A stretch of DNA of 64,000 nucleotides, from contig JAPSLO010000009.1 of the NCBI GenBank assembly GCA_031180725.1, forward strand, positions 62,001 through 126,000, read 5' to 3'. A program made the position numbers and the translations under genes. Each line of letters starts with the position of its first letter. The first letter of the stretch is position 1. The notes below the pieces were generated by a model that had not been told where the DNA came from, searched no databases, and saw only the letters and a program-made list of their open reading frames with translations. This document shows, one piece after another, positions 1 through 64,000 of this stretch. The DNA is from Roseomonas sp. (GTDB taxonomy: Bacteria > Pseudomonadota > Alphaproteobacteria > Acetobacterales > Acetobacteraceae).

Positions 1-42
1 TTTACGCGCCCCGTCAGCGGCGCGACACAGGACCATGCGTGA
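1..42 (+). CDS. 3' end of an upstream gene (partial)
   Basis: An open frame enters from the left edge and stops at TGA 40-42, with last residues TRPVSGATQDHA. It overlaps the ATG of the aminotransferase at 35 by 8 bases, an arrangement typical of an operon. The importer that follows has a receptor and two permeases but no ATPase, so an ATP-binding subunit is a reasonable guess for this gene. Only 13 codons are visible and no motif is present, so its identity is inference only. Confidence 0.35.
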   Translation, partial: FTRPVSGATQDHA

Positions 43-982
43 AGAACTCCGGGTGCCCACGCACCTCACGCCGGACAAGGCGGATTTTTCCAAGGCGATG
101 GCCTGGATCGAAGGGGAATTCGTGCCGCTGGACCAGGCGCGGATCCCGGTGCGCGACCTCGGCCTGATGTATGCGGACATGACCTATGACGTGGTCCATA
201 CCTGGCGGGGCGGCTTCTTCCGGCTGGAGGACCATCTGGACCGCTTCTTCGCCTCCTGCGCCGGGCTGCGGCTGAACCCGCCCCTGGACCGGCCGGCCCT
301 GGCGCGGATGCTGGCGGAGCTGGTGCTGCGCAGCGGCCTGCCCGACACGCTGGTCTATTTCGCCTGCACCCGCGGCACCGCGGTGCCCGGCACCCGGGAT
401 CTGGCGCGGCACCTGCATCACCGGCTCTTCGCCACCGTCACGCCCCTGATCCTGCGCGGCCAGCCGGAGGAGATGCGCCGCGGCCTGCATGCCGCGCTGA
501 TCCGCGGCGTACCCCGCATCGCGGCGGCCAGCGTGAACCCGGAATGGAAGAACACCCATTGGGGCGACTTCCACCGCGCCGGCTGGGCCGCCAAGGAAGC
601 CGGCCACGATGTCGCGGTGCTGCTCGGCCCCGATGGCGCGGTGGCCGAGGCGCCGGGCTTCAACATCGTGGCCCTGGTGGATGGCGAACTTCTCTCCCCG
701 GAAGGCAACGTCCTGCGTGGCGTCTCCTGCCGCACCATGCTGGAGATCGCCGCCGATCTCGGCATTCCCGCCCGCTACGGCGCCCTGATGCCGGAAGACC
801 TGGCGCGGGCCAGCGAGATCTTCCTCACCGCCACATCCTGCGGGCTGTTCCCGGTCACGCGGCTGGATGGCGCGCCGGTGGGCGATGGCCAACCGGGCCC
901 GGTGACCACCCGCTTGCTCAACACCTACTACGACCGGAAGAATGCCGGCTGGAAGATCACCCCGGCGGAGTCCATCCGATGA
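35..982 (+). CDS. Class IV aminotransferase (branched-chain / D-amino-acid aminotransferase-like)
   Basis: This 315-residue fold-type IV PLP enzyme belongs to the BCAT/D-alanine aminotransferase/4-amino-4-deoxychorismate lyase group. The N-terminal part carries the family pattern MAWIEGEFVPLDQARIPVRD followed by a GGFFRLEDHLDRF segment. The likely PLP lysine is K172 in NPEWKNTHWGDFHRAG. The C-terminal half has EAPGFNIVAL and a TATSCGLFPV segment near the phosphate-binding region. The ATG at 35 is preceded by AGGA and overlaps the upstream stop. The ABC importer begins 50 bases downstream, so transamination of an imported amine or amino acid is plausible. The subclass and substrate cannot be decided from the sequence. 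Confidence 0.85.
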   Translation: MREELRVPTHLTPDKADFSKAMAWIEGEFVPLDQARIPVRDLGLMYADMTYDVVHTWRGGFFRLEDHLDRFFASCAGLRLNPPLDRPALARMLAELVLRSGLPDTLVYFACTRGTAVPGTRDLARHLHHRLFATVTPLILRGQPEEMRRGLHAALIRGVPRIAAASVNPEWKNTHWGDFHRAGWAAKEAGHDVAVLLGPDGAVAEAPGFNIVALVDGELLSPEGNVLRGVSCRTMLEIAADLGIPARYGALMPEDLARASEIFLTATSCGLFPVTRLDGAPVGDGQPGPVTTRLLNTYYDRKNAGWKITPAESIR

Positions 983-1032
983 CCGCGGGGCGGCGCCAGC
1001 GCCATCGGATGCACCAGCGGAGGAGCACTGGC

Positions 1033-2058
1033 ATGAAGCGGATCCTTGCTGCCCTGGCCGGCTTGCTGCTGGCCGCAACGCCCGCCCTGGCGCAGCGGGA
1101 GCTGACCATCGTCGCCGGCGGTGGCACGCTGCAGGATCACATGCGGCGCACGCTGTTCGAGAGCTTCACCCGGGCCACCGGCATTCCCGTGCGCGACACC
1201 GCCTATGACTACAATGTCGGCCCGATCCGCGCGATGGTGCAGGCGCGGAACGTCACCTGGGACGTGGTGCTGGTGGAGGCGCCGGACCTGATCCGCGGCT
1301 GCGAGGACGGCGTCTTCGAACGCATCGACTGGTCGGTGGTGGACCGCTCGAAGTTCCTGCCGGGCGGCGCCATCACCTGCGGGGCAGGGGCCATCGGCTG
1401 GGGTATCGCGGTCTTCCGGGACCTGAACCGCAACCCCACCGGCCCGTCCGACTGGCAGGAATTCTGGGACGTCCAGCGCTTCCCCGGCCGCCGCACGCTG
1501 CGACGCGGCGCGCGCATGACGCTGGAGATCGCGCTGATGGGCGATGGCGTGCCGGCGGCCGAGGTCTACAAGGTGCTGGCCACCCAGGCCGGCCAGCAGC
1601 GCGCCTTCGCCGCGCTGGACCGCATCCGCCCGCACCTGCATTTCTGGACCGGCGGGCAGCAGCCGATCGAGCTGGTGAATTCCGGCGAGGTCGCTTTCGC
1701 CGCCGGCTTCGTCGGGCGCACGGCGAATGCCATCCGCAGCGGCGCGCGGCTCGACCTGAACTGGGACACGCTGCTCTACAGCTACGACTACTGGGCCGTG
1801 GTGCGTGGCTCGCCCAATACCGCCAATGCGATGCGCCTGGTGGACCACATCACCAACCCGGAGCCGCTGCGTGCCCTCGCCGCCGCCTGGCCGATCAATC
1901 CGGTCACCGCTGCCGTGGCCAACGACGCCGCCATCCGCGCCGCCAATCCCCTGATGATGAGCAACCACCAGGATCGCGGCCTGCAGATCGATACCGAGTT
2001 CTGGCTGGACCAGGGCACGGATCTGGAACAGCGCTTCGCATCCTGGCTGAACCGCTGA
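1033..2058 (+). CDS. ABC transporter periplasmic substrate-binding protein (polyamine PotD-like)
   Basis: This 341-residue exported receptor has a signal peptide (MKRILAALAGLLLAATPALA, cleavage near residue 20). The mature protein begins with RELTIVAGGGTLQDH, the opening strand typical of spermidine/putrescine and related type II receptors, and contains conserved-looking TGIPVRD, VLVEAPDLIRGC and GSPNTANAMRLVDH segments. The open frame extends upstream to 544, but the ATG at 1033 follows GGAGGAG and starts the signal peptide, so it is preferred. It precedes two permease genes of the PotB/PotC type. The ligand is probably a polyamine or another small cationic or carboxylic compound, which is inference from family and gene order. 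Confidence 0.85.
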   Translation: MKRILAALAGLLLAATPALAQRELTIVAGGGTLQDHMRRTLFESFTRATGIPVRDTAYDYNVGPIRAMVQARNVTWDVVLVEAPDLIRGCEDGVFERIDWSVVDRSKFLPGGAITCGAGAIGWGIAVFRDLNRNPTGPSDWQEFWDVQRFPGRRTLRRGARMTLEIALMGDGVPAAEVYKVLATQAGQQRAFAALDRIRPHLHFWTGGQQPIELVNSGEVAFAAGFVGRTANAIRSGARLDLNWDTLLYSYDYWAVVRGSPNTANAMRLVDHITNPEPLRALAAAWPINPVTAAVANDAAIRAANPLMMSNHQDRGLQIDTEFWLDQGTDLEQRFASWLNR

Positions 2059-2079
2059 GGTCCCGAGGCTGACCTTCAG

Positions 2080-3258
2080 GTGCTAGCTCGCCCGAAGCTT
2101 CTGGCCGCCGCGCTGCTGGCGCCGCTGATGCTGCTGCTGGCCGGCGCCTTCCTGCTGCCGGTCGCCGTCACCCTGGCCACCGCCGTCACGGACCGGGAAG
2201 TGACCTCCTCGCTGCCCCGTACCGCCGCGCTGCTGCGCGCCTGGGATGGCAAGGAGCTGCCGCCCGAGCCCGCCTTCGCCGCCATGGCGGAGGAATTGGC
2301 CGCGGCGCTGGAGGAGCGGCGCATCGGCGAGGTCTCGCAGCGGCTGAACTTCGAGCGGACGGGGATGCGCGCGCTGCTGCTGCGCACCGCCCGTGCCGGG
2401 CCGCGGCTCTCGGCGCCCTATGCAGCCAGCCTGCCGGCGCTGGATCCCGCCTGGGCGGATCCAGCCACCTGGAAGCTGATCCGCCGTGCCGCCGGCCCCG
2501 TCACCTCGCTCTATCTGCTGCGCGCCCTGGACTTCACCCGCACGCCGGATGGCGAGGTGCAGGCGGTGGCGCCGGACCAGGCGGTGTTCCGCACCCTGTT
2601 CCTGCGCACGCTCTGGGTCAGCCTGCAGGTAACTCTGGCCTGCGTGCTGCTGGGCTGGCCGGTGGCAGCCGCCATTGCGGCGCTCCGGCCCCCCTGGTCC
2701 TCGGCCGCGCTGTTCATGGTGCTGCTGCCCTTCTGGTCCAGTGTGCTGGTGCGTAGCACCGCCTGGTTCGCGCTGCTGCAGCGCGAAGGGCCGGTGAACC
2801 AGGCGCTTGTCTTTCTCGGGCTGCTGGATGCGCCGATCCAGCTTGTGGGCACGCGCGCTGCAGTGCTGCTGGCTACGGCGCATGTACTGTTGCCGGTGGC
2901 GATCCTGCCGATGGCTGGCGTGATGATGCGCCTCGATCCGCGACATGCCCAGGCAGCGGCCTCGCTGGGGGCAGGGCCCTGGCTGCGCTTCCGGCGCATC
3001 CTGCTGCCACTGTCGCTGCCCGGCGTGCTGGCAGGTGCGGCAATGACCTTCCTGCTGGCGGTCGGCTTCTACATCACCCCGGCGCTGGTGGGGGGCGAAC
3101 GCGACCAGCTCGTCGCCTGGTTCATCGCGCAGTTCCTGAACCGCGACGTGAACTGGGGCATGGCGGCTGCGCTGTCCGTCTATCTGCTGCTGATGGCCGG
3201 CGCGGTGGCGGCGCTGCTGCGGCTGTTCACCGGCCGCGGCCTGGCCAGCGCGCCGTGA
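2080..3258 (+). CDS. ABC transporter permease (PotB-like)
   Basis: This 392-residue inner-membrane permease starts at GTG 2080, 21 bases after the receptor stop. An N-terminal membrane segment (residues 5-27) is followed by a soluble insert of about 140 residues, which is long for PotB. Five more membrane spans come after it. The EAA-type coupling loop is seen as HAQAAASLGAGPWLRFRRIL, where the ATPase subunit docks. The 3' end overlaps the next permease by four bases, so the two are translationally coupled. The large periplasmic insert occurs in some PotB-family permeases but is worth noting. Confidence 0.87.
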   Translation: MLARPKLLAAALLAPLMLLLAGAFLLPVAVTLATAVTDREVTSSLPRTAALLRAWDGKELPPEPAFAAMAEELAAALEERRIGEVSQRLNFERTGMRALLLRTARAGPRLSAPYAASLPALDPAWADPATWKLIRRAAGPVTSLYLLRALDFTRTPDGEVQAVAPDQAVFRTLFLRTLWVSLQVTLACVLLGWPVAAAIAALRPPWSSAALFMVLLPFWSSVLVRSTAWFALLQREGPVNQALVFLGLLDAPIQLVGTRAAVLLATAHVLLPVAILPMAGVMMRLDPRHAQAAASLGAGPWLRFRRILLPLSLPGVLAGAAMTFLLAVGFYITPALVGGERDQLVAWFIAQFLNRDVNWGMAAALSVYLLLMAGAVAALLRLFTGRGLASAP

Positions 3259-4028
3259 TGAAGGGGCCGCATCCGCTGCTTCTGGTGGCGGCCGCGCTGG
3301 TGTTGGCCTTCCTGCTGGCGCCGATGCTGGCGGTCGTCGTGCTGTCCTTCGCACCGACCGAGGTGCTGCACCTTCCGCCGCGCGGGCTTTCGCTGCGCTG
3401 GTACCGGGACTTCCTGACCAATGACCGCTGGGTGCTGGCCACGCGCAACAGCCTGGTGGTGGGGACGGCGGTGATGGTGCTGGCCACGCTGCTGGGCAGC
3501 ATGGCGGCGCTCGGGCTGCATCTCGGGCGGTTCCGCGGGCGCGGCGTGATCCTGGCGCTGCTGACCCTGCCGATGGTGACGCCTTTCATCGTCACCGCGG
3601 CCTCGATGTTCTTTGCCTTCTCGCTGGTGGGGCTGGCGAGCACGCTGCCGGGCCTGGTGCTGGGGCATGTGGTGGTGGCGGTGCCCTTCGTGGTCATCTC
3701 GGTGCTGGCCAGCCTTTCCACCTTCGACGACGGGCTGCTGCGCGCCGCGGCCTCTCTCGGCGCGCCGCCCTGGATGGCCTGGCAACGGGTGCTGCTGCCG
3801 CGGATCTGGCCGGGCATTGCCGCCGGCGCGGTCTTCGCCTTCGCCACTTCGCTGGATGAGTTCGTCATCACGCTGTTCCTGGCCGGACCGGGCCAGTTCA
3901 CGCTGCCGCGGCAGATGTATGCGAATGTGCGCGAATACATGACGCCGACCATCCTGGCGGCCTCGAGCCTGCTGTTCCTGGCCTCCTTCCTGTTCCTGCT
4001 CGCGACGGAGGCGTTGCGGAAGCGGTGA
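3255..4028 (+). CDS. ABC transporter permease (PotC-like)
   Basis: This 257-residue second permease of the importer has six predicted membrane spans. Its coupling loop is visible as LLRAAASLGAPPWMAWQRV, followed by the SLDEFVITLF segment characteristic of PotC/YdcV proteins. The start lies in a GTGATGA overlap with the preceding gene: GTG 3255 or ATG 3258 could be used, with little effect on the product. No ATPase gene follows, so the ATP-binding subunit must lie upstream of the window or elsewhere. Confidence 0.88.
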   Translation: MMKGPHPLLLVAAALVLAFLLAPMLAVVVLSFAPTEVLHLPPRGLSLRWYRDFLTNDRWVLATRNSLVVGTAVMVLATLLGSMAALGLHLGRFRGRGVILALLTLPMVTPFIVTAASMFFAFSLVGLASTLPGLVLGHVVVAVPFVVISVLASLSTFDDGLLRAAASLGAPPWMAWQRVLLPRIWPGIAAGAVFAFATSLDEFVITLFLAGPGQFTLPRQMYANVREYMTPTILAASSLLFLASFLFLLATEALRKR

Positions 4029-4176
4029 AGTCGGGCCACCGCCCTTGCTGCCCGAAGGGCGCGTGCGCAGGGCAACCAACCGAACGAGCCGGCGCGACAC
4101 CGTCACGCCACAGAGGCGTGCCTTCGGGACGCCGGCGCGCCAGCCAAGCGCGCGGAGCGAGCGCCGGCGCCTGAGG

Positions 4177-5262
4177 TCACGTACCGACCGTATCCGCCAT
4201 CCGCGCCCCACGGCGCCCCAGCGGCTTCTCCGGCCCGGCGGTGCTGTCGCGCGCGGTCTGGTGTTCCATCTCGGCATTCAGCTCGCCGCCCAGCAGCACC
4301 ACGGCGGCGCTCAGCCATACCCAGGTCATGAAGCCGATCACCGCGCCCAGCGAGCCATAGGTCTCGTCATAGCTGGCGAAGTTCTCCACGTACCAGGAGA
4401 AGCCGAGCGAGACGATCAGCCACAGCACCGCTGCCACTGCGCTGCCCCAACTCACCCACCGCCAGCGCGCCTGACGCCGGCTGGGCCCGAAGCGATAGAG
4501 GGCGGAGAAGATCAATGCCACCATCACCACCAGCAGTGGCCAACGCGCCAGGCGCAGCACCAGCTCCGCCGTGGGGCCTACCCAGACCATGCTAAGGATC
4601 ACGGGCAGCACGATGACCGCGGCCATCGCGATGACCGCGAAGACCAGGCCGCCCAGGGTGAAGGCAAGCGAGACGAGGGTGAAGCGGATGAAGCTGCGCT
4701 TCTCCGTCTCCTCGTACACCACGTTCAGCGCATCGAAGACCGCCTTGGTCGCCTGGTTCGCGCTCCATAGCGAGACCAGCAGACCGACGATCGCCCCGAA
4801 GCCCAGCGCGGCCTGCGGCTTGCTCGTCAAGCGATGAACCTGGTCCTCGATCAGCGCCATCCCGCTGGCCGGTATCACGCCTTCCAGCATCGCAAGCTGT
4901 TCGCCGATGGTCGCCGGATCGGCGATCATGCCGAAAAGGGAGACCAGCGCTGCCAGGGCGGGAAAGGCGGCCAGCAGGACATAGAAGGTCACGCCCGCGG
5001 CTTCCGTCAGCAGCCTGTCGTCCATGGCCTGGAGGATGGTGCGCTTCAGGATCATCCACCAACCGCGGCGCGGGATCTCGCGGGGGGTTTGGGCCTCGCG
5101 GCCGAGCCGCTCCTCGGCCGCGCGGTGACTATCCTCGGCCTCCCGCTTGCGGTGAAGGGCAGCGGGGACGATGCGCGAATGGCGGGATGTGCCAAGCGCC
5201 AGCCAGCCTGCCAGCGTGGCAGCGGCCAGCATCCAGGGGGAGGGCGCATTGCGTTCGGGCAT
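4177..5262 (-). CDS. YihY/BrkB family inner-membrane protein
   Basis: This 361-residue protein has a hydrophobic N-terminal segment and a charged linker (residues 35-65). The YihY/BrkB core follows, beginning ILKRTILQAMDDRLLTEAAG and continuing with VTFYVLLAAFPALAALVSLFG. Later diagnostic stretches are SANQATKAVFDALNVVYEE and YGSLGAVIGFMTWVWLSA. About six membrane spans are visible. The family was once annotated as ribonuclease BN, which was mistaken, and its molecular role is unknown. It is transcribed toward the ABC operon and shows no functional link to either neighbour. Confidence 0.85.
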   Translation of the reverse strand: MPERNAPSPWMLAAATLAGWLALGTSRHSRIVPAALHRKREAEDSHRAAEERLGREAQTPREIPRRGWWMILKRTILQAMDDRLLTEAAGVTFYVLLAAFPALAALVSLFGMIADPATIGEQLAMLEGVIPASGMALIEDQVHRLTSKPQAALGFGAIVGLLVSLWSANQATKAVFDALNVVYEETEKRSFIRFTLVSLAFTLGGLVFAVIAMAAVIVLPVILSMVWVGPTAELVLRLARWPLLVVMVALIFSALYRFGPSRRQARWRWVSWGSAVAAVLWLIVSLGFSWYVENFASYDETYGSLGAVIGFMTWVWLSAAVVLLGGELNAEMEHQTARDSTAGPEKPLGRRGARMADTVGT

Positions 5263-5366
5263 ATGAAGGGCCTGACAGGAACGGTTCGTTCCCCCGCAAC
5301 GCGCAAGCGGCCCCGCCGGTCGCCCGGCGAGGCCGCCTCGCGTGGCCGTGATGCCCGCTGTAACTG

Positions 5367-6425
5367 TCAGGCCGCGAGCGGCGCGTAGTCCGTGTAGCCC
5401 TTGGCATCGCCGCCATAGAAGGTGGCGGTGTCGGGCTTCGCCAGTTCGGAGTTGCGGCGCAGGCGCTCCGGCAGGTCGGGATTGGCGATGAAGGGCACGC
5501 CGAAGGCAATCGCCTCGCCGCGGCCGGCGGCCAGGTCGGCCTCGGCGCGGGCGCGGTCATAGCCGCCGTTCAGGATCAGCTTCTTGCCGGACAGCTTCGC
5601 CGCCAGCGCCGGCACGTCGAAGCCCGGTTGCGTGCCGAACAGGTGCAGGAAGGCGAAGTCGCGCTTGCCGAATTCCTTGAACAGGTAGGTGTAGGTCGCT
5701 TCCAGATCCGGGTCCGCGATGTCGTTGAAGGGATTGCCCGGAGAGACGCGGATGCCCACCCGGCCCGGCCCGATGGCGGCGATCGTCGCATCCAGCACCG
5801 CCAGTACGAAGCGGGCGCGGTTCTCGATGCTGCCGCCCCAGTGGTCGGTGCGCTGATTGGCGTTGGGCGCCAGGAACTGGTTGGGCAGGTAGCCATTCGC
5901 GGCGTGCACCTCCACGCCATCCAGCCCGGCTTCCACGGCATTGCGTGCCGCCTGGGCGAAGTCGGCGATCAGCGCCTCGATCTCGGCTTCCGTCAGGGCG
6001 CGGGGCACCGGCAGGGGCTTCATGCCGCCGGGGGTGAACATCTCGCCCTTGGCCGTGATGGCCGAGGGACCCACCACCTCCGCCCCGTCCATATTGTCGG
6101 GGTGGCCGATGCGGCCGGTGTGCATGATCTGCCCCACGATCCGCCCACCTTTGGCATGCACCGCCTGCGCCACGGCGCGCCAGCCTTCGACCTGCGCGGG
6201 AGAGTAGAGGCCGGGAATCCAGGCATAGCCCACGCCATTGGCGCTGGGGGAGGTGCCCTCCGTCACGATCAGCCCGGCGGAGGCGCGCTGCGCGTAGTAT
6301 TCGGCCACCAGCGTACCCGGCACATTGCCCGGCGAGCGGCTGCGGGTCATCGGCGCCATGACGACGCGGTTGGCGAGTTTGATGTCGCCCAGGGTGGTGG
6401 GGGTGAACAGAAGCGATTCGGTCAC
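5367..6425 (-). CDS. Alkene reductase, old yellow enzyme family (NemA-like)
   Basis: This 352-residue FMN-dependent NADPH enoate/nitroester reductase is a TIM barrel. Visible family features are LANRVVMAPMTRSRSP (FMN contact, residues 17-32), QIMHTGRIGHP, and EVHAANGYLPNQFL. In the last, the His and Asn pair (H-A-A-N) that binds the substrate carbonyl is intact. SIENRARFVLAVL and FGVPFIANPDLPERL complete the pattern. It usually reduces activated C=C bonds or nitro compounds in the cytoplasm. It is divergent from a thioredoxin-reductase-like flavoprotein across about 160 bases, so the two may share regulation. Confidence 0.93.
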   Translation of the reverse strand: MTESLLFTPTTLGDIKLANRVVMAPMTRSRSPGNVPGTLVAEYYAQRASAGLIVTEGTSPSANGVGYAWIPGLYSPAQVEGWRAVAQAVHAKGGRIVGQIMHTGRIGHPDNMDGAEVVGPSAITAKGEMFTPGGMKPLPVPRALTEAEIEALIADFAQAARNAVEAGLDGVEVHAANGYLPNQFLAPNANQRTDHWGGSIENRARFVLAVLDATIAAIGPGRVGIRVSPGNPFNDIADPDLEATYTYLFKEFGKRDFAFLHLFGTQPGFDVPALAAKLSGKKLILNGGYDRARAEADLAAGRGEAIAFGVPFIANPDLPERLRRNSELAKPDTATFYGGDAKGYTDYAPLAA

Positions 6426-6584
6426 GGGGCAATCCTCGATCAGGGGGCGCCCGCAGGGGCGCCGTTGCCCTCAATCTGATCCGCCCTCGTTGCGCTGCCA
6501 GCCCCGGCTCGTGCATGGTCACCATTCAGCCCTGTGATGGTGCATTCCCTGGCAGCCGATCCCAGCTCGGCGCGTTGGCTCCGC

Positions 6585-7499
6585 ATGACGGACCAATTGG
6601 ATGCCCTCGTGGTGGGTGGCGGCCCCGCGGGGATGACGGCGGCGCTCTACCTGGCGCGGTTTCGCCGTCGCGTGGTGCTGGCCGATGCCGGGGATCCGCG
6701 TGCGGCCTGGATCCCGGCCAGCCACAACATCCCCTTCTTCGAACAGGGCATCCCCGGGCCGGAGATCCTAGGCCGCCAGCGCGCCCATCTGGACCGCTAC
6801 CAGGTACCCGTGGTGGGGGAGGTGCTGGCGCTCGCCACCGAAGGCCGCGGCTTCCGCGCCAGCCTCAAGGACGGGCGCGAACTGACCGCGCGTCATGTGC
6901 TGCTGGCCACCGGAGCGCGCGACGTGGAGCCCGACCTGCCGGACCTGCCCGATGCCGTCCGTCGCGGCCTGGTGCGCTACTGCCCGATCTGCGACGGCTT
7001 CGAAAGCCGGGGCCAGTGCATCGCGGTCATCGGCCATGGCGCCAGGGGCGCCGGAGAGGCGCTGTTCATCGCCCGGAGCTATTCGCACGACGTCACGCTG
7101 CTGACGCTCGGCGCCCCGATGGCGCTGGAGGAGGATCTGGCTGCCCGCTTGCACCGCCATGGGGTGCGGATCGAGACGCGGCCGGTGATCGGCCTCGACG
7201 TGCAGGGTGAGCGCATCGCCGCCGTGCGCCTGGACGGCGCGGAGCTTCGCTTCGAGGTGCTCTATTCCGCCCTCGGCCTGCACTACCGCACGGAACTCGC
7301 CGCCGCCCTGGGCGCCGAGCGGGAGGCGAATGGCGCGCTGCGGGTGGATGCCGGCATGCAGACCAGCGTACCGGGCCTCTATGCCGCCGGGGACATCGTG
7401 GCTGGCCTCGACCAGATCGTGGTCGGCATGGGCCACGCCGCCATCGCCGCCACCCGCATCCACAATGCCTGCGCGATCCCGACGGAAGACGAGGGCTGA
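6585..7499 (+). CDS. Thioredoxin-reductase-like NAD(P)/FAD-dependent oxidoreductase
   Basis: This roughly 304-residue two-domain flavoprotein opens with the FAD-binding VVGGGPAGMTAALYLARF. It keeps a redox-active CPIC pair in VRYCPICDGFE and a second nucleotide-binding stretch, VIGHGARGAGEALFIARS. The C-terminal FAD motif is YAAGDIVAGLDQIVVGMGHA. The frame is open from 6534, but the ATG at 6585 places the dinucleotide motif at the N-terminus as in the family. True thioredoxin reductases usually carry CATC, so this is probably a TrxR-like relative. Part of its C-terminus is duplicated at 10901-10950. It converges on the LysR gene, with the two stops almost abutting. Confidence 0.85.
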   Translation: MTDQLDALVVGGGPAGMTAALYLARFRRRVVLADAGDPRAAWIPASHNIPFFEQGIPGPEILGRQRAHLDRYQVPVVGEVLALATEGRGFRASLKDGRELTARHVLLATGARDVEPDLPDLPDAVRRGLVRYCPICDGFESRGQCIAVIGHGARGAGEALFIARSYSHDVTLLTLGAPMALEEDLAARLHRHGVRIETRPVIGLDVQGERIAAVRLDGAELRFEVLYSALGLHYRTELAAALGAEREANGALRVDAGMQTSVPGLYAAGDIVAGLDQIVVGMGHAAIAATRIHNACAIPTEDEG

Positions 7500-7500
7500 G

Positions 7501-8433
7501 TCAGGCCGGATCCCCCGGCCGGCGCAATGTTCCACGCGCCTGCAGCCGCGCCGCGCCGATCCGCAACAGGCGCACGAACTCCGCCGCGGCGGGTGAGAGC
7601 GACCGGTCCTCCCGATAGACTGCCTCGACATCCCGCGCGATGGCGGGATTGCCCAGGGGACGCACGACCAGGGACGGGGTGGCGTAGGGGTCCATGGAAT
7701 AGGGCGGCAGCACGGTGATGCCGAAGCCGGCCTCCACCAGCGCGACCACGGTACCGATCTGGTCTGCCTCCAGGGCCGGCTCCGCCCGCAGCCCGACCGC
7801 CTCGTAGCCGCGATCCACCTGGTCGCGGATGCCGTTGCCGTGGCGCAGCGTGACCAGGGGCTGGCCTGCCAGCTGCGCCCAGCCCGGTTCGGCCTCGGAG
7901 GCCAGGGGGTGGTCCGCGCGGCACAGCAGCGAGAGATGATCGGTGATCAGCGGCACGCGGACCAGCCCTTGCCGGCTGCGCAGGAAGGTGCCGACGGCAA
8001 GCTGCACCTCGCCGCTGTGCAGCATCTGGTCGATCGCCGCGATGGGGCGGTCCCACAACGTCACGGAGACGCCGGGTGCGGTCTGCGCGAAATCGCGCAT
8101 CACCTCGGGCAGCAATGTGGCCGCGTAGAGTGGCGGGGCGCCGACGCTGAGATGGCCGCGCCGCCGCGCGCCGATGTCGCGCGCCCGCCGCAGCGCACGG
8201 TCCAGTTCGCCCGCCAGGCGCCGGGCATCGTCCAGGAATTCCTCTGCCGCCTCGGTGATCTCCACCCGTCGCGTGGTGCGGTCGAACAGCCGGAAGCCCA
8301 GCTCCGCTTCCAGATCGCGGATCAGGGCCGAGACCTGCGGTTGTGCCACGCGCAGCAGCCTGGCGGCGCGTGTGAAATTGCCGGTCTCCGCCACGGCGAT
8401 GAAGGCCTGGAGCTGGCGCAGCGTGACGCTCAT
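7501..8433 (-). CDS. LysR-family transcriptional regulator
   Basis: This 310-residue regulator has a helix-turn-helix at residues 4-62 (LRQLQAFIAVAETGNFTRAA, then QPQVSALIRDLEAELGFRLF) and a periplasmic-binding-like effector domain. It is divergent from the FAD monooxygenase at 8596, with 162 bases between them. That gap contains a perfect CTTCTTA-AC-TAAGAAG palindrome 25 bases upstream of the regulator start. The arrangement predicts control of the monooxygenase and the Bug receptor behind it in response to an aromatic or acid effector. Effector identity is unknown. Confidence 0.9.
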   Translation of the reverse strand: MSVTLRQLQAFIAVAETGNFTRAARLLRVAQPQVSALIRDLEAELGFRLFDRTTRRVEITEAAEEFLDDARRLAGELDRALRRARDIGARRRGHLSVGAPPLYAATLLPEVMRDFAQTAPGVSVTLWDRPIAAIDQMLHSGEVQLAVGTFLRSRQGLVRVPLITDHLSLLCRADHPLASEAEPGWAQLAGQPLVTLRHGNGIRDQVDRGYEAVGLRAEPALEADQIGTVVALVEAGFGITVLPPYSMDPYATPSLVVRPLGNPAIARDVEAVYREDRSLSPAAAEFVRLLRIGAARLQARGTLRRPGDPA

Positions 8434-8457
8434 CGGGGTGCATATTCATATGGAAAG

Positions 8458-8473
8458 CTTCTTAACTAAGAAG
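8458..8473. promoter_or_regulatory. Palindromic candidate LysR operator
   Basis: CTTCTTAACTAAGAAG consists of two perfect 7-base arms around AC. It lies in an AT-rich patch between the divergent LysR gene and the monooxygenase. LysR proteins commonly bind interrupted palindromes in such positions. Assignment rests on location and symmetry only. Confidence 0.5.
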
Positions 8474-8595
8474 GATCCGGGGCGTTGTCCAATGAATGGG
8501 CGCCTCCCAATATCGGAGGTAGTGCCGGCGCCCGCCTGATCCCCGTTCGGGACGCCACGACCAAATGAGGGCGATTGAGGAAGGGAAGGAACGCC

Positions 8596-9804
8596 ATGCC
8601 GAAACTGCGTGCCGCCATCGTGGGGGGAGGCATCGGCGGGCTCTCGGCGGCGAATGCGCTGCTCCGCCGCGGCATCGAGGTCGCGGTCTACGAACAGGCG
8701 GCTGCCCTCGGCGAAGTCGGCGCCGGCGTGTTCATCTATCCCAACAGCCTCCGCCAGCTCGAGCGGATGGGGCTCGGCCCCGCGCTGGCCGCCGTCGGGG
8801 CCAAGGTGGGCCCGGCCTCGCGCTACTGCCGGATGGACGGCACGGTGGTCGGCCCGATCCTGACGACCGATTCCAGCGGCTGGAACGGTATGTATGGCAT
8901 GCACCGCGCCGACCTGCTGAATGTCCTGGCTGCCGCCATTCCCGCGGGCGCGATCCATACCGGCCATCGCTGTGTGGCCTTGCACCAGGATGGTCGCACC
9001 GCGCGGCTGGAATTCGCCAACGGCGCCACGGCTGAAGCCGATGTCGTCATCGCCGCCGACGGCATCCATTCGGCGCTGCAGCGCTATGTCGTCCCACCCT
9101 CGCCGCCGGAATACTCGGGCTCCCGCGCCTATCGTGGCCTGGTGCCGCGCGAGAAGCTGCCGGCATGGCGCGACGAGGCGCACCAGGTCTGGATGGGCGA
9201 CGGGAAGCACTTCATGGTCTTCCCCGTCCGCAGCGGAAAGCTGCTGAACTATGTCGGCTTTGTCCCCACCAGCAGCCAGACGGTCGAATCCTGGTCTGCC
9301 ATCGGCGATCGGGACGAGCTGGCGGCCTCCTTCGCCGGCTGGGACGCCCCGGTGACTGAGTTGCTGTCAAAGGTGGAGAGCTGCTTCTGGTGGGGCCTGT
9401 ATGACCGCGCCCCGCTGCCGGCCTGGACCAGCGGGCGGCTGGCGCTGTTGGGCGATGCCGCGCATCCCATGCTTCCGCATCTCGGCCAGGGCGCCAACCA
9501 GGCTGTCGAGGATGGCGTTGCCCTGGCGGTGCTGCTGGAAGGCCGCGACCCGGCGGAGGTGCCGGAGATCCTGCCGCGCTACGAGGCTTTCCGCCGCGTC
9601 CGCACCGACGTGATCCAGGCGGAGGCCCGCCGCAACGGCCTGCGCTACGATTCACGCACCGGCAGCCTGGAGCAGCGCGACCGGGAGATCGCGAATTCCG
9701 CCAAGTTCCGCCGGCGGCTCTACGACTATGATGTGGAGGCGGCGGCCATCGCATTCCGGGACCGGGGCGAAGCGCCGGCGGAACTCGAGGTCGCGCTGAC
9801 ATAG
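8596..9804 (+). CDS. FAD-dependent monooxygenase (salicylate / hydroxybenzoate hydroxylase type)
   Basis: This 402-residue single-component flavin hydroxylase of group A carries all three family motifs. They are the N-terminal dinucleotide fold (AAIVGGGIGGLSAANALLRR), the DG motif (VVIAADGIHSALQR), and the GD motif (ALLGDAAHPMLPHLGQGANQ). Such enzymes hydroxylate aromatic acids at NAD(P)H expense. The ATG at 8596 follows AAGGAACGCC and is preferred to an in-frame TTG at 8575. A Bug receptor starts 34 bases after the stop, which suggests uptake and hydroxylation of one aromatic acid under the divergent LysR regulator. Confidence 0.9.
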   Translation: MPKLRAAIVGGGIGGLSAANALLRRGIEVAVYEQAAALGEVGAGVFIYPNSLRQLERMGLGPALAAVGAKVGPASRYCRMDGTVVGPILTTDSSGWNGMYGMHRADLLNVLAAAIPAGAIHTGHRCVALHQDGRTARLEFANGATAEADVVIAADGIHSALQRYVVPPSPPEYSGSRAYRGLVPREKLPAWRDEAHQVWMGDGKHFMVFPVRSGKLLNYVGFVPTSSQTVESWSAIGDRDELAASFAGWDAPVTELLSKVESCFWWGLYDRAPLPAWTSGRLALLGDAAHPMLPHLGQGANQAVEDGVALAVLLEGRDPAEVPEILPRYEAFRRVRTDVIQAEARRNGLRYDSRTGSLEQRDREIANSAKFRRRLYDYDVEAAAIAFRDRGEAPAELEVALT

Positions 9805-9838
9805 GCCCAAGGCGAAGGCCGATCACGGGAGGACACGA

Positions 9839-10816
9839 ATGAAACGGCGCATGATCGGCATGGGGCTCGCGGCCTCCGGCCTGATGGCCCTGCTTCCAGG
9901 CGGTGGCCGCGCCCAGGCGCCTGCCTGGCCGAACCAGACGGTGCGCATCGTCGTGCCCTTTCCGGCCGGCGGCACGGCCGATTCAGTGCCGCGCATTGTC
10001 GCCGAGGGGCTGCGTGCGGCCTGGCGGCAGCCCGTGATCATCGACAACCGCCCGGGTGCCGGCGGCAATATCGGCACCGCGCATGTCGCGGCCGCGGCGC
10101 CGGATGGCTACACGCTGCTCGCTGCCCCGCCGCCTTCGCTGGCGATCAACCAGCATCTCTATGCGCGGCTCGGCTTCGACCCGGCTCAGCTCCGCCCCAT
10201 CACCATCATGGGTACCTCGCCCAATGTGGTGGAGGTTTCAAACAAGCTGGAGGTACGGACGCTGCAGGAGCTGATCGCGGCCGCGAAGGCGCGGCCGGGC
10301 GGGATCAACGCTGCCAATCAGGGCATGGGCACCACCTCGCACCTGACCGCCGCGATGTTCGAGGCTGCGGCCGGCGTGCGCTTCAACCACATCCCCTATG
10401 CCGGCACGGCGCCCGCGCTGAACGACCTGGTGGCCGGGCACGTCGACCTGTTCTTCGACAATCTTTCCTCCTCCCTGTCCTTCCATCAGTCCGGCGCCAC
10501 ACGGATCCTGGCCGTCTGCCAGGCCGAGCGCGCGCCGCAGATCCCGGACATTCCGACCGTCTCCGAACTCGCGCTGCCGGGCTTCTCGGCCATCGCCTGG
10601 TATGCCATCGCGGCGCCGCCCGGCACGCCCGATGCGATCATCGAGAAGATCAACCGCGACGCCGTCGCCGTTATCCGCCAGTCGGAGGTGCAGCGGCGCT
10701 TCGTGGAGCAGGCGGTGAAGCCGGTGGCCAATTCTCCGGAGGAGGCAGCGGCCTTCATCGCAGCCGAATCCAGGCTATGGGGCGAGGCGGTGCGCCGGAC
10801 TGGCCTGCGGCTCTGA
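9839..10816 (+). CDS. Tripartite tricarboxylate transporter receptor (Bug/TctC family)
   Basis: This 325-residue exported receptor has a signal peptide to about residue 25 (AQAPAWP). Family hallmarks are VRIVVPFPAGGTADSVPRIV, IIDNRPGAGGNIGTAHVA and YTLLAAPPPSLAINQ, and a RFNHIPYAGTAPALNDL segment in the second lobe. Bug proteins bind carboxylated ligands and feed a TctA/TctB permease, or act as sensors. No TctA or TctB is present in the window. It follows the FAD monooxygenase by 34 bases, so the ligand may be that enzyme's substrate. Confidence 0.93.
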   Translation: MKRRMIGMGLAASGLMALLPGGGRAQAPAWPNQTVRIVVPFPAGGTADSVPRIVAEGLRAAWRQPVIIDNRPGAGGNIGTAHVAAAAPDGYTLLAAPPPSLAINQHLYARLGFDPAQLRPITIMGTSPNVVEVSNKLEVRTLQELIAAAKARPGGINAANQGMGTTSHLTAAMFEAAAGVRFNHIPYAGTAPALNDLVAGHVDLFFDNLSSSLSFHQSGATRILAVCQAERAPQIPDIPTVSELALPGFSAIAWYAIAAPPGTPDAIIEKINRDAVAVIRQSEVQRRFVEQAVKPVANSPEEAAAFIAAESRLWGEAVRRTGLRL

Positions 10817-10900
10817 GGGCCGTGCGGTCCCGTTAGCGCGGCCGGCAGGCCGCTTCTCCCACAGCACTGTTTTCCAGCGCCTCCGGCTTGCACGGCCGGC

Positions 10901-10950
10901 ATCGTGGTCGGCATGGGCCATGCGGCCATCGCGCCCCGCGCATCCACAAT
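10901..10950 (+). pseudogene. Remnant duplicate of the thioredoxin-reductase-like C-terminus
   Basis: These 50 bases match 7416-7466, the codons for the IVVGMGHAAIAATRIHN stretch of the flavoprotein, at about 46 of 51 aligned positions. One base is missing, which breaks the frame. No start, upstream domain or other part of the gene is present. The fragment sits in the 255-base gap between the Bug receptor and the di-heme peroxidase and looks like a scar of duplication followed by deletion. Confidence 0.7.
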
Positions 10951-11071
10951 TCCTTCAAGCTCCCGCGAGCCCAGCCCGGCTGCCTGTTCGTGCCGGGTCG
11001 ATCCACCTTGCGGCAGGCCATCCTGTCCCGGTTGCAACGGCTTCAAGGAAGTCGGACGGAGGCTGGGGAAC

Positions 11072-12115
11072 ATGGGTCCGCGCCTGCTTCGGATGGCATC
11101 CTGCGTCATTGCTGCGCTGGTGCCGGCGCTCTCGGCGGCGCAGGACCGGACCCCGGCGCCCGAGCTGCGCGAGACCGCCACCGCCCTGTTCGGCACCCTC
11201 CGTGCCCCAACTCCGGCCGAGGCCGAAGCACCGATGGCGCGGCTGGGCCAGGCGCTGTTCTGGGATATCCGCCTTTCCGCCGATGGCCACACCGCCTGCG
11301 GAAGCTGCCATGTGCCGGGCGCCTGGGGGGCGGATCGCCGCGCCTTCTCCCGGGATGCGCGCGGCCGCTCCACCAGCCGCCATTCGCCCACGGTGCTGAA
11401 CAGCATGGCGGCCCCGGCCGGTCTGCGCTGGCTGGCCGATAGGCCCTCCGGCGCCGCGCAGGCGGAGAATTCCATCACCGGCTCCATGGGCTTCGCACGC
11501 GCCGAGGACATCCTGCCCGTGCTGCGCCGGCACGGCTATGAGCCTGCCTTCCGTGCTGCTTTCCCGAATGAGGCGAATCCCTTGACTCCGGCTAACTACG
11601 GCCGGGCCCTGCAGGCCTATCAGGCCACGCTGCGCACGCCCTCCGCCTTCGACCGCTGGCTGGCCGGCGAGGACAGCGCGATGACGGAACGCCAGCAGCG
11701 CGGCCTGCAGCGCTTCCTCGAGACAGGTTGCGCAGCCTGCCACAACGGCCCGCTCCTCGGCGGCGCGATGATGCAGCGCTTCGGTGTGGCGGAGGACTAT
11801 GCCCCCCATACCGGCTCCGCCCGGCCCGATATCGGCCTGGCCGCGGTGACGAAGAACGACGAGGACCGCTGGATCTTCCGCGTCGCCCCGCTGCGCAACG
11901 TCGCGCGCACCGCGCCCTATTTCCACGACGGCGCGGTGGCCGATCTGCGCCAGGCCACGCGCATCATGGCACGCGTCCAGCTCGGTCGGGAGCTGGAGGA
12001 GGCGGTTGTTGACGATCTGCTCGCCTTCATGGAGGCGCTGACCGGCGATCTGCCCGCAAACTACGCCCCGCCCGCCGGCATTCCTTTCGAGGTGCCGGCC
12101 GGCGCGGCGCCGTAA
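11072..12115 (+). CDS. Di-heme cytochrome c peroxidase / MauG family protein
   Basis: This 347-residue exported protein has a signal peptide ending near AALVPALSAAQD. It contains two c-type heme motifs, CGSCH at residues 76-80 and CAACH at 220-224. The characteristic FWDIRLSADGHTACGSCH context and the C-terminal PLRNVARTAPYFHDGA segment place it among bacterial di-heme peroxidases and MauG-like proteins. These act in the periplasm on peroxide or on protein and metabolite substrates. The frame opens earlier (10904), but ATG 11072 starts the signal peptide. Its last 55 bases overlap the convergent Lrp gene tail to tail. Confidence 0.88.
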   Translation: MGPRLLRMASCVIAALVPALSAAQDRTPAPELRETATALFGTLRAPTPAEAEAPMARLGQALFWDIRLSADGHTACGSCHVPGAWGADRRAFSRDARGRSTSRHSPTVLNSMAAPAGLRWLADRPSGAAQAENSITGSMGFARAEDILPVLRRHGYEPAFRAAFPNEANPLTPANYGRALQAYQATLRTPSAFDRWLAGEDSAMTERQQRGLQRFLETGCAACHNGPLLGGAMMQRFGVAEDYAPHTGSARPDIGLAAVTKNDEDRWIFRVAPLRNVARTAPYFHDGAVADLRQATRIMARVQLGRELEEAVVDDLLAFMEALTGDLPANYAPPAGIPFEVPAGAAP

Positions 12116-12567
12116 CGCGCGTCACCGCCGCCGCCGCGGATTACCGTGCGGATGGCGAAGCTGGACTGGATGCGCGCCACGCCGGGCATGCGGGACAGCG
12201 CTTCCTTGTGGATGCGCTCGTAATCCATGGCGTCGCGCGCTTCCACCCGCAGCAGGTAGTCGGCAATGCCGGTCATCAGGTAGCACTCGCGCACTTCCGG
12301 GCAGCGGCGCACCGCGTCCTCGAAGCGGCGCAGATGATCGTCGGTCTGGCGCTCCAGCGTGATCTGCACGATCACCGTCACCGTGTCGCGCTGCGGCGGC
12401 TCCTCGACGACCACGGTATAGCCGCGGATGGTGCCGTTGCGTTCCAGCAGGCGCAGCCGGCGCAGGCAGGCCGAGGGCGATAGCCCCACCGCCTCGGCCA
12501 GCGCGGCATTAGGCATGCGGCCGTCGCGGCGCAACTCGCGGATGATGGCGCGGTCGATCTCGTCCAT
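12061..12567 (-). CDS. Lrp/AsnC-family transcriptional regulator
   Basis: This 168-residue regulator has an N-terminal winged helix (MDEIDRAIIRELRRDGRMPN, then AEAVGLSPSACLRRLRLLE) and a C-terminal RAM ligand-binding domain (residues 65-150). The ATG at 12567 begins the canonical sequence; the frame is open to 12627. It is divergent from dadA across 156 bases, and Lrp-type control of D-amino acid dehydrogenase by alanine or leucine is well established in other proteobacteria. The C-terminal tail is Gly/Ala-rich and overlaps the peroxidase 3' end by 55 bases, so the tail may be a recent extension. Confidence 0.9.
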   Translation of the reverse strand: MDEIDRAIIRELRRDGRMPNAALAEAVGLSPSACLRRLRLLERNGTIRGYTVVVEEPPQRDTVTVIVQITLERQTDDHLRRFEDAVRRCPEVRECYLMTGIADYLLRVEARDAMDYERIHKEALSRMPGVARIQSSFAIRTVIRGGGGDARYGAAPAGTSKGMPAGGA

Positions 12568-12723
12568 GTGAGCAGCGCTTTCGGCAGGTCCTGCGATTCT
12601 GAGCAATATTATGCGAAATAGGCACACGTTCCGCCATCCGATGCGTCGGATCCGCCGGAAATTCGTCTATCCCTCCGGATATCATCCTTCTGTCACAACC
12701 CTCTCCGGCAGAGGAATCCGGCG

Positions 12724-13983
12724 ATGCGCGTGCTTGTCCTCGGCAGTGGCGTCATCGGCGTGGCAAGCGCCTGGTACCTGGCCCGCGCGGGCCATGAAGT
12801 GACGGTGCTGGACCGTCGGCCCGGCCCGGGCATGGAGACCAGCTTCGCCAATGCCGGCCAGGTCTCCCCCGGCTATTCCGCCCCCTGGGCGGGCCCCGGC
12901 ATTCCGGTGAAGGCGATCAAGTGGTTGATGATGCGCCACCGTCCCTTCGTCCTGTGGCCCAGCCTCGATCAGGGCCTCTACCGCTGGCTCGGCCAGATGC
13001 TGGCCAACTGCACCGCCGCCGCCTATGCGCTGAACAAGTCCCGCATGGTGCGACTGGCCGAATATTCCCGCGACTGCCTGAAGGAACTGCGGCGCGAGAC
13101 TGGCATCCACTACGACGAACGCACCAAGGGCACGCTGCAGCTTTTCCGCACCCAGAAGCAGCTCGATGCGGTCGGCACCGATATCGAGGTGCTGAAGCAG
13201 TACGATGTGCGCTACGCCCTGCTGGACCCCGCCGGCTGCGTGGCGGCGGAACCGGCGCTGGCGCGCGTTGCCGGCAAGTATGTCGGCGGCCTGCAATTGC
13301 CGGGCGACGAGACGGGCGACGCCTTTCTCTTCACCCAGCGCCTGGCCGCGCTGGCCGCCAATGCCGGCGTCACCTTCCGCTTCGGCGTCACGATCAGCGG
13401 CCTGACCACCGAGGCTGGCCAGGTCACGGGTGTGGAGACCAGCGAGAGCCGCTTCACCGCCGACCGCTACGTGGTGGCCATGGGCAGCTACACGCCGGCG
13501 CTGCTGCGCCCGCTGGACGTCCATGTGCCGGTCTATCCGGTCAAGGGCTATTCGCTGACCATCCCGATCCGCGACGAGGCGGGCGCCCCCGTCTCCACGG
13601 TGATGGACGAGACCTACAAGGTCGCCATCACCCGCCTCGGCGACCGCATCCGCGTCGGTGGCACGGCCGAACTCGCCGGCTTCTCGCTCCGCCTGCGCAA
13701 GCCGCGGCGCGAGACGCTGGAGCATTCCGTGACGGACCTCTTCCCCGATGGCGGCGATGTCGCCAGGGCCAGCTTCTGGACCGGCTTGCGCCCGATGACG
13801 CCGGACGGCACGCCGGTGGTGGGGCCGACGCGCTACAGCAACCTCTTCCTCAACACCGGCCATGGCACGCTGGGCTGGACCATGGCCTGCGGCTCCGGCC
13901 GGCTGCTGGCCGACCTCATCTCCGGCCGCAAGCCGGAGATCGCCGCGGACGACCTGGCCGTGGCACGCTACGCGACCGCCTAG
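12724..13983 (+). CDS. dadA: D-amino acid dehydrogenase
   Basis: This 419-residue FAD-dependent enzyme oxidises D-amino acids, typically D-alanine, to 2-oxo acids and passes electrons to the respiratory chain at the inner membrane. The N-terminus has [20 protein letters not shown], followed by [20 protein letters not shown], a signature of Dad[25 protein letters not shown] and [15 protein letters not shown] follow, and the C-terminal FAD contact is [16 protein letters not shown]. Length agrees with the family. The ATG follows GGCAGAGGAATCCGGCG. The divergent Lrp gene supports the assignment. Confidence 0.95.
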
Positions 13984-14080
13984 GCGCCGCGCCGGCCTGT
14001 GACGCCACGGGCACGATCCTGCCTCGGACGATCGCAAACGAACGGTTGACCGTCCGGCGGGCGTCCCGCATGTCGGGGGC

Positions 14081-15829
14081 ATGACCGGCCACGACACCCC
14101 GCTGATCGCGACCATCGCAGCGGGCCTCGTGCTCGCCTTCCTCTTCGGCATGCTCGCGCACCGGCTGCGGCTGTCGCCGCTCGTCGGCTACCTGGCGGCC
14201 GGCGTCGTGGTCGGGCCCTTCACGCCAGGCTTCATCGCGGACGCGGAACTCGCGGCTGAGCTCGCCGACATCGGCGTCATCCTGCTGATGTTCGGCGTCG
14301 GCCTGCATTTCTCGCCCCATGAGCTGATGGCGGTTCGTGCCATCGCCGTGCCGGGCGCGCTGGTGCAGATCTTGGTGGCAACGGCCCTCGGCATGGCGCT
14401 GGCGTGGGGGATGGGCTGGGGAATCGGTGCCGGCCTCGTCCTTGGCCTCGCGCTCTCCGTCGCCTCCACGGTCGTGGTCGTCCGTGCGCTGCAAGAGCGT
14501 CATCTGCTGGAATCCGAGCGCGGGCGTATCGCCGTCGGCTGGCTGATCATGGAGGACCTGGTGACAGTCCTCGCCCTCGTGCTGCTGCCCGGCCTGGCAT
14601 CGCTGCTCGCGGGCAGCGCACAGCTGCCGATGGGCGAGCTGGCGGCCGGCATCGGCATTACGCTGCTCAAGGTCGCTGCCTTCATCGCGCTGATGCTGGT
14701 CGCGGGCCGGCGGGTCATTCCCTGGATCATGCACTACGCGGCCCATACCGGCTCGCGCGAGCTGTTCCGCCTGGCGGTCTACGCCATCGCCCTCGGGGTC
14801 GCCTTCGGCGCGGCCAGGCTCTTCGAGGTGAGCTTCGCGCTCGGCGCTTTCTTCGCCGGCATGATGATGGGCGAGAGCCGCCTCAGTCAGCGCGCCGCGG
14901 AGGAGGCGCTGCCGCTGCGCGACGCCTTCGCGGTGCTGTTCTTCGTCTCGGTGGGCATGCTGTTCAACCCCGGCGTGCTGCTTGACGCGCCGTTGGCCCT
15001 GCTCGCCACCTTGCTCATCATCATGGTCGGCAATCCCATCGCCGCCTTCGTTACCGTGCGCGCCTTCGGCCACCCCACCGGCACGGCGGTCACCGTCTCC
15101 GCCGCGCTGGCGCAGATCGGCGAGTTCTCCTTCATCCTGACCGGACTCGGCGTTGCGCTGGGCGTGCTGCCGGTAGAGGGGAGGGACCTCGTGCTCGCGG
15201 GCGCGATCATCTCCATCACGCTCAACCCCTTCATCTTCGCCGCCGTCGAGCGCGGCCGCACGCGGCTGCTGACGCGCCTCCGGTTCACCTCCGACCACCC
15301 ACCCGCTGCCCCGGCATCCGCGCCGCAACCCGCCTTGCCCGCCGCGCCGCCGCCCGGGCCCGTCGCGGCGACCGCCGCCGAGCCCGAGCCGGAGGCGCCC
15401 GTGGTCACCACCCTCACCGACCACGACATCATTATCGGCTATGGCCGCGTGGGCTCGCTGATCGGCCCGGGGCTGGTCGACGCCGGCCGCCCGGTGCTGG
15501 TGATCTCGGACGACGAGGAGGCCGGCGTGGCCGCGCGCGCCGCGGGGGCCGAGGTCATCATTGGCAATGCCGCCGACCCCGAGGTGATGTCCGCCGCGAA
15601 CCTGCCCGCCGCGCGCCGACTCTTCTGCACCATCCCCGAGGCCTTCGAAGCCGGTCAGGTTGTCCAGCAGGCCCGCGCGCTGAACCCCCGCCTCCAGATC
15701 CTTGCCCGCGCCCATTCCGACGAGGCGGTGGCACATCTGATGGGCCTTGGCGCCGATACGACGGTGCTGGGCGAGCGAGAGATCGCGCTGCGGATGATGG
15801 AGCAGGCTGGCGCGGCGGAGGAGAAGTGA
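14081..15829 (+). CDS. CPA2-family cation:proton antiporter with TrkA-N domain (YbaL/KefB-like)
   Basis: This 582-residue membrane protein has about twelve spans in residues 1-390 (RLRLSPLVGYLAAGVVVGPF, LFEVSFALGAFFAGMMMGES). A proline/alanine-rich linker of about 45 residues follows, then a cytosolic Rossmann TrkA-N domain that begins HDIIIGYGRVGSLIGPGL near residue 447. This is the architecture of KefB/KefC and YbaL, which exchange K+ or Na+ for protons and are gated by nucleotide. No glutathione ancillary subunit (KefF/KefG) is nearby, so YbaL-like is the safer label. It converges on the isomerase gene 22 bases away. Confidence 0.9.
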   Translation: MTGHDTPLIATIAAGLVLAFLFGMLAHRLRLSPLVGYLAAGVVVGPFTPGFIADAELAAELADIGVILLMFGVGLHFSPHELMAVRAIAVPGALVQILVATALGMALAWGMGWGIGAGLVLGLALSVASTVVVVRALQERHLLESERGRIAVGWLIMEDLVTVLALVLLPGLASLLAGSAQLPMGELAAGIGITLLKVAAFIALMLVAGRRVIPWIMHYAAHTGSRELFRLAVYAIALGVAFGAARLFEVSFALGAFFAGMMMGESRLSQRAAEEALPLRDAFAVLFFVSVGMLFNPGVLLDAPLALLATLLIIMVGNPIAAFVTVRAFGHPTGTAVTVSAALAQIGEFSFILTGLGVALGVLPVEGRDLVLAGAIISITLNPFIFAAVERGRTRLLTRLRFTSDHPPAAPASAPQPALPAAPPPGPVAATAAEPEPEAPVVTTLTDHDIIIGYGRVGSLIGPGLVDAGRPVLVISDDEEAGVAARAAGAEVIIGNAADPEVMSAANLPAARRLFCTIPEAFEAGQVVQQARALNPRLQILARAHSDEAVAHLMGLGADTTVLGEREIALRMMEQAGAAEEK

Positions 15830-15850
15830 GCCTCGGCCGGCGCGGTCCGC

Positions 15851-16465
15851 TTACTCCCCCGCCAGGTGCCGCTCCACGAAATCCAGCCGGTCCTGCCCCC
15901 AGAAGATCTCCTCGGCGATGACGTAGCTCGGCGCGCCGAAGACACCGCGGGCCAGCGCCGCCTGGCTGTCCGCCTGGCGCTGCGCCTCCCAGCGCGGATC
16001 CTCGGCCAGCGCCAGCAGGGCAGGGGCGTCCAGCCCCAGTTCAGTCATCAGCCGCGCCAGCGTGGCGGGATCGGCGGGGTCGGCCTCCTCCTCCCACAAC
16101 GCCTTCAGGATGCGATGCGCCAGCGCCACCGCCGGCACATCGCCCATCGTCTCCCGCGCCGCGATGACGCAGGCGGCACCAAAGGTCTCGTCGAAGGGCG
16201 AATGCCGCGGCGTCAGCACCAGGGGCACGCCCAGATGCGCGCGCCAGCGCCGCAGTTCCTGCATCCGGTACGCCTGCCGCTGCGGGCTGCGCTTCGGCAG
16301 CGGCAACCCGCCGGAATTCGGGAAGATCACGCTGCGGAAATCCACCGCAAAGGGCCGCAGCGCCACGCCGTGGCGCCGCGCGATCTCCTCGATGCGCGGC
16401 GCGCCCAGATGCGCCCAGGGGCTGTTCAGGGACAGGTAGTAGTCGATCCGCGCTTCGCGCCCCAT
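15851..16465 (-). CDS. 2-hydroxychromene-2-carboxylate isomerase (DsbA/kappa-GST fold)
   Basis: This roughly 204-residue protein opens with IDYYLSLNSPWAHLGAPRIE, the family's thioredoxin-like start in which a Ser replaces the catalytic Cys. It ends with GVFGAPSYVIAEEIFWGQDR and DFVERHL, both typical. HCCA isomerases interconvert 2-hydroxychromene-2-carboxylate and benzalpyruvates in naphthalene-type degradation, with glutathione as cofactor; many homologues act on unknown substrates. The ATG at 16465 lies 17 bases after the Bug stop, so the two genes form an operon read leftward. Confidence 0.85.
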   Translation of the reverse strand: MGREARIDYYLSLNSPWAHLGAPRIEEIARRHGVALRPFAVDFRSVIFPNSGGLPLPKRSPQRQAYRMQELRRWRAHLGVPLVLTPRHSPFDETFGAACVIAARETMGDVPAVALAHRILKALWEEEADPADPATLARLMTELGLDAPALLALAEDPRWEAQRQADSQAALARGVFGAPSYVIAEEIFWGQDRLDFVERHLAGE

Positions 16466-16482
16466 GGGCCGGTGGCCTCCGC

Positions 16483-17460
16483 TTACTGCACCTTGATGTT
16501 GCGCGCCCTGATCATGTCGCGCCACTTCGCATTCTCGCTGCGGAAGTATTCAGGCCACTGCTCGGGCGTGCTGACGGCCGGCACCACCGCTAGCGCGGCG
16601 AGGCGCTGGCGCGTCTCCTGCGCCTCGATCGCGGCCTTCGCCACCTCATGCGCGCGGCGGATGATGTCGGGCGGCAGCCCGGCCGGGCCTTGCAGGGCGA
16701 TGTGCTCCTCCACCACCACGCCGGGATAGCCCTGCTCGGCGAAGGTCGGGATTTCGGGCGCCAGCGGGCTGCGCTGCGCGGTGGTGATGCCCAGGGCGCG
16801 CAGCGCGCCGGCCTGGACCTGCGGCAGCACGCCGGAGGCCGCCTGGAAGACCATCGGCGTCTCGTTCGCCATCACCGCCTGCACCGCCGGACCACCGCCG
16901 CGATAGCCGACATCCACCAGGTTCAGCCCGGCTTCCTGCAGGAACAGCTCCGTGGCCAGGTGCGTGGAACTGCCAGTGCCGGAATTGGCATAGGTGATCT
17001 GGCTGTTCGGCTGCTTCGCGCGCGCCACGAAGTCCGGCACGTTCCGCGCCGGGAAGCTGGGATGCACCACCATGATGATGGGCATGGCGGCCAGCAGGCC
17101 GATGCCCACCAGGTCGCGCTCGTTGTCATAGGGAAGCTGGTACAACCAGGGCGCCATGGCATAGGTGCTGACAGTGCTGACCAGCAGCGTGGTGCCATCC
17201 GGCCGCGCCCGGGCGACGGAGTTGAAGCCGATCGTGCCATTTGCGCCGGTGCGGTTGTCCACCACGAAGCTGCGCCCGGTATCCTGCGACATGCGCTGCG
17301 CCAGGATGCGCGCCACCGCATCGGTGGAACCGCCCGCCGCCCAGGGCACCACCAGCGTCACCGGGCGGCTGGGCCAGGACTCCTGGGCCAGCGCGGGACG
17401 CGGCAGCAGCGGCATGGCGGCCAGGGCGCCAAGGCGTGCCAGCGCACGGCGGGTGAGCAT
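16483..17460 (-). CDS. Bug/TctC family receptor
   Basis: This 325-residue protein starts at ATG 17460 with a signal peptide (LARLGALAAMPLLPRPALAQ) that has a weak twin-arginine look. Landmarks are VTLVVPWAAGGSTDAVARIL, VVDNRTGANGTIGFNSVA, NSGTGSSTHLATELF and LVDVGYRGGGPAVQAVM. It is upstream of the chromene-carboxylate isomerase in the same operon, so an aromatic acid is a plausible ligand. No membrane subunits of a tripartite transporter are near. Confidence 0.92.
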   Translation of the reverse strand: MLTRRALARLGALAAMPLLPRPALAQESWPSRPVTLVVPWAAGGSTDAVARILAQRMSQDTGRSFVVDNRTGANGTIGFNSVARARPDGTTLLVSTVSTYAMAPWLYQLPYDNERDLVGIGLLAAMPIIMVVHPSFPARNVPDFVARAKQPNSQITYANSGTGSSTHLATELFLQEAGLNLVDVGYRGGGPAVQAVMANETPMVFQAASGVLPQVQAGALRALGITTAQRSPLAPEIPTFAEQGYPGVVVEEHIALQGPAGLPPDIIRRAHEVAKAAIEAQETRQRLAALAVVPAVSTPEQWPEYFRSENAKWRDMIRARNIKVQ

Positions 17461-17960
17461 GGGCGTTCCTCCACTCGGATAGGATGACCGGCTGGGTTCC
17501 GATTCTGGCCGCATCCTGCATGGCGGCCAGCAGTGCGTCCATCGGGGCATCCTGCAGATCCTCCACCGCCGGCATTCCCGGACAGTCCCTGGGTGATCGT
17601 CCCTGAATGAATGCGAGATCCCTGCGTTTGGCCCCGAGCGGACACCGCGACGGTTCGGGGCACAGATTGTCCCACAGGATCATGGGTGCCGGACGATAGA
17701 ATGCGGGCAATTTCCGCCTCATAAGCCTGCCGTTACTTTAGCATTATTATATCGCATAGGGCCCTTCTGCCGGCTTGCAGCACTTTCATGCCGCTTTTTC
17801 CTCTCGCAACCGGCAGAGCGCTGGATGCAGGATCATCGCGGGCCGCCTCCGACATCTCGCGGGCCGGTCCTGCCGGCCGGGGGATCTTCTGGGCCGGTTC
17901 CACAGCGGCATGAACGCCGCTGGCGGCGGCATCTGCGATCTCAAAACGAGGAAACGAGCG
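17461..17960. other. Intergenic region between Bug and RTX genes
   Basis: This 500-base divergent gap has no convincing gene. A short AT-rich patch (TTAGCATTATTATATCGC, near 17737-17754) stands out against the GC-rich background and is the best place for promoters of either neighbour. The open frames across it show no family resemblance. Confidence 0.6.
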
Positions 17961-18776
17961 ATGTCAGGAACCATCAGGCTGGAATTCGGCACCAACGGAC
18001 CCGACGCCATCGTCGCCGACGCCGGCGAGGCGCTCTTCGCCTTCGGCCGCGCTGGCGGCGACACCCTCACGGGTGCCGAACTGTCCGATCTGCTGTTCGG
18101 CAACAGCGGCGACGACAACCTCGCCGGCAATGCCGGCGACGACTTCATCAATGGCGGCCCGGGTGCCGACACGATCAACACCGGCGCGGGCGATGACCTC
18201 ATTCTGGCTGGCGGCGGCGACGACAATGTCGGCGGCATGGCCGACAGCGATACCGTCTTCGGCGGCGATGGCGCCGACACTGTCGCCTGGAACGACCCGA
18301 CGGGCGACCTTGCCTTCGGCGGCGACGGGGACGATCTGCTGCGCGGCGGCGACATCGCGGAGGATACGATCTTCGGCGGCGACGGCAACGACCTGATCCG
18401 GGCCGTCGCCAACCAGGATCTCGAGACTCACGCGCCCGATTTCCTGTCCGGCGATCGGGGCGACGACCAGATCGCCGGCGGCAACAACGACGACACGGTC
18501 GTGGGCGGCGAGGGCAACGATACACTTCAGGGCTTTGGTGGCGCCGACGAGTTCGTCTTCCTCGCCTTCCAGTCGGGCAGCGACGTGGTTACCGATTTCA
18601 GCACCACCGAGGATGTCGTCGTGCTGTTCGGCTTCGGGGACGACTTCGACCCGCTGGCGAATCTCAGCCAGGGAACCTCCGGCACTGTTCTCGACCTCGG
18701 CGAGGCCGGCGAGGTGCTGTTCCTCGGCAAGCTGGTCAATGAGTTCGGAGCCGAGGACTTCATCCTCCGCGGCTGA
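17961..18776 (+). CDS. RTX-type calcium-binding repeat protein
   Basis: This 271-residue acidic protein has an N-terminal stretch of about 35 residues followed by degenerate nonapeptides of the GGxGxDxhx kind (for example GNSGDDNLAG, GGPGADTINTGAGDDLILAG, GGEGNDTLQGFGGADEF). These form a calcium-binding parallel beta-roll. The C-terminal part (residues 190-271) has the VVTDFSTTEDVVVLFGFGDDF pattern common at the end of type I secreted proteins. There is no Sec signal, as expected for type I export, but no ABC exporter or adaptor is in the window. ATG 17961 is chosen over an upstream frame that carries no repeats. No enzymatic domain is present. Confidence 0.8.
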   Translation: MSGTIRLEFGTNGPDAIVADAGEALFAFGRAGGDTLTGAELSDLLFGNSGDDNLAGNAGDDFINGGPGADTINTGAGDDLILAGGGDDNVGGMADSDTVFGGDGADTVAWNDPTGDLAFGGDGDDLLRGGDIAEDTIFGGDGNDLIRAVANQDLETHAPDFLSGDRGDDQIAGGNNDDTVVGGEGNDTLQGFGGADEFVFLAFQSGSDVVTDFSTTEDVVVLFGFGDDFDPLANLSQGTSGTVLDLGEAGEVLFLGKLVNEFGAEDFILRG

Positions 18777-19006
18777 TCAGCCGGTGGGCCGGCAGTCGCC
18801 TGGCCCGACAGGGCAGGGCTTCTGCGGCTGCCGGCCTGACAGGCGGCTGCACGGGCGCCAGATCTTGGCCAGGGCAAGCCGGTTCCGGACGGGCTCCGCG
18901 GGGGTGCCGGACCGCGTGCCGGGCTGCCGCCACAGGCGCGCGCCCCTGCGGGCGGCGCGGTGTTCGGTATCCGTCCGGCCGTCTCGGATTCCGATCGAAC
19001 CGGGGC

Positions 19007-19999
19007 CTACTCCGCTCGGATGCCGGCGCGCTGCACCAGCGCCTTGAAGCGTTCCAGCTCGGCCGCGATCAGGCTGCGGAAGGCCTCCGGGCTACGCGGT
19101 GCGGGCTCGGCGCCTTCCACGGCCAGGCGCTGCGTCATCTCCGGGTCGTTCAGGAAGCCGTTCACCGCGGCATTGATGCGGGCCACCACCTCGGGCGGCG
19201 TCGCGGCGGGCGCCACCAGCCCGTGCCACTGCACCATCTCATAGCCCGGCACGGCCTTCGCCGCCGGCACCACGCCCGGCACCAGCGCGGTGGGTTCCTT
19301 CGAGCTGACGGCAAGGCTGGTCAGGCGGTTGTCGCGCGCGGCGGGCAGCACCACGGGAGCGCCGGCGAAGCTGCACCGCACGCGGCCGGCCAGCAGATCC
19401 GCCAGCATCTGGCCATTGCCGCGATAGGGGACATGTACCAGCTCGATCCCCGCCGCGTCGCAGAAGGACGCCATGGTGACATGAGAGGCCGAGCCATTCC
19501 CTGCGCTGCCATATTCGATGGCGCCGGGCCGTGACTTGGCCAGGGCGACGAAGTCTTCGGTGGTGCTGACGCCCAGCGAGGGATGCGCCACCAGCAGGCA
19601 GGGCAGGGTGGCGACCAGCGCCACGGGCGCGAAGTCCCGCAGCACGTCGTAGGGGTTGTTCGGGTACATCCAGGGGTTCACGGCGAGGGTGCCGACATGC
19701 CCCCACATCAGCAGATGCCCGTCCGCCGGCCCGCGCGCGACCGAGGCCGCGCCCACCGTGCCGCCGGCGCCGCCGCGATTCTCCACGACCACCGGATGGC
19801 CGCCGAGGGCCTGTTGCAGCTTCGCCGCCAATGGCCGCGCCAGCAGGTCGTTCGACCCGCCGGGCGGGAAGGGGACGACGATGGTGATGGGCCGGCTGGG
19901 CCAGCCGCCCTGTGCCCCCTGGCCCAGCGCCGGGGCGGCGAGGGGCAGGGGCAGGGCAAGCGTGGCGAGGCCACGGCCGAGGCTGCGGCGGCGGATCAT
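19007..19999 (-). CDS. Bug/TctC family receptor
   Basis: This 330-residue protein has a signal peptide beginning MIRRRSLGRGLATLALPLPL. Family features include ITIVVPFPPGGSNDLLARPL, VVENRGGAGGTVGAASVA, YGSAGNGSASHVTMASF and LVHVPYRGNGQMLADLL. It stands alone, converges on the RTX gene 230 bases away and has a long 5' region. Ligand unknown. Confidence 0.92.
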   Translation of the reverse strand: MIRRRSLGRGLATLALPLPLAAPALGQGAQGGWPSRPITIVVPFPPGGSNDLLARPLAAKLQQALGGHPVVVENRGGAGGTVGAASVARGPADGHLLMWGHVGTLAVNPWMYPNNPYDVLRDFAPVALVATLPCLLVAHPSLGVSTTEDFVALAKSRPGAIEYGSAGNGSASHVTMASFCDAAGIELVHVPYRGNGQMLADLLAGRVRCSFAGAPVVLPAARDNRLTSLAVSSKEPTALVPGVVPAAKAVPGYEMVQWHGLVAPAATPPEVVARINAAVNGFLNDPEMTQRLAVEGAEPAPRSPEAFRSLIAAELERFKALVQRAGIRAE

Positions 20000-20652
20000 G
20001 GACGTACTCCTGTGGCTTATCCTCGCAGGCTGCCGGTGGGACGGGACTTCGGCAAGGCAGTTGCGCCAGCGATCCTGCTTCTTCCCTCCGCGCCGCGGGG
20101 GGGACGAGCCAGCGCCGAGCAGTGCCTGTCACTTGATCCGAAAGCCCGCCGGCCGGCGACGGAGGGGCGCAAGGCCGGCCGGGTCGTCGGATGATCCTGG
20201 GCCATGGGGGAGTAAGGCAAAAGCGCGCATGCATCGCGAAGCCACTCGGACGGCCAGGGGACCGGATGCGGCCCTTGGGGGCACATGGGCCGTCCTGCAT
20301 CGACCCGCTTCGGTCTTCCTCTCCATTCCGCTGGCAACCCAGCTTCGGTTCGGGTTAGCATAGGAATATGTGCCGAAGCCCCACCGCGCGTCGCGCTGCG
20401 CCATCTCCCGCCAGCCCTTCCGGTCGGCGGGACTGCGGCGCGCCGAGCTATGCGCCCCGCGGCCGGGATGGCGAATTCCTCGGGAAACTGTGTGTCACAC
20501 AGCCCCGCAGGCATTTGTCCGAACCCGACGCCCGCTACAACCGCGGGAGGCATTTGTCCGAGCCGACCGCCCTGCGCAGCCAGCCGGCACATTTGTCCGA
20601 ATTCGGCACGGCGCACCCGCGCCGCGCGAATGCGTTCGGACCCGCCGCCCGC
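20000..20652. other. 653-base gap upstream of a Bug gene, with tandem motif
   Basis: No convincing coding region is visible. The left part should contain the promoter of the leftward Bug gene. The right part contains the three-copy CATTTGTCCGA array described separately. Everything else appears to be ordinary GC-rich spacer. Confidence 0.5.
20512..20600. repeat. Three CATTTGTCCGA copies at exact 39-base intervals
   Basis: CATTTGTCCGA occurs at 20512-20522, 20551-20561 and 20590-20600. The 28-base spacers between copies share no obvious sequence. Read on the minus strand the unit is TCGGACAAATG. The array lies just downstream of the leftward GST gene's stop. Equal phasing suggests either a repeated protein-binding site or the multi-repeat end of a lost insertion sequence. 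Confidence 0.7.
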
Positions 20653-21303
20653 CTATTCCGCGTCGGGCTGCGATTCCGGCGCGGCGCGCCGAAAAGCCGG
20701 CAGCACCTGGCAGGCGGCCTCCACTGCCAGCACGCGCGGGAAGGGCGAGAGGTCCAGGCCAAAGCGGCGCGCATTGGACAGCTGCGGCACCAGGCAGATA
20801 TCGGCCAGCCCCGGCTCGTCGCCATGGCAGAAGCGGCCGCTCTCGGGCTCCGCCAGCCGCGCCTCCACCGCCGTCAGGCCCAGCGTGATCCAGTGTCGCG
20901 CCCAGGCATCCACCGCCGCCTGCTCCTGGCCGAGTTGGCGCTTCACATATTGCAGCACGCGCAGGTTCTGGATCGGGTGGGTGTCGCAGGCGATGATCTG
21001 CGCCAGGGAACGTACCCGGGCGCGGCCCCAGGCATCGGCGGGCAGCAGCTTCGGGCCCGGCTGCGTCTCCTCAAGCCATTCGATGATGGCCAGCGACTGC
21101 GTCAGCGCGCCCTGGCCGGCTACCTCCAGCGCCGGCACCAGCCCCTGCGGGTTCAGCGCCAGGAAATCGGGTGCGGATTGCTCGCCCTTGCGCAGATGCC
21201 GGAAGACCTGGCCGAAGGCGATGCCCTTCATCTCCAGCGCGATGCGCACGCGCCAGGCGGCGCTCGACCGGAAGTACCCATGCAATGTCAGCGCCTTGCC
21301 CAT
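20653..21303 (-). CDS. Maleylacetoacetate isomerase-like glutathione S-transferase
   Basis: This 216-residue zeta-class GST has the diagnostic glutathione-site motif SSAAWRVRIALEMKG near residues 11-25. It also has NPQGLVPALEV and SLAIIEWLEE in the thioredoxin domain and a helical C-terminal domain (CDTHPIQNLRVLQYVKRQLG). Zeta enzymes isomerise maleylacetoacetate to fumarylacetoacetate in tyrosine and homogentisate breakdown. The ATG at 21303 (MGKALTLHGY) is preferred to an upstream in-frame start. No fumarylacetoacetase or homogentisate gene is adjacent, so the exact substrate is open. Confidence 0.85.
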   Translation of the reverse strand: MGKALTLHGYFRSSAAWRVRIALEMKGIAFGQVFRHLRKGEQSAPDFLALNPQGLVPALEVAGQGALTQSLAIIEWLEETQPGPKLLPADAWGRARVRSLAQIIACDTHPIQNLRVLQYVKRQLGQEQAAVDAWARHWITLGLTAVEARLAEPESGRFCHGDEPGLADICLVPQLSNARRFGLDLSPFPRVLAVEAACQVLPAFRRAAPESQPDAE

Positions 21304-21416
21304 GCCGCCTCCTCCCGGAACTCGCGCGGCATTGCGCCGGCGAGCCGCCATGGCTGTCAACCTCGCCGGTCGGCTGTTAGGTTGCGCGGGTCCGCCCGAC
21401 CGGAGAGATGATGGCC

Positions 21417-22361
21417 ATGGCCAAGATGCGCATCGAGGGCTCCTTCGTCGCCCTGATCACCCCCTTCAACGCCGATGGCAGCGTGGATTTCGGCGCCTTC
21501 CGCACGCTGCTGGACTGGCACGCGAAGAACGGCACCTCCGCCGTGCTCATCATGGGATCGACCGGTGAGGTCTCCATGCTGACGCCGGAGGAGCGGCGGG
21601 AGATCGTGGAGAAGACGGCGGCCATGAAGGATGGCCGCATGAATTTCTTCTACGGCTGCACGGGGCCGTCCACCGCCGCCACCATCGGCTACCTGAAGCA
21701 TGCCAAGGCCGCCGGCGCCGACGGCGCCATCCTGGCCGCGCCCGCCTATATCTGCGCGCCGGAGGACGACATCGAAGCCTACTTCGCCGAATGCGCCGAT
21801 GCGGTGGAACTGCCGATCGGCATCTACAACAACCCGCCGCGCGTGAAGTCCGACCTGCACTGGGACCATCTGCTGCGGCTGATGAAGCATCCGAACATCG
21901 TGGTGCTGAAGGAAAGCACCACGCGCGTCGGCCAGGTGGCGCAGGTGCTGGCGGCGCAGCCCGACGCGGCCGTGATGTGCTGCGACAGCCCGAATCTGGG
22001 CCTGGTGGTTCCCACCATGTCGCTCGGCGGCCATGGCACGGCCAACATGACGGGCAACCTCGACCCGGCCGGCGTCGCGAAGCTTTCCACGCCCTGGAAG
22101 GACCCGGCGCAATCCGTGGTGTTCCGCGAAACCTATCTGCGCCTGCTGCCGCTGCTGCACTTCACCTACAGCGCCATCAACCCGGTGGCGGTGAAGAGCC
22201 TGATGCAGGCGGTCGGCCTGCCCGCCGGCGATCTGCGCCGCCCGCTGACCGGTCTGAAGCCCGACCATCTGGCCAAGGGAGTCGAGATCGTGCGCGCCCT
22301 GGGGCTGGATGCGCAGTATGGCTGGAAGCTGCCGCCCGCCCTGAAGCTGGCGGCGGAATAG
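21417..22361 (+). CDS. Dihydrodipicolinate synthase / N-acetylneuraminate lyase family protein
   Basis: This roughly 314-residue class I aldolase TIM barrel shows GSFVALITPFNADGSVDF, the GSTGE substrate-binding loop (GTTGE in DapA), the catalytic Tyr in PIGIYNNPPR, and the Schiff-base Lys in IVVLKEST. DapA makes tetrahydrodipicolinate, but many paralogues are lyases for sugar acids or aromatic aldol substrates. ATGs at 21408, 21411 and 21417 are all in frame. GGAGAG at 21402-21407 touches the first, so a later ATG has better spacing. It diverges from the GST gene by about 110 bases. Confidence 0.85.
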   Translation: MAKMRIEGSFVALITPFNADGSVDFGAFRTLLDWHAKNGTSAVLIMGSTGEVSMLTPEERREIVEKTAAMKDGRMNFFYGCTGPSTAATIGYLKHAKAAGADGAILAAPAYICAPEDDIEAYFAECADAVELPIGIYNNPPRVKSDLHWDHLLRLMKHPNIVVLKESTTRVGQVAQVLAAQPDAAVMCCDSPNLGLVVPTMSLGGHGTANMTGNLDPAGVAKLSTPWKDPAQSVVFRETYLRLLPLLHFTYSAINPVAVKSLMQAVGLPAGDLRRPLTGLKPDHLAKGVEIVRALGLDAQYGWKLPPALKLAAE

Positions 22362-22394
22362 CGCGCTTCGGCGCGGATCCTGCCGGCCGGCCTC

Positions 22395-22679
22395 TCAGAT
22401 GAACTGCCCGCGCAGGAAGCCCAGCGCGGGCAGGGGGCTCCACTTCTTCGGCAGGTCCGCCCGGCGGATCGGCGCCACGCTGTAATGCGGCACCGGCTGG
22501 CGGGCGCGGCGCAGGAAATCCTCATAGGCGGAGACCTGCTGGGCCCGCCAGGCCCGGTCCTCCAGCGCATCCGTGCGGGAACGGTACACATTTGCCACGC
22601 GGCTTCGCTTGCCGGCCGTGGCGATCACGGCCCAGAGCGTGTCGTCGTCCCCACCGCGCAGGCTGACGAGGCTTGTCAC
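22395..22679 (-). CDS. Small conserved-looking hypothetical protein
   Basis: This 94-residue product starts at GTG 22679 (VTSLVSLRGGDDDTLWAVIA) and is basic in the middle, with a C-terminal PLPALGFLRGQF. Codons keep the strong G/C third-position bias of real genes here. It is read leftward, back to back with the GST gene at 22778. No known domain is recognised. It is soluble, with no signal peptide or membrane span. Confidence 0.55.
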   Translation of the reverse strand: MTSLVSLRGGDDDTLWAVIATAGKRSRVANVYRSRTDALEDRAWRAQQVSAYEDFLRRARQPVPHYSVAPIRRADLPKKWSPLPALGFLRGQFI

Positions 22680-22777
22680 ACCCCCATGGATCGCAAACCG
22701 GCCGGGGGGTGGTCAAGCGGCGCGTGCCGGCCCAGCCTCTTCATCCGCAAGGCCCAGCGGGGTCGGGAGAGAGGCGG

Positions 22778-23407
22778 ATGATCGATTTCTACACCTGGAA
22801 CACGCCGAACGGCCGCAAGATCAGCGTCGCGCTGGAGGAAATGGGGCTGCCCTACCGGGTGCGGGTGGTGGACATCACGAAGAACCAGCAATTCGAGCCC
22901 GACTTCCTGAAGATCTCGCCCAACAACCGCATCCCCGCCATCGTGGACCCGGAGGGGCCGGACGGCGCCCCGATCAGCGTCTTCGAATCCGGGGCGATCC
23001 TGCTCTACCTCGGTGCCAAGACCGGCCGCTTCCTGGGCGAGACTCCGCGCGAGAAGGTGGCGGTGACGGAATGGCTGATGTGGCAGATGGGCGGCTTCGG
23101 CCCAATGCCCGGCCAGGTGCACCATTTCCTGATGCAGCCGGAGGGTCCGGCCCGCGACTACGGCTTCCGCCGCTACCATACCGAGACGAAGCGCCTGTAT
23201 GGCGTGCTGGAGAAGCGCCTGGCCGGCCGGGACTTCGTGGCGACCGAGAGCGGGCCGAGCATCGCCGATTTCGCCATCCTGGGCTGGGCCTGGCGGCATG
23301 AGCGCCACCAGGTGCCCTTTGACGACCTGCCGAACGTCGGCGCCTGGTACGACCGCATGATGGCGCGCCCGGCGGTGAAGCGAGGTTTCGAGGTCCCCCT
23401 TTCCTGA
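22778..23407 (+). CDS. Glutathione S-transferase (YfcG/Ure2p-like)
   Basis: This 209-residue GST begins MIDFYTWNTPNGRKISVALE, in which the TxNGxK motif identifies the nu-class/YfcG group with disulfide-bond oxidoreductase activity. LKISPNNRIPAIVDPEG and VFESGAILLYLGAKTG form the glutathione site. The C-terminal domain has FGPMPGQVHHF and PSIADFAILGWAW, both typical of YfcG. The in-frame ATG at 22778 follows GAGAGGCGG and is preferred to 22673. The tRNA gene follows 110 bases downstream. Confidence 0.92.
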   Translation: MIDFYTWNTPNGRKISVALEEMGLPYRVRVVDITKNQQFEPDFLKISPNNRIPAIVDPEGPDGAPISVFESGAILLYLGAKTGRFLGETPREKVAVTEWLMWQMGGFGPMPGQVHHFLMQPEGPARDYGFRRYHTETKRLYGVLEKRLAGRDFVATESGPSIADFAILGWAWRHERHQVPFDDLPNVGAWYDRMMARPAVKRGFEVPLS

Positions 23408-23517
23408 GGGAAGGAGCAACGGCGGCGCAGGTGAGGGTTGTCGGGGGGGAGCGGGGCGGCTAGAAGCAGCCGGGCATACGTCGTGCAACTTCAGCGCAGC
23501 ATGCTGTGCACCCGTGC

Positions 23518-23611
23518 GGAGGGGTGGCCGAGCGGCTGAAGGCGACGGTTTGCTAAACCGTTATAGGGGCTTAAACCTCTATCGTGGGTTCGAATCCCAT
23601 CCCCTCCGCCA
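23518..23611 (+). tRNA. tRNA-Ser (anticodon GCT)
   Basis: A complete class II tRNA. The acceptor stem GGAGGGG pairs with CCCCTCC, and the anticodon stem ACGGT/ACCGT encloses the loop TTGCTAA with anticodon GCT. A long variable arm (about 23563-23583) and a T arm GTGGG-TTCGAAT-CCCAT follow. The terminal CCA is encoded at 23609-23611. It reads AGC/AGT serine codons. Its last 14 bases recur at 26824, so it appears to have served as an integration site. Confidence 0.97.
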
Positions 23612-23995
23612 CTGCGCCATCCCAGGCCGTCGCAGGTTGTCTCTGAATCCGCAGATTTCTGCGGGTTTGCGGCGACGTCCCATCCCAGGTCGTTTCAGTT
23701 TGAGAGTAATATATGGGAAAGCAGATGTATCGATGCCACATGCGGCGGTAGATATTGCAATGCTGTGCTAATTTCTTGAACAAATTTGCTATCGCTGAAA
23801 GTATAATTCGAGAAAAGAACTCCGCCGACCATACATAAGGATGAGGAGATTGCGGGTCTGGTGGGGGCTGGCCTAAGCCAGTGCGAATTTTGGTATAGCG
23901 GCGTGTGGACGGCCGAGAGTGCCTTACGGACGCTGATGGCTTCGGCGGACGCCCACCTCTGCATACCCAGGGTGCCGCTGATGCCCAATGATGCC
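23612..23995. other. AT-richer stretch after tRNA-Ser
   Basis: Base composition drops sharply here compared with flanking DNA (for example TTGAGAGTAATATATGGG near 23700). Short frames exist on both strands, but none has convincing codon bias, a start signal or family features. It looks like the left end of an integrated element that has lost its integrase. Confidence 0.5.
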
Positions 23996-24277
23996 TTACC
24001 GGCGCCGCGCGAGTCCGGGGAGAGTCGACAACTCAGCCGGGAGCCAGGCGGCGCTTTCGGGCCCGGCGCCGTCCTCCGGGCCCAGCAACTCCACGATCGG
24101 CGGGTAGGGTGCGTGTGCCATCCATCTGTGGCTCCGACACGGGCCAGGAAGGCCATTAGCTTCCGGGTGCAGATCGCCTCTGTCGGCGCCCCTCCTCAGG
24201 AAGTACAGGCGCAGTGACCCGAATCTGGTCGGTTCGAGGATTTTCAGACCACTCGCGAAGGTGAGAGAGAACTGCAA
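23996..24277 (-). CDS. Hypothetical protein, doubtful
   Basis: This 93-residue frame opens at TTG 24277. Its second half (MAHAPYPPIVELLGPEDGAG onward) shows strong G/C third-position bias, and the first half much less, so the true start may be the internal ATG near 24121. No domain is recognised. It sits inside the putative tRNA-linked island, upstream of no obvious partner. Confidence 0.3.
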   Translation of the reverse strand: MQFSLTFASGLKILEPTRFGSLRLYFLRRGADRGDLHPEANGLPGPCRSHRWMAHAPYPPIVELLGPEDGAGPESAAWLPAELSTLPGLARRR

Positions 24278-24342
24278 ATGGGGAGGACTAGAGTGCTTGG
24301 AGGGGCGACGCAGAAGTCAGCCCCGCCAGGGAGGCCTCTACT

Positions 24343-24690
24343 ATGAGCCCAATAATATTCCAGCTTCGGCTGCCTTTGCGGATCTTGGGCCATTGCTCGC
24401 GGTTCGTGTTCGGCCATCCGGTCCCCTTCGTTGCCGTCTTTGCCGCGCTTGCCGCGCTGTTTTCCTATATGTCCACGATACAGCTCCCATCGGATGTGCA
24501 AGCTAGCCCCGCGGACAGTGCGCAGCGGATCGTCATGATGTTTCCAGCTGCCGGTGCCTGGGCCGCGGTCTGCGCGATGCTTTGCGGCACTTTGTTGATG
24601 TGGATTGGCGAGCACCGCGACAAGCCGATTACGACCTGGACTGCGGCGCCGTCGATTTGGGCGAAGCCGGCCGTGGGCAATGCCGCCTAG
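24343..24690 (+). CDS. Small hypothetical membrane protein
   Basis: This 115-residue product has two hydrophobic segments, FPVAVFAALAALFSYM-like at residues 27-46 and AAGAWAAVCAMLCGTLLMWI at about 68-87, joined by a short polar loop. The start ATG is well supported by AGGGAGG eight bases upstream. Third-position G/C bias is weaker than in flanking chromosomal genes, which fits foreign origin. No family is recognised. Confidence 0.55.
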   Translation: MSPIIFQLRLPLRILGHCSRFVFGHPVPFVAVFAALAALFSYMSTIQLPSDVQASPADSAQRIVMMFPAAGAWAAVCAMLCGTLLMWIGEHRDKPITTWTAAPSIWAKPAVGNAA

Positions 24691-24733
24691 TGCAGCAGGC
24701 GTTTCACTCACCGATGGTCCAGTGACTCAGGAA

Positions 24734-24847
24734 ATGAGCATCACCGTGCCGTTTCAAGAAATCCTGGACCATCTCGCTCGTCGCTTCGGTTTTGCGGCGG
24801 CTGAGTTCGGGGAGGAGCCTGCTGATAACGACGAGAACGCTGACTAG
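24734..24847 (+). CDS. Possible small acidic protein
   Basis: A 37-residue frame starts at ATG 24734 behind CAGGAA and reads MSITVPFQEILDHLARRFGF before an acidic tail. A longer version could begin at ATG 24680, overlapping the preceding gene. It is too short for codon statistics to settle. No similarity is recognised. Confidence 0.3.
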   Translation: MSITVPFQEILDHLARRFGFAAAEFGEEPADNDENAD

Positions 24848-24902
24848 TCCGTCTTCGGATGTGCTGAATGGCCGAGCAAGATGAGCGATCCACAAGCCAC
24901 GC

Positions 24903-25135
24903 TCACCCCAGCCGCTTTGCCTTCCGCCACGCCGCCTCGGCCGACGCTGCATCGGGGATCCTGCCGTTCACCCGCAAGCCTGCCCTGGCAAAACGGGTCG
25001 CCGCCTCGGTCCAGTCCCCTCGGCCAACAGGGCCTCGAACTCGGCCCGGTGCTCGCGCATCCCTCGCATCAGGTCGGAGCGGCGCAGCTCCTCTTTGAGC
25101 GTCTGGCGCAGCTTCGCGTGCAGGAGGGCGGGCAT
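24903..25135 (-). pseudogene. Frameshifted small helical protein
   Basis: Read leftward from ATG 25135, a strongly biased frame gives MPALLHAKLRQTLKEELRRS and continues to EFEALLAEG near 25018. After that the bias moves to another frame giving WTEAATRFARAGLRVNGRIP and ending AEAAWRKAKRLG at TGA 24903-24905. Restoring one base in the GGGG run near 25017 would yield a single 77-residue helical, basic protein. Either the gene is decayed or the assembly has an indel. No family is recognised. Confidence 0.6.
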
Positions 25136-25262
25136 GGCACTGGAACGCCGTTCGGACTTGCCGAGATCCGCTGCCTCTACCCGGGCATTTCAGTGATGGC
25201 CGCTACTGCCGTGCACACCGAAGGTGGGCATGGCGAAGGGCGTGAATCGCCGGGCCAAGACC

Positions 25263-25309
25263 TCTAGACCAGAGTAGCCCGGACACAGTCAGGGCTACTC
25301 TGGTCTAGA
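25263..25309. terminator. Perfect 18-base inverted repeat at the panC 3' end
   Basis: The arm TCTAGACCAGAGTAGCCC at 25263-25280 is exactly complementary to 25292-25309 across an 11-base loop. The panC stop codon (25305-25307) lies inside the right arm. It could serve as a bidirectional transcription terminator, but no T-run follows on either side. A mobile-element end is an alternative. Confidence 0.55.
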
Positions 25310-26171
25310 CTGAAAGGTTGTCCAGCAGCCGCACGGTGCCGAGCCGTGCGGCGACAATCAGTCGCGCTGTGCCGTCTCCCCGCGCGGCCTCCAGCTCCTG
25401 CAGAGTCTCGCCTTCGACCAGGGCGAGGTAGTCGGGCACCAGCCCGCCCTGCCGCAGCCGAGCCTCCGCGGCTTGGAGCATCGGTGCGGCCGCCACACCT
25501 GCACGCAGCGCCGCCGCCACTTCCCGTAGCGTCGCCGGCAGAAGCGCGGCCGCTGCGCGCTCGGCGGGCGAGAGGAAGCGGTTGCGCGAGGACATGGCAA
25601 GGCCGTCAGGCTCGCGCATCGTCGGCCCGCGCAGGATGCGCAGCGGGATGTCGAGGTCGCGCACCATGCGGCGGATGACGGCGAGCTGCTGCCAGTCCTT
25701 CTCGCCAAACACCGCGACATCGGCGCCGGTCTGCAGGAAGAGCTTGGCGCAGACCGTCGCAACGCCACGGAAATGGCCCGGCCGCTGCACACCCTCCCAT
25801 GGCGCGGAGAGGCCGGCGACCTCCACCGTCGTCGCGCTGCCGGGCGGGTACATCACCTCCGGCGTCGGCAGCCAGGCGAGGTCGCAGCCCGCGGCGCGCA
25901 GCGCGGCGAGATCGCCCTCCTCGTCGCGCGGATAGCGCGCCAGATCCTCGGATGCGCCGAACTGCAGCGGGTTGACGAAGATCGAGACGACCACGGCCTC
26001 AGCCGCCTGCCGCGCCAGCGCGATGAGCGAGAGATGGCCGTCATGCAGCGCGCCCATGGTCGGCACCAGCGCGACGGAGGCCGCGCGTCGCCGCAATGCC
26101 GCGATCTCCCGCCGCAGCGCCGGCAGGTCGCGTGCAATGGCCATGGAGAGTGCTGCAGGTGCGGTCGTCAT
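25305..26171 (-). CDS. panC: Pantoate--beta-alanine ligase (pantothenate synthetase)
   Basis: This roughly 288-residue enzyme condenses pantoate with beta-alanine using ATP, the last step of pantothenate synthesis in the cytoplasm. Family motifs are all present: VALVPTMGALHDGHLSLI (with the HDGH adenylation signature), SIFVNPLQFGASEDLARYPR, FGEKDWQQLAVIRRMVRDL, and GLAMSSRNRFLSPAER. The length is normal. ATG 26171 is preferred to 26177. It stands alone, without panB or panD, between the two copies of the tRNA-Ser end, so it may be cargo of an integrated element. Confidence 0.95.
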   Translation of the reverse strand: MTTAPAALSMAIARDLPALRREIAALRRRAASVALVPTMGALHDGHLSLIALARQAAEAVVVSIFVNPLQFGASEDLARYPRDEEGDLAALRAAGCDLAWLPTPEVMYPPGSATTVEVAGLSAPWEGVQRPGHFRGVATVCAKLFLQTGADVAVFGEKDWQQLAVIRRMVRDLDIPLRILRGPTMREPDGLAMSSRNRFLSPAERAAAALLPATLREVAAALRAGVAAAPMLQAAEARLRQGGLVPDYLALVEGETLQELEAARGDGTARLIVAARLGTVRLLDNLSV

Positions 26172-26781
26172 GGCCAACAGACCTAGCGCCGTCAGGCGCG
26201 CGCGTCATCTCCGGGCGGCCGGAACTCGTCGTCGACGCGCCCCTCGCGCCGCTCGTGCGCGACGCCCTCCTTCGGCCGGAAGGGATGGCCGCCGAAGCCG
26301 TAGCGCATCTGCGCCACGGCCACACCGCCGGCGCGCAGGACCATCTCTACGAAGTCGCCTGGGCCAGCCAGGGCTATGCCGTGGAGATCGAGCACGCGGC
26401 CACGGCGACGCGGCTGGGCGGCACGGTGCGTGCGATGCACCAGGCCGGGCCGCACCTGCACGCAATGCGCCCGGTGGTGGAGGTACCCAGCCTGCGCGCC
26501 GCCGCCATCCGCTGGAATGTCAGCGAGACCGGCTTCGAGAAGATGGCCTGCCTCTCCTGGTGCCGCTGGACCCCGAGACCCGCCGCCGGATGGAGGCGAC
26601 CATCACCCAAGCGATCCACACCCGGTGCAGCACGCTTGCCGAGGCGGTGACCGAAGCGCGGGGGATGGCCAGAGGGTTGCAGCCGCATCTAGCACCCGAC
26701 ACCGTCGAGAAGGCGCTGACCGAGATGCCGGCCCGCGGCCACTCGCGGCTAAATGTAGGTCCAGCAGTGGGTCGAGTTTGA
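26170..26781 (+). pseudogene. Decayed gene of unknown function, at least one frameshift
   Basis: From about 26207 to 26545 one frame shows almost pure G/C third positions and reads VISGRPELVVDAPLAPLVRD and later ETGFEKMAC. From 26547 the bias moves to another frame, reading LLVPLDPETRRRMEATITQA and ending near 26781. A one-base deletion at about 26546 explains the break. A possible start is ATG 26170 (MANRPSAVRRA) in yet another frame, implying a second break near 26205. The product would be about 200 residues. No family is recognised. Confidence 0.55.
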
Positions 26782-27463
26782 GAAATGCGAAAAAGGCGAC
26801 CGAATAGCTTGATGTTGGGCGGACATCCCCTCCGCCAGTCTCCTCCCGTAAGGCTTTGATTTTCCCTGGGCTTGCTTGGGCCGGGCGCTCGTTAGCTGCA
26901 CGCCTACCCCCATCCGCCTCATGGATTGCCATAGACGCGAATGGATGCTCCGCGGGGTAGCGCCCATGCATTTCTTCTACCTCTCGGGTCTGCCCGGCCG
27001 GCACCGGGCTCCGAACCGGTTTTCATCAACGGAGGCCTGCAAAATGTGCGCGTGAGAACGGGTGTGGTCCCGGTCTCGTTGGGGCAGCGCTGCGTGGCTG
27101 GCGGATGGAGCCAGGGGAAGGCGAAGTCTCTGGCCGTTACTGGCCGGGACCGCGCCCGTTCTCGATGTCTGCAAACATTGACGTTGGGGATAGGTAAGCG
27201 CCCGCGCTCTCAGCGCACGGGTCCTTCCGGGCGCCTTGCATGTGCAGTGGTTCAAGGCGCGGCATCGCGCTAGGGCCAGGCCGCGCCTGGAGGGTTCCTC
27301 CCCACGCTCGCCCCCTTGCTCAGCCCATCGCAATCGGTTCCGCCCCTCCCCGCCGGGGAGGCCTCGCAGGTCCGACAGACTGCGTCTGAGCGGCTTCGGA
27401 ACGGCCGAGACTGACGGAAAGCGACTGCACGGGGCCTTAGCTCGCCGATCCGATGGCCATGTG
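26782..27463. other. Gap holding a copy of the tRNA-Ser 3' end
   Basis: No gene is convincing in these 680 bases. The notable element is CATCCCCTCCGCCA at 26824-26837, identical to the last 14 bases of the tRNA-Ser gene including CCA. The short frames further right lack start signals and codon bias. Confidence 0.5.
26824..26837 (+). repeat. Candidate distal attachment site (copy of tRNA-Ser 3' end)
   Basis: CATCCCCTCCGCCA repeats 23598-23611 exactly and in the same orientation, 3,226 bases downstream. Tyrosine integrases commonly leave such a direct repeat of the tRNA 3' end at the far end of an island. No integrase survives between the copies. Confidence 0.55.
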
Positions 27464-28123
27464 TCAGGCCAAGTTCGCCGTCAGGCGCAGCACGACGGCG
27501 TAATGGCAGGCGGCGGCCGCGACGACGAGGCAATGCCAAAGCGCGTTGTGGTAGGGCAGGCGTCTCGCGAGGTGGACGGGAACGCCGAGGCTGTAGAGAA
27601 GCCCTCCGGCGAGCAGCAGCGCGAGGTCGGTCGGCGTGAGCCTCGTGAGCAGCGCCTCCAGTGCCGCTACGCCGGCCCAGCCGAGCAGGAGATAGGCGAG
27701 GATGGCGGCACGCTCGAAGCGCGCCGGCGCCGTCAGCTTCAAGGCCGCACCGCCGAGCGCCCCGACCCAGACGGCGCCGAACAGGGCCCAGCCCGCACCA
27801 CCGCCGATGCCGAGCAGCGCGACCGGTGTGTAGGTCCCGGCGATCATCACGAAGATCGCTGCGTGGTCGAGCCGCCGAAGCCGTGCCTTTCGCGGTCCCG
27901 GGCGGGCCAGGTTGTAGAGGGCTGAGCACCCGAGCATGGCGAGCAGGCCGGCGCCGTAGAGCCCGAGCGCCGCCCCCTCGAACATGCCCGCGGATGGCGG
28001 CAGCGCGGCGCCGAGTAGGATGCAGCCGGCCACCGCGGCACCGAGGCCGAGCATGTGCACGGCCATGTCGGCCATGATCTCGCTGCGCGCCGGGCTTGGG
28101 ATGCTGCGGGAACTGCCGTCCAT
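27464..28123 (-). CDS. Hemolysin III family membrane protein (PAQR-like)
   Basis: This 219-residue protein has seven predicted membrane spans. Family motifs seen are LDHAAIFVMIAGTYTPVALL and the last-span HNALWHCLVVAAAACHY with its histidines. The first-span motif reads CSALYNLA, where many members have a His in the Ser-Leu-Tyr-His position; here it is Asn, so a metal ligand may be absent. The family (YqfA, HlyIII) is related to eukaryotic PAQR receptors and its bacterial role is unclear. It lies 18 bases downstream of the next gene to the right and is probably co-transcribed with it. Confidence 0.88.
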   Translation of the reverse strand: MDGSSRSIPSPARSEIMADMAVHMLGLGAAVAGCILLGAALPPSAGMFEGAALGLYGAGLLAMLGCSALYNLARPGPRKARLRRLDHAAIFVMIAGTYTPVALLGIGGGAGWALFGAVWVGALGGAALKLTAPARFERAAILAYLLLGWAGVAALEALLTRLTPTDLALLLAGGLLYSLGVPVHLARRLPYHNALWHCLVVAAAACHYAVVLRLTANLA

Positions 28124-28141
28124 CGCCTCGCCTTCGCGCGC

Positions 28142-28867
28142 CTATTCGAATCGCGGCAGCAAGTTGCGGGCGAGCATCACCGCGCGCTCGAGCGCGGCCT
28201 CCGAGAACTGGCCGCGCCGGGCGGCATTTGGATGGCACCCATGGATGAAGAGGTTTCCCGAGGCCTCCTCGCGGTACCACCAGATGCCTGTCGTCTCGTC
28301 GCGCTCGCCGTGCCAGGCCGGCACACCCCCGAGCGCCTCGCCGAGGATCCCGAAGTCGTCGATTGACCCCACGAAGATGAGGCTGTCGTGCAGCTGTTCG
28401 AACTCTGCCCGCAGCGCCGCAGCGGACGCGCCTTGCTGCCGCTCGACGAGTTCGGAGGGCCAAGCCTCCGGCTCGCCCGCGCTCCAGCCAATCTTCAGCA
28501 GGTTCGACCACCCCCAGCGGTCCCGCGTGGCGTCGTATGGTCCGCCCAGCAAGTCTCGCGTCAGCGCGTCGAGAAACATCCAGAGCGGCGTATGCGCGCG
28601 GGCGTGGGGGCCGCGGTCGCAGAGCCGCGCGGCCCGCTCGTGGCACGCCTCGAAGCTCTGGTCGCTGTCGGCGCCATAATCTCCCGCCGTGCCGGCGCCG
28701 ACCCAATAGATCCCGCCTCGCTCGGCGAGGTGCTGACCGCTCCAGGGGACGAACAGCCCTGCAAGCCCCGGCCGGTCCGCCGTCGCCGAAGGAAAGCCGT
28801 TCTCAATCAGGCCCCTCCGGATCAGGGCCAGGTGCTCGAAGTCGTGGCGCCTCATGAAGCTAGCCAT
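28142..28867 (-). CDS. Hypothetical protein, no recognised domain
   Basis: This 241-residue soluble protein starts at ATG 28867 (MASFMRRHDFEHLALIRRGL). It is rich in Trp and acidic residues and contains GIYWVGAGTAGDYGADSDQS, DSLIFVGSIDDFGILGEALG, and an ending MLARNLLPRFE. Coding bias is strong throughout. The open frame extends upstream to 29074 without that bias. It lies first in an operon with the hemolysin III gene. No membrane or secretion signal is present. Catalytic motifs are not obvious and I do not recognise the family. Confidence 0.7.
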   Translation of the reverse strand: MASFMRRHDFEHLALIRRGLIENGFPSATADRPGLAGLFVPWSGQHLAERGGIYWVGAGTAGDYGADSDQSFEACHERAARLCDRGPHARAHTPLWMFLDALTRDLLGGPYDATRDRWGWSNLLKIGWSAGEPEAWPSELVERQQGASAAALRAEFEQLHDSLIFVGSIDDFGILGEALGGVPAWHGERDETTGIWWYREEASGNLFIHGCHPNAARRGQFSEAALERAVMLARNLLPRFE

Positions 28868-29201
28868 CCTTGCTGATCCGCTCCTCGGCTGCGCTCGCTC
28901 GCTGCACAGATGGGCCGTCTGGTGCGCGGCCGCACGAGAATTCCAAGGTGACTTGCTTCTCACGCCTGATGGAAGAGCGGCTGCCCTCCGGCCCGGGTCC
29001 GGGAACTCACACGTAAGGTTCAACGCCTGTCGGTCGCAATCGACCACGGGGCGGTCCCATATATATGACGTCACCCCGTTCGGTTCGGCCCCTCCTCAGA
29101 CCTCCTTCGGGAGAGCCGAGCCCGGTCCCCGCTCCCCTCGGAAGGCTGATCCGCCCCGCGATCTGCGCGCGGCGGCCCTCGATGGATAGCGGAGCACCGC
29201 C
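28868..29201. other. Divergent regulatory region upstream of the cold-shock gene
   Basis: This 334-base gap holds no convincing gene. An AT-rich core CATATATATGACGTCACC (about 29059-29076), including the palindrome TGACGTCA, is the likeliest promoter area for the rightward cold-shock gene. The following 120 bases would form a long untranslated leader, as is usual for csp genes. Confidence 0.45.
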
Positions 29202-29408
29202 ATGCAGACCGGCACCGTGAAATGGTTCAATGCAGCCAAGGGCTTTGGATTCATCCAGCCCGCTGACGGATCGAAGGACGTCTTCGTCCACATCTCCGAA
29301 GTCGAGCGTTCGGGCGTCGGTAGCCTCCAAGAAGGCGACAAGGTGAGTTTCGAGCTTGAGTCCGGCCAGCAGGGCAAGACGGCGGCTGGCCGGCTTCAGC
29401 GCGCCTGA
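29202..29408 (+). CDS. Cold-shock domain protein (CspA family)
   Basis: This 68-residue single-domain RNA chaperone reads [20 protein letters not shown], with both nucleic-acid-binding motifs: RNP1-like KGFGFI and RNP2-like VFVHI. It binds single-stranded RNA and DNA and melts secondary structure. The ATG follows GGAGCACCGCC. The gene is followed 60 bases later by a small basic protein gene and the two may be co-expressed. Confidence 0.95.
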
Positions 29409-29468
29409 ACCAGGGACGCGGTGGCTTGCCCGCCGCGGGCCTGTCAAACGACCCGAAGGGACCCATCC

Positions 29469-29693
29469 ATGCCGACCAACAGAGCGCCGCACAAATTCTC
29501 CGTCGGCCAGGACGTCGTGTTCCTGCCGACGGCGTTCGACCACAATACGCCTCGCGGAGGTTACGTGATCACGCGCATCCTGCCGGGTGACGACTTCGAC
29601 CGGAGCTACCGCGCTCGAAGCGCCGCCGACGGGCTCGAGCGCGTATTCCGGGAACCGCAGCTTCGCGCGGACAGCCCCTGGCGCCTTCCCTGA
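29469..29693 (+). CDS. Small conserved-looking protein downstream of csp
   Basis: This 74-residue protein starts at ATG 29469. It contains KFSVGQDVVFLPTAFDHNTP and GGYVITRILPGDDFDRSYRA, suggestive of a small beta-rich SH3-like fold, and ends FREPQLRADSPWRLP. The frame has strong coding bias. Its position after the cold-shock gene suggests a nucleic-acid or stress role, which is inference. No named domain is claimed. Confidence 0.7.
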   Translation: MPTNRAPHKFSVGQDVVFLPTAFDHNTPRGGYVITRILPGDDFDRSYRARSAADGLERVFREPQLRADSPWRLP

Positions 29694-29886
29694 GCGCCAT
29701 ACCACCGCGGCAAGCGGCAGGAGGACGGGAACGCGGCGGCGAACTCGGCTCCCAGCACTGAGCAGCCCCAGGCCGCACCCGCCGGAGGCTCATGCAGGGA
29801 TTTGCGGTTGCCTGGTCGATGCCACGACCGCGTCTCGTCCCGATGATCCTTATCCAGCGCGTCGGGTCGAGCTGAACCTGACGCGC

Positions 29887-30385
29887 TCACTGTCCGGCCG
29901 GCCCTGCTCAGCTCCGCGAGCTGGCTGACCTCCTCAGCCAGGCGGCGCGTCTCTTCCTGCGCAAGCCGACCCTCCTCGCGCGCGGACCGCACCTCCTCGG
30001 CTGCCGCCTTGGCCTCCTCGGCCGCCTCGGGACCTCAGAGGATTGCCGTCCCTCCTCGACGATGGCCCGCCGCTGCTCCGACGCGGCGCGCTCGGCCTCG
30101 GCGGAAGCCTGCCGGGCGGCCGCCTCCTCGCGGTGCCCTCGGCCCGCCGGCTAGCCGGATCCCTCGCGGTCGGCTGCCGCTCGCCGGTCCTTGTCTTCGA
30201 TGTCCTCCGGCCTGGACCGTTCCGCTCCATTCAAGTTGTGCACATGCCGGAGCAAGCGCAAAGACGCCGCCTCCGCAGCCGCGCTGACAGCAACGCGCCG
30301 ATGCGATGCTCAGACGCTGGCCCGTCCGGAGGAACTGGGCTTGCACCCGCGCCAGCATCGCCTCGATCCGGTCGTTGCTTGACAT
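29887..30385 (-). pseudogene. Fragmented alanine-rich coiled-coil protein
   Basis: Reading leftward from ATG 30385, coding segments appear in successive frames. They are MSSNDRIEAMLARVQAQFLR, then EAASLRLLRHVHNLNGAERS and EDIEDKDRRAAADREGSG, then a segment with ASEQRRAIVEEGRQ, and finally AREEGRLAQEETRRLAEEVS near 29960-29920. The pieces join into one charged, heptad-like coiled coil of about 150 residues if three or more single-base indels are assumed. The 3' end is approximate. Either an old pseudogene or several assembly errors. Confidence 0.6.
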
Positions 30386-30499
30386 CCTTCACGCCCCCGC
30401 GCGCCCGCTCGCAATGCGGCGACCCGCCGGCTCTGTTCGCCCCGCAGCGCCGCCGCCTCCCTGCGCGTTTCTGGTACTCGTCGCCCCGGGAGAGAGACG

Positions 30500-32278
30500 C
30501 TGACGCTCGACCAAGCCATGTTGTTCGCCGTCCTGGCCGGGATGATCGCTCTGTTCATCTGGAACCGGCTTCGCTACGACTTGGTCGCGCTCCTGGCCCT
30601 GCTCACCGCCATCGCTTCGGGGATCGTTCCGCCCGACAGGGCCTTCACCGGCTTTGGCGACCAGGTCGTGATCATCGTCGCCTCCGCGCTCGTCTTGAGC
30701 GCGGCTGTCGGCAAGTCCGGCACCATCGGCCGTCTGGTCCGCCGCCTGGAGCCGCACCTCCACACGACCGGAGCCAGGGTGGCAACGCTCGCGGCGGGTG
30801 TGACGATCCTATCGGCCCTCATGAAGAATATCGGGGCACTGGCGATCTTCCTGCCCGTCGCCGTCCAGGTGGCGCGGCGCAGCGGTACGTCGCCCTCGGT
30901 GCTGCTGATGCCCATGGCCTTCGGCTCGCTGGTGGGTGGTCTCGTCACCTTGGTCGGCACCTCGCCCAACATTCTCGTCTCGCGTGTCCGAGCCGAACTG
31001 ACTGGTCAGCCCTTTTCTATGTTCGACTTCACGCCGGTGGGTATCGGGGTGGCTGGCGCCGCGCTGGGCTTCCTTGCTTTCGGCTGGCGGCTCCTTCCGA
31101 GTGGGCGCGGCGCGCAGGTGCCGCCGTCGGCCGCGTTCGAGGTCGAGCCGTACCTGTCCGAGGCGCGCCTGCCTGAGGGTTCACCGCTGGTCGGCAAGAC
31201 CGTTGCCCAGCTGGAGAAGCTCGGCGACGGTGAAGTGGAGGTGGTTGCGATCGTCCGCGAAGGCGGCCACCGCTACGTGCCGGCCGGGCACTGGACGCTC
31301 TTCGCGGATGACCTGCTCGTGCTTCGGAGCGATCCGCATGCCTTGCAGAGGATCGTCGCGGAAACCCGACTGCAGCTGACCGGTGCCGGGAACGGCCCAT
31401 CCAACGCGCCGCCGGCGGCCGTTGTCGGCGTAGTGGAGGCCGTGGTGATGCCAGGCTCCGCCCTGGTCGGATGCTCGACAGAGGAGCTGCGCCTGCGCGA
31501 GGCGTATGGCGTGAGCCTCCTGGCCATCGCGCGAGGTGGGCAGGAGATCGCGACGCGGCTGCGCCAGATCCGCTTCCAGGCCGGCGACGTACTGGTGCTG
31601 CAGGCCGCCGCCGCCGCGATGCCGGATGCGCTCAGAGGGATCGGCTGCCTGCCGCTGGTGGACCGGGCTACCCACCTGGGCGAGCAACGCCGGGAGATCA
31701 TGCCGCTGGTCCTACTCGCTCTCGGCATGGCGGCCGTTGCACTGGAGCTCGCCCCGGTGGCGGCCGCATTCTTCGCCGCCGCCGTTCTGGTCGTGCTATC
31801 CGGTGTCCTCACGTTGCGGGAGGCCTACGAAGCCCTCGATCTGTCGATCCTGGTGCTGCTCGCCTGCCTAATCCCGATCAGCGACGCCGTCGCGAGCACC
31901 GGCGGGGCCGGACTTGTGGCAGGCGGGCTCGCGGCGGTCGCCGGGATGCTGCCACCGGTCGGCGCCGTGGCGCTGGTGCTGGTGGCAGCGATGGCCCTGA
32001 CGCCGTTCCTCAACAACGCGGCCACGGCGCTGATCATGGCACCGGTCGCGGTGAGCCTCGCCAGGCAACTGGGGCTCAACGCGGATCCCTTCCTGATGGC
32101 AGTAGCGGTCGGCTGCGCCTGCGACTTCCTCACTCCTATCGGCCACCAGTGCAACACCCTCGTCATGGGCCCGGGCGGGTACCGCTTCGGCGACTACTGG
32201 CGCCTCGGGCTGCCGCTCTCGGTCATCGTTGCCTTGGTCGCGACGGCGCTCATCCCCGTTGTCTGGCCGCTTGAGTGA
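30500..32278 (+). CDS. SLC13-family permease with TrkA-C domains
   Basis: This roughly 592-residue membrane transporter has two SLC13/CitT-like halves (residues 7-205 and 395-592) flanking two cytosolic TrkA-C (RCK_C) domains at about 220-300 and 310-390. Signatures include LMPMAFGSLVGGLVTLVGTS with PNILVS, and MALTPFLNNAATALIMAPVA in the second half. Substrates of relatives are sulfate or dicarboxylates. The first ATG is 30518, but the in-frame codon at 30500 is CTG, gives L-TLDQAMLFAVL, and lies 6 bases after GGGAGAG, so initiation at CTG is likely. Confidence 0.87.
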   Translation: MTLDQAMLFAVLAGMIALFIWNRLRYDLVALLALLTAIASGIVPPDRAFTGFGDQVVIIVASALVLSAAVGKSGTIGRLVRRLEPHLHTTGARVATLAAGVTILSALMKNIGALAIFLPVAVQVARRSGTSPSVLLMPMAFGSLVGGLVTLVGTSPNILVSRVRAELTGQPFSMFDFTPVGIGVAGAALGFLAFGWRLLPSGRGAQVPPSAAFEVEPYLSEARLPEGSPLVGKTVAQLEKLGDGEVEVVAIVREGGHRYVPAGHWTLFADDLLVLRSDPHALQRIVAETRLQLTGAGNGPSNAPPAAVVGVVEAVVMPGSALVGCSTEELRLREAYGVSLLAIARGGQEIATRLRQIRFQAGDVLVLQAAAAAMPDALRGIGCLPLVDRATHLGEQRREIMPLVLLALGMAAVALELAPVAAAFFAAAVLVVLSGVLTLREAYEALDLSILVLLACLIPISDAVASTGGAGLVAGGLAAVAGMLPPVGAVALVLVAAMALTPFLNNAATALIMAPVAVSLARQLGLNADPFLMAVAVGCACDFLTPIGHQCNTLVMGPGGYRFGDYWRLGLPLSVIVALVATALIPVVWPLE

Positions 32279-32294
32279 GGTGCGACCCGCTCCG

Positions 32295-32849
32295 ATGTGT
32301 TCCACGATGGGGTGTGTCGATGATGGGGAGGGCGTCCCTTCTCCTGCGGGTCCGCCCCGCCCTGACGGCATGCCGCCGCAAGACGCCGGGCGGCTCCAGG
32401 AGGCGCTGGTGCGGGACCTCTACGCGACGCTCTCGGTTCCTGCCATGCCGATCCAGGACGCGATCGACCTGGCGCGCTTCCTGGTGGAGACCACCATCGG
32501 CTTCGTGCGCTTCGCCGTCTTCCTGCCCAAGAGCGTCGGCGGCGCGGTCGAGATCGCGTCCATCACCAAGCACGAGGGCTTCCGGTGGGTGCAGCGCAAG
32601 GACGGCCAGGCCGCTACTGCGGTCGCTGACCGCTGCCTGCCTGGAGCGCATCCGGTCTCGACCGGACACCGGGCGCCGGAGCGCCCACCACGAGGGGCTC
32701 CAGCGCCGTGTGAGGCCGTTCAGAACGGACGACGGCGGTCATCCCGGCGGAACGCCTTTTCTTTCCGCGCCCGCCGCTCATGCAGCGCCGTCGCATGGTC
32801 CGCCCGTGCCTCCGCGGAAGCGGCGAGGGCACTCCACCGCCGCCGGTAG
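32295..32849 (+). CDS. Hypothetical protein, C-terminal part uncertain
   Basis: This frame starts at ATG 32295, 16 bases after the SLC13 stop. The central part (LSVPAMPIQDAIDLARFLVE, then RFAVFLPKSVGGAVEIASIT) has strong coding bias and looks like a compact helical domain. After about 32620 the frame becomes Arg/Ala/Pro-rich with poor bias and overlaps an opposite gene, so a frameshift or an earlier natural end is likely. The real product is probably about 110 residues. No family recognised. Confidence 0.5.
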   Translation: MCSTMGCVDDGEGVPSPAGPPRPDGMPPQDAGRLQEALVRDLYATLSVPAMPIQDAIDLARFLVETTIGFVRFAVFLPKSVGGAVEIASITKHEGFRWVQRKDGQAATAVADRCLPGAHPVSTGHRAPERPPRGAPAPCEAVQNGRRRSSRRNAFSFRARRSCSAVAWSARASAEAARALHRRR

Positions 32850-32887
32850 CGCAGGATACCAAGCGCACGCCTGATCAGCCCGAACAC
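32720..32887 (-). CDS. Small basic hypothetical protein
   Basis: This 55-residue product would start at GTG 32887, six bases after GGGAGGG, and reads (M)FGLIRRALGILRYRRRWSAL before a highly charged C-terminus. An upstream ATG at 32902 lacks a ribosome site. It may be an amphipathic membrane-associated peptide. Overlap with the doubtful end of the rightward gene supports ending that gene earlier. Confidence 0.4.
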   Translation of the reverse strand: MFGLIRRALGILRYRRRWSALAASAEARADHATALHERRARKEKAFRRDDRRRPF

Positions 32888-32954
32888 ATGGTGCCCTCCC
32901 ATCCGGTAACGGGGATGGCGAACGCCACCCCTCCGCCTGTCAGCACGGGCGCCC

Positions 32955-33095
32955 TCATCGCCAGCGGCCTGCAGAGGCGTTCCAAGTGACGTTAAGACCC
33001 GTCATCGCGTAGATCGTACCGGTCATCAGGATCAGCGCGACCACGCAGAACGCGAGGGTCAGACGAAAGCGGTGTTCGGAGACGAAGGCTCTCAC
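32955..33095 (-). CDS. 46-residue single-span membrane peptide
   Basis: This gene begins with GTG 33095, which overlaps the TGA stop of the DUF1488 gene (33092-33094) in a GTGA junction, the classic translational coupling arrangement. The product (V)RAFVSEHRFRLTLAFCVVA continues through LILMTGTIYAMTG, one clear membrane helix, and ends TWNASAGRWR. It is too short for routine gene calling. Function unknown. Confidence 0.6.
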   Translation of the reverse strand: MRAFVSEHRFRLTLAFCVVALILMTGTIYAMTGLNVTWNASAGRWR

Positions 33096-33412
33096 AGCTT
33101 CGCGCAATCGACTTCGCCGGACGCCGTGGCGTAATCGTCGACATCATTGGACCAGATTGTCAGGGGCATCGGTGACCGGACTATGCGCGCACGGAGCTTG
33201 CCATGCACGATCGCCTCGATCTGCGGACGCGCTTCGGCAAAGGACTTCATCACATCCTTCGGCTTGAAGCAGCGCCGTGCGGTGAGGTCCCGCAGCACAT
33301 CGGACGAGATGGCGCATGGCACCTCCTCGCCGTCATGCTCGACCTCGAAGAGTACGCGTCGTCCGTCCCACCGCGCCCGCGGCGCGGAACTGCGGATACC
33401 GGCGTCTGTCAT
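33092..33412 (-). CDS. DUF1488 family protein
   Basis: This 106-residue protein has the DUF1488 pattern: RWDGRRVLFEVEHDGEEVPC early, ISSDVLRDL, then KDVMKSFAEARPQIEAIVHG. The family is small, widespread in proteobacteria and of unknown function. The product is soluble and acidic. The stop codon overlaps the start of a 46-residue membrane peptide. A further small gene lies about 60 bases upstream in the same direction. Confidence 0.8.
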   Translation of the reverse strand: MTDAGIRSSAPRARWDGRRVLFEVEHDGEEVPCAISSDVLRDLTARRCFKPKDVMKSFAEARPQIEAIVHGKLRARIVRSPMPLTIWSNDVDDYATASGEVDCAKL

Positions 33413-33472
33413 GGTGGTCGATCCTTTCGGGCTTTCGGAGCGCGGCTTCGGAGCGAACGCGCCGCGACCGGC

Positions 33473-33730
33473 CTATCCCCCACCATCGGCGTCGTGGGCC
33501 TTGGCAAGCTCTTCCGGGTCGACGTTCAGCGCCTGGACGAGCGCGCCCGCGGGCGCCGACTGCAAGGTGATGGTGGTGGCGAGCCGCCGGTACGCCGGGA
33601 AGGAAAGCCCCTCCAGCAGCTCCTCCTCGGTCTCCACAAGGTAGGTCCCGGCTGCCTGTCGTCGCGGTTCCCCCTTCAGGCTGAAGGGCCGTGCGAAGAC
33701 GAGCGTGGAGCGCTGCGTGCGCGTGAGCAT
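33473..33730 (-). CDS. Small hypothetical protein
   Basis: This 85-residue product starts at ATG 33730 (MLTRTQRSTLVFARPFSLKG) and contains AAGTYLVETEEELLEGLSFP and a C-terminal acidic stretch ending DPEELAKAHDADGGG. Coding bias is strong. The composition suggests a compact beta-rich domain. It lies first in a leftward string with DUF1488 and the 46-residue peptide. No named family is claimed. Confidence 0.65.
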   Translation of the reverse strand: MLTRTQRSTLVFARPFSLKGEPRRQAAGTYLVETEEELLEGLSFPAYRRLATTITLQSAPAGALVQALNVDPEELAKAHDADGGG

Positions 33731-34035
33731 GGAGGCCTCCGGCATCGGGACTGAAGCACGGCTGGAGGTCTGCCCGGCCATGCCGGGAGCGCTCTTCCGC
33801 GGGTTTTGGAGCGGTCGGATGCCCCGGCGAAGAGAGAGGTCGGCCGCCCCCAGCGGATGGGCCGAGACCTTGTTAATCATTCAGATGGGTATTGCGGCGC
33901 GCGGCGCCTCATCACGGCGGCGTCACTTGAATCCGTGGCCCGCGGATGCCCGTTTCCCGACAGCCGCGGCGCTGGCCAGGGACGCCGGGGGCGTACATTG
34001 CTGCGTGATCCGATGGCAGGGTGAAGGCGTGCGAC

Positions 34036-35292
34036 ATGGAAGACCCTGACTCCGAGGCTGATCCCAGCCCGGCTGCGGCGCCGGACGGGGACGCTGCACC
34101 GCCCCGGGTTTCCCCGGCACCCGGGCGCTCGGTCCTCCTCGAACTCGCCCTCTACGCCATCCGCGCCACGCGGACGCGGGAGGAGCTGCTCGACCAGGCG
34201 GTGCGCATCACGGCGGCAGCCCTCGGCGGCGATCTTGCCAAGGTCCTGGAACGCGTGCCGCCGGGCGTGGGGGATTTCCTGGTGACGGCGGGCTCCGGCT
34301 GGGCGGAGGGCGACGCCGTGGTCGGCAGTCTCCGCGTCGCGGGCGGCCCCGATGCGTCGCCGAGCGGCCGCGCGGAAGCGACGGGTCGCGTGCAGCGTTC
34401 CTTGCCCGCCGGACGCGAGGCCTCGGGGCGCTTGGCGGAGGCACTGACGCGGGCCGGCGTGCGCAGCGCGCTCGACGTGGCGATCCCGCGCGCCGGCGAG
34501 CCGGAGGCAGGCGGCCACGGCGTGCTGCAGGCCGACAGCCGGCGCGCCGGCGCCTTTGGCGCTGCCGACGAGGCACTTCTGCAGCAGATCGCCGGCGTCC
34601 TCGGCGCCGTGCTCGATGCCGAGGACCGCCACCGCGCCGCGGCCGAGGCCGCCGCCGCCGTGCAGGCCTTGCTGCGGGCGGAGGTGGAGCACCGCATCGC
34701 CAACAGCCTCCAGGGCGTGGCCGCCACGCTCGCCCTGGAGGCGAGGCTGGCGGATGGCGACCTCCGGGTGGCCGTGCCGCTGCGGGCCGCGGCGGCCAGA
34801 GTCGCGGCGGCCGGCGCCGTGCATCGCCATCTCTTCCGAGCCGTGGCCGCCGGTGCGGGCCAGGGCGCGGCTGGCACCGTCGACGCAGCCGCGCTGCTGC
34901 ACGCACTCTGCGGAGATCTCGCGGTCATGCTGTCCGGGCCGGCGGGCGGCGGCGAGCGTCGCCTGACCTGCGCGGCGGACGCCTTCCCCTGGCCCGTCGC
35001 ACGCGCAGGCGCCATCGCGACGATCGCGGCGGAACTCGCCATCAACGCGGCGAAGCACGCCGGCGGCGGCGCCATCATGCTCTCGCTCACCGCCGCCGAG
35101 AACGGCGATGCGATGCTGGCCTGCGAGGATGAGGGGCCCGGCTTCCCTGCGGATCTCGATCCCGCGAGGGCATCCGGGCTGGGCCTGCGGCTGATTCGGA
35201 CCCTGGCGGGACCGGAAGCTGATCGCGTCACCGTCGAACGTACCGGGCCCGGAGGACGCGTTCGCGTGCTCATCGCGCGCGGCGGTTCCTGA
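34036..35292 (+). CDS. Sensor histidine kinase (GAF-like sensor, HWE/HisKA_2 type)
   Basis: This roughly 418-residue soluble kinase has a low-complexity N-terminus (1-35) and a GAF-like sensor (about 45-200, beginning LLELALYAIRATRTREELLD). The dimerisation and phosphoacceptor segment is LLRAEVEHRIANSLQGVAAT, with the His in EHRIANSLQ. The ATPase domain carries the N box ELAINAAKHAGGG and G boxes EDEGPGFP and SGLGLRLI. The EHRxxNsL context is that of HisKA_2/HWE kinases common in alphaproteobacteria. ATG 34036 follows GGGTGAAGG; GTG 34021 is also in frame. No response regulator is adjacent. Confidence 0.85.
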   Translation: MEDPDSEADPSPAAAPDGDAAPPRVSPAPGRSVLLELALYAIRATRTREELLDQAVRITAAALGGDLAKVLERVPPGVGDFLVTAGSGWAEGDAVVGSLRVAGGPDASPSGRAEATGRVQRSLPAGREASGRLAEALTRAGVRSALDVAIPRAGEPEAGGHGVLQADSRRAGAFGAADEALLQQIAGVLGAVLDAEDRHRAAAEAAAAVQALLRAEVEHRIANSLQGVAATLALEARLADGDLRVAVPLRAAAARVAAAGAVHRHLFRAVAAGAGQGAAGTVDAAALLHALCGDLAVMLSGPAGGGERRLTCAADAFPWPVARAGAIATIAAELAINAAKHAGGGAIMLSLTAAENGDAMLACEDEGPGFPADLDPARASGLGLRLIRTLAGPEADRVTVERTGPGGRVRVLIARGGS

Positions 35293-35581
35293 GCCTGGTG
35301 TCGGACCCGTTTGAGCGGGCGGACGGGCATGGCGGCTTTACCGGATCGGGTCGGTGCTACGGCGTCCGGGTGCCCGAACCTGACAAGGTCATGCGCCGCC
35401 CTCGCGCAGCGGTGACAATGAGCGGCGGCTGCATAGCGGCTTCACCTGCCTGTCCGCCGAGGCGGGGCAGTGACATCGGAAGCCGGCACCTCTCCGTTAT
35501 CACGACACCGTATGCGCGCTGGCTCGCGAGCTTTCGCCATCCATATACCATCCCGCTGGATGGTTGTTGGAGGATGGAGCG

Positions 35582-35998
35582 ATGGGCAGCGTGCAGGAGC
35601 TCCGGCCCAAAGGTCCGGACACCGAGAAAATCACGATCAACGTCGGCTATGTCGATCTCGGCCACATCGACCTCCTGGTGCAGGAGGGCTTCTATGGCAA
35701 CCGTACCGACTTCATCCGCACGGCCATCCGCAACCAGGTGGAGCGCCACGCCGAGGCAACGCGGCAGTCCGCCGCGCGGAAGAGCCTCGACATCGGCATG
35801 CGGCACTACGGCCGCGACGAGCTCGAAGCCGTGCGCCGCGCGGGCCGGTCGCTCGACATCCGGGTGCTCGGCCTCGCCGTCATCGCGCCAGACGTCACCC
35901 CGGAGCTCGCCCGTGCCACGATCGCCTCGATCACGGTGCTCGGTGCGCTGCAGGCCAGCGCCGCGGTGAAGGCCGCGCTTGCCGACCGGATGCGCTGA
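35582..35998 (+). CDS. Ribbon-helix-helix (CopG-type) domain protein
   Basis: This 138-residue protein has an N-terminal ribbon-helix-helix domain, EKITINVGYVDLGHIDLLVQ followed by FYGNRTDFIRTAIRNQVERH, the usual DNA-binding fold of CopG/ParD-like repressors. The remainder (residues 60-138) is a distinct domain with MRHYGRDELEAVRRAGRSLD and repeated hydrophobic strands. ATG 35582 is well spaced from GGAGGATGGAG. No toxin partner is adjacent, so a stand-alone regulator is more likely than an antitoxin. A PHB-depolymerase-like gene follows in the same direction. Confidence 0.75.
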   Translation: MGSVQELRPKGPDTEKITINVGYVDLGHIDLLVQEGFYGNRTDFIRTAIRNQVERHAEATRQSAARKSLDIGMRHYGRDELEAVRRAGRSLDIRVLGLAVIAPDVTPELARATIASITVLGALQASAAVKAALADRMR

Positions 35999-36118
35999 CG
36001 CGGCCATCCCGCAGCGTGGCCCGGCCGCATCCGGGCCTCCATGCCTACCCTTCGCCAACTCCGCCGTGCCCGCCTGCGGCATGCAGCGCCGCATGTCCGC
36101 GCCACGAAAGGTCTCTCC

Positions 36119-37327
36119 ATGCCCCCGTTCCCGACCGCCGCCTTGGCGGAAGCCGCGCGCCTGACCCGCGCCGGTCGCGTTGCCGAAGCGTCCGACCTGA
36201 TCCAGCGCACATTGGGCGCCAGGGGGACACCGCCACCTCCGCCGCCGCGGCAGCCTCCTGCCGCCCGGCATGGTGCGCGCGTCGTGGACATCGATCCCGA
36301 GACCGGTGCGCCGATCCCCCAGCAGGGCGCGCCCGGTAGCGATACAGCCGCCAATGGCCTCAAGACCGACATTGGAGAGGCGATGCGCGGGCTGCTCGGC
36401 CGGCTCGGCGCGAAGGGGCCACGGCACGCGCCGAGTGCTAGGTCTCACCGTCAGCCGAGGCACGCCCCGGATCCGATGCCGGCCGGTGCGCGGTTCGTGG
36501 CAGGGAGTTTCGCCGGCGAGGTGGGCAGCCGCGGCTACAAGCTCTACATCCCGGCGGGCCTGAAGGCAGGCGAGCCGCCGCCTCTCCTCGTCATGCTGCA
36601 TGGCTGCACGCAGTCGCCTGACGACTTCGCCGCGGGCACGCGGATGAACGTGCTCGCCGAGGAGCACGGCCTGCTCGTTGCCTATCCCGCCCAGTCGCAA
36701 TCGGCCAATGCGCAGCGCTGCTGGAACTGGTTCAGCCCGGCCGACCAGCGGCGGGATGCGGGCGAGCCCGCGCTCATCGCCGGGATCACGCGCGAGATCC
36801 TGCGCGAGCACGGAGCGGATCCGCGGCGCGTCTACGTCGCCGGGCTCTCCGCCGGCGGCGCGCAGGCGGCGATTATGGGCCTGGCGTATCCGGACCTCTA
36901 TGCGGCCATCGGCGTCCATTCGGGGCTTGCCTGCGGCGCGGCGCGCGACGTGCCATCGGCCTTCGCCGCGATGCGCCAGGGTGGTCCGACGCCTTCGACG
37001 GACGGAGCACGGATCATGCCGACGATCGTCTTCCACGCCGATCGCGACACCACGGTCCACCCCATCAACGGCGACCAGGTGATTGCCCAGTCGGGCGCGG
37101 GCGGCCTGCACCGCAGGGTGGAGCACGGCGAGGTGCCGGGGGGACATCGGTGGCGCCGCACGACGCACAGCGATGGCGATGGCCAGGTCCTGCTCGAGCA
37201 GTGGCTGGTGCAGGGTGCAGGGCATGCCTGGTCGGGCGGCAGCCCCGCCGGCTCCTACACCGATCCGCGCGGGCCGGACGCATCGCGCGAGATGCTCCGC
37301 TTCTTCCTTCGCCACCGGCTCGCCTGA
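36119..37327 (+). CDS. PHB depolymerase-family esterase (LpqC-like)
   Basis: This 402-residue alpha/beta hydrolase has a proline-rich N-terminal region of about 130 residues. The catalytic domain follows with SRGYKLYIPAGLKAGEPPPL, the oxyanion segment LLVMLHGCTQSPDDFAAGTR, the nucleophile elbow VYVAGLSAGGAQAAIM, the acid region IVFHADRDTTVHPING, and the catalytic His in GAGHAWSGGSPAGSYTDPRG. The His-Gly-Cys-Thr-Gln loop and GHAWSGG are typical of short-chain PHA depolymerases and related esterases. There is no obvious signal peptide at ATG 36119, so it may act on intracellular polyester or on small esters. Confidence 0.9.
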   Translation: MPPFPTAALAEAARLTRAGRVAEASDLIQRTLGARGTPPPPPPRQPPAARHGARVVDIDPETGAPIPQQGAPGSDTAANGLKTDIGEAMRGLLGRLGAKGPRHAPSARSHRQPRHAPDPMPAGARFVAGSFAGEVGSRGYKLYIPAGLKAGEPPPLLVMLHGCTQSPDDFAAGTRMNVLAEEHGLLVAYPAQSQSANAQRCWNWFSPADQRRDAGEPALIAGITREILREHGADPRRVYVAGLSAGGAQAAIMGLAYPDLYAAIGVHSGLACGAARDVPSAFAAMRQGGPTPSTDGARIMPTIVFHADRDTTVHPINGDQVIAQSGAGGLHRRVEHGEVPGGHRWRRTTHSDGDGQVLLEQWLVQGAGHAWSGGSPAGSYTDPRGPDASREMLRFFLRHRLA

Positions 37328-38340
37328 CCAAACCTCGGTGCGGACCGGTGCGGCCGCCCTGCCGGTTCCGCCAGTATTGGGCCGGACCGAGGAAGGGCTC
37401 GCTGCACCAGTTCCGTGCGACTCCGCGTGGTCGGCGTCAGGGGGGCGTGCAGGCGGTGCGCTAGTCCCAACTGGCGCCCGCTTTGGGCGCGAAGCGGACA
37501 TCGGAGCCGCGGGCCATCTACAGAGGCTTCCCGCCCTACCCGGTCAGCCAAGGTCGGCGGCGCATTGTGCGCTTTCAGGATGGAGGGCGCATGCAGGACA
37601 TGACCGACATGAGCGCATAGCCGCAGATCCTACCTTCCACCAAACTTGTGGCCGCACCGCCTCCAAGACCGGACCTTGGCTGGTCGGGCCTGAAGGTTCG
37701 GGAAGGAGCGCATGCAGTCGCTTCTTCCCGACTACATACAGTGTCTGGCACGGCCATTTCGTCAGGCGCGGTGTGGGGCTACGCCTCCGCCTCACCCCCG
37801 AACACCGCCGCCCCGCTCGGCGGCCTTGATAGGGTCTCACTCGCGTCCGGCCAGCGCGGCGATGGTGATGCAGGCGCGCGGTTCGCTTTCGGCGTCGCCC
37901 AGGTCCATGCCCGGGCCAGTGGTCGCGCGCGGCTGGTGGCCCGCGGCCCATTGGAAGAGCGGCAGCGGGCGGCCTGCCGCGCCGTGCCGATAGTGCGGCG
38001 GCTCATTGGATCACCGTCCCGGCCGGCGCAGTCTCGCAGGGATGCGGCGGCCCGCCCGGCGGCACCTTCACCACCAGCCCCGGCGTTGCGCGCGCCACCT
38101 CGGCTTTCAGCGCCACCCAGGCGGGCAGGGCGCCCCGCTTCACGTCGCGCCGGGAGGTTGAGGGAACCGCCGTTTCCCGCAAGTTTACGGTGGCGTTCCG
38201 TCTCCGGCCCTCTCGGTTTGGTGGCGGGCCCCGCTGAAGATGCCAGCACCGAGCGCCTAGCCGCCGTCACTTCCCTCATCCAGGCCGCGATGGCGGGTTG
38301 CACGTGCGCACAGTCTCCCCTTGGCGTCTCGCCATTCCAA
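37328..38340. other. 1-kb region with no intact gene
   Basis: No complete gene is evident between the esterase and the ECF41 sigma gene. Long frames on both strands are Arg/Pro/Gly-rich shadows. One stretch, 37837-38143 on the minus strand, has strong coding bias in two successive frames and is listed separately. The rest shows nothing I can support. Confidence 0.5.
37837..38143 (-). pseudogene. Coding-signature remnant in two frames
   Basis: From GTG 38143 a frame with nearly all G/C third positions reads (V)KRGALPAWVALKAEVARAT and ends AGTVIQ at TGA 38003-38005. Immediately after, another frame reads EPPHYRHGAAGRPLPLFQWA and ends CITIAALAGRE at TGA 37837-37839, without its own start codon. 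Two short linked genes or one frameshifted gene are possible. No family is recognised. Confidence 0.35.
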
Positions 38341-39213
38341 TCAGGTCGTCAGATGCGCCGCCGCTGAGAGCTTCTCGGGGTTGAGCACGCGCATCACGGA
38401 ACGGATACGTTGGCCATCCGTCTCAAAGGCAGTCACCGCATAAGTGCGCCCGTCCAGAAATCCCACGGCCCCGGTCCAACCGTTGACCGGCAGAATACGG
38501 ACTGAGAGGCGGCCGAGAAACCGGCGCGCAACGCCGACTTCCATGCGTGCAATACGCGGCGCGCCGATCACCGGCCGTAGAGCCGCCCATGCCTTTCCAC
38601 CACCGTCGCTGATGAAAACGGAATCTGGGGCGAGGAGCGCCGCGATCCGTGCGGTGTCCCGCTCCTGAACGGCTTGGACGTACTGTTCCACGAGACGCCG
38701 ATGAGCCGCCTCGGAGACCTCGAAGCGCGGCTTGTCGCGGCGCACGCGCTCGCGCGCCCGGTGCACGAGCTGCCGGCAGGCGGCCTCGCTCTTGCCGAGC
38801 GCCGCGGCGATGTCGGCATAGCCGCAATCGAACACCTCGTGCATCAGGAAGGCGGCACGCTCCTCGGGAGCCAGCCGCTCGAGCACGAGCAGGAGAGCCA
38901 TCGACAGGTCGGAAGCGAGTTCGGCCGCATGGTCAGGCAGCTTCGCCTCGCCGATGAGCGGCTCCGCCAGCCAAGGCCCGACATAGGTCTCCCGCTCCTT
39001 GGCCAGCGCGCGTAGCCGGTCGATACATAGGCGCGTGACCACCGTCACCAGCCATGCTTCCGGCAAGCGGACACCGTCCGCGTCCCCGCGGTGCCAGCGC
39101 AGAAACGCCTCCTGCACCACGTCCTCGGCCTCGGAGCGCGATCCAAGCATACGGTAGGCCAGGCCGAAGAGCCGGGGCCTCAGGATCTCGAGGGCATCTA
39201 CGCCGTGGCGCAA
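38341..39213 (-). CDS. ECF41-type RNA polymerase sigma factor (SigJ-like, SnoaL C-terminal domain)
   Basis: This roughly 290-residue extracytoplasmic-function sigma factor has region 2 (ILRPRLFGLAYRMLGSRSEA, EDVVQEAFLRWH), a linker with GPWLAEPL matching the ECF41 WLPEP motif, and region 4 (GYADIAAALGKSEAACRQLV). A SnoaL-like C-terminal extension carries FISDGGGKAWAAL, the ECF41 DGGGK motif. This extension modulates activity in place of an anti-sigma factor. The frame is open to 39366, but a leftward ECF41-type promoter lies at 39269-39243, so the start must lie downstream. TTG 39213, behind GATGGAGA, fits. It is divergent from its probable target. Confidence 0.9.
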   Translation of the reverse strand: MRHGVDALEILRPRLFGLAYRMLGSRSEAEDVVQEAFLRWHRGDADGVRLPEAWLVTVVTRLCIDRLRALAKERETYVGPWLAEPLIGEAKLPDHAAELASDLSMALLLVLERLAPEERAAFLMHEVFDCGYADIAAALGKSEAACRQLVHRARERVRRDKPRFEVSEAAHRRLVEQYVQAVQERDTARIAALLAPDSVFISDGGGKAWAALRPVIGAPRIARMEVGVARRFLGRLSVRILPVNGWTGAVGFLDGRTYAVTAFETDGQRIRSVMRVLNPEKLSAAAHLTT

Positions 39214-39242
39214 GGAACGGTCTCCATCTGTCCCACACGGAT

Positions 39243-39269
39243 GACGCCGAAGGCCTCCCACATGTGACA
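39243..39269 (-). promoter_or_regulatory. Candidate ECF41 promoter for the sigma gene
   Basis: Read leftward, TGTCACA (39269-39263) is followed after 16 bases by CGTC (39246-39243), the element pair described for ECF41 sigma factors. It points at the sigma gene and predicts autoregulation with transcription starting near 39236. Confidence 0.7.
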
Positions 39270-39293
39270 TCCCGCGAGGAATTTCTGAGCGCC

Positions 39294-39319
39294 TGTCACA
39301 CGGGATGGCGTGGCTCGTC
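39294..39319 (+). promoter_or_regulatory. Candidate ECF41 promoter for the carboxymuconolactone-decarboxylase gene
   Basis: TGTCACA at 39294-39300 is followed after 15 bases by CGTC at 39316-39319. It lies 37 bases upstream of the ATG at 39357 and points rightward. Together with the leftward copy it makes a divergent ECF41 pair. Confidence 0.7.
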
Positions 39320-39356
39320 TTAGGGAGGCAACGCTGCATTGAACTCGGAGGACAGC

Positions 39357-39818
39357 ATGGAACCAAGGATCAGTTATGCGAAGGTGGCGCCCGATGCCTT
39401 CAAGGCCATGATCGCGCTCGATACCCAGGTTCGCCAAAGCGGGCTCGAGCCGCAATTGCTCGACCTAATCAACGTCCGCGCCTCGCAGATCAACGGCTGC
39501 GCCTACTGCATCCACATGCATACGCGCGAGGCCCGACGCAGGGGGGAGAGCGAGGAACGCCTGTACCTGCTCGGCGCCTGGCGCGAATCGCCTCTCTTCA
39601 CCGAGCGCGAAAGGGCGGCACTCGCCTGGACCGAGGCGGTGACCCTGGTTGCCCAGACCCATGTTCCGGATGAAGTCTTCGCTCAGGCGTCGCGGCACTT
39701 CTCGGAGGAGGAGTTGGTGAAGCTGACGCTCGCTGTCGCGAACATCAACGTGTTGAACCGCATCGCAATCAGCTTCCGGGCCGTCCATCCCGTTGGCGGG
39801 CCGGCCGTCGCCACCTGA
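39357..39818 (+). CDS. Carboxymuconolactone decarboxylase / AhpD-type alkylhydroperoxidase family protein
   Basis: This 153-residue protein has the AhpD-like core: LLDLINVRASQINGCAYCIH with the redox pair CAYC and the following MHTREA His. RERAALAWTEAVTLV and LTLAVANINVLNRIAISFR come after it. ATG 39357 is preceded by CGGAGGACAGC. ECF41 sigma factors are typically encoded next to one COE gene (carboxymuconolactone decarboxylase, oxidoreductase or epimerase), which they activate. The divergent sigma gene and promoter pair fit that pattern. Peroxidase or peroxiredoxin-related activity is likelier than true decarboxylation. Confidence 0.9.
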   Translation: MEPRISYAKVAPDAFKAMIALDTQVRQSGLEPQLLDLINVRASQINGCAYCIHMHTREARRRGESEERLYLLGAWRESPLFTERERAALAWTEAVTLVAQTHVPDEVFAQASRHFSEEELVKLTLAVANINVLNRIAISFRAVHPVGGPAVAT

Positions 39819-40069
39819 TCGGCCACCGCAGGGCAGGGCGGAGCCGCTCCGCCCTGCGGCCTCCACCGATGCAGGATCTGGGATGTCGCCGACCTTCCAC
39901 AGGCCGGCTGCCGTGAGCTGACGAGGTCTTTGAGCCTGAGCCCGACAGCTTTGATGCTGGCCACTCAATTCACGAACCCTCTGGGATCTTCAGGTTCGGT
40001 TCGCTGAGGTCGGATTCATGAGGCATCACCCGCCCTGAATGGAAAGCGGTTCTTACGACGGTTGGCATG

Positions 40070-40885
40070 TTACCTGCCGCTGTCGCGTCCGATCGAAGCC
40101 GCTTCCCCGAAGACAGTCTCGAAGTGTCGCAGCACGCGCGCCACGGCTTCTTGCGTCGCCCAGCCGTCGCTGCGCGAGAAGATGCGCGTTCGCGACCCGT
40201 CGGGGTGCGGCAACATCGTCGTTCCGCCTTCCCATAGTCCTTGCCCGTGATCCCACCCGTGAGTGGCGCCCCAGATCGCTTCAGGGCGCGGAGCCACGCG
40301 ACGACAAGCCGCCGCCTCCGCGGGATCGTCGGGATGCAGCAGCAGCATCGGGGCGATGCTCTGCGAGGGAGGCAGCCCGGAGCAGGATGGGTAGAGCGCC
40401 GCGACCGGCACCTCCGCCGACGCCGCGAGTGCGGCGCGTCCGCCCCCTCCGAAGCCCAGGACGCCGATGCGCGACGCGTCCAGGCGACCGGGCGCGATGC
40501 TGAGGGCAATGGCCCGCAGCCACGGCAGTGTCAGGAGCGGCGCGGCCCTCTCCGGCTCGTCCACACCCAATGTGACGACCGCAATGCCCGCCCCCAGAAG
40601 GTAATCCACATAGGGTGCCTCCCGGCCGTCCGCCCCGGTGCGATCTGACAGGATCAGCACGACCGGGTGAGGGCTGGTCCTGCGATCCGGCGGCAGAATG
40701 AGTGACGCCATGCCGCTCGGGGTGGATAGAGAGGGCGCATCATCGGCCTTCGCGGAGCGCGGCAGGGCCAGGAGCAGCGCCAAGGCGCAGAGCAGGACCA
40801 CAGACCCGACAGCCTGCTCGATGCAGGACAGCCATCGCCGCGCCCGAGCTTGGCCTTGAGCCGGTCTGGTGCAGGAGTTGGTCAT
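40070..40885 (-). CDS. Exported dienelactone-hydrolase-like alpha/beta hydrolase
   Basis: This 271-residue protein starts at ATG 40885 in a four-base overlap with the TauE gene. It has an N-terminal membrane or signal segment (AVGSVVLLCALALLLALPRS, about residues 25-44). The hydrolase domain follows, with PHPVVLILSDRTGADGR, a YVDYLLGAGIAVVTLGVDE strand-helix pair, and the elbow IGVLGFGGGGRAALAA. In that elbow the nucleophile is replaced: family members have GxSxGG or GxCxGG, and here it reads GFGGGG. A late THGWDHGQGLWEGG could hold the His. Loss of the nucleophile suggests a non-catalytic or altered enzyme. Confidence 0.7.
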   Translation of the reverse strand: MTNSCTRPAQGQARARRWLSCIEQAVGSVVLLCALALLLALPRSAKADDAPSLSTPSGMASLILPPDRRTSPHPVVLILSDRTGADGREAPYVDYLLGAGIAVVTLGVDEPERAAPLLTLPWLRAIALSIAPGRLDASRIGVLGFGGGGRAALAASAEVPVAALYPSCSGLPPSQSIAPMLLLHPDDPAEAAACRRVAPRPEAIWGATHGWDHGQGLWEGGTTMLPHPDGSRTRIFSRSDGWATQEAVARVLRHFETVFGEAASIGRDSGR

Positions 40886-41628
40886 CTCAGCCCCCGCCAG
40901 ATCAGCTCCCCGCCGAGCACCAGCAGGCCGATGAAGAAGCACAGGCGGAAGGTCTCGGGGTGTACGCGCAGCCGGAGCCAGCCTCCGAGCCACATGCCCG
41001 CGAGAGCTGGGAGCAGGGCGAGCAGCGATGCGCCCGATGCCGCCAGGGGCAAGGCGCCGTGCAGCGCGAGGCCGCCTGCGAGCGCGACGGTGGAGACGGT
41101 GAAGGAAAGGCCTAGGGCCTGCACGAGGTCGTCGCGTTGCAGCCCGAGCGAGCCAAGATAGGGCACGGCGGGGATGACGAAGACGCCCGTAGCCCCTGTC
41201 ACCAGCCCCGTCACCGCGCCGACGAGCGGCCCCGCCCAGGTCTCCGCAGCAGGCGGCACGCGCAAGCGGGGCTTCACCAGCCCGACGATGCCGTAGAGAG
41301 CCAGGGCGGCGCCGAGCGCCCCGCTCGCGGCATGCGCGGCCGCGCCTGTGATGACCCCCGATCCGGCCAGGGTGCCGGCGGTGATTCCGAGCATCATGGG
41401 CCAGAGGCGTCGTAGCAGGGCACCGAATTGCGGCCCGGCAAGAAGCTGCCAGACATTCGTCACGAACGAAGGCACAAGAAGGATCGCGGCGGCCTCGACA
41501 GGCGGCATGGCCAGGCCGAGCAGGCCCATCGCGACCGTCGGCAGGCCGAGACCGATGACGCCCTTCACCAACCCCGCAAGGAGGAAGGTCCCGAGGAGAA
41601 GGAGAGCGAAGGGAAGGGGGTCCACCAT
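40882..41628 (-). CDS. Sulfite exporter TauE/SafE family membrane protein
   Basis: This 248-residue protein has about eight membrane spans. TauE/SafE features are GTFLLAGLVKGVIGLGLPTV at the start and its repeat GAVTGLVTGATGVFVIPAVP in the second half, each containing the family's GxxxGxxG-like turn. Relatives export sulfite, sulfoacetate or other organic anions. It overlaps the hydrolase start by four bases and is divergent from a LysR gene, so all three may form one regulated unit. Confidence 0.9.
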   Translation of the reverse strand: MVDPLPFALLLLGTFLLAGLVKGVIGLGLPTVAMGLLGLAMPPVEAAAILLVPSFVTNVWQLLAGPQFGALLRRLWPMMLGITAGTLAGSGVITGAAAHAASGALGAALALYGIVGLVKPRLRVPPAAETWAGPLVGAVTGLVTGATGVFVIPAVPYLGSLGLQRDDLVQALGLSFTVSTVALAGGLALHGALPLAASGASLLALLPALAGMWLGGWLRLRVHPETFRLCFFIGLLVLGGELIWRGLR

Positions 41629-41638
41629 GCGCAAGACG

Positions 41639-41665
41639 TTGTGGCCCGGTGACCCTGCCCCACAA
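41639..41665. promoter_or_regulatory. Interrupted palindrome between TauE and LysR genes
   Basis: TTGTGG at 41639-41644 is mirrored by CCACAA at 41660-41665 across 15 bases. It lies in the 96-base gap between the divergent TauE and LysR genes. Position and spacing suit a LysR-type operator, but the assignment is inference. Confidence 0.5.
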
Positions 41666-41724
41666 TGCGGGAGTGACGTAGTTTGCCTCTGCCGGACACG
41701 AAGGCAGAAGTTGGAGCACGCCGC

Positions 41725-42609
41725 ATGCACTTCGACCTGACCGACCTGCGCCTGTTCCTTCACGTGGCGGAGGCGGGGAGCATTACGGCCGGCGCCGCGC
41801 GCGCCGGCCTCGCGCTCGCCTCCGCCTCCGCGCGTGTGCGGGGCATGGAGGAGCAGGCCGGCGTGCCCTTGCTGGAGCGCGGCCGGCGCGGCGTGGAGCC
41901 GACCCCGGCAGGGCGAACGCTGCTGCGCCATGCGCGGCTGGTTGTGGGGCAGGTGGAACGGATGCGCGGCGAGTTGGGCGAGTACGCGCGCGGGCTGAAG
42001 GGGCATGTCCGACTCCTGGCTAACACCGCCGCAGCGGCGGAATTTCTGCCGGAGATCCTCGCGGCGTTTCTCGCTGCGAACCCGAACGTGGATGTCGACC
42101 TGGACGAGCGCCCCAGCCCCGAGGTGGCGCGCGCGGTCGCGGAGGAGGAGGCCGAGATCGGGGTCGCAGCCAGCCACGCCGACCTGTCGGGGCTGGAGGT
42201 GATGCCCTTTCGGACCGACCAGCTGGTGCTGATCGCGCCGCCTGGCCACCCTTTTGCCGGTCGCGGCCGGATCGCCTTCGCGGAAGCGCTGGGGTGCGAG
42301 TTCGTGGGCTTTGCGGGTGACAGCGCGCTCGGCGGGCACCTCGCCGGGCACGCGGCGCGTGCGGGCGGGCGGATGCGGACGCGCGTGCGGGTACGCGGCC
42401 TGGACGCTGCCTGCCGCATGGTCGCGCTCGGCGCGGGCATCGCCGTGGTGCCCGAAGCCGCCGCGCGACGGTGGGATGCGCGAGGAGGGCTCGCCGTGGT
42501 GCAGCTGGTTGATCCTTGGGCCGAGCGGCGTCTGGTGGTGGTCGTGCGGCGGCTCGACGCGCTGCCGTCCCATGCGCGGCGCCTCGCGGAGCACCTCGCA
42601 GCAGCATGA
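41725..42609 (+). CDS. LysR-family transcriptional regulator
   Basis: This 294-residue regulator starts at ATG 41725 (MHFDLTDLRLFLHVAEAGSI). Its helix-turn-helix covers residues 5-62 and the effector domain follows (GHVRLLANTAAAAEFLPEIL, with CRMVALGAGIAVVPEAAARR near the end). It belongs to the common ~300-residue LysR group. It is divergent from the TauE/hydrolase pair, which it probably controls through the intervening palindrome. Confidence 0.9.
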   Translation: MHFDLTDLRLFLHVAEAGSITAGAARAGLALASASARVRGMEEQAGVPLLERGRRGVEPTPAGRTLLRHARLVVGQVERMRGELGEYARGLKGHVRLLANTAAAAEFLPEILAAFLAANPNVDVDLDERPSPEVARAVAEEEAEIGVAASHADLSGLEVMPFRTDQLVLIAPPGHPFAGRGRIAFAEALGCEFVGFAGDSALGGHLAGHAARAGGRMRTRVRVRGLDAACRMVALGAGIAVVPEAAARRWDARGGLAVVQLVDPWAERRLVVVVRRLDALPSHARRLAEHLAAA

Positions 42610-42699
42610 CCTGTCTGCCTTCGTCCAGGGCAGGCCCTGTCGTCCCACCGCATTCCGTAGCCGGGAAGCCGCGGCTCTGCTTTTGGCTGTTGGGCCCTG

Positions 42700-43120
42700 C
42701 TAGCTCTTGAGCCGATCGAACGCTGCAGCGAGACAGAGCGCGCCGAGGAAGGACCGGCCGCGGTCGCCAACAACCCAGCCCGGGACATCCGGCAAGCGGG
42801 CGAGCAGTGCGGGCGCCATCGGCAGTTCGTGTGCCTGATCGGGCGCGAAGGCGACCGCGCGGCCGAGGCCGTCGGCGCCCCGCTTTCGTGGTGCTCCAGC
42901 GATGGACGGTCTGCGCCGCCGTCCACCAGGACCCCAGCTCGGCCGGTATGCAGCGCCAACTCGCTCCAGTCCTGTGCCGCCAGATGATCGCTGCGATATT
43001 GCGGCGCAGATCGTGGTGCTCGGTCTTACCGCGCGGCCGCGGCCGGATTGCTTCGATCAACGGCGCAAGCCGCTTCCACTGCGCGTCGGTCAGGGCCCGC
43101 GTTATGCCGTAGTCAACCAT
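42700..43120 (-). pseudogene. Degenerate IS5-type transposase
   Basis: From ATG 43120 a frame reads MVDYGITRALTDAQWKRLAP, RPRGKTEHHDLRRNIAAIIW and PAELGSWWTAAQTVHRW, the N-terminal DUF4096-type domain of IS5/IS427 transposases. Coding then resumes in another frame with GRAVAFAPDQAHELPMAPAL and ends AAAFDRLKS at the stop 42700-42702. The middle and the catalytic DDE residues are missing, so the element is inactive. No terminal inverted repeats are obvious. Confidence 0.8.
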
Positions 43121-43158
43121 GTCCCGGAACTGGTGACGGAGCGCAGGACCGAAAGGCC

Positions 43159-43656
43159 TCAGCTCGGCGGCAGTGGGATAGGCAGGATGCTCGCCACGCG
43201 CCATGTGCTGTCGCCGTCGCGCCGCAGCGTCTGGTTCATCAGAAAGCGCGCCGGCTGCGCTGCCTGCCCAGGGGCGCCGATGGTGAACAGCACCGGGACG
43301 AAGAGCTGTGCGGCCCCTGGACCCAACGCTACGGCACGAAACTGCGACATGTCGGGCTCCAAGCGCCAAGTGCCGCGGTAGAGCACGCGGAACCGTTCCA
43401 TAGCCGCCTCGCGGCCCCAGATCGCCTGGCCGCGCGTTATCCAGAGGAAGTCCGGGGAGTTCCACAACAAAGCTTCGACCGCCGCCGCATCATGGGCGTT
43501 CTGCGCAGCAACGAAGCGCTCGAACAGTGCTCTCGCGTCCCCCTCTGCCGGGCCGCCGCCAGCTCCAGTGGTCTGGGCGAGCGCGCCTTGCCAGCCCGTA
43601 GCTGCGGCAGCCGCCGCAAGGGCGAGGGTTGCGCCGTGCCTCCGCAGAACGGCCAT
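43159..43656 (-). CDS. Exported NTF2-like / DUF4440 protein
   Basis: This 165-residue protein starts at ATG 43656 and has a signal peptide (LALAAAAAATGWQGALAQ, cleavage near residue 28). A SnoaL/DUF4440-type fold follows, with FVAAQNAHDAAAVEALLWNS, FLWITRGQAIWGREAAMERF and WRVASILPIPLPPS. The family includes steroid isomerase-like enzymes and many proteins of unknown function. It lies next to the IS5 remnant and is transcribed toward it. Confidence 0.8.
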   Translation of the reverse strand: MAVLRRHGATLALAAAAAATGWQGALAQTTGAGGGPAEGDARALFERFVAAQNAHDAAAVEALLWNSPDFLWITRGQAIWGREAAMERFRVLYRGTWRLEPDMSQFRAVALGPGAAQLFVPVLFTIGAPGQAAQPARFLMNQTLRRDGDSTWRVASILPIPLPPS

Positions 43657-43926
43657 GGTAGGCGTCCTCCGTCGGTTGCAACAACGGGACCATACGCCCC
43701 AGCAGCGAGTGCGGCCACAAACCGCGAGAGGCGACGTATCAAAATCCCAAGAGCTAACGGGCCCACGTCGGGTCGATGGAAGGCAGGTCCCGCGTCTCAG
43801 AAACTGGCTCACGGCGAGCATCGTCCCGGCCCCGGGCACGTGCCGCATCGGTTCGGTGCCGGCGGGCGTCAACTGGCACGGTCTCTCTTCGGCTGGGCTG
43901 GTCCAGCGTTGAGATTGCGAATGCGG

Positions 43927-44793
43927 TCAGGCGACGCGGGACTCGGCCTCGCCCAGCAACCAGTCACGGAAAGCAAGTGATTCCGGGCGCTGTCGGCCTG
44001 GCGGCAACAGCAGCCAATACTGGTCGCCGGGCGCGGCCACCCGCCCGGGCAGGCGAACCAGGCGTCGGCGTCGAACCTCCTCGGTTACAAAATCCGGCGG
44101 GCAGATCACAGCGCCGAGCCCTTCCAGCGCTGCCTGGATGGCGAGGGAGGTGCTCTCGAACAGCAGCGGCGGCGCGGCGGGCATGGGCTGGTCCTGCGCC
44201 GCGCTCCATGCGCCCCAGTCGCGCGGCCGGACACGGCTGCCGAGCCGCGTCAGCCCCGCGACGCCTTGCCGCCTCAATGCGCCCGGCGCCGCAAAGGGTG
44301 CCAGCGCCACCGGCTGCAGCCGCACCGCGCCAGGCGCCGGCGGCACCGCGCCAGAGCGGATGGCGAGGTCCACCCCCTCCCGCGCGAAATCCACCACGGC
44401 GGCGGTGGAAGTCACTACCTCGATCTCCAACCCCGGATGCAGCGCGCGAAAGCGTGGCAGGCGCGGGATCAGCCAGCGCATCGCCCAGGTCGTGTAGGCG
44501 CGAACGCGCAGCGGCGCCGCCGGGCCGGCGCCCAGTTCCTCGGTCGCGGTACGGATCGCGACGAAGGCGGCGGACAGTGCGGCTGCATAACGCTCACCCG
44601 CCTCGGTCAGCACCACCGCATTGGCGCCGCGCCGGAGCAGCGGGCGGCCGAGCGCGGCCTCCAGCTCCCGCAGCCTTCGGCTCACCGCGGGCTGCGTGAT
44701 GTTCAGCCGCGCGGCGGCGGCGGTCAGGCTGCCGGTCTCGGCGACTAGGGCAAAGGTGCGCAGTGCCGGCAGTGGCGGCAGCGGATCGGGCAT
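43927..44793 (-). CDS. LysR-family transcriptional regulator (GcvA-like)
   Basis: This 288-residue regulator starts at ATG 44793 (MPDPLPPLPALRTFALVAET). It has the helix-turn-helix LTAAAARLNITQPAVSRRLR and an effector domain with the VDLAIRSGAVPP stretch of the GcvA/AmpR subgroup. It is divergent from the Bug/enoyl-CoA hydratase/acyl-CoA synthetase operon, 112 bases away, and is the obvious candidate regulator for it. Confidence 0.92.
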   Translation of the reverse strand: MPDPLPPLPALRTFALVAETGSLTAAAARLNITQPAVSRRLRELEAALGRPLLRRGANAVVLTEAGERYAAALSAAFVAIRTATEELGAGPAAPLRVRAYTTWAMRWLIPRLPRFRALHPGLEIEVVTSTAAVVDFAREGVDLAIRSGAVPPAPGAVRLQPVALAPFAAPGALRRQGVAGLTRLGSRVRPRDWGAWSAAQDQPMPAAPPLLFESTSLAIQAALEGLGAVICPPDFVTEEVRRRRLVRLPGRVAAPGDQYWLLLPPGRQRPESLAFRDWLLGEAESRVA

Positions 44794-44904
44794 GCGGCAG
44801 CATAACGCCAGCTTGGGGTAGGGCAAAGATTCCAGCCTCGCGCCGGCGCCTGCCCGGGCGCAGTCTTGGGGGCAACGGGGCTCTCGACCCTGAAGGAGGA
44901 AATG

Positions 44905-45879
44905 ATGCGTCGTCGCCAAGCTCTGCTGCTGCCCGGGCTGCTCGCCCTGCCTACCCTTGCCCTGGCACAGGGTGGGGATTTTCCGAACCGCGCGCTGCGC
45001 ATGGTGATCCCCTTCACCCCCGGAGGCAGCAACGACATTGTCGGCCGCCTGCTGGCGGACGCGATGGGCAAGCGGCTCGGGCAGACCATCGTCGTGGAGA
45101 ACCGCGGCGGCGCCGGGACGGTCATCGGCAACGACGCCGTCGCGAAAGCCGAGCCCGATGGCTACACCTTCATTCTCAGCGGCAGTGGCAGCGTGATCTC
45201 CTCGCTGGTGCAGCCGCGCCTGCCCTACGACCCCATCAAGGACTTCGCACCGATCGGCTATATCGGCGCCGCGCCGAACGTCATCACCGTGCATCCCAGC
45301 GTGCGGGCCCGTACGCTGCGCGAACTGCAGGCCGTGGCGCGCGCCGCGCCGACGCCGCTGCGCTACGGCTCGCCCGGCGTTGGCACTACCGGCCATGCGC
45401 TGGGTGCCATGATGTCCGTTGTGCTCGAGGTGCCGCTGGAGGCGGTGCATTACCGCGGCACCGGGCCGGCGCTGACCGATGTGGTAGCTGGTCGCCTCGA
45501 TATCCTCACCAACGCCTCCGCACCGCTGCAGCCGCATATCGCGGCGGGGCGGCTGCGGGCGCTGGCCATCGCCGGCCAGTCGCGCAGCGCGGCGCTGCCC
45601 GAGGTGCCGACCAGCGTCGAGCAGGGCTTCCCCGAACTCGACAGCGCCACCTGGTACGGGCTGCTCGCCACCGGTGGCACGCCGTCGGAGCGCGTCGCGG
45701 TGCTGCACCGTGCGCTGAACGAGACGCTTGCCGATCCCGAGATCCGCCGCCGCTTGGTGGAGAATGGCGTGGATGAGATCGCGCCCAGCCCGAGTCCGCA
45801 GGCCTTCGCGGAGTTCGTGGTGCGCGACCGCACCCGCTGGGCGCGCGTGGTGGAGCGCGCCAACCTCCGTTCAGAATAG
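44905..45879 (+). CDS. Bug/TctC family receptor
   Basis: This 324-residue exported receptor opens with a signal peptide, MRRRQALLLPGLLALPTLAL. Landmarks are RMVIPFTPGGSNDIVGRLLA, VVENRGGAGTVIGNDAVAKA, YGSPGVGTTGHALGAMMSVV and AVHYRGTGPALTDVVAG. ATGs at 44902 and 44905 are both possible; GGAGG at 44895-44899 is better spaced from the second. It leads an operon with PaaG-like hydratase and CoA ligase genes, suggesting that the imported acid is activated to a CoA thioester. Confidence 0.93.
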   Translation: MRRRQALLLPGLLALPTLALAQGGDFPNRALRMVIPFTPGGSNDIVGRLLADAMGKRLGQTIVVENRGGAGTVIGNDAVAKAEPDGYTFILSGSGSVISSLVQPRLPYDPIKDFAPIGYIGAAPNVITVHPSVRARTLRELQAVARAAPTPLRYGSPGVGTTGHALGAMMSVVLEVPLEAVHYRGTGPALTDVVAGRLDILTNASAPLQPHIAAGRLRALAIAGQSRSAALPEVPTSVEQGFPELDSATWYGLLATGGTPSERVAVLHRALNETLADPEIRRRLVENGVDEIAPSPSPQAFAEFVVRDRTRWARVVERANLRSE

Positions 45880-45889
45880 GACCCTACAC

Positions 45890-46690
45890 ATGAGTGAGAC
45901 TGCCGCGGTCCTCCTCGCCGTCGAGGAGGGCATTGCCACGCTGCGCCTGAACCGTCCCCAGGTGCGCAATGCCATCGACGATGCCACCCGCGGCGAGATG
46001 ATCGCCGCGCTGGAGGCGGCGGGTGGCGATCCCGCCATCCGCGCGCTCATCGTCACCGGCACCGGCACGGCCTTCTGTGCCGGCGGCGATGTGCGCGGCA
46101 TGAAGCAGCGGCTCTCGGCGCCGCAGGAGGAGGTGGCCTTCAATGGCTGGCGCCGCCAGCAGCGCACCCACCGCGCCGTCGCGCTGCTGCACAACTTCCC
46201 CAAGCCGACCATCGCCGCGGTGAACGGTGCGGCGGCCGGGCTGGGCTGCGACCTCGCGCTTTCCTGCGACTTCGTCATGGCGGCGGAGTCCGCGCATTTC
46301 ACCATGAGCTTCATCGCCCGCGGCCTGGTACCGGATGGCGGCGGCATGTACTTCCTGCCGCGCCGCGTCGGCCTGGCGCGTGCCAAGGAACTGGTCTTCA
46401 GCGGTCGCCGCGTCGGCGCGGCGGAGGCACTCTCGCTCGGCATGGCCGACCGCGTGGTGCCGGATGCGGAGCTGGACGGTGCAGCCACGGCCTGGGCGCG
46501 GGAACTTTCCGGCGGCTCGCCCGCGGCACTAGCCCTGGCCAAGTCGGTGCTGGACCGTTCGCTGGAGATGTCCTTCGAGGACGTCCTGGCCGAGGGCGCG
46601 AAGGCCCAGGCCATCTGCTATAGCACCGGCGAGCACCGCGCTTCGGTCGCCGCCTTCCTCGAACGGTCGGCACGAAAGGGCGGTGCATGA
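45890..46690 (+). CDS. Enoyl-CoA hydratase/isomerase family protein (PaaG-like)
   Basis: This 266-residue crotonase has the acyl-CoA site FCAGGDVRGMK and oxyanion-hole motif VNGAAAGLGCDLALSCDFV. Of the two hydratase glutamates, the first is Asp (GLGCDL) and the second is absent (MSFIARGLVPDGGGMYFLPR). The FIxRGLVPDxGG pattern is that of PaaG-type isomerases rather than classical hydratases. It begins 10 bases after the Bug stop and overlaps the CoA ligase by four bases. Confidence 0.9.
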   Translation: MSETAAVLLAVEEGIATLRLNRPQVRNAIDDATRGEMIAALEAAGGDPAIRALIVTGTGTAFCAGGDVRGMKQRLSAPQEEVAFNGWRRQQRTHRAVALLHNFPKPTIAAVNGAAAGLGCDLALSCDFVMAAESAHFTMSFIARGLVPDGGGMYFLPRRVGLARAKELVFSGRRVGAAEALSLGMADRVVPDAELDGAATAWARELSGGSPAALALAKSVLDRSLEMSFEDVLAEGAKAQAICYSTGEHRASVAAFLERSARKGGA

Positions 46691-48741
46691 GCGAGCTGCA
46701 TCGCTTGCTGCGGCCACGCAGCGTCGCCGTGGTCGGCGCATCCGCCGATCCCTCCAAGACCACCGGCCGGCCTATCGGCTACCTGCTGCGGCACGGCTTC
46801 GGCGGCGAGGTCTGGCCGGTCAATCCGCGGGTTGCCGAACTCTCCGGCCTGCGCTGCTACCCGGACATCGCCAGCCTGCCCGGCGGGCCCGACGTTGCAA
46901 TCGTGTTGCTCGGACCGGAGCGGGCCGGTCAAGCGGTGCGGGAACTCGCGGAGCGGGGCACCGGCGCGGCAATCGTGCTCGCGGGCGGCTATGCCGAGGC
47001 GGGCGGGGAGGGGGCCGACCGCCAGCAGGCCTTGCGCGAGGCGGCGGGCACCATGCGCCTGCTCGGGCCAAACACCATCGGGCTGGTGAACCTCGCCGAC
47101 CGCATCGTGCTCTCGGCCTCCGGCGCGCTGGAAATCGGGGAGCTGCCGCCTGGGCGCATCTCCCTCGTCTCGCAATCCGGCGGGATCCTGGGCGCGGTGC
47201 TGTCGCGTGCCGCAGCGCAGGGCATCGGCTTCGCGCGCCTCGTCTCGACCGGCAACGAGGCCGACCTGGAGGTCGCCGACTTCCTGGACCTGCTGGCCGA
47301 GGACCCCGGCACCGACGTGATCGCCCTCTATCTGGAAGGGCTTCGCCGGCCGGAGGCTTTTCGGGCCGCCGCCCGTAAGGCCGCCGCCGCGGGCAAGCCG
47401 GTGGTCGCCTTCAAGGTCGGACGGTCCGAAGCTGGGGCGGCGGCGGCAATTTCCCATACAGGCGCGCTGTCGGGCGCGGACCGGCTGTACGACGCCCTGT
47501 TCCGCCAGCTCGGGGTGATCCGGGCGGAGCGCTTCTCCGACCTGCTCGACATTCCCGCCGCGCTGGCCAGTGGGCGGCGCGCGGCGGGGCGGCGCGTCGC
47601 CGTGCTGACCTCGACCGGCGGAGCCGGTGCACTGCTGGCCGACTCCTTCGGCTTGGCCGGCTTCGAGCTGCCGCCACCTGATGCGGCCACGGCGACGCGG
47701 ATCTCCGCCCTGACGGGGGAAGCGGCCGCCGCGAACCCGCTGGACCTGACCCTAGCCGGGCTGAAGCCGGAGGTCTTCCGCGGCGCCCTGACGGCGCTGC
47801 TGGAGAGCCCCAGCTATGACGCCGTGACGGTGGTGGTCGGCTCCTCCGCCCTGGCGCAGCCGCGCCTGGCGGCGGATGCGATCGCGGCTTGCCAGACAGG
47901 CCAGGAGAAGCCGGTGCTGGCCTATGTCAGCCCGCATGCGCCCGCGATCCTCGCGGCGCTGAACGCGCAGCGCATCCCGGCCACGGCCGCGCCGGAAGCG
48001 GCTGCGGCCATGCTCGCGTCCCTGGCACGGCCGCTCGCCGCCGCGGCCCCGGAAGCCGCGCAGGCCGAATCGCAGCCCGGCCTGCCCTCCGGCCCGCTGG
48101 ACGAGGCGGAGAGCAAGGCGCTCTTCGCCCGCTTCGGCGTGCCCGCCGTGCGAGAGGAAACCGCCAGAACCCCGGCCGAGGCCGCGGAGGCCGCGCGGCG
48201 GATCGGCGGCCGCGTGGTGCTGAAGGCGCGGTCGCGGCACCTCTCCCACAAGACGGAGGCCGGCGGTGTCCGGGTCGGCCTGACATCGGAGGAGGTGGAG
48301 GCGGAGGCAGAGCGCATGCTCGCCCGCGTTGCCGCCGCGACGGGCCGCGCGCCGGATGGGCTGCTGGTGCAGGAGCAGGTGTCGGGCGGCGTGGAGATGA
48401 TTCTGGGGCTGCGGCGCGATCCGCATCTCGGCACCGCGCTGCTGGTCGGGCTTGGTGGTGTCGCGGCGGAGGTCTTCGGCGACACCGCGCTGCGCGTGCT
48501 GCCGCTCTCCCGCACGGAAGCCGAGGCCATGCTGGCGGAGCTGCGCGGCCGGCGCCTGCTGGAGGGTTTCCGCGGCACCCCGCAGGCCGACATCCCGGCC
48601 CTGCTCGATGCGATGATGCGCTTCGCCGCGATGGGCGAGGCGCTCGGGCCGCGCCTGCTGGAGGCGGAGATCAATCCGCTCTTCGTGCTGCCTCGTGGCG
48701 CCGGCGTCCGTGCGGCCGACGGGCTGGCCGTCCTGGCCTGA
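46687..48741 (+). CDS. NDP-forming acyl-CoA synthetase (acetate--CoA ligase family)
   Basis: This 684-residue fused alpha-beta enzyme has a CoA-binding Rossmann domain (RSVAVVGASADPSKTTGRPI, residues 11-30). Succinyl-CoA-ligase-like domains follow, with the phosphohistidine in AAISHTGALSGADRLYD, and a C-terminal ATP-grasp domain with VVLKARSRHLSHKTEAGGVR. It couples acid + CoA + ATP to acyl-CoA, ADP and phosphate, reversibly. The ATG overlaps the crotonase stop by four bases. A paralogue with the same gene order lies at 62290. Confidence 0.93.
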   Translation: MSELHRLLRPRSVAVVGASADPSKTTGRPIGYLLRHGFGGEVWPVNPRVAELSGLRCYPDIASLPGGPDVAIVLLGPERAGQAVRELAERGTGAAIVLAGGYAEAGGEGADRQQALREAAGTMRLLGPNTIGLVNLADRIVLSASGALEIGELPPGRISLVSQSGGILGAVLSRAAAQGIGFARLVSTGNEADLEVADFLDLLAEDPGTDVIALYLEGLRRPEAFRAAARKAAAAGKPVVAFKVGRSEAGAAAAISHTGALSGADRLYDALFRQLGVIRAERFSDLLDIPAALASGRRAAGRRVAVLTSTGGAGALLADSFGLAGFELPPPDAATATRISALTGEAAAANPLDLTLAGLKPEVFRGALTALLESPSYDAVTVVVGSSALAQPRLAADAIAACQTGQEKPVLAYVSPHAPAILAALNAQRIPATAAPEAAAAMLASLARPLAAAAPEAAQAESQPGLPSGPLDEAESKALFARFGVPAVREETARTPAEAAEAARRIGGRVVLKARSRHLSHKTEAGGVRVGLTSEEVEAEAERMLARVAAATGRAPDGLLVQEQVSGGVEMILGLRRDPHLGTALLVGLGGVAAEVFGDTALRVLPLSRTEAEAMLAELRGRRLLEGFRGTPQADIPALLDAMMRFAAMGEALGPRLLEAEINPLFVLPRGAGVRAADGLAVLA

Positions 48742-48826
48742 CGCATGCGCCGGAGGTGAGGTGCCGCGCGCGGCCGCCGACCCCGTGAGGTGCGAAGATC
48801 TTGCGGATCACGGGCAGGCCGCGCGG

Positions 48827-49615
48827 CTACACTGTCGGGATTGTCCCACCGTCGATGACGTGTTCCGCGCCATGAATGGCCGATGCCCGGCTTGAGGCCA
48901 GGAAGGCGATGAGCTCCGCCACCTCCTCGGGCCGGGCGGGTCGGCCGAGGGGGATTCCACCAAGCGCATCCAGCACGCTCTGGCGGGCAGCCTCCACCGT
49001 GCCTCCACTGCCGGCAGCGATCCGGTTCATCAGGGCGTCGGCGGCTTCCGTGTAGATCCAGCCGGGCGAGACCACGTTGACCCGCACGCCCTTAGGCCCG
49101 AGTTCCTTTGAGAGCGCCTTGCTATAGGTCGTCAACGCGGCCTTCGACGCGGCATAGGCGGTCGTGGAGTCGTGCAGCGGCAGGCGGCGCTGGATGGATG
49201 AGACGTGGATCACGACACCCGTGCCGCGCGCGATCATCTGCGGCAGAAGCGCCCGGTCGAGCCGAACCGCCGCCATCAGGTTCAGGTCGAACTCGGCGCG
49301 CCAGTGATCCTCCGTCAGCGCGGCAAAGCCGCCGCCCGGGGCCGTGGAGCCACCCAGAACGTGCACCAGCACATCCACGCCGCCGAGGCGATCCATGGCC
49401 GCCTCGGCTAGAGTGCGGGTTCCGTCCGTCGTCGTCAGGTCGGCCGCGACGAAGTGAGCGCCCGCAAGATCCTTTGGGGCCTGTCGCGCAGCGGTCATCA
49501 CCTGGGCTCCCGCGGCCAGGAAATGCTGCACGGCCGCCCGGCCGGTGCCTTTGCTGCCGCCGGTGACGAGGACGCGGCGGCCCTGGAACTCGGTTGAAGT
49601 GGTCGGCCGCGGCAT
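48827..49615 (-). CDS. Short-chain dehydrogenase/reductase
   Basis: This 262-residue classical SDR starts at ATG 49615. The NAD(P) motif is [20 protein letters not shown] (TGxxxGxG), the active site has [20 protein letters not shown] with the catalytic Ser, and YAASKAAL holds the Tyr and Lys. The C-terminus [14 protein letters not shown] is typical. Its ATG shares one base with the stop of the NTF2-like gene, so the two are coupled. It is divergent, together with that gene, from an HxlR regulator. Confidence 0.92.
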
Positions 49616-49941
49616 CAGGCGATCTCCAGCGCGGCTATACGGTCGCCGGCGAGTTTGAACCGGAAGACGAAGCGGATTGGGCTGCCGGGGAAATCCCCGG
49701 CCGTCAGGCCTTCCGCGACGATGTGGCCGTCTTGTTCGCGCCATGTCTCGGGGGTGAAGACGGCACGGCTGTTGATCGCCGCCGACTGGATCCAGGCTCT
49801 GATCTCGTCATGGCCCTCATGGCGCCCGCCCTCGTCGAGGACGATGGCGTCGAAAGTAAATGGCGCCAGCATGCCGTCCGCGTCGAACACGGCGTTGGCC
49901 GCGACATAGGCGGCGACCGGTGTCGGAAGGTCGTTGTTCAC
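49615..49941 (-). CDS. SnoaL/NTF2-like protein
   Basis: This 108-residue protein starts at GTG 49941 ([20 protein letters not shown]), behind GGAGAGC. A SnoaL-like cone fold is suggested by [32 protein letters not shown] and [19 protein letters not shown]. Such proteins are small isomerase or hydrolase scaffolds and are often encoded with SDR enzymes. The stop overlaps the SDR start. Confidence 0.8.
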
Positions 49942-49980
49942 TGATGCTCTCCAGGGCTCGGCTTGCGTCGCAGGGAAACT

Positions 49981-50008
49981 GTTCTTAGCCTGCCGGAATG
50001 GCAAGAAC
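49981..50008. promoter_or_regulatory. Inverted repeat at the HxlR start, candidate operator
   Basis: GTTCTTAGCC at 49981-49990 is mirrored by GGCAAGAAC at 50000-50008, with one unpaired base. The repeat spans the HxlR start codon and faces the divergent SDR operon. It suits autoregulatory binding by the HxlR protein. The assignment is by position and symmetry. Confidence 0.5.
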
Positions 50009-50405
50009 GGACGAAAAAGTAAGGAACCTACCTGCAGGTAAGCGTGCGTCTTACACGCCGGAAACAGCCGCGCAGGGCGTGCAGAACGTGATCAGGGTCC
50101 TGGAGGGGCGCTGGAAGCTCGTGATCCTGTTCCAACTCTTCGGCGGCCAGGTGAGGCGCTTCTCCGAGCTGGAGCGGGCCATCCCTGGCGTGTCCCAGAA
50201 GATGCTGATCCAGCAGTTGCGCCAACTTGAGGCGGACGGCGTTGTCGCACGCATCGTCCACCACCAGGTGCCCCCGAAGGTGGAGTATCACTTGACCGAA
50301 TGGGGCCAGGCCCTGTGCCCGGCCCTGGACGCCCTGCTGATCTGGGCTGAGGCCGCGCCTTCCGACCTTCGCTCGCGGCTTATCCAGGCGACGCCATGCG
50401 ACTAG
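49998..50405 (+). CDS. HxlR-family transcriptional regulator
   Basis: This 135-residue winged-helix protein contains the HxlR core VLEGRWKLVILFQLFGGQVR, RFSELERAIPGVSQKMLIQQ, LRQLEADGVVARIVH and a wing VEYHLTEWGQAL. These regulators often respond to aldehydes, quinones or redox changes. The gene is divergent from the NTF2/SDR pair and most likely represses it. Confidence 0.9.
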   Translation: MARTDEKVRNLPAGKRASYTPETAAQGVQNVIRVLEGRWKLVILFQLFGGQVRRFSELERAIPGVSQKMLIQQLRQLEADGVVARIVHHQVPPKVEYHLTEWGQALCPALDALLIWAEAAPSDLRSRLIQATPCD

Positions 50406-50474
50406 CCACGAGGCTCATGGGGACGGGGTCCGGCTCCGCGGACATGTCGCCATCTTCCCAAGCCCCGAGGCAGG

Positions 50475-51218
50475 TCAGCCCATGACATCCATCAGGGCTG
50501 GCACGCCGAGCGAGCAGGCATGCACGCCCAGATGCGCGGTCATCTGCAGGACCTGAAGCAGCTCCTCCCGCGTCGCGCCGAGACGAAGGGCGCGTTGAAG
50601 ATGCAGGCGCGTGGCCGCGGGGTCCCGCGCCGTGAAGCATGCGGACAGCGCCACGGAGATCAGCGCGGCAGACTTCTCGTCCAACCCATCGCCGCCATCA
50701 CCGCAACTCAGGAGGTCGAGCAGCGCCGCGAAATAGGCGGGATCCAGTCGCAGCATCTGGTCGCAGAAATCCGGCCAGTCACCGAACCGGGCCTCGTAAG
50801 CTTCCCGCAGGCCGCGGTGAGCCGGATCCGGCGGCGGGAGAGGCTGGCCCGCCTTCTCCAACTCCTCCACCAGGAGGCCGAGCCCCATCGCCACGCCATC
50901 CAGGCCCTGCAGTGTGGCCAGGCGCAGCACTTCCACCAGCTGCCGCGCGGTCGCGCCGCGTTCGAGCGCCAGGCGCATATGGAGCTTGAGGCCGGACTCG
51001 AAGAGATGCGTCGCCGAGGCGTCGAGCGCCACATAGATCAGCTCGCACATCACCGGCGAGAGCGGACCATGCGCGGCGGGGTGCCCGGCATAGCGCGCAT
51101 AGGCGTCGAGGAAATCAGGATGGAGGCGCAGCAGGCCCTCGGTCCATGGCTTCCAGTAGCCGCGCGCGCGGATGTAGGCGGCCTTTCTGGCCTCCTGTTC
51201 GGGGGTCAGCTCCGTCAT
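50475..51218 (-). CDS. Carboxymuconolactone decarboxylase family protein, duplicated domain
   Basis: This 247-residue protein has two tandem CMD-like helical halves. The first covers about residues 35-115 (HGPLSPVMCELIYVALDASA, LKLHMRLALERGATARQLVE) and the second about 150-240 (LDEKSAALISVALSACFTAR, RLHLQRALRLGATREELLQV). The redox CxxC of AhpD is absent. It overlaps the double-domain SDR gene by four bases (start at 51218), so both are one operon read leftward. Confidence 0.85.
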   Translation of the reverse strand: MTELTPEQEARKAAYIRARGYWKPWTEGLLRLHPDFLDAYARYAGHPAAHGPLSPVMCELIYVALDASATHLFESGLKLHMRLALERGATARQLVEVLRLATLQGLDGVAMGLGLLVEELEKAGQPLPPPDPAHRGLREAYEARFGDWPDFCDQMLRLDPAYFAALLDLLSCGDGGDGLDEKSAALISVALSACFTARDPAATRLHLQRALRLGATREELLQVLQMTAHLGVHACSLGVPALMDVMG

Positions 51219-52570
51219 ACGATGTCCAATCCGCCATGGGCGCTGAGCCCGCCATCAACCGGCACCAGGCTGCCGGATACGAAGCCGGAAGCGGGGGAGA
51301 GCAGGAAGTCGGCCACTGCCGCGACCTCCGCCGGCTGGCCAGCGCGGTGCAGGGGGACGCGCGGCAGCAGCTTCGCTTCCTCTCCCGCCAGCAGGCCGGT
51401 GGCCAGGCAGTTCACGCGGATGCCGCTGGCGCCCCATTCGCAGGCCATGGTGCGCGTCAGCATACCGATTGCGGCCGCCTCGGGGCCTGCCGGGCCGGTC
51501 TCCGGCAGGCCAAGCTGGCCGAGCACGGAGGTCAGGTTGACGATGGCACCGAAGCCCTGGCGCAGCATGATGCGCCCGGCTGCCTGCGCACCGAGGAAGA
51601 TGCGGTCGAGATGACCCGGCTCGCCCGGCAGCGGATCGGTGTTGAGCAGGCCGTCCAGGCGCCCATGGCGGTCCATGTCCGGCCCGGCTGGCACCGTCAC
51701 CACGCCGCGCGCGACCAGCCGTGCTGCCAGTGCCTCGGCGGTCGCGCCTGGACCCAGGGCGATGACCGGCGCGCCGGGCGGCGGCGGTGCGGGCAGCGCC
51801 CCGCGAGGGACATTCACGTCCTCGCTGCCGCCATAGGCATGTGAGGCGCCGTCCGCGACCAGCAGCGCGCCGGTCATATAGGCCGCGTCCGGCGAGGCCA
51901 GGTGCAGGATCGCGGCGGCGATCTCCGCCGGCTCGCCCATGCGGCCGAGCGGGATGCGGCGCGCCGCCTTCGCCGGATCCACCCGGCCTTCGGCGATCAG
52001 GCGATCGACCAGCTCGGTGCGCGTATAGCCTGGGGCGATGGCATTCACGCGGATGCCGTCGCGGGCCCAGGCGCAGGCATGATTGCGGGTCAGCGCCACC
52101 ACCCCCGCCTTGGAAGCGCTGTAGCCGTTGCGCAGTGGGATGGCGCGCAGCGCGGCGCCGGAGGCGACGTTCACGATCACGCCGCCGCCCTGCCGGCGCA
52201 TCAGCGCAGCGGCCGCTTCTGACGCAGTGGCGGTGCCGCCGAGATTGAGTGCGAGAAGGCTGCGGAAGCCCTCCGGCGTCTGCTCGGTGACGGGGGTGCC
52301 GCCATCGATGCGGCCGGCATTGTTCACAAGAACATCCAGGCGCCCGTGCTGAGCGGCGATGCGGGCGATCATCGCGGCCACGGCATTGGGATCGGCCATG
52401 TCCACGGTGATCGCCTGGTGACCGGCGCCGAGTTCCAGAGCGCGCGCGGCGGCGCGGCTGCCATCGATGTCGGCCAGCAGGACGCGGTCGCCGGCTTCCG
52501 CGAAGGCGCGGGCGGTGGCCCAGCCAATACCGGCTGCGGCGCCGGTGACGAGGACGATGCGGGCTGTCAT
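51215..52570 (-). CDS. Tandem short-chain dehydrogenase with degenerate second domain
   Basis: This 451-residue protein joins two SDR units. Residues 1-245 form a complete enzyme with VLVTGAAAGIGWATARAFAE, VLVNNAGRIDG, VNVASGAALRAIPLRNGYSA with catalytic Ser, Tyr and Lys (YSASK), and TGALLVADGASHAYGG. A Pro/Ala-rich linker follows. The second unit (about 265-451) keeps the late SDR pattern (AIVNLTSVLGQLGL, GIRVNCLATGLLAGEE, GSLVPVDGGLSAHGG) but lacks the glycine-rich nucleotide motif and the YxxxK pair. It is probably structural or allosteric. It starts 157 bases from a TetR-type palindrome shared with the divergent Bug gene. Confidence 0.85.
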   Translation of the reverse strand: MTARIVLVTGAAAGIGWATARAFAEAGDRVLLADIDGSRAAARALELGAGHQAITVDMADPNAVAAMIARIAAQHGRLDVLVNNAGRIDGGTPVTEQTPEGFRSLLALNLGGTATASEAAAALMRRQGGGVIVNVASGAALRAIPLRNGYSASKAGVVALTRNHACAWARDGIRVNAIAPGYTRTELVDRLIAEGRVDPAKAARRIPLGRMGEPAEIAAAILHLASPDAAYMTGALLVADGASHAYGGSEDVNVPRGALPAPPPPGAPVIALGPGATAEALAARLVARGVVTVPAGPDMDRHGRLDGLLNTDPLPGEPGHLDRIFLGAQAAGRIMLRQGFGAIVNLTSVLGQLGLPETGPAGPEAAAIGMLTRTMACEWGASGIRVNCLATGLLAGEEAKLLPRVPLHRAGQPAEVAAVADFLLSPASGFVSGSLVPVDGGLSAHGGLDIV

Positions 52571-52716
52571 GGCCGGCCGGCCGCCGTAATGGGGCGGATG
52601 TTCACCTGGGCTTCCTCCTCGTCACAGCGGACACCTGCCGATGCCGACCGATAGGTCAGCATCATGCTGGAGATAGGTCGCGCAGTGAAGCTTCTAATCT
52701 TGGCTACATTCTGAAT

Positions 52717-52738
52717 TGACCGACCGACCGGTCTGTAC
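52717..52738. promoter_or_regulatory. TetR-type operator A
   Basis: TGACCGACCGACCGGTCTGT contains the ACCGACCGGTCTGT palindrome, centred at 52729/52730 with one mismatch in 14. It lies 60 bases upstream of a Bug gene and 147 upstream of the divergent SDR operon. It matches four other sites around the TetR gene. Confidence 0.7.
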
Positions 52739-52797
52739 ATAGGGTCGCTGCAGCCACACGCCCGACCAGGGCGAAGGATCACGGAAGGAAGCGCGCC

Positions 52798-53769
52798 ATG
52801 CCCCCGATCAGCCGTCGCGGCACGACCATCCTCGCTGCCGCACTGCTTCTCGCCAGGGCGGCGCGCGCGCAGGGCTTCCCTGACCGCGCCGTGCGCCTGA
52901 TCATGCCCTATGGTCCGGGAAGCGAACCGGACCTGCTCGGCCGCCAGCTCGCCCAGGGTATGGCGCCCGTGCTCGGCCAGCCGGTGGTGGTGGAGAACCG
53001 CGTCGGCGCTTCCAGCATGATCGGCGCGGAGGCGGTGGCGAATGCGCGGCCTGATGGACATACACTGCTCTTCGCCGGCTCCACGGTCTTCGCAGCAAAT
53101 CCGCATCTGTTCAGCCGCACGCCCTATCGGCCGGAGCAGTTCCAGCCGATCACGCTGCTCATGCGCGGGCGCATCCTGCTCTACACCAATCCCGCCGCCG
53201 GCTACGCCGACCTGAAGGACCTGATCGCCCGTGCAAAGGCCGCGCAAGAGCCCCTGCGCTTCGGCAGCACCGGCCGTGGCAACGGCACGCATCTCTCGGC
53301 CGAGCAGTTCCGCGCGCAGGCCGGGGTCGAGCTGACGGACATCGCCTATCGCACGACGGTCGAGATGCAGCAGGGGCTGATGCGTGGCGACATCGACATG
53401 GCCTTCGACAGCATCGGCCCCTATCTGGGCCTGCTGCGCGACGGGCGCCTGAAGGCGCTGGGCACTGCCGGGGCACGGCGCATCAGCGTGTTGCCGGAGG
53501 TTCCGACCTTCGCCGAGCAGGGTTTCCCGGATCTTGGCATGCCGTACTGGTACGGGCTCTACGCACCGGCGGGCCTTCCCGCCCCGGTGCTGGCCACGCT
53601 GCACCGTGCGGCGGTTGCTGCCATGTCCGACCCGGCGCTGCTCGCGCGGGCCGAGCAGCAGGGCGCCATCATTGAGACGCAGGATGTCGCGACCTTCACC
53701 GAGATGAACCGCAGCGAATTCATCGCCTGGGGGCGCCTGATCGGCGCGCTGGGCGTGAAGCTGGACTAG
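52798..53769 (+). CDS. Bug/TctC family receptor
   Basis: This 323-residue exported protein has a short signal peptide (TTILAAALLLARAARAQG). Landmarks are VRLIMPYGPGSEPDLLGRQL, VVENRVGASSMIGAEAVANA, FAGSTVFAANPHLFSRTPYR, FGSTGRGNGTHLSAEQFRAQ and LPYWYGLYAPAGLPAP-like. It closely resembles the receptors at 56814 and 59360 in the GSEPDL/ANPHLF pattern, so these form a subfamily. TetR-type site A lies upstream. Confidence 0.93.
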   Translation: MPPISRRGTTILAAALLLARAARAQGFPDRAVRLIMPYGPGSEPDLLGRQLAQGMAPVLGQPVVVENRVGASSMIGAEAVANARPDGHTLLFAGSTVFAANPHLFSRTPYRPEQFQPITLLMRGRILLYTNPAAGYADLKDLIARAKAAQEPLRFGSTGRGNGTHLSAEQFRAQAGVELTDIAYRTTVEMQQGLMRGDIDMAFDSIGPYLGLLRDGRLKALGTAGARRISVLPEVPTFAEQGFPDLGMPYWYGLYAPAGLPAPVLATLHRAAVAAMSDPALLARAEQQGAIIETQDVATFTEMNRSEFIAWGRLIGALGVKLD

Positions 53770-53854
53770 GGCAGGGCGCCGACTGCGGCGAGGCCCGACG
53801 CATGAGAAGGACGCTGCCGCCGGTCATGGAGGACCGGTGGCGTGAGCGGCACCT

Positions 53855-54349
53855 TCACGCCGCGGCCAGGGACCGAAACGCACCCTGGAAGTTCAGCAGG
53901 GGCTCGCCGCAGCGGTAGCGGGCGGCTACCACGCGGCCAATGAAGATGCCGTGGCTGCCCGCGCGCTGATGCGTCTCCAGCACGCACTCCAGGCCGCACA
54001 GCGCATTCTCCAGTACTGGCGCGCCGCTCTCCCCGGTGATCCAGCCCGCTTCTCCGAAGCGTGCCGCGCCCTGCACGCCACCCTGTCCAGCGAAGACCAG
54101 TGCGAGTTCCGCATGCTCCGGTCCGAGGAGGTTCACGGAGAAGCTGCGGTGCCGGAGCACCGCGTCGTGGCTGCCGGAGGCTGCATTGATGCAGACCAGC
54201 ACCATCGGCGGGTCCGCCGAGACCGAGGTGACGGCGGTCACCGTCAGGCCCCGCCGTGCTTCGCCCTGACCGGTGGCGACGATGGCGACACCGCCGGCCA
54301 GGTTGCGCATCGCACCCCGGAACGTGGTGGCATCGACCGCCGGCGTCAT
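53855..54349 (-). CDS. Flavin reductase family protein
   Basis: This 164-residue FMN-binding split-barrel protein has FRGAMRNLAGGVAIVATGQG, LTVTAVTSVSADPPMVLVCI, SFSVNLLGPEHAEL, HGIFIGRVVAARY and LLNFQGAFRSL, all typical of the HpaC-like reductase component of two-component flavin monooxygenases. It would supply reduced FMN using NAD(P)H. It overlaps a 101-residue hypothetical gene by four bases and is read with the luciferase-like monooxygenase upstream, its probable partner. Confidence 0.93.
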   Translation of the reverse strand: MTPAVDATTFRGAMRNLAGGVAIVATGQGEARRGLTVTAVTSVSADPPMVLVCINAASGSHDAVLRHRSFSVNLLGPEHAELALVFAGQGGVQGAARFGEAGWITGESGAPVLENALCGLECVLETHQRAGSHGIFIGRVVAARYRCGEPLLNFQGAFRSLAAA

Positions 54350-54651
54350 GTCTCGGCTTCCAGATGCGCGCGAATGCCGCCCGCCTCGTCAACCCAGCCG
54401 CGGCTGCGGGCGAAGGCCAGCATCCGTGCGAAGCCCTCGGCCCAGGCGGGATCAGCCGCTCGTGGCGCCATGCGGCGCAGCGCGGCTTCCGAGACCCAGG
54501 CTGCTTCGCCATCCGGTCGTGCCACGCGGCGCAGCGCGGCCTCCGCCACCGCCGTACCGCGCGCGCCCGGGTCGAAGCGGATGGAGAAGCGGCGGAAATC
54601 GTCCGGCTCCTCCAGCAACGCCTCGCCGCCCGCGGTGATCCGGACGAACAC
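54346..54651 (-). CDS. Hypothetical protein between monooxygenase and flavin reductase
   Basis: This 101-residue soluble protein begins MFVRITAGGEALLEEPDDFR and is rich in Ala and Arg, with repeated EAALRR segments (AVAEAALRRVARPDGEAAWV, SEAALRRMAPRAADP). Its ATG 54651 is 4 bases after the luciferase-like gene's stop, and its end overlaps the reductase start by four bases. It may be a small third component of the monooxygenase. No family is recognised. Confidence 0.7.
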   Translation of the reverse strand: MFVRITAGGEALLEEPDDFRRFSIRFDPGARGTAVAEAALRRVARPDGEAAWVSEAALRRMAPRAADPAWAEGFARMLAFARSRGWVDEAGGIRAHLEAET

Positions 54652-54655
54652 CGGA

Positions 54656-55729
54656 CTACTCCGCTGCCATCGTGGCCGCCGGCGCGGTCACGCCCAGCTC
54701 CTTGCGGATGGCCGGGATGATGCGGCTGCCCCAAAGCTCGATCTGCTTCATCATCGTCCTGTGGTCGAAGTCGCCGAGCTGGGTCTGGATGGCGACATGC
54801 TTTGGCCGGAGGATGCGGATCTCTTCCACCATCCGCTCTACCACCTGGTCCACGCTGCCCACCGGCAGGTTGGCGCGCATTTGGTCCAGCGTCAGGTCGT
54901 TGGGGCTCTCCTCCTCGCGCACCAGGAAGCCGTCGTCGGAATGGGCGCGACGATACTTCAGCGCTTCGGAGATGCGGCGCTGGTAGCGGGCATTCTCCAG
55001 GTAGCTCGTGACCTCGGCATCGCTGCCAGCATAGGCGCAGCGCAGCAGCGCGATCTTGGCATCCTCGATGCGCTTGCCCTCGCGTTCGGCAATGGCGGTC
55101 AGGCCGCTCCGCATCTGCTCCAGCCGGTCCTTGCCGTTGAGCAGGGCAGTGACGAAGAGGTTGTGGCCCTCCCGGATCGCCCGGGCCTGGGTTTCGGGGT
55201 GCCCGGTGGCAATCCAGATCGGCGGCATGGGCTTTTGCACGCAACGCATGCTGATGGTGGTCAGCGGAAGCTGGATGTGCTTGCCCTCGTAGGCGAAGCC
55301 CTTCTCCTTCAGGCCGAGCTGGATCACGTCCAGGAACTCGTGGAAGATCGCGGGTGCCTCCTCGATCTTCACGCCGAAGCGATCGAACTCGAACTTCTGA
55401 TAGCCCGAGCCGACGCCGAGCTCGAGCCGGCCGCCGGAGACGGTGTCGCAGAAGCCGGCCTCGGCCAGCAGGCGCGCCGGATGGTACATCGGCAATACGC
55501 AGACGGCGCTGCCCAGGCGGATGCGCTTCGTCAGCGCCGCCATATGCGCCACCATCATCAGCGGCGAGGGGCAGAGGCCATAGTTGGAGAAATGATGCTC
55601 GGCATACCAGGCGGTGTCGAAGCCAGCCTGGTCGGCGGCGACGGTCTGTTCCACCGCGTAGCGCAGCACGTCCTGCGAGGTCTGATGATAGCCGCGCTGT
55701 TGCATCAGGATGAAGATGCCGAATTCCAT
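54656..55729 (-). CDS. Luciferase-like (LLM) flavin-dependent monooxygenase
   Basis: This 357-residue TIM-barrel monooxygenase starts at ATG 55729 (MEFGIFILMQQRGYHQTSQD), behind GGGAAGGAAGC. The LLM pattern is clear in AGFDTAWYAEHHFSNYGLCP, RIRLGSAVCVLPMYHPARLL and EAGFCDTVSGGRLELGVGSG, and in VGSVDQVVERM near the C-terminus. Such enzymes use reduced FMN from a partner reductase to oxidise C-C, C-S or C-N bonds. The flavin reductase lies two genes downstream in the same operon. It is divergent from a LysR gene. Confidence 0.93.
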   Translation of the reverse strand: MEFGIFILMQQRGYHQTSQDVLRYAVEQTVAADQAGFDTAWYAEHHFSNYGLCPSPLMMVAHMAALTKRIRLGSAVCVLPMYHPARLLAEAGFCDTVSGGRLELGVGSGYQKFEFDRFGVKIEEAPAIFHEFLDVIQLGLKEKGFAYEGKHIQLPLTTISMRCVQKPMPPIWIATGHPETQARAIREGHNLFVTALLNGKDRLEQMRSGLTAIAEREGKRIEDAKIALLRCAYAGSDAEVTSYLENARYQRRISEALKYRRAHSDDGFLVREEESPNDLTLDQMRANLPVGSVDQVVERMVEEIRILRPKHVAIQTQLGDFDHRTMMKQIELWGSRIIPAIRKELGVTAPAATMAAE

Positions 55730-55836
55730 CAGGTCGCTTCCTTCCCTCGGGTGGAGCGACATTAGGCGCTCGCCAGCATACGCAACAATACACTATATTC
55801 GAGCAGCATCTTTGCGGATTTCGTAAAGGGGAGCGC

Positions 55837-56757
55837 ATGGGCCGCCTCCAGGCCATGGAGCTGTTCGTGAGCGCCGTGCGGGAGGGGAGTTTTTCCGCCG
55901 CCGGGCGCCGGGCCGGGCTGTCGCCCGCCTCCGTTTCGCGCCAGGTCGCGGCACTGGAAGCCGCGCTGAACGCGCAACTGTTGAACCGCACCAGCCGGAC
56001 GCTGACGCTGACCGAAGCCGGCCGCGAATACTTGGCGCGGCTGGAGCCGATCCTGCAGAACATCGCCGAGGCCGAGGCGGCGGCGGCCGCGCTGCAGGCC
56101 ACGCCCCGCGGAACATTGCGCGTGCATTCGCGGATGATGTTCGGCATGCGCGTGGTGGCGCCGCTGATCCCCGCCTTCCAGGCCCGCTATCCCGAGCTGC
56201 GCGTGGAGCTTCGCCTGGGCGAACACCCGGCGCGCCTGGCGGAGGAGGAGATCGACATCGATCTGCGCATCGGTGCGCCGCCCGACGCGCAGCTCATGCA
56301 GCGCCGGCTGCTGCGCAGCGAACGCGTGCTGGTGGCCAGCCCCGACTACCTGGCCCGCATGCCACCGGTAAAGGTGCCGCGCGACCTGCTGGCGCATCGC
56401 TGCCTGGCCTACTGGCTGGGGCCAGAGGATGTGGTGTGGCGTTTCCTGGCCGATGGCGCGTTGGAGGAACTGCGGATCGCTGCCCATTTCGCCAGCAACA
56501 ACGGCGAAGTGCTGCGCCATATGGCGATCGCCGGCCATGGCATCGCGCTGCTGGACGACTACACCGTGCGAGAGGAGCTGGCGAGCGGGCGGCTGCAACG
56601 CCTGCTGCCGGACGTGCGGGTGACCAATACCGGCTTCGACCTCGGCATCTACGCTGTCTTCCGCCAGACCAGCCTGCTGCCGGCCAAGACGCGCGCCTTC
56701 CTGGACTTCCTTGTCGAGGCGCTGCCCGGCCTGGTCGGGACCACTGCCGTCCGTTGA
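55837..56757 (+). CDS. LysR-family transcriptional regulator
   Basis: This 306-residue regulator has the helix-turn-helix MGRLQAMELFVSAVREGSFS, AAGRRAGLSPASVSRQVAAL and an effector domain of the DsdC/PgrR-like subgroup (MFGMRVVAPLIPAFQARYPE, EIDIDLRIGAPPDAQL). It is divergent from the luciferase-like operon 107 bases away. Its stop codon overlaps TetR-type site B, which precedes the next Bug gene. Confidence 0.92.
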   Translation: MGRLQAMELFVSAVREGSFSAAGRRAGLSPASVSRQVAALEAALNAQLLNRTSRTLTLTEAGREYLARLEPILQNIAEAEAAAAALQATPRGTLRVHSRMMFGMRVVAPLIPAFQARYPELRVELRLGEHPARLAEEEIDIDLRIGAPPDAQLMQRRLLRSERVLVASPDYLARMPPVKVPRDLLAHRCLAYWLGPEDVVWRFLADGALEELRIAAHFASNNGEVLRHMAIAGHGIALLDDYTVREELASGRLQRLLPDVRVTNTGFDLGIYAVFRQTSLLPAKTRAFLDFLVEALPGLVGTTAVR

Positions 56758-56771
56758 CTGACCGGTCGGTC
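56756..56771. promoter_or_regulatory. TetR-type operator B
   Basis: GACTGACCGGTCGGTC, centred at 56763/56764, is palindromic with one mismatched pair. It overlaps the LysR stop codon and lies 42 bases upstream of the Bug gene at 56814. Confidence 0.7.
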
Positions 56772-56813
56772 CGCGACTAGCTTCCGCGCCTTGGCGGGAG
56801 GAAGGACGAGTTC

Positions 56814-57773
56814 ATGCGACACACCCGACGCGGCATTCTGGTCGCCCTGGCGACCCTGCCGGCGCTACGCCTCGCCGAGGCCCAGGCGAGGCCCATCCGC
56901 CTGGTGGTACCCTACAGCGCAGGCAGCGGGCCGGACATCTTCGCCCGGCGGCTAGCGCAGGGAATGTCGGCGCGACTCGGCAACCCGATCGTGGTGGACA
57001 ACCGTTCCGGCGCGACGACGATGCTGGGTGCCGAGCATGCTGCTGCCTCGGCGCCCGACGGCCACACCCTCTTCATGGGCACCTCGACCACCTTCGCGGC
57101 CAACCCGCATCTTTTCCAGAAGATCAACTACCGGATCGAGCAGTTTCAGCCGATTTCCATGCTGATCCGCACGCGGCTCGCGCTCTATGCCGGCCCGAGC
57201 CTGGCAGCCCAGGACATGGCCGGCGTGATCGCGCTGGCGAAGGCGGCGCCGCAGCCGCTGCACTATGGCATCACCGGTCGCGGTAATTCCACGCACCTGA
57301 CCGGCGAGGCGCTGAAGCTCGCTGCGGGACTGGACATGGTCGACGTGCCCTATCGCGGCACGCCGATGATGCAGCAGGGGATCATGCGTGGCGACCTGCC
57401 GCTGGCGATCGACGGCATCCCCGCGTGGCTCAGCCTGGTGCAGGAGAAGCGGGTGAAGGTCATCGCGGTAACTGGCGAGACCCGTGTTCCCGCATTGCCG
57501 GACACGCCGACCTTTGCCGAGAGCGGCGTGCGTGACACCGGCCACCAGCACTGGTACGGATTGCTGGCGCCCGCTGGCCTGGAGGCACCCGTGCTGGCGC
57601 GGCTGCACCAGGCGACCGTCGCCACCATGGGTGATGCCGAACTCTGGCGGAACCTGACGCATGAGGGCGCGACGATCGAGACCAATACGCCTGAGGCCTT
57701 CGGCACCCTGATTGCGGAGGAGACGGAGACCTGGGGCCGCATCATCCGGCGCATTGGCCTGACGCTGGAGTAA
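56814..57773 (+). CDS. Bug/TctC family receptor
   Basis: This 319-residue exported protein has a signal peptide ending near residue 23 (ATLPALRLAEAQA). Family features are IRLVVPYSAGSGPDIFARRL, VVDNRSGATTMLGAEHAAAS, STTFAANPHLFQKINYRIEQ, YGITGRGNSTHLTGEALKLA and VPYRGTPMMQQGIMRGDL. It is close in pattern to the receptors at 52798 and 59360. The stop codon abuts that of the convergent SMP-30 gene with no spacer. TetR site B is upstream. Confidence 0.93.
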   Translation: MRHTRRGILVALATLPALRLAEAQARPIRLVVPYSAGSGPDIFARRLAQGMSARLGNPIVVDNRSGATTMLGAEHAAASAPDGHTLFMGTSTTFAANPHLFQKINYRIEQFQPISMLIRTRLALYAGPSLAAQDMAGVIALAKAAPQPLHYGITGRGNSTHLTGEALKLAAGLDMVDVPYRGTPMMQQGIMRGDLPLAIDGIPAWLSLVQEKRVKVIAVTGETRVPALPDTPTFAESGVRDTGHQHWYGLLAPAGLEAPVLARLHQATVATMGDAELWRNLTHEGATIETNTPEAFGTLIAEETETWGRIIRRIGLTLE

Positions 57774-58643
57774 TCAGACCCTGGCGAGGGGCTCGGCAAT
57801 TCCTGTCACGCCGAGCCCGGTAATGGCGAAGAGCCCGCCGCCCTCGGGCTCCGGCGCGGTCAGGCGGTGGCTGCGCGAGATCGAGGTCACGTAGAGCACG
57901 TCGAGCGCCGGGCCGCCGAAATTCAGGCTTGTCGGGTGGCTGACGGGCATGCGGAAGCGCCTGACAAGCCGGCCGGCGGGATCGAAGCGTCCGATCTCGC
58001 CGCTGCGCACCAGGGCGAACCAGAGATGGCCCTCGGCATCCACCGTGCCGCCATCCGGCGCGGTGCCGAAGGGGGCGAGATCAACCAGGACGCGGCGGTT
58101 GGTCGGCGGCCCGTCCCCGGCATCGTAGTCGAAGGCCCAGATCACCTGGCGCGGGCTGTCGGCCAGGTAGAACCTTCGCCCGTCCGGGCTGAAGCAAGGC
58201 CCGTTGGCGGTCGCGATATCCTCCGCCAGCTTCGTCACACGCCCGCCCGCGCCGAGCCGGTAGAGTCCGCCGAGCGGCCTGGCGCCGGCGGCCAGGTTCA
58301 TGTGCATCGTGCCCGCGACGAAGCGACCCTGCCTGTCGACCTTACCGTCGTTCAGGCGGAGATCGTGGTGAATGGCGTCCAGCGCGGCGACAGGCGTGAC
58401 GGTGCCGCCAGTGTACCGGTGGAAGCCATCCGCCAGCGCCAGCAGCATCGAACCGTCCTCGCAGAGCGCGAAGGAGCCGACCGGCGCCGGTACGGGCACA
58501 GTTTCATGCACGCCGGTCGCCGGATCCAACCGATGCAGCAGGCCCGCCAATGAATCCACCCAGTAGAGGCGTGCTTCCCGGGCGCTCCAGACCGGGCTTT
58601 CACCCAGCAGATCCCGAGTGCTGCCGATCCGTGTGATGTCCAT
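57774..58643 (-). CDS. SMP-30/gluconolactonase-family lactonase
   Basis: This 289-residue six-bladed beta-propeller starts at ATG 58643, with GGGAGGCTAGG upstream. Expected metal-site residues are present: the Glu in LLGESPVW, the Asn in IATANGPCFSPDG and the Asp in PDGGTVDAEGHLWFA. LRLNDGKVDRQGRFVAGTMH is the family's active-site strand. Members hydrolyse aldonolactones and other lactones in the cytoplasm or periplasm; no signal peptide is seen. It is divergent from the TetR gene, with operator C between them. Confidence 0.92.
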   Translation of the reverse strand: MDITRIGSTRDLLGESPVWSAREARLYWVDSLAGLLHRLDPATGVHETVPVPAPVGSFALCEDGSMLLALADGFHRYTGGTVTPVAALDAIHHDLRLNDGKVDRQGRFVAGTMHMNLAAGARPLGGLYRLGAGGRVTKLAEDIATANGPCFSPDGRRFYLADSPRQVIWAFDYDAGDGPPTNRRVLVDLAPFGTAPDGGTVDAEGHLWFALVRSGEIGRFDPAGRLVRRFRMPVSHPTSLNFGGPALDVLYVTSISRSHRLTAPEPEGGGLFAITGLGVTGIAEPLARV

Positions 58644-58670
58644 CCTAGCCTCCCTGTGCAAAGGTGACGG

Positions 58671-58688
58671 TCACCGACCGGTCGGTCA
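58671..58688. promoter_or_regulatory. TetR-type operator C
   Basis: TCACCGACCGGTCGGTCA contains a perfect 14-base palindrome (ACCGACCGGTCGGT, centred at 58679/58680). It lies 51 bases upstream of the TetR start and 27 upstream of the divergent lactonase start, so it predicts TetR autoregulation and control of the lactonase. Confidence 0.78.
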
Positions 58689-58739
58689 ACGCTTGCGGCG
58701 ATTCGCCGGACGGGCCAGTGTCAGGCGCGGAGGTGATGG

Positions 58740-59357
58740 ATGGCGCGTGCGGCAGCAAAGGTCCCGGCGACGGAGGTGGGCGAATCCACCGAGCGCGTCC
58801 TGCAGATCCTTTCGGAGTCTGCGCGGCTCTTCGCCACCAATGGCTATGACGGTACCTCGATGCGCGACATCGCGGAGGCCTGCGGAATCTCCAAGTCGCT
58901 GCTCTATCACCACTTCGCCGACAAGGACGAGATCTTCGCCCGCATCGCCCTGGGCTCAACACGGGAGCTTTACCACTTCGTTTTTGACCGCCTGCCGGAA
59001 GGCGCGACACCGTCGGAGCGCATTCGCGCCTTCATGGTCGCCACGGGCGAGTATTTCCAGCGCTACCGCTGGGCCTGGCTCGCCTCGACCAGTGCCTTCT
59101 GGAACGACCCGGAGCAGCGGCGCCAGAAGGAGCGGCTGATGTGGCGCGACCGCTACGAAGGCCTGATCCGCACGCTGATCCAGCAGGCGATCGACGCCGG
59201 CGAACTGCGCCCCCTGGACGTGCCGCTGGCCGGCAGGCTTGTGCTCTCCGCCCTGAACTGGATGCACCGCTGGTACAAGCCGGAGCAAGGCCTGCCGGCA
59301 TCGCAGATCGCCGACGCCTATTTCGACATGATCTTCCGCGGCCTGAAGGCTGATTAG
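58740..59357 (+). CDS. TetR/AcrR-family transcriptional regulator
   Basis: This 205-residue regulator has an N-terminal TetR helix-turn-helix (residues 18-65: RVLQILSESARLFATNGYDG, TSMRDIAEACGISKSLLYHH, FADKDEIFARI) and a helical ligand-binding domain (LIQQAIDAGELRPLDVPLAG, LNWMHRWYKPEQGL). The C-terminal pattern resembles the KstR2/FadR-like group that senses acyl-CoA or related ligands, so a CoA thioester is a reasonable guess for the effector. It is the only TetR gene in the window and sits at the centre of the five palindromes. Confidence 0.93.
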   Translation: MARAAAKVPATEVGESTERVLQILSESARLFATNGYDGTSMRDIAEACGISKSLLYHHFADKDEIFARIALGSTRELYHFVFDRLPEGATPSERIRAFMVATGEYFQRYRWAWLASTSAFWNDPEQRRQKERLMWRDRYEGLIRTLIQQAIDAGELRPLDVPLAGRLVLSALNWMHRWYKPEQGLPASQIADAYFDMIFRGLKAD

Positions 59358-59359
59358 GG

Positions 59360-60337
59360 CTAGTCCAGCTTCAGGCCGATGCTGCGGATCAACTGGCCCC
59401 AGCGCTCGCTCTCGCTGGCCAGCAGCGTCTGGAAGGCCTCCGGGTCAATGCCTTCCATCGTCGATCCCTGCGCCATCATCTGCTCGGTCAGCCGGTCGCC
59501 ACGCAGCCCTGCCCGCACCGCGTCCAGGATCTTCGCCGCCACTGCGTCCGGCGTGCCGGCCGGCGCGAACAGGCCATACCAGTAGGGCTGCGCCATGTCC
59601 GGGAAGCCGGCCTCGGCGAAGGTCGGCACATCCGGCAGCGCCTGGATCCGGCGTTCGCCGGTCACGGCAAGCGCCCTCAACTCGCCGTTCCTCACCAGGC
59701 CGATATAGGCAGCGAGGCCGTCGAAGCCGACATCCACATCCCCGCGGATCAGCGCCTGCGCCGCTGCCGTGCTGGCGCGGAAAGGGACATCTGTCATCTG
59801 CAGGCCGGTGACCTGCTTCATCCGCTCGCCCGAGAGATGCGCCACCGCACCGCGGTTGGTGGTGGTGAAGGTGATGCCGTTCGGCTGCCGCCGCGCGTAC
59901 TCCACCAGTTCCGCCACCGTGCGGACCGGCAGCTTGGGGCTACAATAGAGCGCAAGCTGCGCGCGCATGAGCTGGGTGATAGGCCGGAACTGCTCCAGCC
60001 GGTATGGCAGCCTGGTGAAGAGATGCGGGTTGACCGCGAAGGTGGTGGAGGAGGTCAGCAGCAGCGTGTAGCCATCGGGGCGCGACTGCGCGACGTGCTC
60101 GGCCGCGATCAGGGTGGTGGCACCCGGGCGGTTGTCGATGACAACCGGCTGGCCCAGCACGTCCTGCATGGCCGGCTGCATGGCGCGTGCCAAGATGTCG
60201 GGCTCGCCACCGGGGGAAAAGGCGACGACGATGCGCACCGGCCGATCCGGCCAGGCCTGGGCGCGCGCCACGCGGGCGAAGCCAAGCGACAGCATCCCGC
60301 CGGCAAGCGCCCGGCGGCCGAAATCCGTGCCCTTCAT
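59360..60337 (-). CDS. Bug/TctC family receptor
   Basis: This 325-residue exported protein starts at ATG 60337 (MKGTDFGRRALAGGMLSLGF) with a twin-arginine-like signal region and cleavage near VARAQA. Landmarks are VRIVVAFSPGGEPDILARAM, VIDNRPGATTLIAAEHVAQS, SSTTFAVNPHLFTRLPYRLE, FTTTNRGAVAHLSGERMKQV and QPYWYGLFAPAGTPDAVAAK. Its stop is 3 bases from the convergent TetR stop. It is second in an operon behind another Bug gene, 26 bases away. Confidence 0.93.
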   Translation of the reverse strand: MKGTDFGRRALAGGMLSLGFARVARAQAWPDRPVRIVVAFSPGGEPDILARAMQPAMQDVLGQPVVIDNRPGATTLIAAEHVAQSRPDGYTLLLTSSTTFAVNPHLFTRLPYRLEQFRPITQLMRAQLALYCSPKLPVRTVAELVEYARRQPNGITFTTTNRGAVAHLSGERMKQVTGLQMTDVPFRASTAAAQALIRGDVDVGFDGLAAYIGLVRNGELRALAVTGERRIQALPDVPTFAEAGFPDMAQPYWYGLFAPAGTPDAVAAKILDAVRAGLRGDRLTEQMMAQGSTMEGIDPEAFQTLLASESERWGQLIRSIGLKLD

Positions 60338-60363
60338 TCTTCGTCTCCTCCGAAGCCGCGGTT

Positions 60364-61323
60364 CTATTCCAAAGTAATGTTCTTCTCGCGGATGATGCGG
60401 CCCCACTGGGCCATGTCCTGCGCCATCTGCTGCCGCAGCAGTTCCGGCGGGCCGGAGATGGCGCGCAGCGCCTCGCCCGCCAGGCGCTGGCGGATGGCCT
60501 GGCTCTCCATCGCCTTGTTGGCCGCGGCGTTGAGCCGCGCGACGGCATCGGCCGGCGTGCCGGCGGGGCAGAGCAGGGCGGTCCAGAAGCCGGTGACAAG
60601 CTCGGGATAGCCGGCTTCCTTGAAGGTCGGGATTTCCGGCAGCAGCGGCGCGCGTTCGGGGAAGGAAAGGCCGAGCAGCCGCAGGCGCCCGGCGCGGATA
60701 TGCTCGAGTGTCGTCGTCGGCGCCTCGACGCTGATTTCGATGATGCCGGCCAGGAGATCGGTGGTGGAGGGGCCATTGCCGCGATAAGCGACATCGGTGA
60801 GCTGAATGCCCATGGCATTGGCCATGAGGATGCCGAAGAGATGCCCGACGCTGCCGGCGCCGTTCGTGGCATAGCGCAGCGGGTTGGGGCTCGCCTTGGC
60901 GTAGGCCACGAACTCCGCGATGGTCTTCGGCGGCAGGTTCGCGTTGATGGTCAGGGAGAGCGGCCCATCGAAGAGCAGCGCGACCGGCGTGAAATCCTCG
61001 AGCAAGTAGGGCAGGCTGGGCCGCATCAGGACGTTCAGCGGCAGGCCGGCCGTGCCGCCGACCAGCACGGTCAGCCCGTCCTTCGGCGCGCGTGCAACGG
61101 CTTCCGTGGCGATTATGGCGTTGCCGCCTGGCCGGTTCTCCACGACGATGGTCTGGTCCAGCGTCTGCGCCATGTGCTGCGCCACCAGGCGGGTAATGAT
61201 GTCCGTCAGGCCGCCCGCGGCGAAAGGCACCACGAAGCGGATGGTCCGGGCCGACTGGGCCCGTGCGACCGCCGGCACGGCGAGGCTCGTGGCCAGCAGC
61301 GCACGCCGGGACAGCAGGACCAT
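60364..61323 (-). CDS. Bug/TctC family receptor
   Basis: This 319-residue exported protein starts at ATG 61323, with GGAGGAG upstream, and has a signal peptide (SRRALLATSLAVPAVARAQ). Features are IRFVVPFAAGGLTDIITRLV, VVENRPGGNAIIATEAVARA, YATNGAGSVGHLFGILMANA and LTDVAYRGNGPSTTDLLAG. It leads the operon with the Bug gene at 59360; two receptors in series is unusual. TetR-type site D lies 50 bases upstream. Confidence 0.93.
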   Translation of the reverse strand: MVLLSRRALLATSLAVPAVARAQSARTIRFVVPFAAGGLTDIITRLVAQHMAQTLDQTIVVENRPGGNAIIATEAVARAPKDGLTVLVGGTAGLPLNVLMRPSLPYLLEDFTPVALLFDGPLSLTINANLPPKTIAEFVAYAKASPNPLRYATNGAGSVGHLFGILMANAMGIQLTDVAYRGNGPSTTDLLAGIIEISVEAPTTTLEHIRAGRLRLLGLSFPERAPLLPEIPTFKEAGYPELVTGFWTALLCPAGTPADAVARLNAAANKAMESQAIRQRLAGEALRAISGPPELLRQQMAQDMAQWGRIIREKNITLE

Positions 61324-61372
61324 GGACATCTCCTCCACAGGGGCGTTCTTGCCGGTGATCCTAGGTCCAGGC

Positions 61373-61386
61373 TGACCGCCCGGTCA
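61373..61386. promoter_or_regulatory. TetR-type operator D
   Basis: TGACCGCCCGGTCA is a 14-base site with perfectly paired outer six-base arms (TGACCG and CGGTCA). It lies 50 bases upstream of the leftward double-Bug operon. The weaker internal match suggests lower affinity than site C. Confidence 0.6.
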
Positions 61387-61447
61387 ACATACATGCCGGC
61401 GCAAGATTGAGGTTGTAGCTAGGCATGAGCGGGACTATCAGGACACT

Positions 61448-61461
61448 GACCGACCGGTCAG
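61448..61461. promoter_or_regulatory. TetR-type operator E
   Basis: TGACCGACCGGTCA has the same perfectly paired outer arms as site D and the GACCGGTC core of site C. It lies 41 bases upstream of the rightward enoyl-CoA hydratase gene. Confidence 0.7.
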
Positions 61462-61502
61462 CCATTGTCACGCCAGACAGGCGGAGGGGAAGGAACGACG
61501 TC

Positions 61503-62288
61503 ATGTCCGCAGCATCCATGTCTGACGAAATCGTGAAGCTCGACGTCGCCGACCACATCGCCCTGGTCACCTTGAATCGTCCGCCGGTCAATGCGCTGAA
61601 CCGCGCCATGCGTGACGCCATCATCGAGGTCTTCGACGCGATCTCCGAGCGCGAGGATATTCGCGTCGCGGTGCTCACCGGCGCCGGCAAGGCTTTCTGC
61701 GCCGGTGCCGACCTCAAGGACCGGCCAGATCCCACGAAAACCGGCGCCTTCCACGCGCATAACCGTGTGACGCGGGAGACCGGAAATGCCATTCGGGAAT
61801 GCGCCAAGCCGGTGATCGCCGCCGTGAATGGCGCGGCGCTCGGCGCCGGGCTCGGGCTGATGGCGGCCTGCGACATCTTCCTCGCCGCGGAGGATGCAGT
61901 CTTTGGCATGCCGGAGATCGATGTCGGCCTGGCCGGCGGCGGCGCCATGCTGCGCACCATCTTCGGCCGCTCCACCATGCGGATGATGATGTACACGGGC
62001 TGGCGGCTGACCGGTGCCGAACTTTACCGCCGCGGCATCATCGAAAAGGCGACGAAGCCCGAGGAGCTGCTGCCCGAGGCGATGCGCTATGCCGAGTGCA
62101 TCGCGAACAAGAGCCCTCTGGCGATCAACTTCGCCAAGACCTCGGCCAACATGGTGGATCTGATGCCGCAGCGCGATGCCTACCGGTTCGAACAGAACTT
62201 CACCGTCGCCCTTTCCCGCACCGAGGATGCCAAGGAGGCGCGCATGGCCTTCGTCGAGAAGCGTAAGCCGGTCTTCAAGGGGCGCTGA
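61503..62288 (+). CDS. Enoyl-CoA hydratase/isomerase family protein
   Basis: This 261-residue crotonase starts at ATG 61503 or 61518 (MSAASMSDEIVKLDVADHIA). FCAGADLKDRPDPTKTGAFH and VNGAALGAGLGLMAACDIFL form the CoA and oxyanion sites. The first catalytic Glu is Gly (GAGLGL), while the second is kept in MPEIDVGLAGGGAMLR, a pattern seen in several isomerase-, lyase- or hydrolase-type crotonases. The next gene, an acyl-CoA synthetase, starts one base after its stop. TetR-type site E precedes it. Confidence 0.9.
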   Translation: MSAASMSDEIVKLDVADHIALVTLNRPPVNALNRAMRDAIIEVFDAISEREDIRVAVLTGAGKAFCAGADLKDRPDPTKTGAFHAHNRVTRETGNAIRECAKPVIAAVNGAALGAGLGLMAACDIFLAAEDAVFGMPEIDVGLAGGGAMLRTIFGRSTMRMMMYTGWRLTGAELYRRGIIEKATKPEELLPEAMRYAECIANKSPLAINFAKTSANMVDLMPQRDAYRFEQNFTVALSRTEDAKEARMAFVEKRKPVFKGR

Positions 62289-62289
62289 G

Positions 62290-64000
62290 ATGACGGCCAT
62301 CGGTGCCGGGCTGGAGGCCATCCTCGCACCCCGCTCCATCGCGATCATCGGCGCGTCCCAGGACCCGACGAAAATCGGCGGGCGCCCGGTGGAGCTGCTG
62401 CGCCGGTTCGGCTTTCCCGGGGCCATCTATCCGGTGAACCCGCGCGCGGCGGAAGTGCAGGGGCTTCCGGCCTATGCTTCCATCGCCGCGGTGCCCGAGA
62501 CGCCAGACCTCGCCATCATCGCCGTGGCTGCGGAGGCCGCGCCGGAGGCGTTGGAGGCATGCGCGGGAAGGGGCGTGAAGGGCGCCGTGATCTTCACCTC
62601 CGGCTTTGCCGAACTGGGCGCGGCGGGAGAGGCCCTGCAAGCACGGCTGCGCGACACCGCAAAGCGCACGGGTATCCGTGTCCTCGGGCCGAACTGCCTC
62701 GGTGCCGTCAGCATCGCGGAACGCAGCATCGCCACCTTCTCGATCGTTCTGGAAGGCAGCCTGCCGCCGGCCGGCCCGCTCGGTATCGCCTCGCAGAGCG
62801 GCAACCTAGGCAGCTACACGGCGCTCCTGGCACGGGAGCGGAATATCGGCATCAGCCGCTTCCTGACCACTGGCAATGAATGCGATGTGGACATAGCGGA
62901 TGCCATCGCCTGGCTTGCACGAGATCCGGCCACCAAGGTGATCCTTTGCGTGTTGGAGACCTGTCGAGACGCCCCTCGCCTCGTCGCCGCGCTGGAGGAG
63001 GCGCGGCAGGCTGGCAAGCCGGTGGTGGTGCTGAAGATCGGCGCTTCCGAGGCCGGGCAGGCCGCCGCCGCTTCCCACACCGGGGCACTGGCCGGATCGG
63101 ATGCGGTCTTCGACGCGGTCTTCCGTCGTGCCGGCGCAGCGCGCGTGTACAGCGTGGAACAGCTCCTCGACCTCGGCCACGCCGCCGCCGTGCTGGGTGA
63201 CCGGCTGCCGAAGGGCCGTCGGACCATGCTGCTGACAGCCTCGGGCGGATTCGGCGTGCTGCTGGCCGACGCAGCAAGCGCCGCGGGCCTCTCCCTGCCT
63301 ACGCCCTCGGAAGAGACGCAGCGGCGCATCCTGGCCGTCGTGCCCTATGCCTCGCCGCGCAACCCGGTGGATGCAACGGCGCAGATGTCGAGCCGGCCGG
63401 AGATCCTGGAGGCGATCCTCGCCGCGCTTCTTGAGGACGATAGCTGCGACGCGCTGCTGCTGCTGCTCTCCTCCTCGCTCTACCTACCCCGGCTGCGCAG
63501 CGTCTATATGCCGACGCTGCGGGCGGTGCGGGAGAAGCACCCCGGGAAGGTCGTGATGCTCGCCGTGCACGGGCCGGCGGATGCTGTGGCGGAGCTTACC
63601 GCCATGGGCTTCCCGGTGGTGGATGGCGTTGGTCCCTCGGCCCAAGCGCTGGCCGGGCTCTGCGACCTTGCCGCCGCGCGGTCGCTGCCGCCACCGCCCG
63701 GCACCCCGCCGGCCGCGCCGCCGCTGGACCGCGATTCGATCGCCAGCGAGGCTGGTGCCAAGGCGGTGCTCGCCGCGGCCGGTGTTCCGGTGCTGCCGGA
63801 GCGTGTCGTCGGCAGTGCCGCGGAGGCGGCAAAGGCCGCTTCCGCCATGGGCTTTCCTGTCGTGCTGAAGATCGTCTCGCCTGACCTGCCGCACAAGACA
63901 GAGGTCGGCGGCGTGGTGCTCGACCTGCGCGACGCCGAAGCGGTGGCAGCCGCGCATGAGGCCATGCTGGCCCGTGTGCGCGCCGCGGCGCCGGCGGCGC
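62290..64000 (+). CDS. NDP-forming acyl-CoA synthetase, cut by the window end
   Basis: At least 570 residues are visible from ATG 62290; the frame stays open to the last base. The CoA-binding domain begins RSIAIIGASQDPTKIGGRPV, the phosphohistidine is in AAASHTGALAGSDAVFD, and the ATP-grasp domain opens with VVLKIVSPDLPHKTEVGGVV. Domain order matches the 684-residue paralogue at 46687, so about 110 residues are missing. It is co-transcribed with the hydratase one base upstream and presumably activates the acid brought in by the local Bug receptors. Confidence 0.93.
   Translation, partial: MTAIGAGLEAILAPRSIAIIGASQDPTKIGGRPVELLRRFGFPGAIYPVNPRAAEVQGLPAYASIAAVPETPDLAIIAVAAEAAPEALEACAGRGVKGAVIFTSGFAELGAAGEALQARLRDTAKRTGIRVLGPNCLGAVSIAERSIATFSIVLEGSLPPAGPLGIASQSGNLGSYTALLARERNIGISRFLTTGNECDVDIADAIAWLARDPATKVILCVLETCRDAPRLVAALEEARQAGKPVVVLKIGASEAGQAAAASHTGALAGSDAVFDAVFRRAGAARVYSVEQLLDLGHAAAVLGDRLPKGRRTMLLTASGGFGVLLADAASAAGLSLPTPSEETQRRILAVVPYASPRNPVDATAQMSSRPEILEAILAALLEDDSCDALLLLLSSSLYLPRLRSVYMPTLRAVREKHPGKVVMLAVHGPADAVAELTAMGFPVVDGVGPSAQALAGLCDLAAARSLPPPPGTPPAAPPLDRDSIASEAGAKAVLAAAGVPVLPERVVGSAAEAAKAASAMGFPVVLKIVSPDLPHKTEVGGVVLDLRDAEAVAAAHEAMLARVRAAAPAA

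Follow-up and report, generated by a model that had tools for sequence, protein, structure and literature searches.

A predicted PfmR-like TetR regulon in a CoA-linked acid-catabolism gene cluster of Roseomonas sp.

Predicted regulon

A gene cluster for CoA-linked acid catabolism, carrying five palindromic sites (A-E) of one family, was analysed in a Roseomonas sp. genome (5.69 Mb, ~70% G+C). The TetR-family regulator encoded in the cluster is very likely to be an autoregulated PfmR-like repressor that controls it through these sites. The window, i.e., the whole stretch of 64,000 nucleotides analysed, comprises bases 62001-126000 of a 260-kb contig (C31). An earlier note on this DNA had proposed that TetR acts at five promoters. 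This proposal is well supported by the sequence, namely by the rarity of the core, its conservation, its co-occurrence with TetR, the identity with the PfmR operator and a helix-linked change of the operator. The predicted regulon is well supported and of an already known type, and no published report of it was found in a search of the open-licence literature. It gives an uncharacterised acid-catabolism cluster common to Roseomonas-like bacteria a concrete regulon that can be tested.

Genes of the cluster

The genes and sites of the cluster are listed in Table 1. The regulator belongs to the TetR family, with a TetR_N score of 67.3 bits against a curated cut-off of 24. It is the sole TetR gene in the cluster, as had been noted earlier; the genome has 20 TetR_N matches, only one of them on the 260-kb contig. 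The domain PF03401, typical of TctC-type receptors, was found in all four Bug proteins. Since no TctA membrane partner was found on the contig (the nine TctA matches of the genome are all on other contigs), uptake by the four Bug proteins is putative, and these receptors may be orphans. The hydratase operon probably does not end at the window border but also takes in the CoA ligase, two acyl-CoA dehydrogenases and an SDR. A single acid is the putative common substrate of the cluster.

The gene list raised the possibility of a Baeyer-Villiger-type route (monooxygenase, lactonase, SDRs and dicarboxylyl-CoA dehydrogenases). It is not claimed because the monooxygenase, the flavin reductase and both acyl-CoA dehydrogenases stayed below the cut-offs of all NCBIfam models, and the match of the monooxygenase to diketocamphane monooxygenase is weak (E 3e-9).

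Table 1. Genes and predicted operator sites of the cluster (window positions)
Feature	Position	Strand	Remarks
Carboxymuconolactone decarboxylase-family protein (CMD)	50475..51218	-	two stretches
Double short-chain dehydrogenase (SDR)	51215..52570	-	two SDR stretches, 451 aa
Candidate weak sixth site A'	52645..52658		CGACCGATAGGTCA; 2 mismatches; 76 bp from site A
Operator A	52721..52734		CGACCGACCGGTCT; between Bug1 and SDR/CMD genes; core exact, 2 outer mismatches
Bug1, TctC-type receptor	52798..53769	+
Flavin reductase, 101-aa protein and luciferase-like monooxygenase genes	53855..55729	-
LysR-family regulator	55837..56757	+
Operator B	56759..56772		TGACCGGTCGGTCC; before Bug2; 1 mismatch
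Bug2, TctC-type receptor	56814..57773	+
SMP-30/gluconolactonase-like protein (SGL)	57774..58643	-
Operator C	58675..58688		CGACCGGTCGGTCA; between divergent TetR and SGL genes; 1 outer mismatch
TetR-family regulator (TetR_N, TetR_C_24)	58740..59357	+	recognition helix GISKSLLYHHF, residues 49-59
Bug3, TctC-type receptor	59360..60337	-
Bug4, TctC-type receptor	60364..61323	-
Operator D	61373..61386		TGACCGCCCGGTCA; before Bug4-Bug3 operon; exact match to operator
Operator E	61447..61460		TGACCGACCGGTCA; before hydratase operon; exact match; 74 bp from site D
Enoyl-CoA hydratase (ECH)	61503..62288	+
CoA ligase, NDP-forming type	62287..64000, on to 64407 beyond window	+	Pfam, first 571 residues
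Two acyl-CoA dehydrogenases, then SDR	after CoA ligase, to 67369, beyond window

Predicted operator sites and their rarity in the genome

The five palindromes described in the earlier note were all confirmed. Its 18-bp consensus, searched with up to 3 mismatches, gave four matches in the window (starts 52717, 56755, 58671 and 61447) against 0.06 expected in shuffled sequence; the fifth site, at 61373, was missed, with 5 mismatches at 61369. The consensus mixes two overlapping registers, and it was dropped for a 14-bp form derived from the comparison of relatives. In the corrected register the shared core is GACCGNNCGGTC and the 14-bp operator is TGACCGNNCGGTCA, to which the site at 61373 (site D) is an exact match despite its poor fit to the 18-mer. 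The window contains exact cores at sites A-E and no others.

Site A is the weakest match of the five, and its centre lies upstream of both Bug1 (by 70 bp) and the SDR start (by 158 bp). The centre of site B lies 48 bp before Bug2, directly behind the stop codon of the LysR gene. The outer pairs of site C are half T:A and half C:G, and A, B and C all lack the full T:A outer pair. The claim that the best site stands at the TetR promoter was not upheld, since site C has an outer mismatch and the exact sites are D and E. No site of up to 2 mismatches was found upstream of the LysR gene or of the monooxygenase/101-aa protein/flavin reductase genes, which lie inside the interval and had been overlooked in the earlier note.

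Sixteen copies of the core are present in the genome: the five window sites, two sites in a paralogous TetR cluster (contig C36) and nine others, of which eight are inside ORFs called with our own simple caller and one is between convergent genes. One of the eight ORF-internal cores lies 24 bp behind the called start and another is in a weakly scored ORF of 89 aa. The binomial probability of at least 5 of 16 cores falling within 8,745 bp is 4e-11, for a pattern and a region that were picked post hoc. The exact full operator occurs only twice in the genome, as sites D and E of the Bug4/hydratase pair. Operator matches with up to 2 mismatches number 314, so weak matches alone carry little meaning and site A' is a candidate only. 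The genome-wide search did not reveal many equally good matches at promoters of unrelated loci.

Site D overlaps a -35-like element, TTGACC, which is separated by an 18-bp spacer from TAGGAT (minus strand 61387-61358); this pair is one of three promoter-like matches around the site D region, where 0.6 were expected. By eye, TTGAC(C/T) also precedes or overlaps sites A and B.

Proposed regulation

The TetR dimer would bind (C/T)TGACCGNNCGGTCA(G/A). At the exact sites D and E it would control two divergent promoters, that of the Bug4-Bug3 operon and that of the hydratase/CoA-ligase/acyl-CoA-dehydrogenase operon, with weaker control at B (Bug2), C (its own gene and SGL) and A (Bug1 and SDR/CMD). 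This arrangement, in which the sites at hydratase/Bug4 are exact and B, C and A are not, suggests graded control. Predicted sites before the regulator's own gene and before the hydratase/CoA-ligase genes are in keeping with PfmR-like autoregulation and control of acyl-CoA genes. Repression by occlusion is the most likely mechanism, in which TetR at site D would cover the -35-like element. The repressor would be released by a CoA thioester made by the ligase of the cluster; such an inducer is probable because of the CoA ligase in the cluster and the precedent of MbdR. We infer TetR binding, repression, the inducer, the substrate and the operon extents from gene content and sites.

Conservation in relatives

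The closest named relative of the window TetR is that of Falsiroseomonas stagni (89% identity). A scan of 17 loci out of 68 (L040-L056; TetR identity at least 47%, range 47-89%; near-copies included) identified 26 exact operators, where shuffles predict 0.05, and 17 with one mismatch, where shuffles predict 1.3. For 40 permuted palindromes the same loci gave means of 0.1 exact and 2.2 one-mismatch occurrences. The 17-locus counts are partly circular, the 14-bp pattern having been fixed after some of the relatives' loci had been viewed, and the PfmR optimum therefore serves as an independent check of the operator.

In a set of 20 loci, at least 48 sites with at most one mismatch were identified, of which 40 do not fall in called genes. 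The gene starts located up to 260 bp from these sites belong to the hydratase (16), Bug4 (14), TetR (12), Bug2 (7), SGL (5), CoA ligase (5), Bug3 (4) and Bug5 (1), in a tally that counts both genes of a divergent promoter and leaves three sites without an assigned start. In the locus comparisons and in the hydratase control described below, some mismatched sites inside called homologous genes were left out. No site was found in L045 within this set, and the core is absent from L042 and L045. The sites are conserved in relatives; a lack of such conservation was what the earlier note had named as evidence against the regulon. A counterpart of site B is present at the equivalent position in L040, L041, L054 and L234, and relatives also carry sites upstream of TetR, comparable to site C. 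Paired sites 71-81 bp apart lie between Bug4 (or Bug3) and the hydratase in L048, L050, L051, L053 and L054. No counterpart of site A was found in the relatives; the close Bug1 homologue in L053 and L234 (73-76% identity) has no site before it.

Among 146 genomes, the mean number of exact sites is 2.57 in the seven that have a close TetR and 0.52 in the 139 others (p 4e-6); the association of TetR and sites at the genome level within the family gives p 2e-5. The 139 genomes include five in which TetR is distant or paralogous only (G001, G002, G007, G050 and G089), and an exact operator occurs somewhere in 43 of the 139. In the seven genomes with a close TetR, 13 of 18 exact sites are no more than 13 kb away from the TetR gene; the sole exact site of one of them, G086, is not near it. 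Four genomes that lack a TetR match (G028, G047, G049 and G065) contain hydratase homologues with no site in front, which is a weak control, as these homologues are 61-73% identical and stand in other gene settings, three of the four genomes carry one exact operator elsewhere, and the G049 contig begins inside the gene preceding the hydratase, so that the promoter is not visible. When the search for more distant orthologues was widened to the class, only this genome itself gave a match at E 1e-35, out of 385 genomes.

Recognition helix and outer base pair in the paralogue clade

The same genome contains a paralogous TetR (contig C36), 52% identical to the window TetR, whose cluster has one core before a hydratase gene and one before a Bug gene. 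Loci of the paralogue clade carry CGACCGNNCGGTCG rather than TGACCGNNCGGTCA. Four exact C:G operators occur in the genome, two of them in the paralogue cluster, whereas both exact T:A operators are in the window cluster.

Helix and tree were compared for 40 TetR proteins, which remained from 55 after removal of 15 near-copies. The recognition helix carries Ser-Leu in 17, Ala-Thr in 22 (21 loci) and Ala-Leu in one. The core is present in 15/17 Ser-Leu, 17/21 Ala-Thr and 1/1 Ala-Leu loci. Of the 31 sites in Ser-Leu loci, 24 have T:A as both outer pairs and none has C:G, whereas of the 28 sites in Ala-Thr loci 23 have C:G and none has T:A; the one site of the Ala-Leu locus (L230) is T:A. Order-2 shuffles gave less than one expected site per class in each helix group. 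A site-wise Fisher test of helix against outer pair gave P 6e-14, with kinship ignored. The Ala-Thr proteins form one clade on the tree (support 98/99), so the agreement of helix and operator represents one switch kept since, not many. The tree carries a long-branch warning for L056 and L230; the Nitratireductor protein of L056 (47% identity) has a Ser-Leu helix and a T:A site, and its position is unsure.

The operator change paired with the helix change ties TetR to the sites beyond mere neighbourhood. In DarR, a lysine and a glycine of the same helix motif contact bases (PMC10636190); on our own reading these correspond to Lys52 and Ser53 of the window TetR. It is tentatively proposed, with confidence slightly short of an even call, that the two paralogous TetRs run parallel acyl-CoA catabolic clusters whose operators are kept apart by one symmetric base pair (TGACCGNNCGGTCA versus CGACCGNNCGGTCG). 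The pair would be read by Ser53-Leu54 versus Ala-Thr, mainly by Leu54, because the sole Ala-Leu protein (L230) also has a T:A site; site C and the imperfect sites A and B would serve for graded control or be shared between the two systems.

The two regulators might instead share sites, the window regulon being one of two that are cross-regulated. The 52% identity of the paralogue and the missing full T:A pair at A, B and C, with C half T:A and half C:G, agree with such sharing. It is nevertheless unlikely, given the distribution of exact T:A and C:G operators between the two clusters and given that, across 38 loci, no pure C:G site lies near Ser-Leu genes and no pure T:A site near Ala-Thr genes. 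With separate operators, the two paralogues would be a natural example of the way in which cross-reaction between duplicated TetR regulators may be lost, through one symmetric operator pair and one or two helix residues. Seventeen non-redundant loci of the one type and 21 of the other maintain the distinction. The single symmetric pair by which the operator of the paralogue clade deviates is an unusual and testable addition to the regulon.

Other explanations of the sites

The LysR regulator of the cluster is a much less probable reader of the sites than TetR. Its gene lies in the interval, adjoins site B and is kept beside the monooxygenase in several relatives. However, L044, L048, L050, L051 and L052 have sites without a nearby LysR homologue, except for a 33% match in L044, this absence being uncertain at L048, L050 and L051, where the neighbourhood is below 1.5 kb or the upstream part is missing in some cases. 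LysR was rejected as reader because the divergent monooxygenase/LysR region has no site and the motif is that of a TetR protein (PMC7022988). Chance formation in a 70% G+C genome can practically be dismissed: the operator pattern is G+C-rich and has its 314 genome matches at up to 2 mismatches, but the excess of 18-mer matches in the window, the clustering of 5/16 genome cores within 8.7 kb and the conservation of sites at the same promoters in relatives all contradict it.

Comparison with known systems

Neighbourhood cannot prove the link between TetR and the sites, and the PfmR match and the paralogue clade were therefore used as further lines of evidence. The best solved match of the window TetR is 3vpr (E 2e-38; 135 bits versus 77 for the next), identified as PfmR of Thermus thermophilus in PMC10636190. 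Orthology with PfmR is putative, as the placement on the tree, beside long branches, is unsure. The in vitro optimum of PfmR (TTHB023) is given as CTGACCGATCGGTCAG, with a KD of 2 nM that rises to 23 nM when the outer T is changed (PMC7022988). Site E with its flanks reads CTGACCGACCGGTCAG and equals this optimum. At positions left free by the search, 39 sites of relatives prefer a central AT and a flanking C/T, with flanking C/G the most frequent.

KstR2 of mycobacteria, a TetR repressor, is also among the closest solved structures (E 1e-17). Its inducer is an acyl-CoA, and its operator differs from that of the window. KstR2 regulates cholesterol-ring catabolism. SbtR (TTHA0167) of T. thermophilus, likened by its operator alone, binds the very similar TGACYrnnyRGTCA (PMC7022988). 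PA3973 was rejected as a counterpart, its motif being different (PMC9736018). MbdR of Azoarcus is likewise a TetR protein that represses a catabolic cluster until the substrate's CoA thioester releases it, whereas its operator is ATACN10GTAT and its pathway is anaerobic and aromatic (PMC4424350).

PfmR of T. thermophilus HB8 is the nearest counterpart by solved structure, and it shares the operator and an acyl-CoA-type gene setting. It is a repressor encoded by the first gene of an operon that also contains acyl-CoA dehydrogenase, SDR-type and CoA-ligase-related genes; Bug receptors, SGL and a monooxygenase are not mentioned for it in the available text, and at the outer base of its consensus either C or T is allowed (PMC7022988). 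Its helix carries Ala-Ala, whereas that of the window TetR carries Ser-Leu.

Related clusters and neighbouring genes

A paralogous cluster (L018) on another contig of this genome contains a second TetR gene, the product of which is 52% identical to the window TetR and carries an Ala-Thr recognition helix. The neighbours of this gene encode a CoA ligase, an acyl-CoA dehydrogenase, a hydratase and Bug receptors, and the cluster has two exact CGACCGNNCGGTCG sites.

Further clusters and genes
Feature	Coordinates	Location
Paralogous TetR cluster (L018)	G000:C36:533052-539912	
Further hydratase/NDP-forming CoA ligase gene pair	window 45893-48741	Upstream in the same window
IclR gene, then further genes (L017)	window coordinates 67455-73553	Behind the hydratase operon, outside the window

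No operator with two or fewer mismatches was found near the further hydratase/CoA ligase pair. The IclR gene was the only L017 gene run against Pfam; judged by sequence appearance, the genes after it look like those of a FAD monooxygenase, a protein of the fumarylacetoacetate-hydrolase type and a VOC protein, as well as two additional Bug receptors.

The sequence AGACCGTCCGGTCT occurs at G000:C36:29781 (L249), where an RND-type efflux gene is called to begin. Another TetR_N gene lies 1.6 kb from this site, which is possibly an operator of that regulator.

A relative (L170, G001:C25:57000-76000) has two Ala-Thr-type TetR genes spaced about 7.8 kb apart, both adjoining CoA-ligase genes and C:G-type sites.
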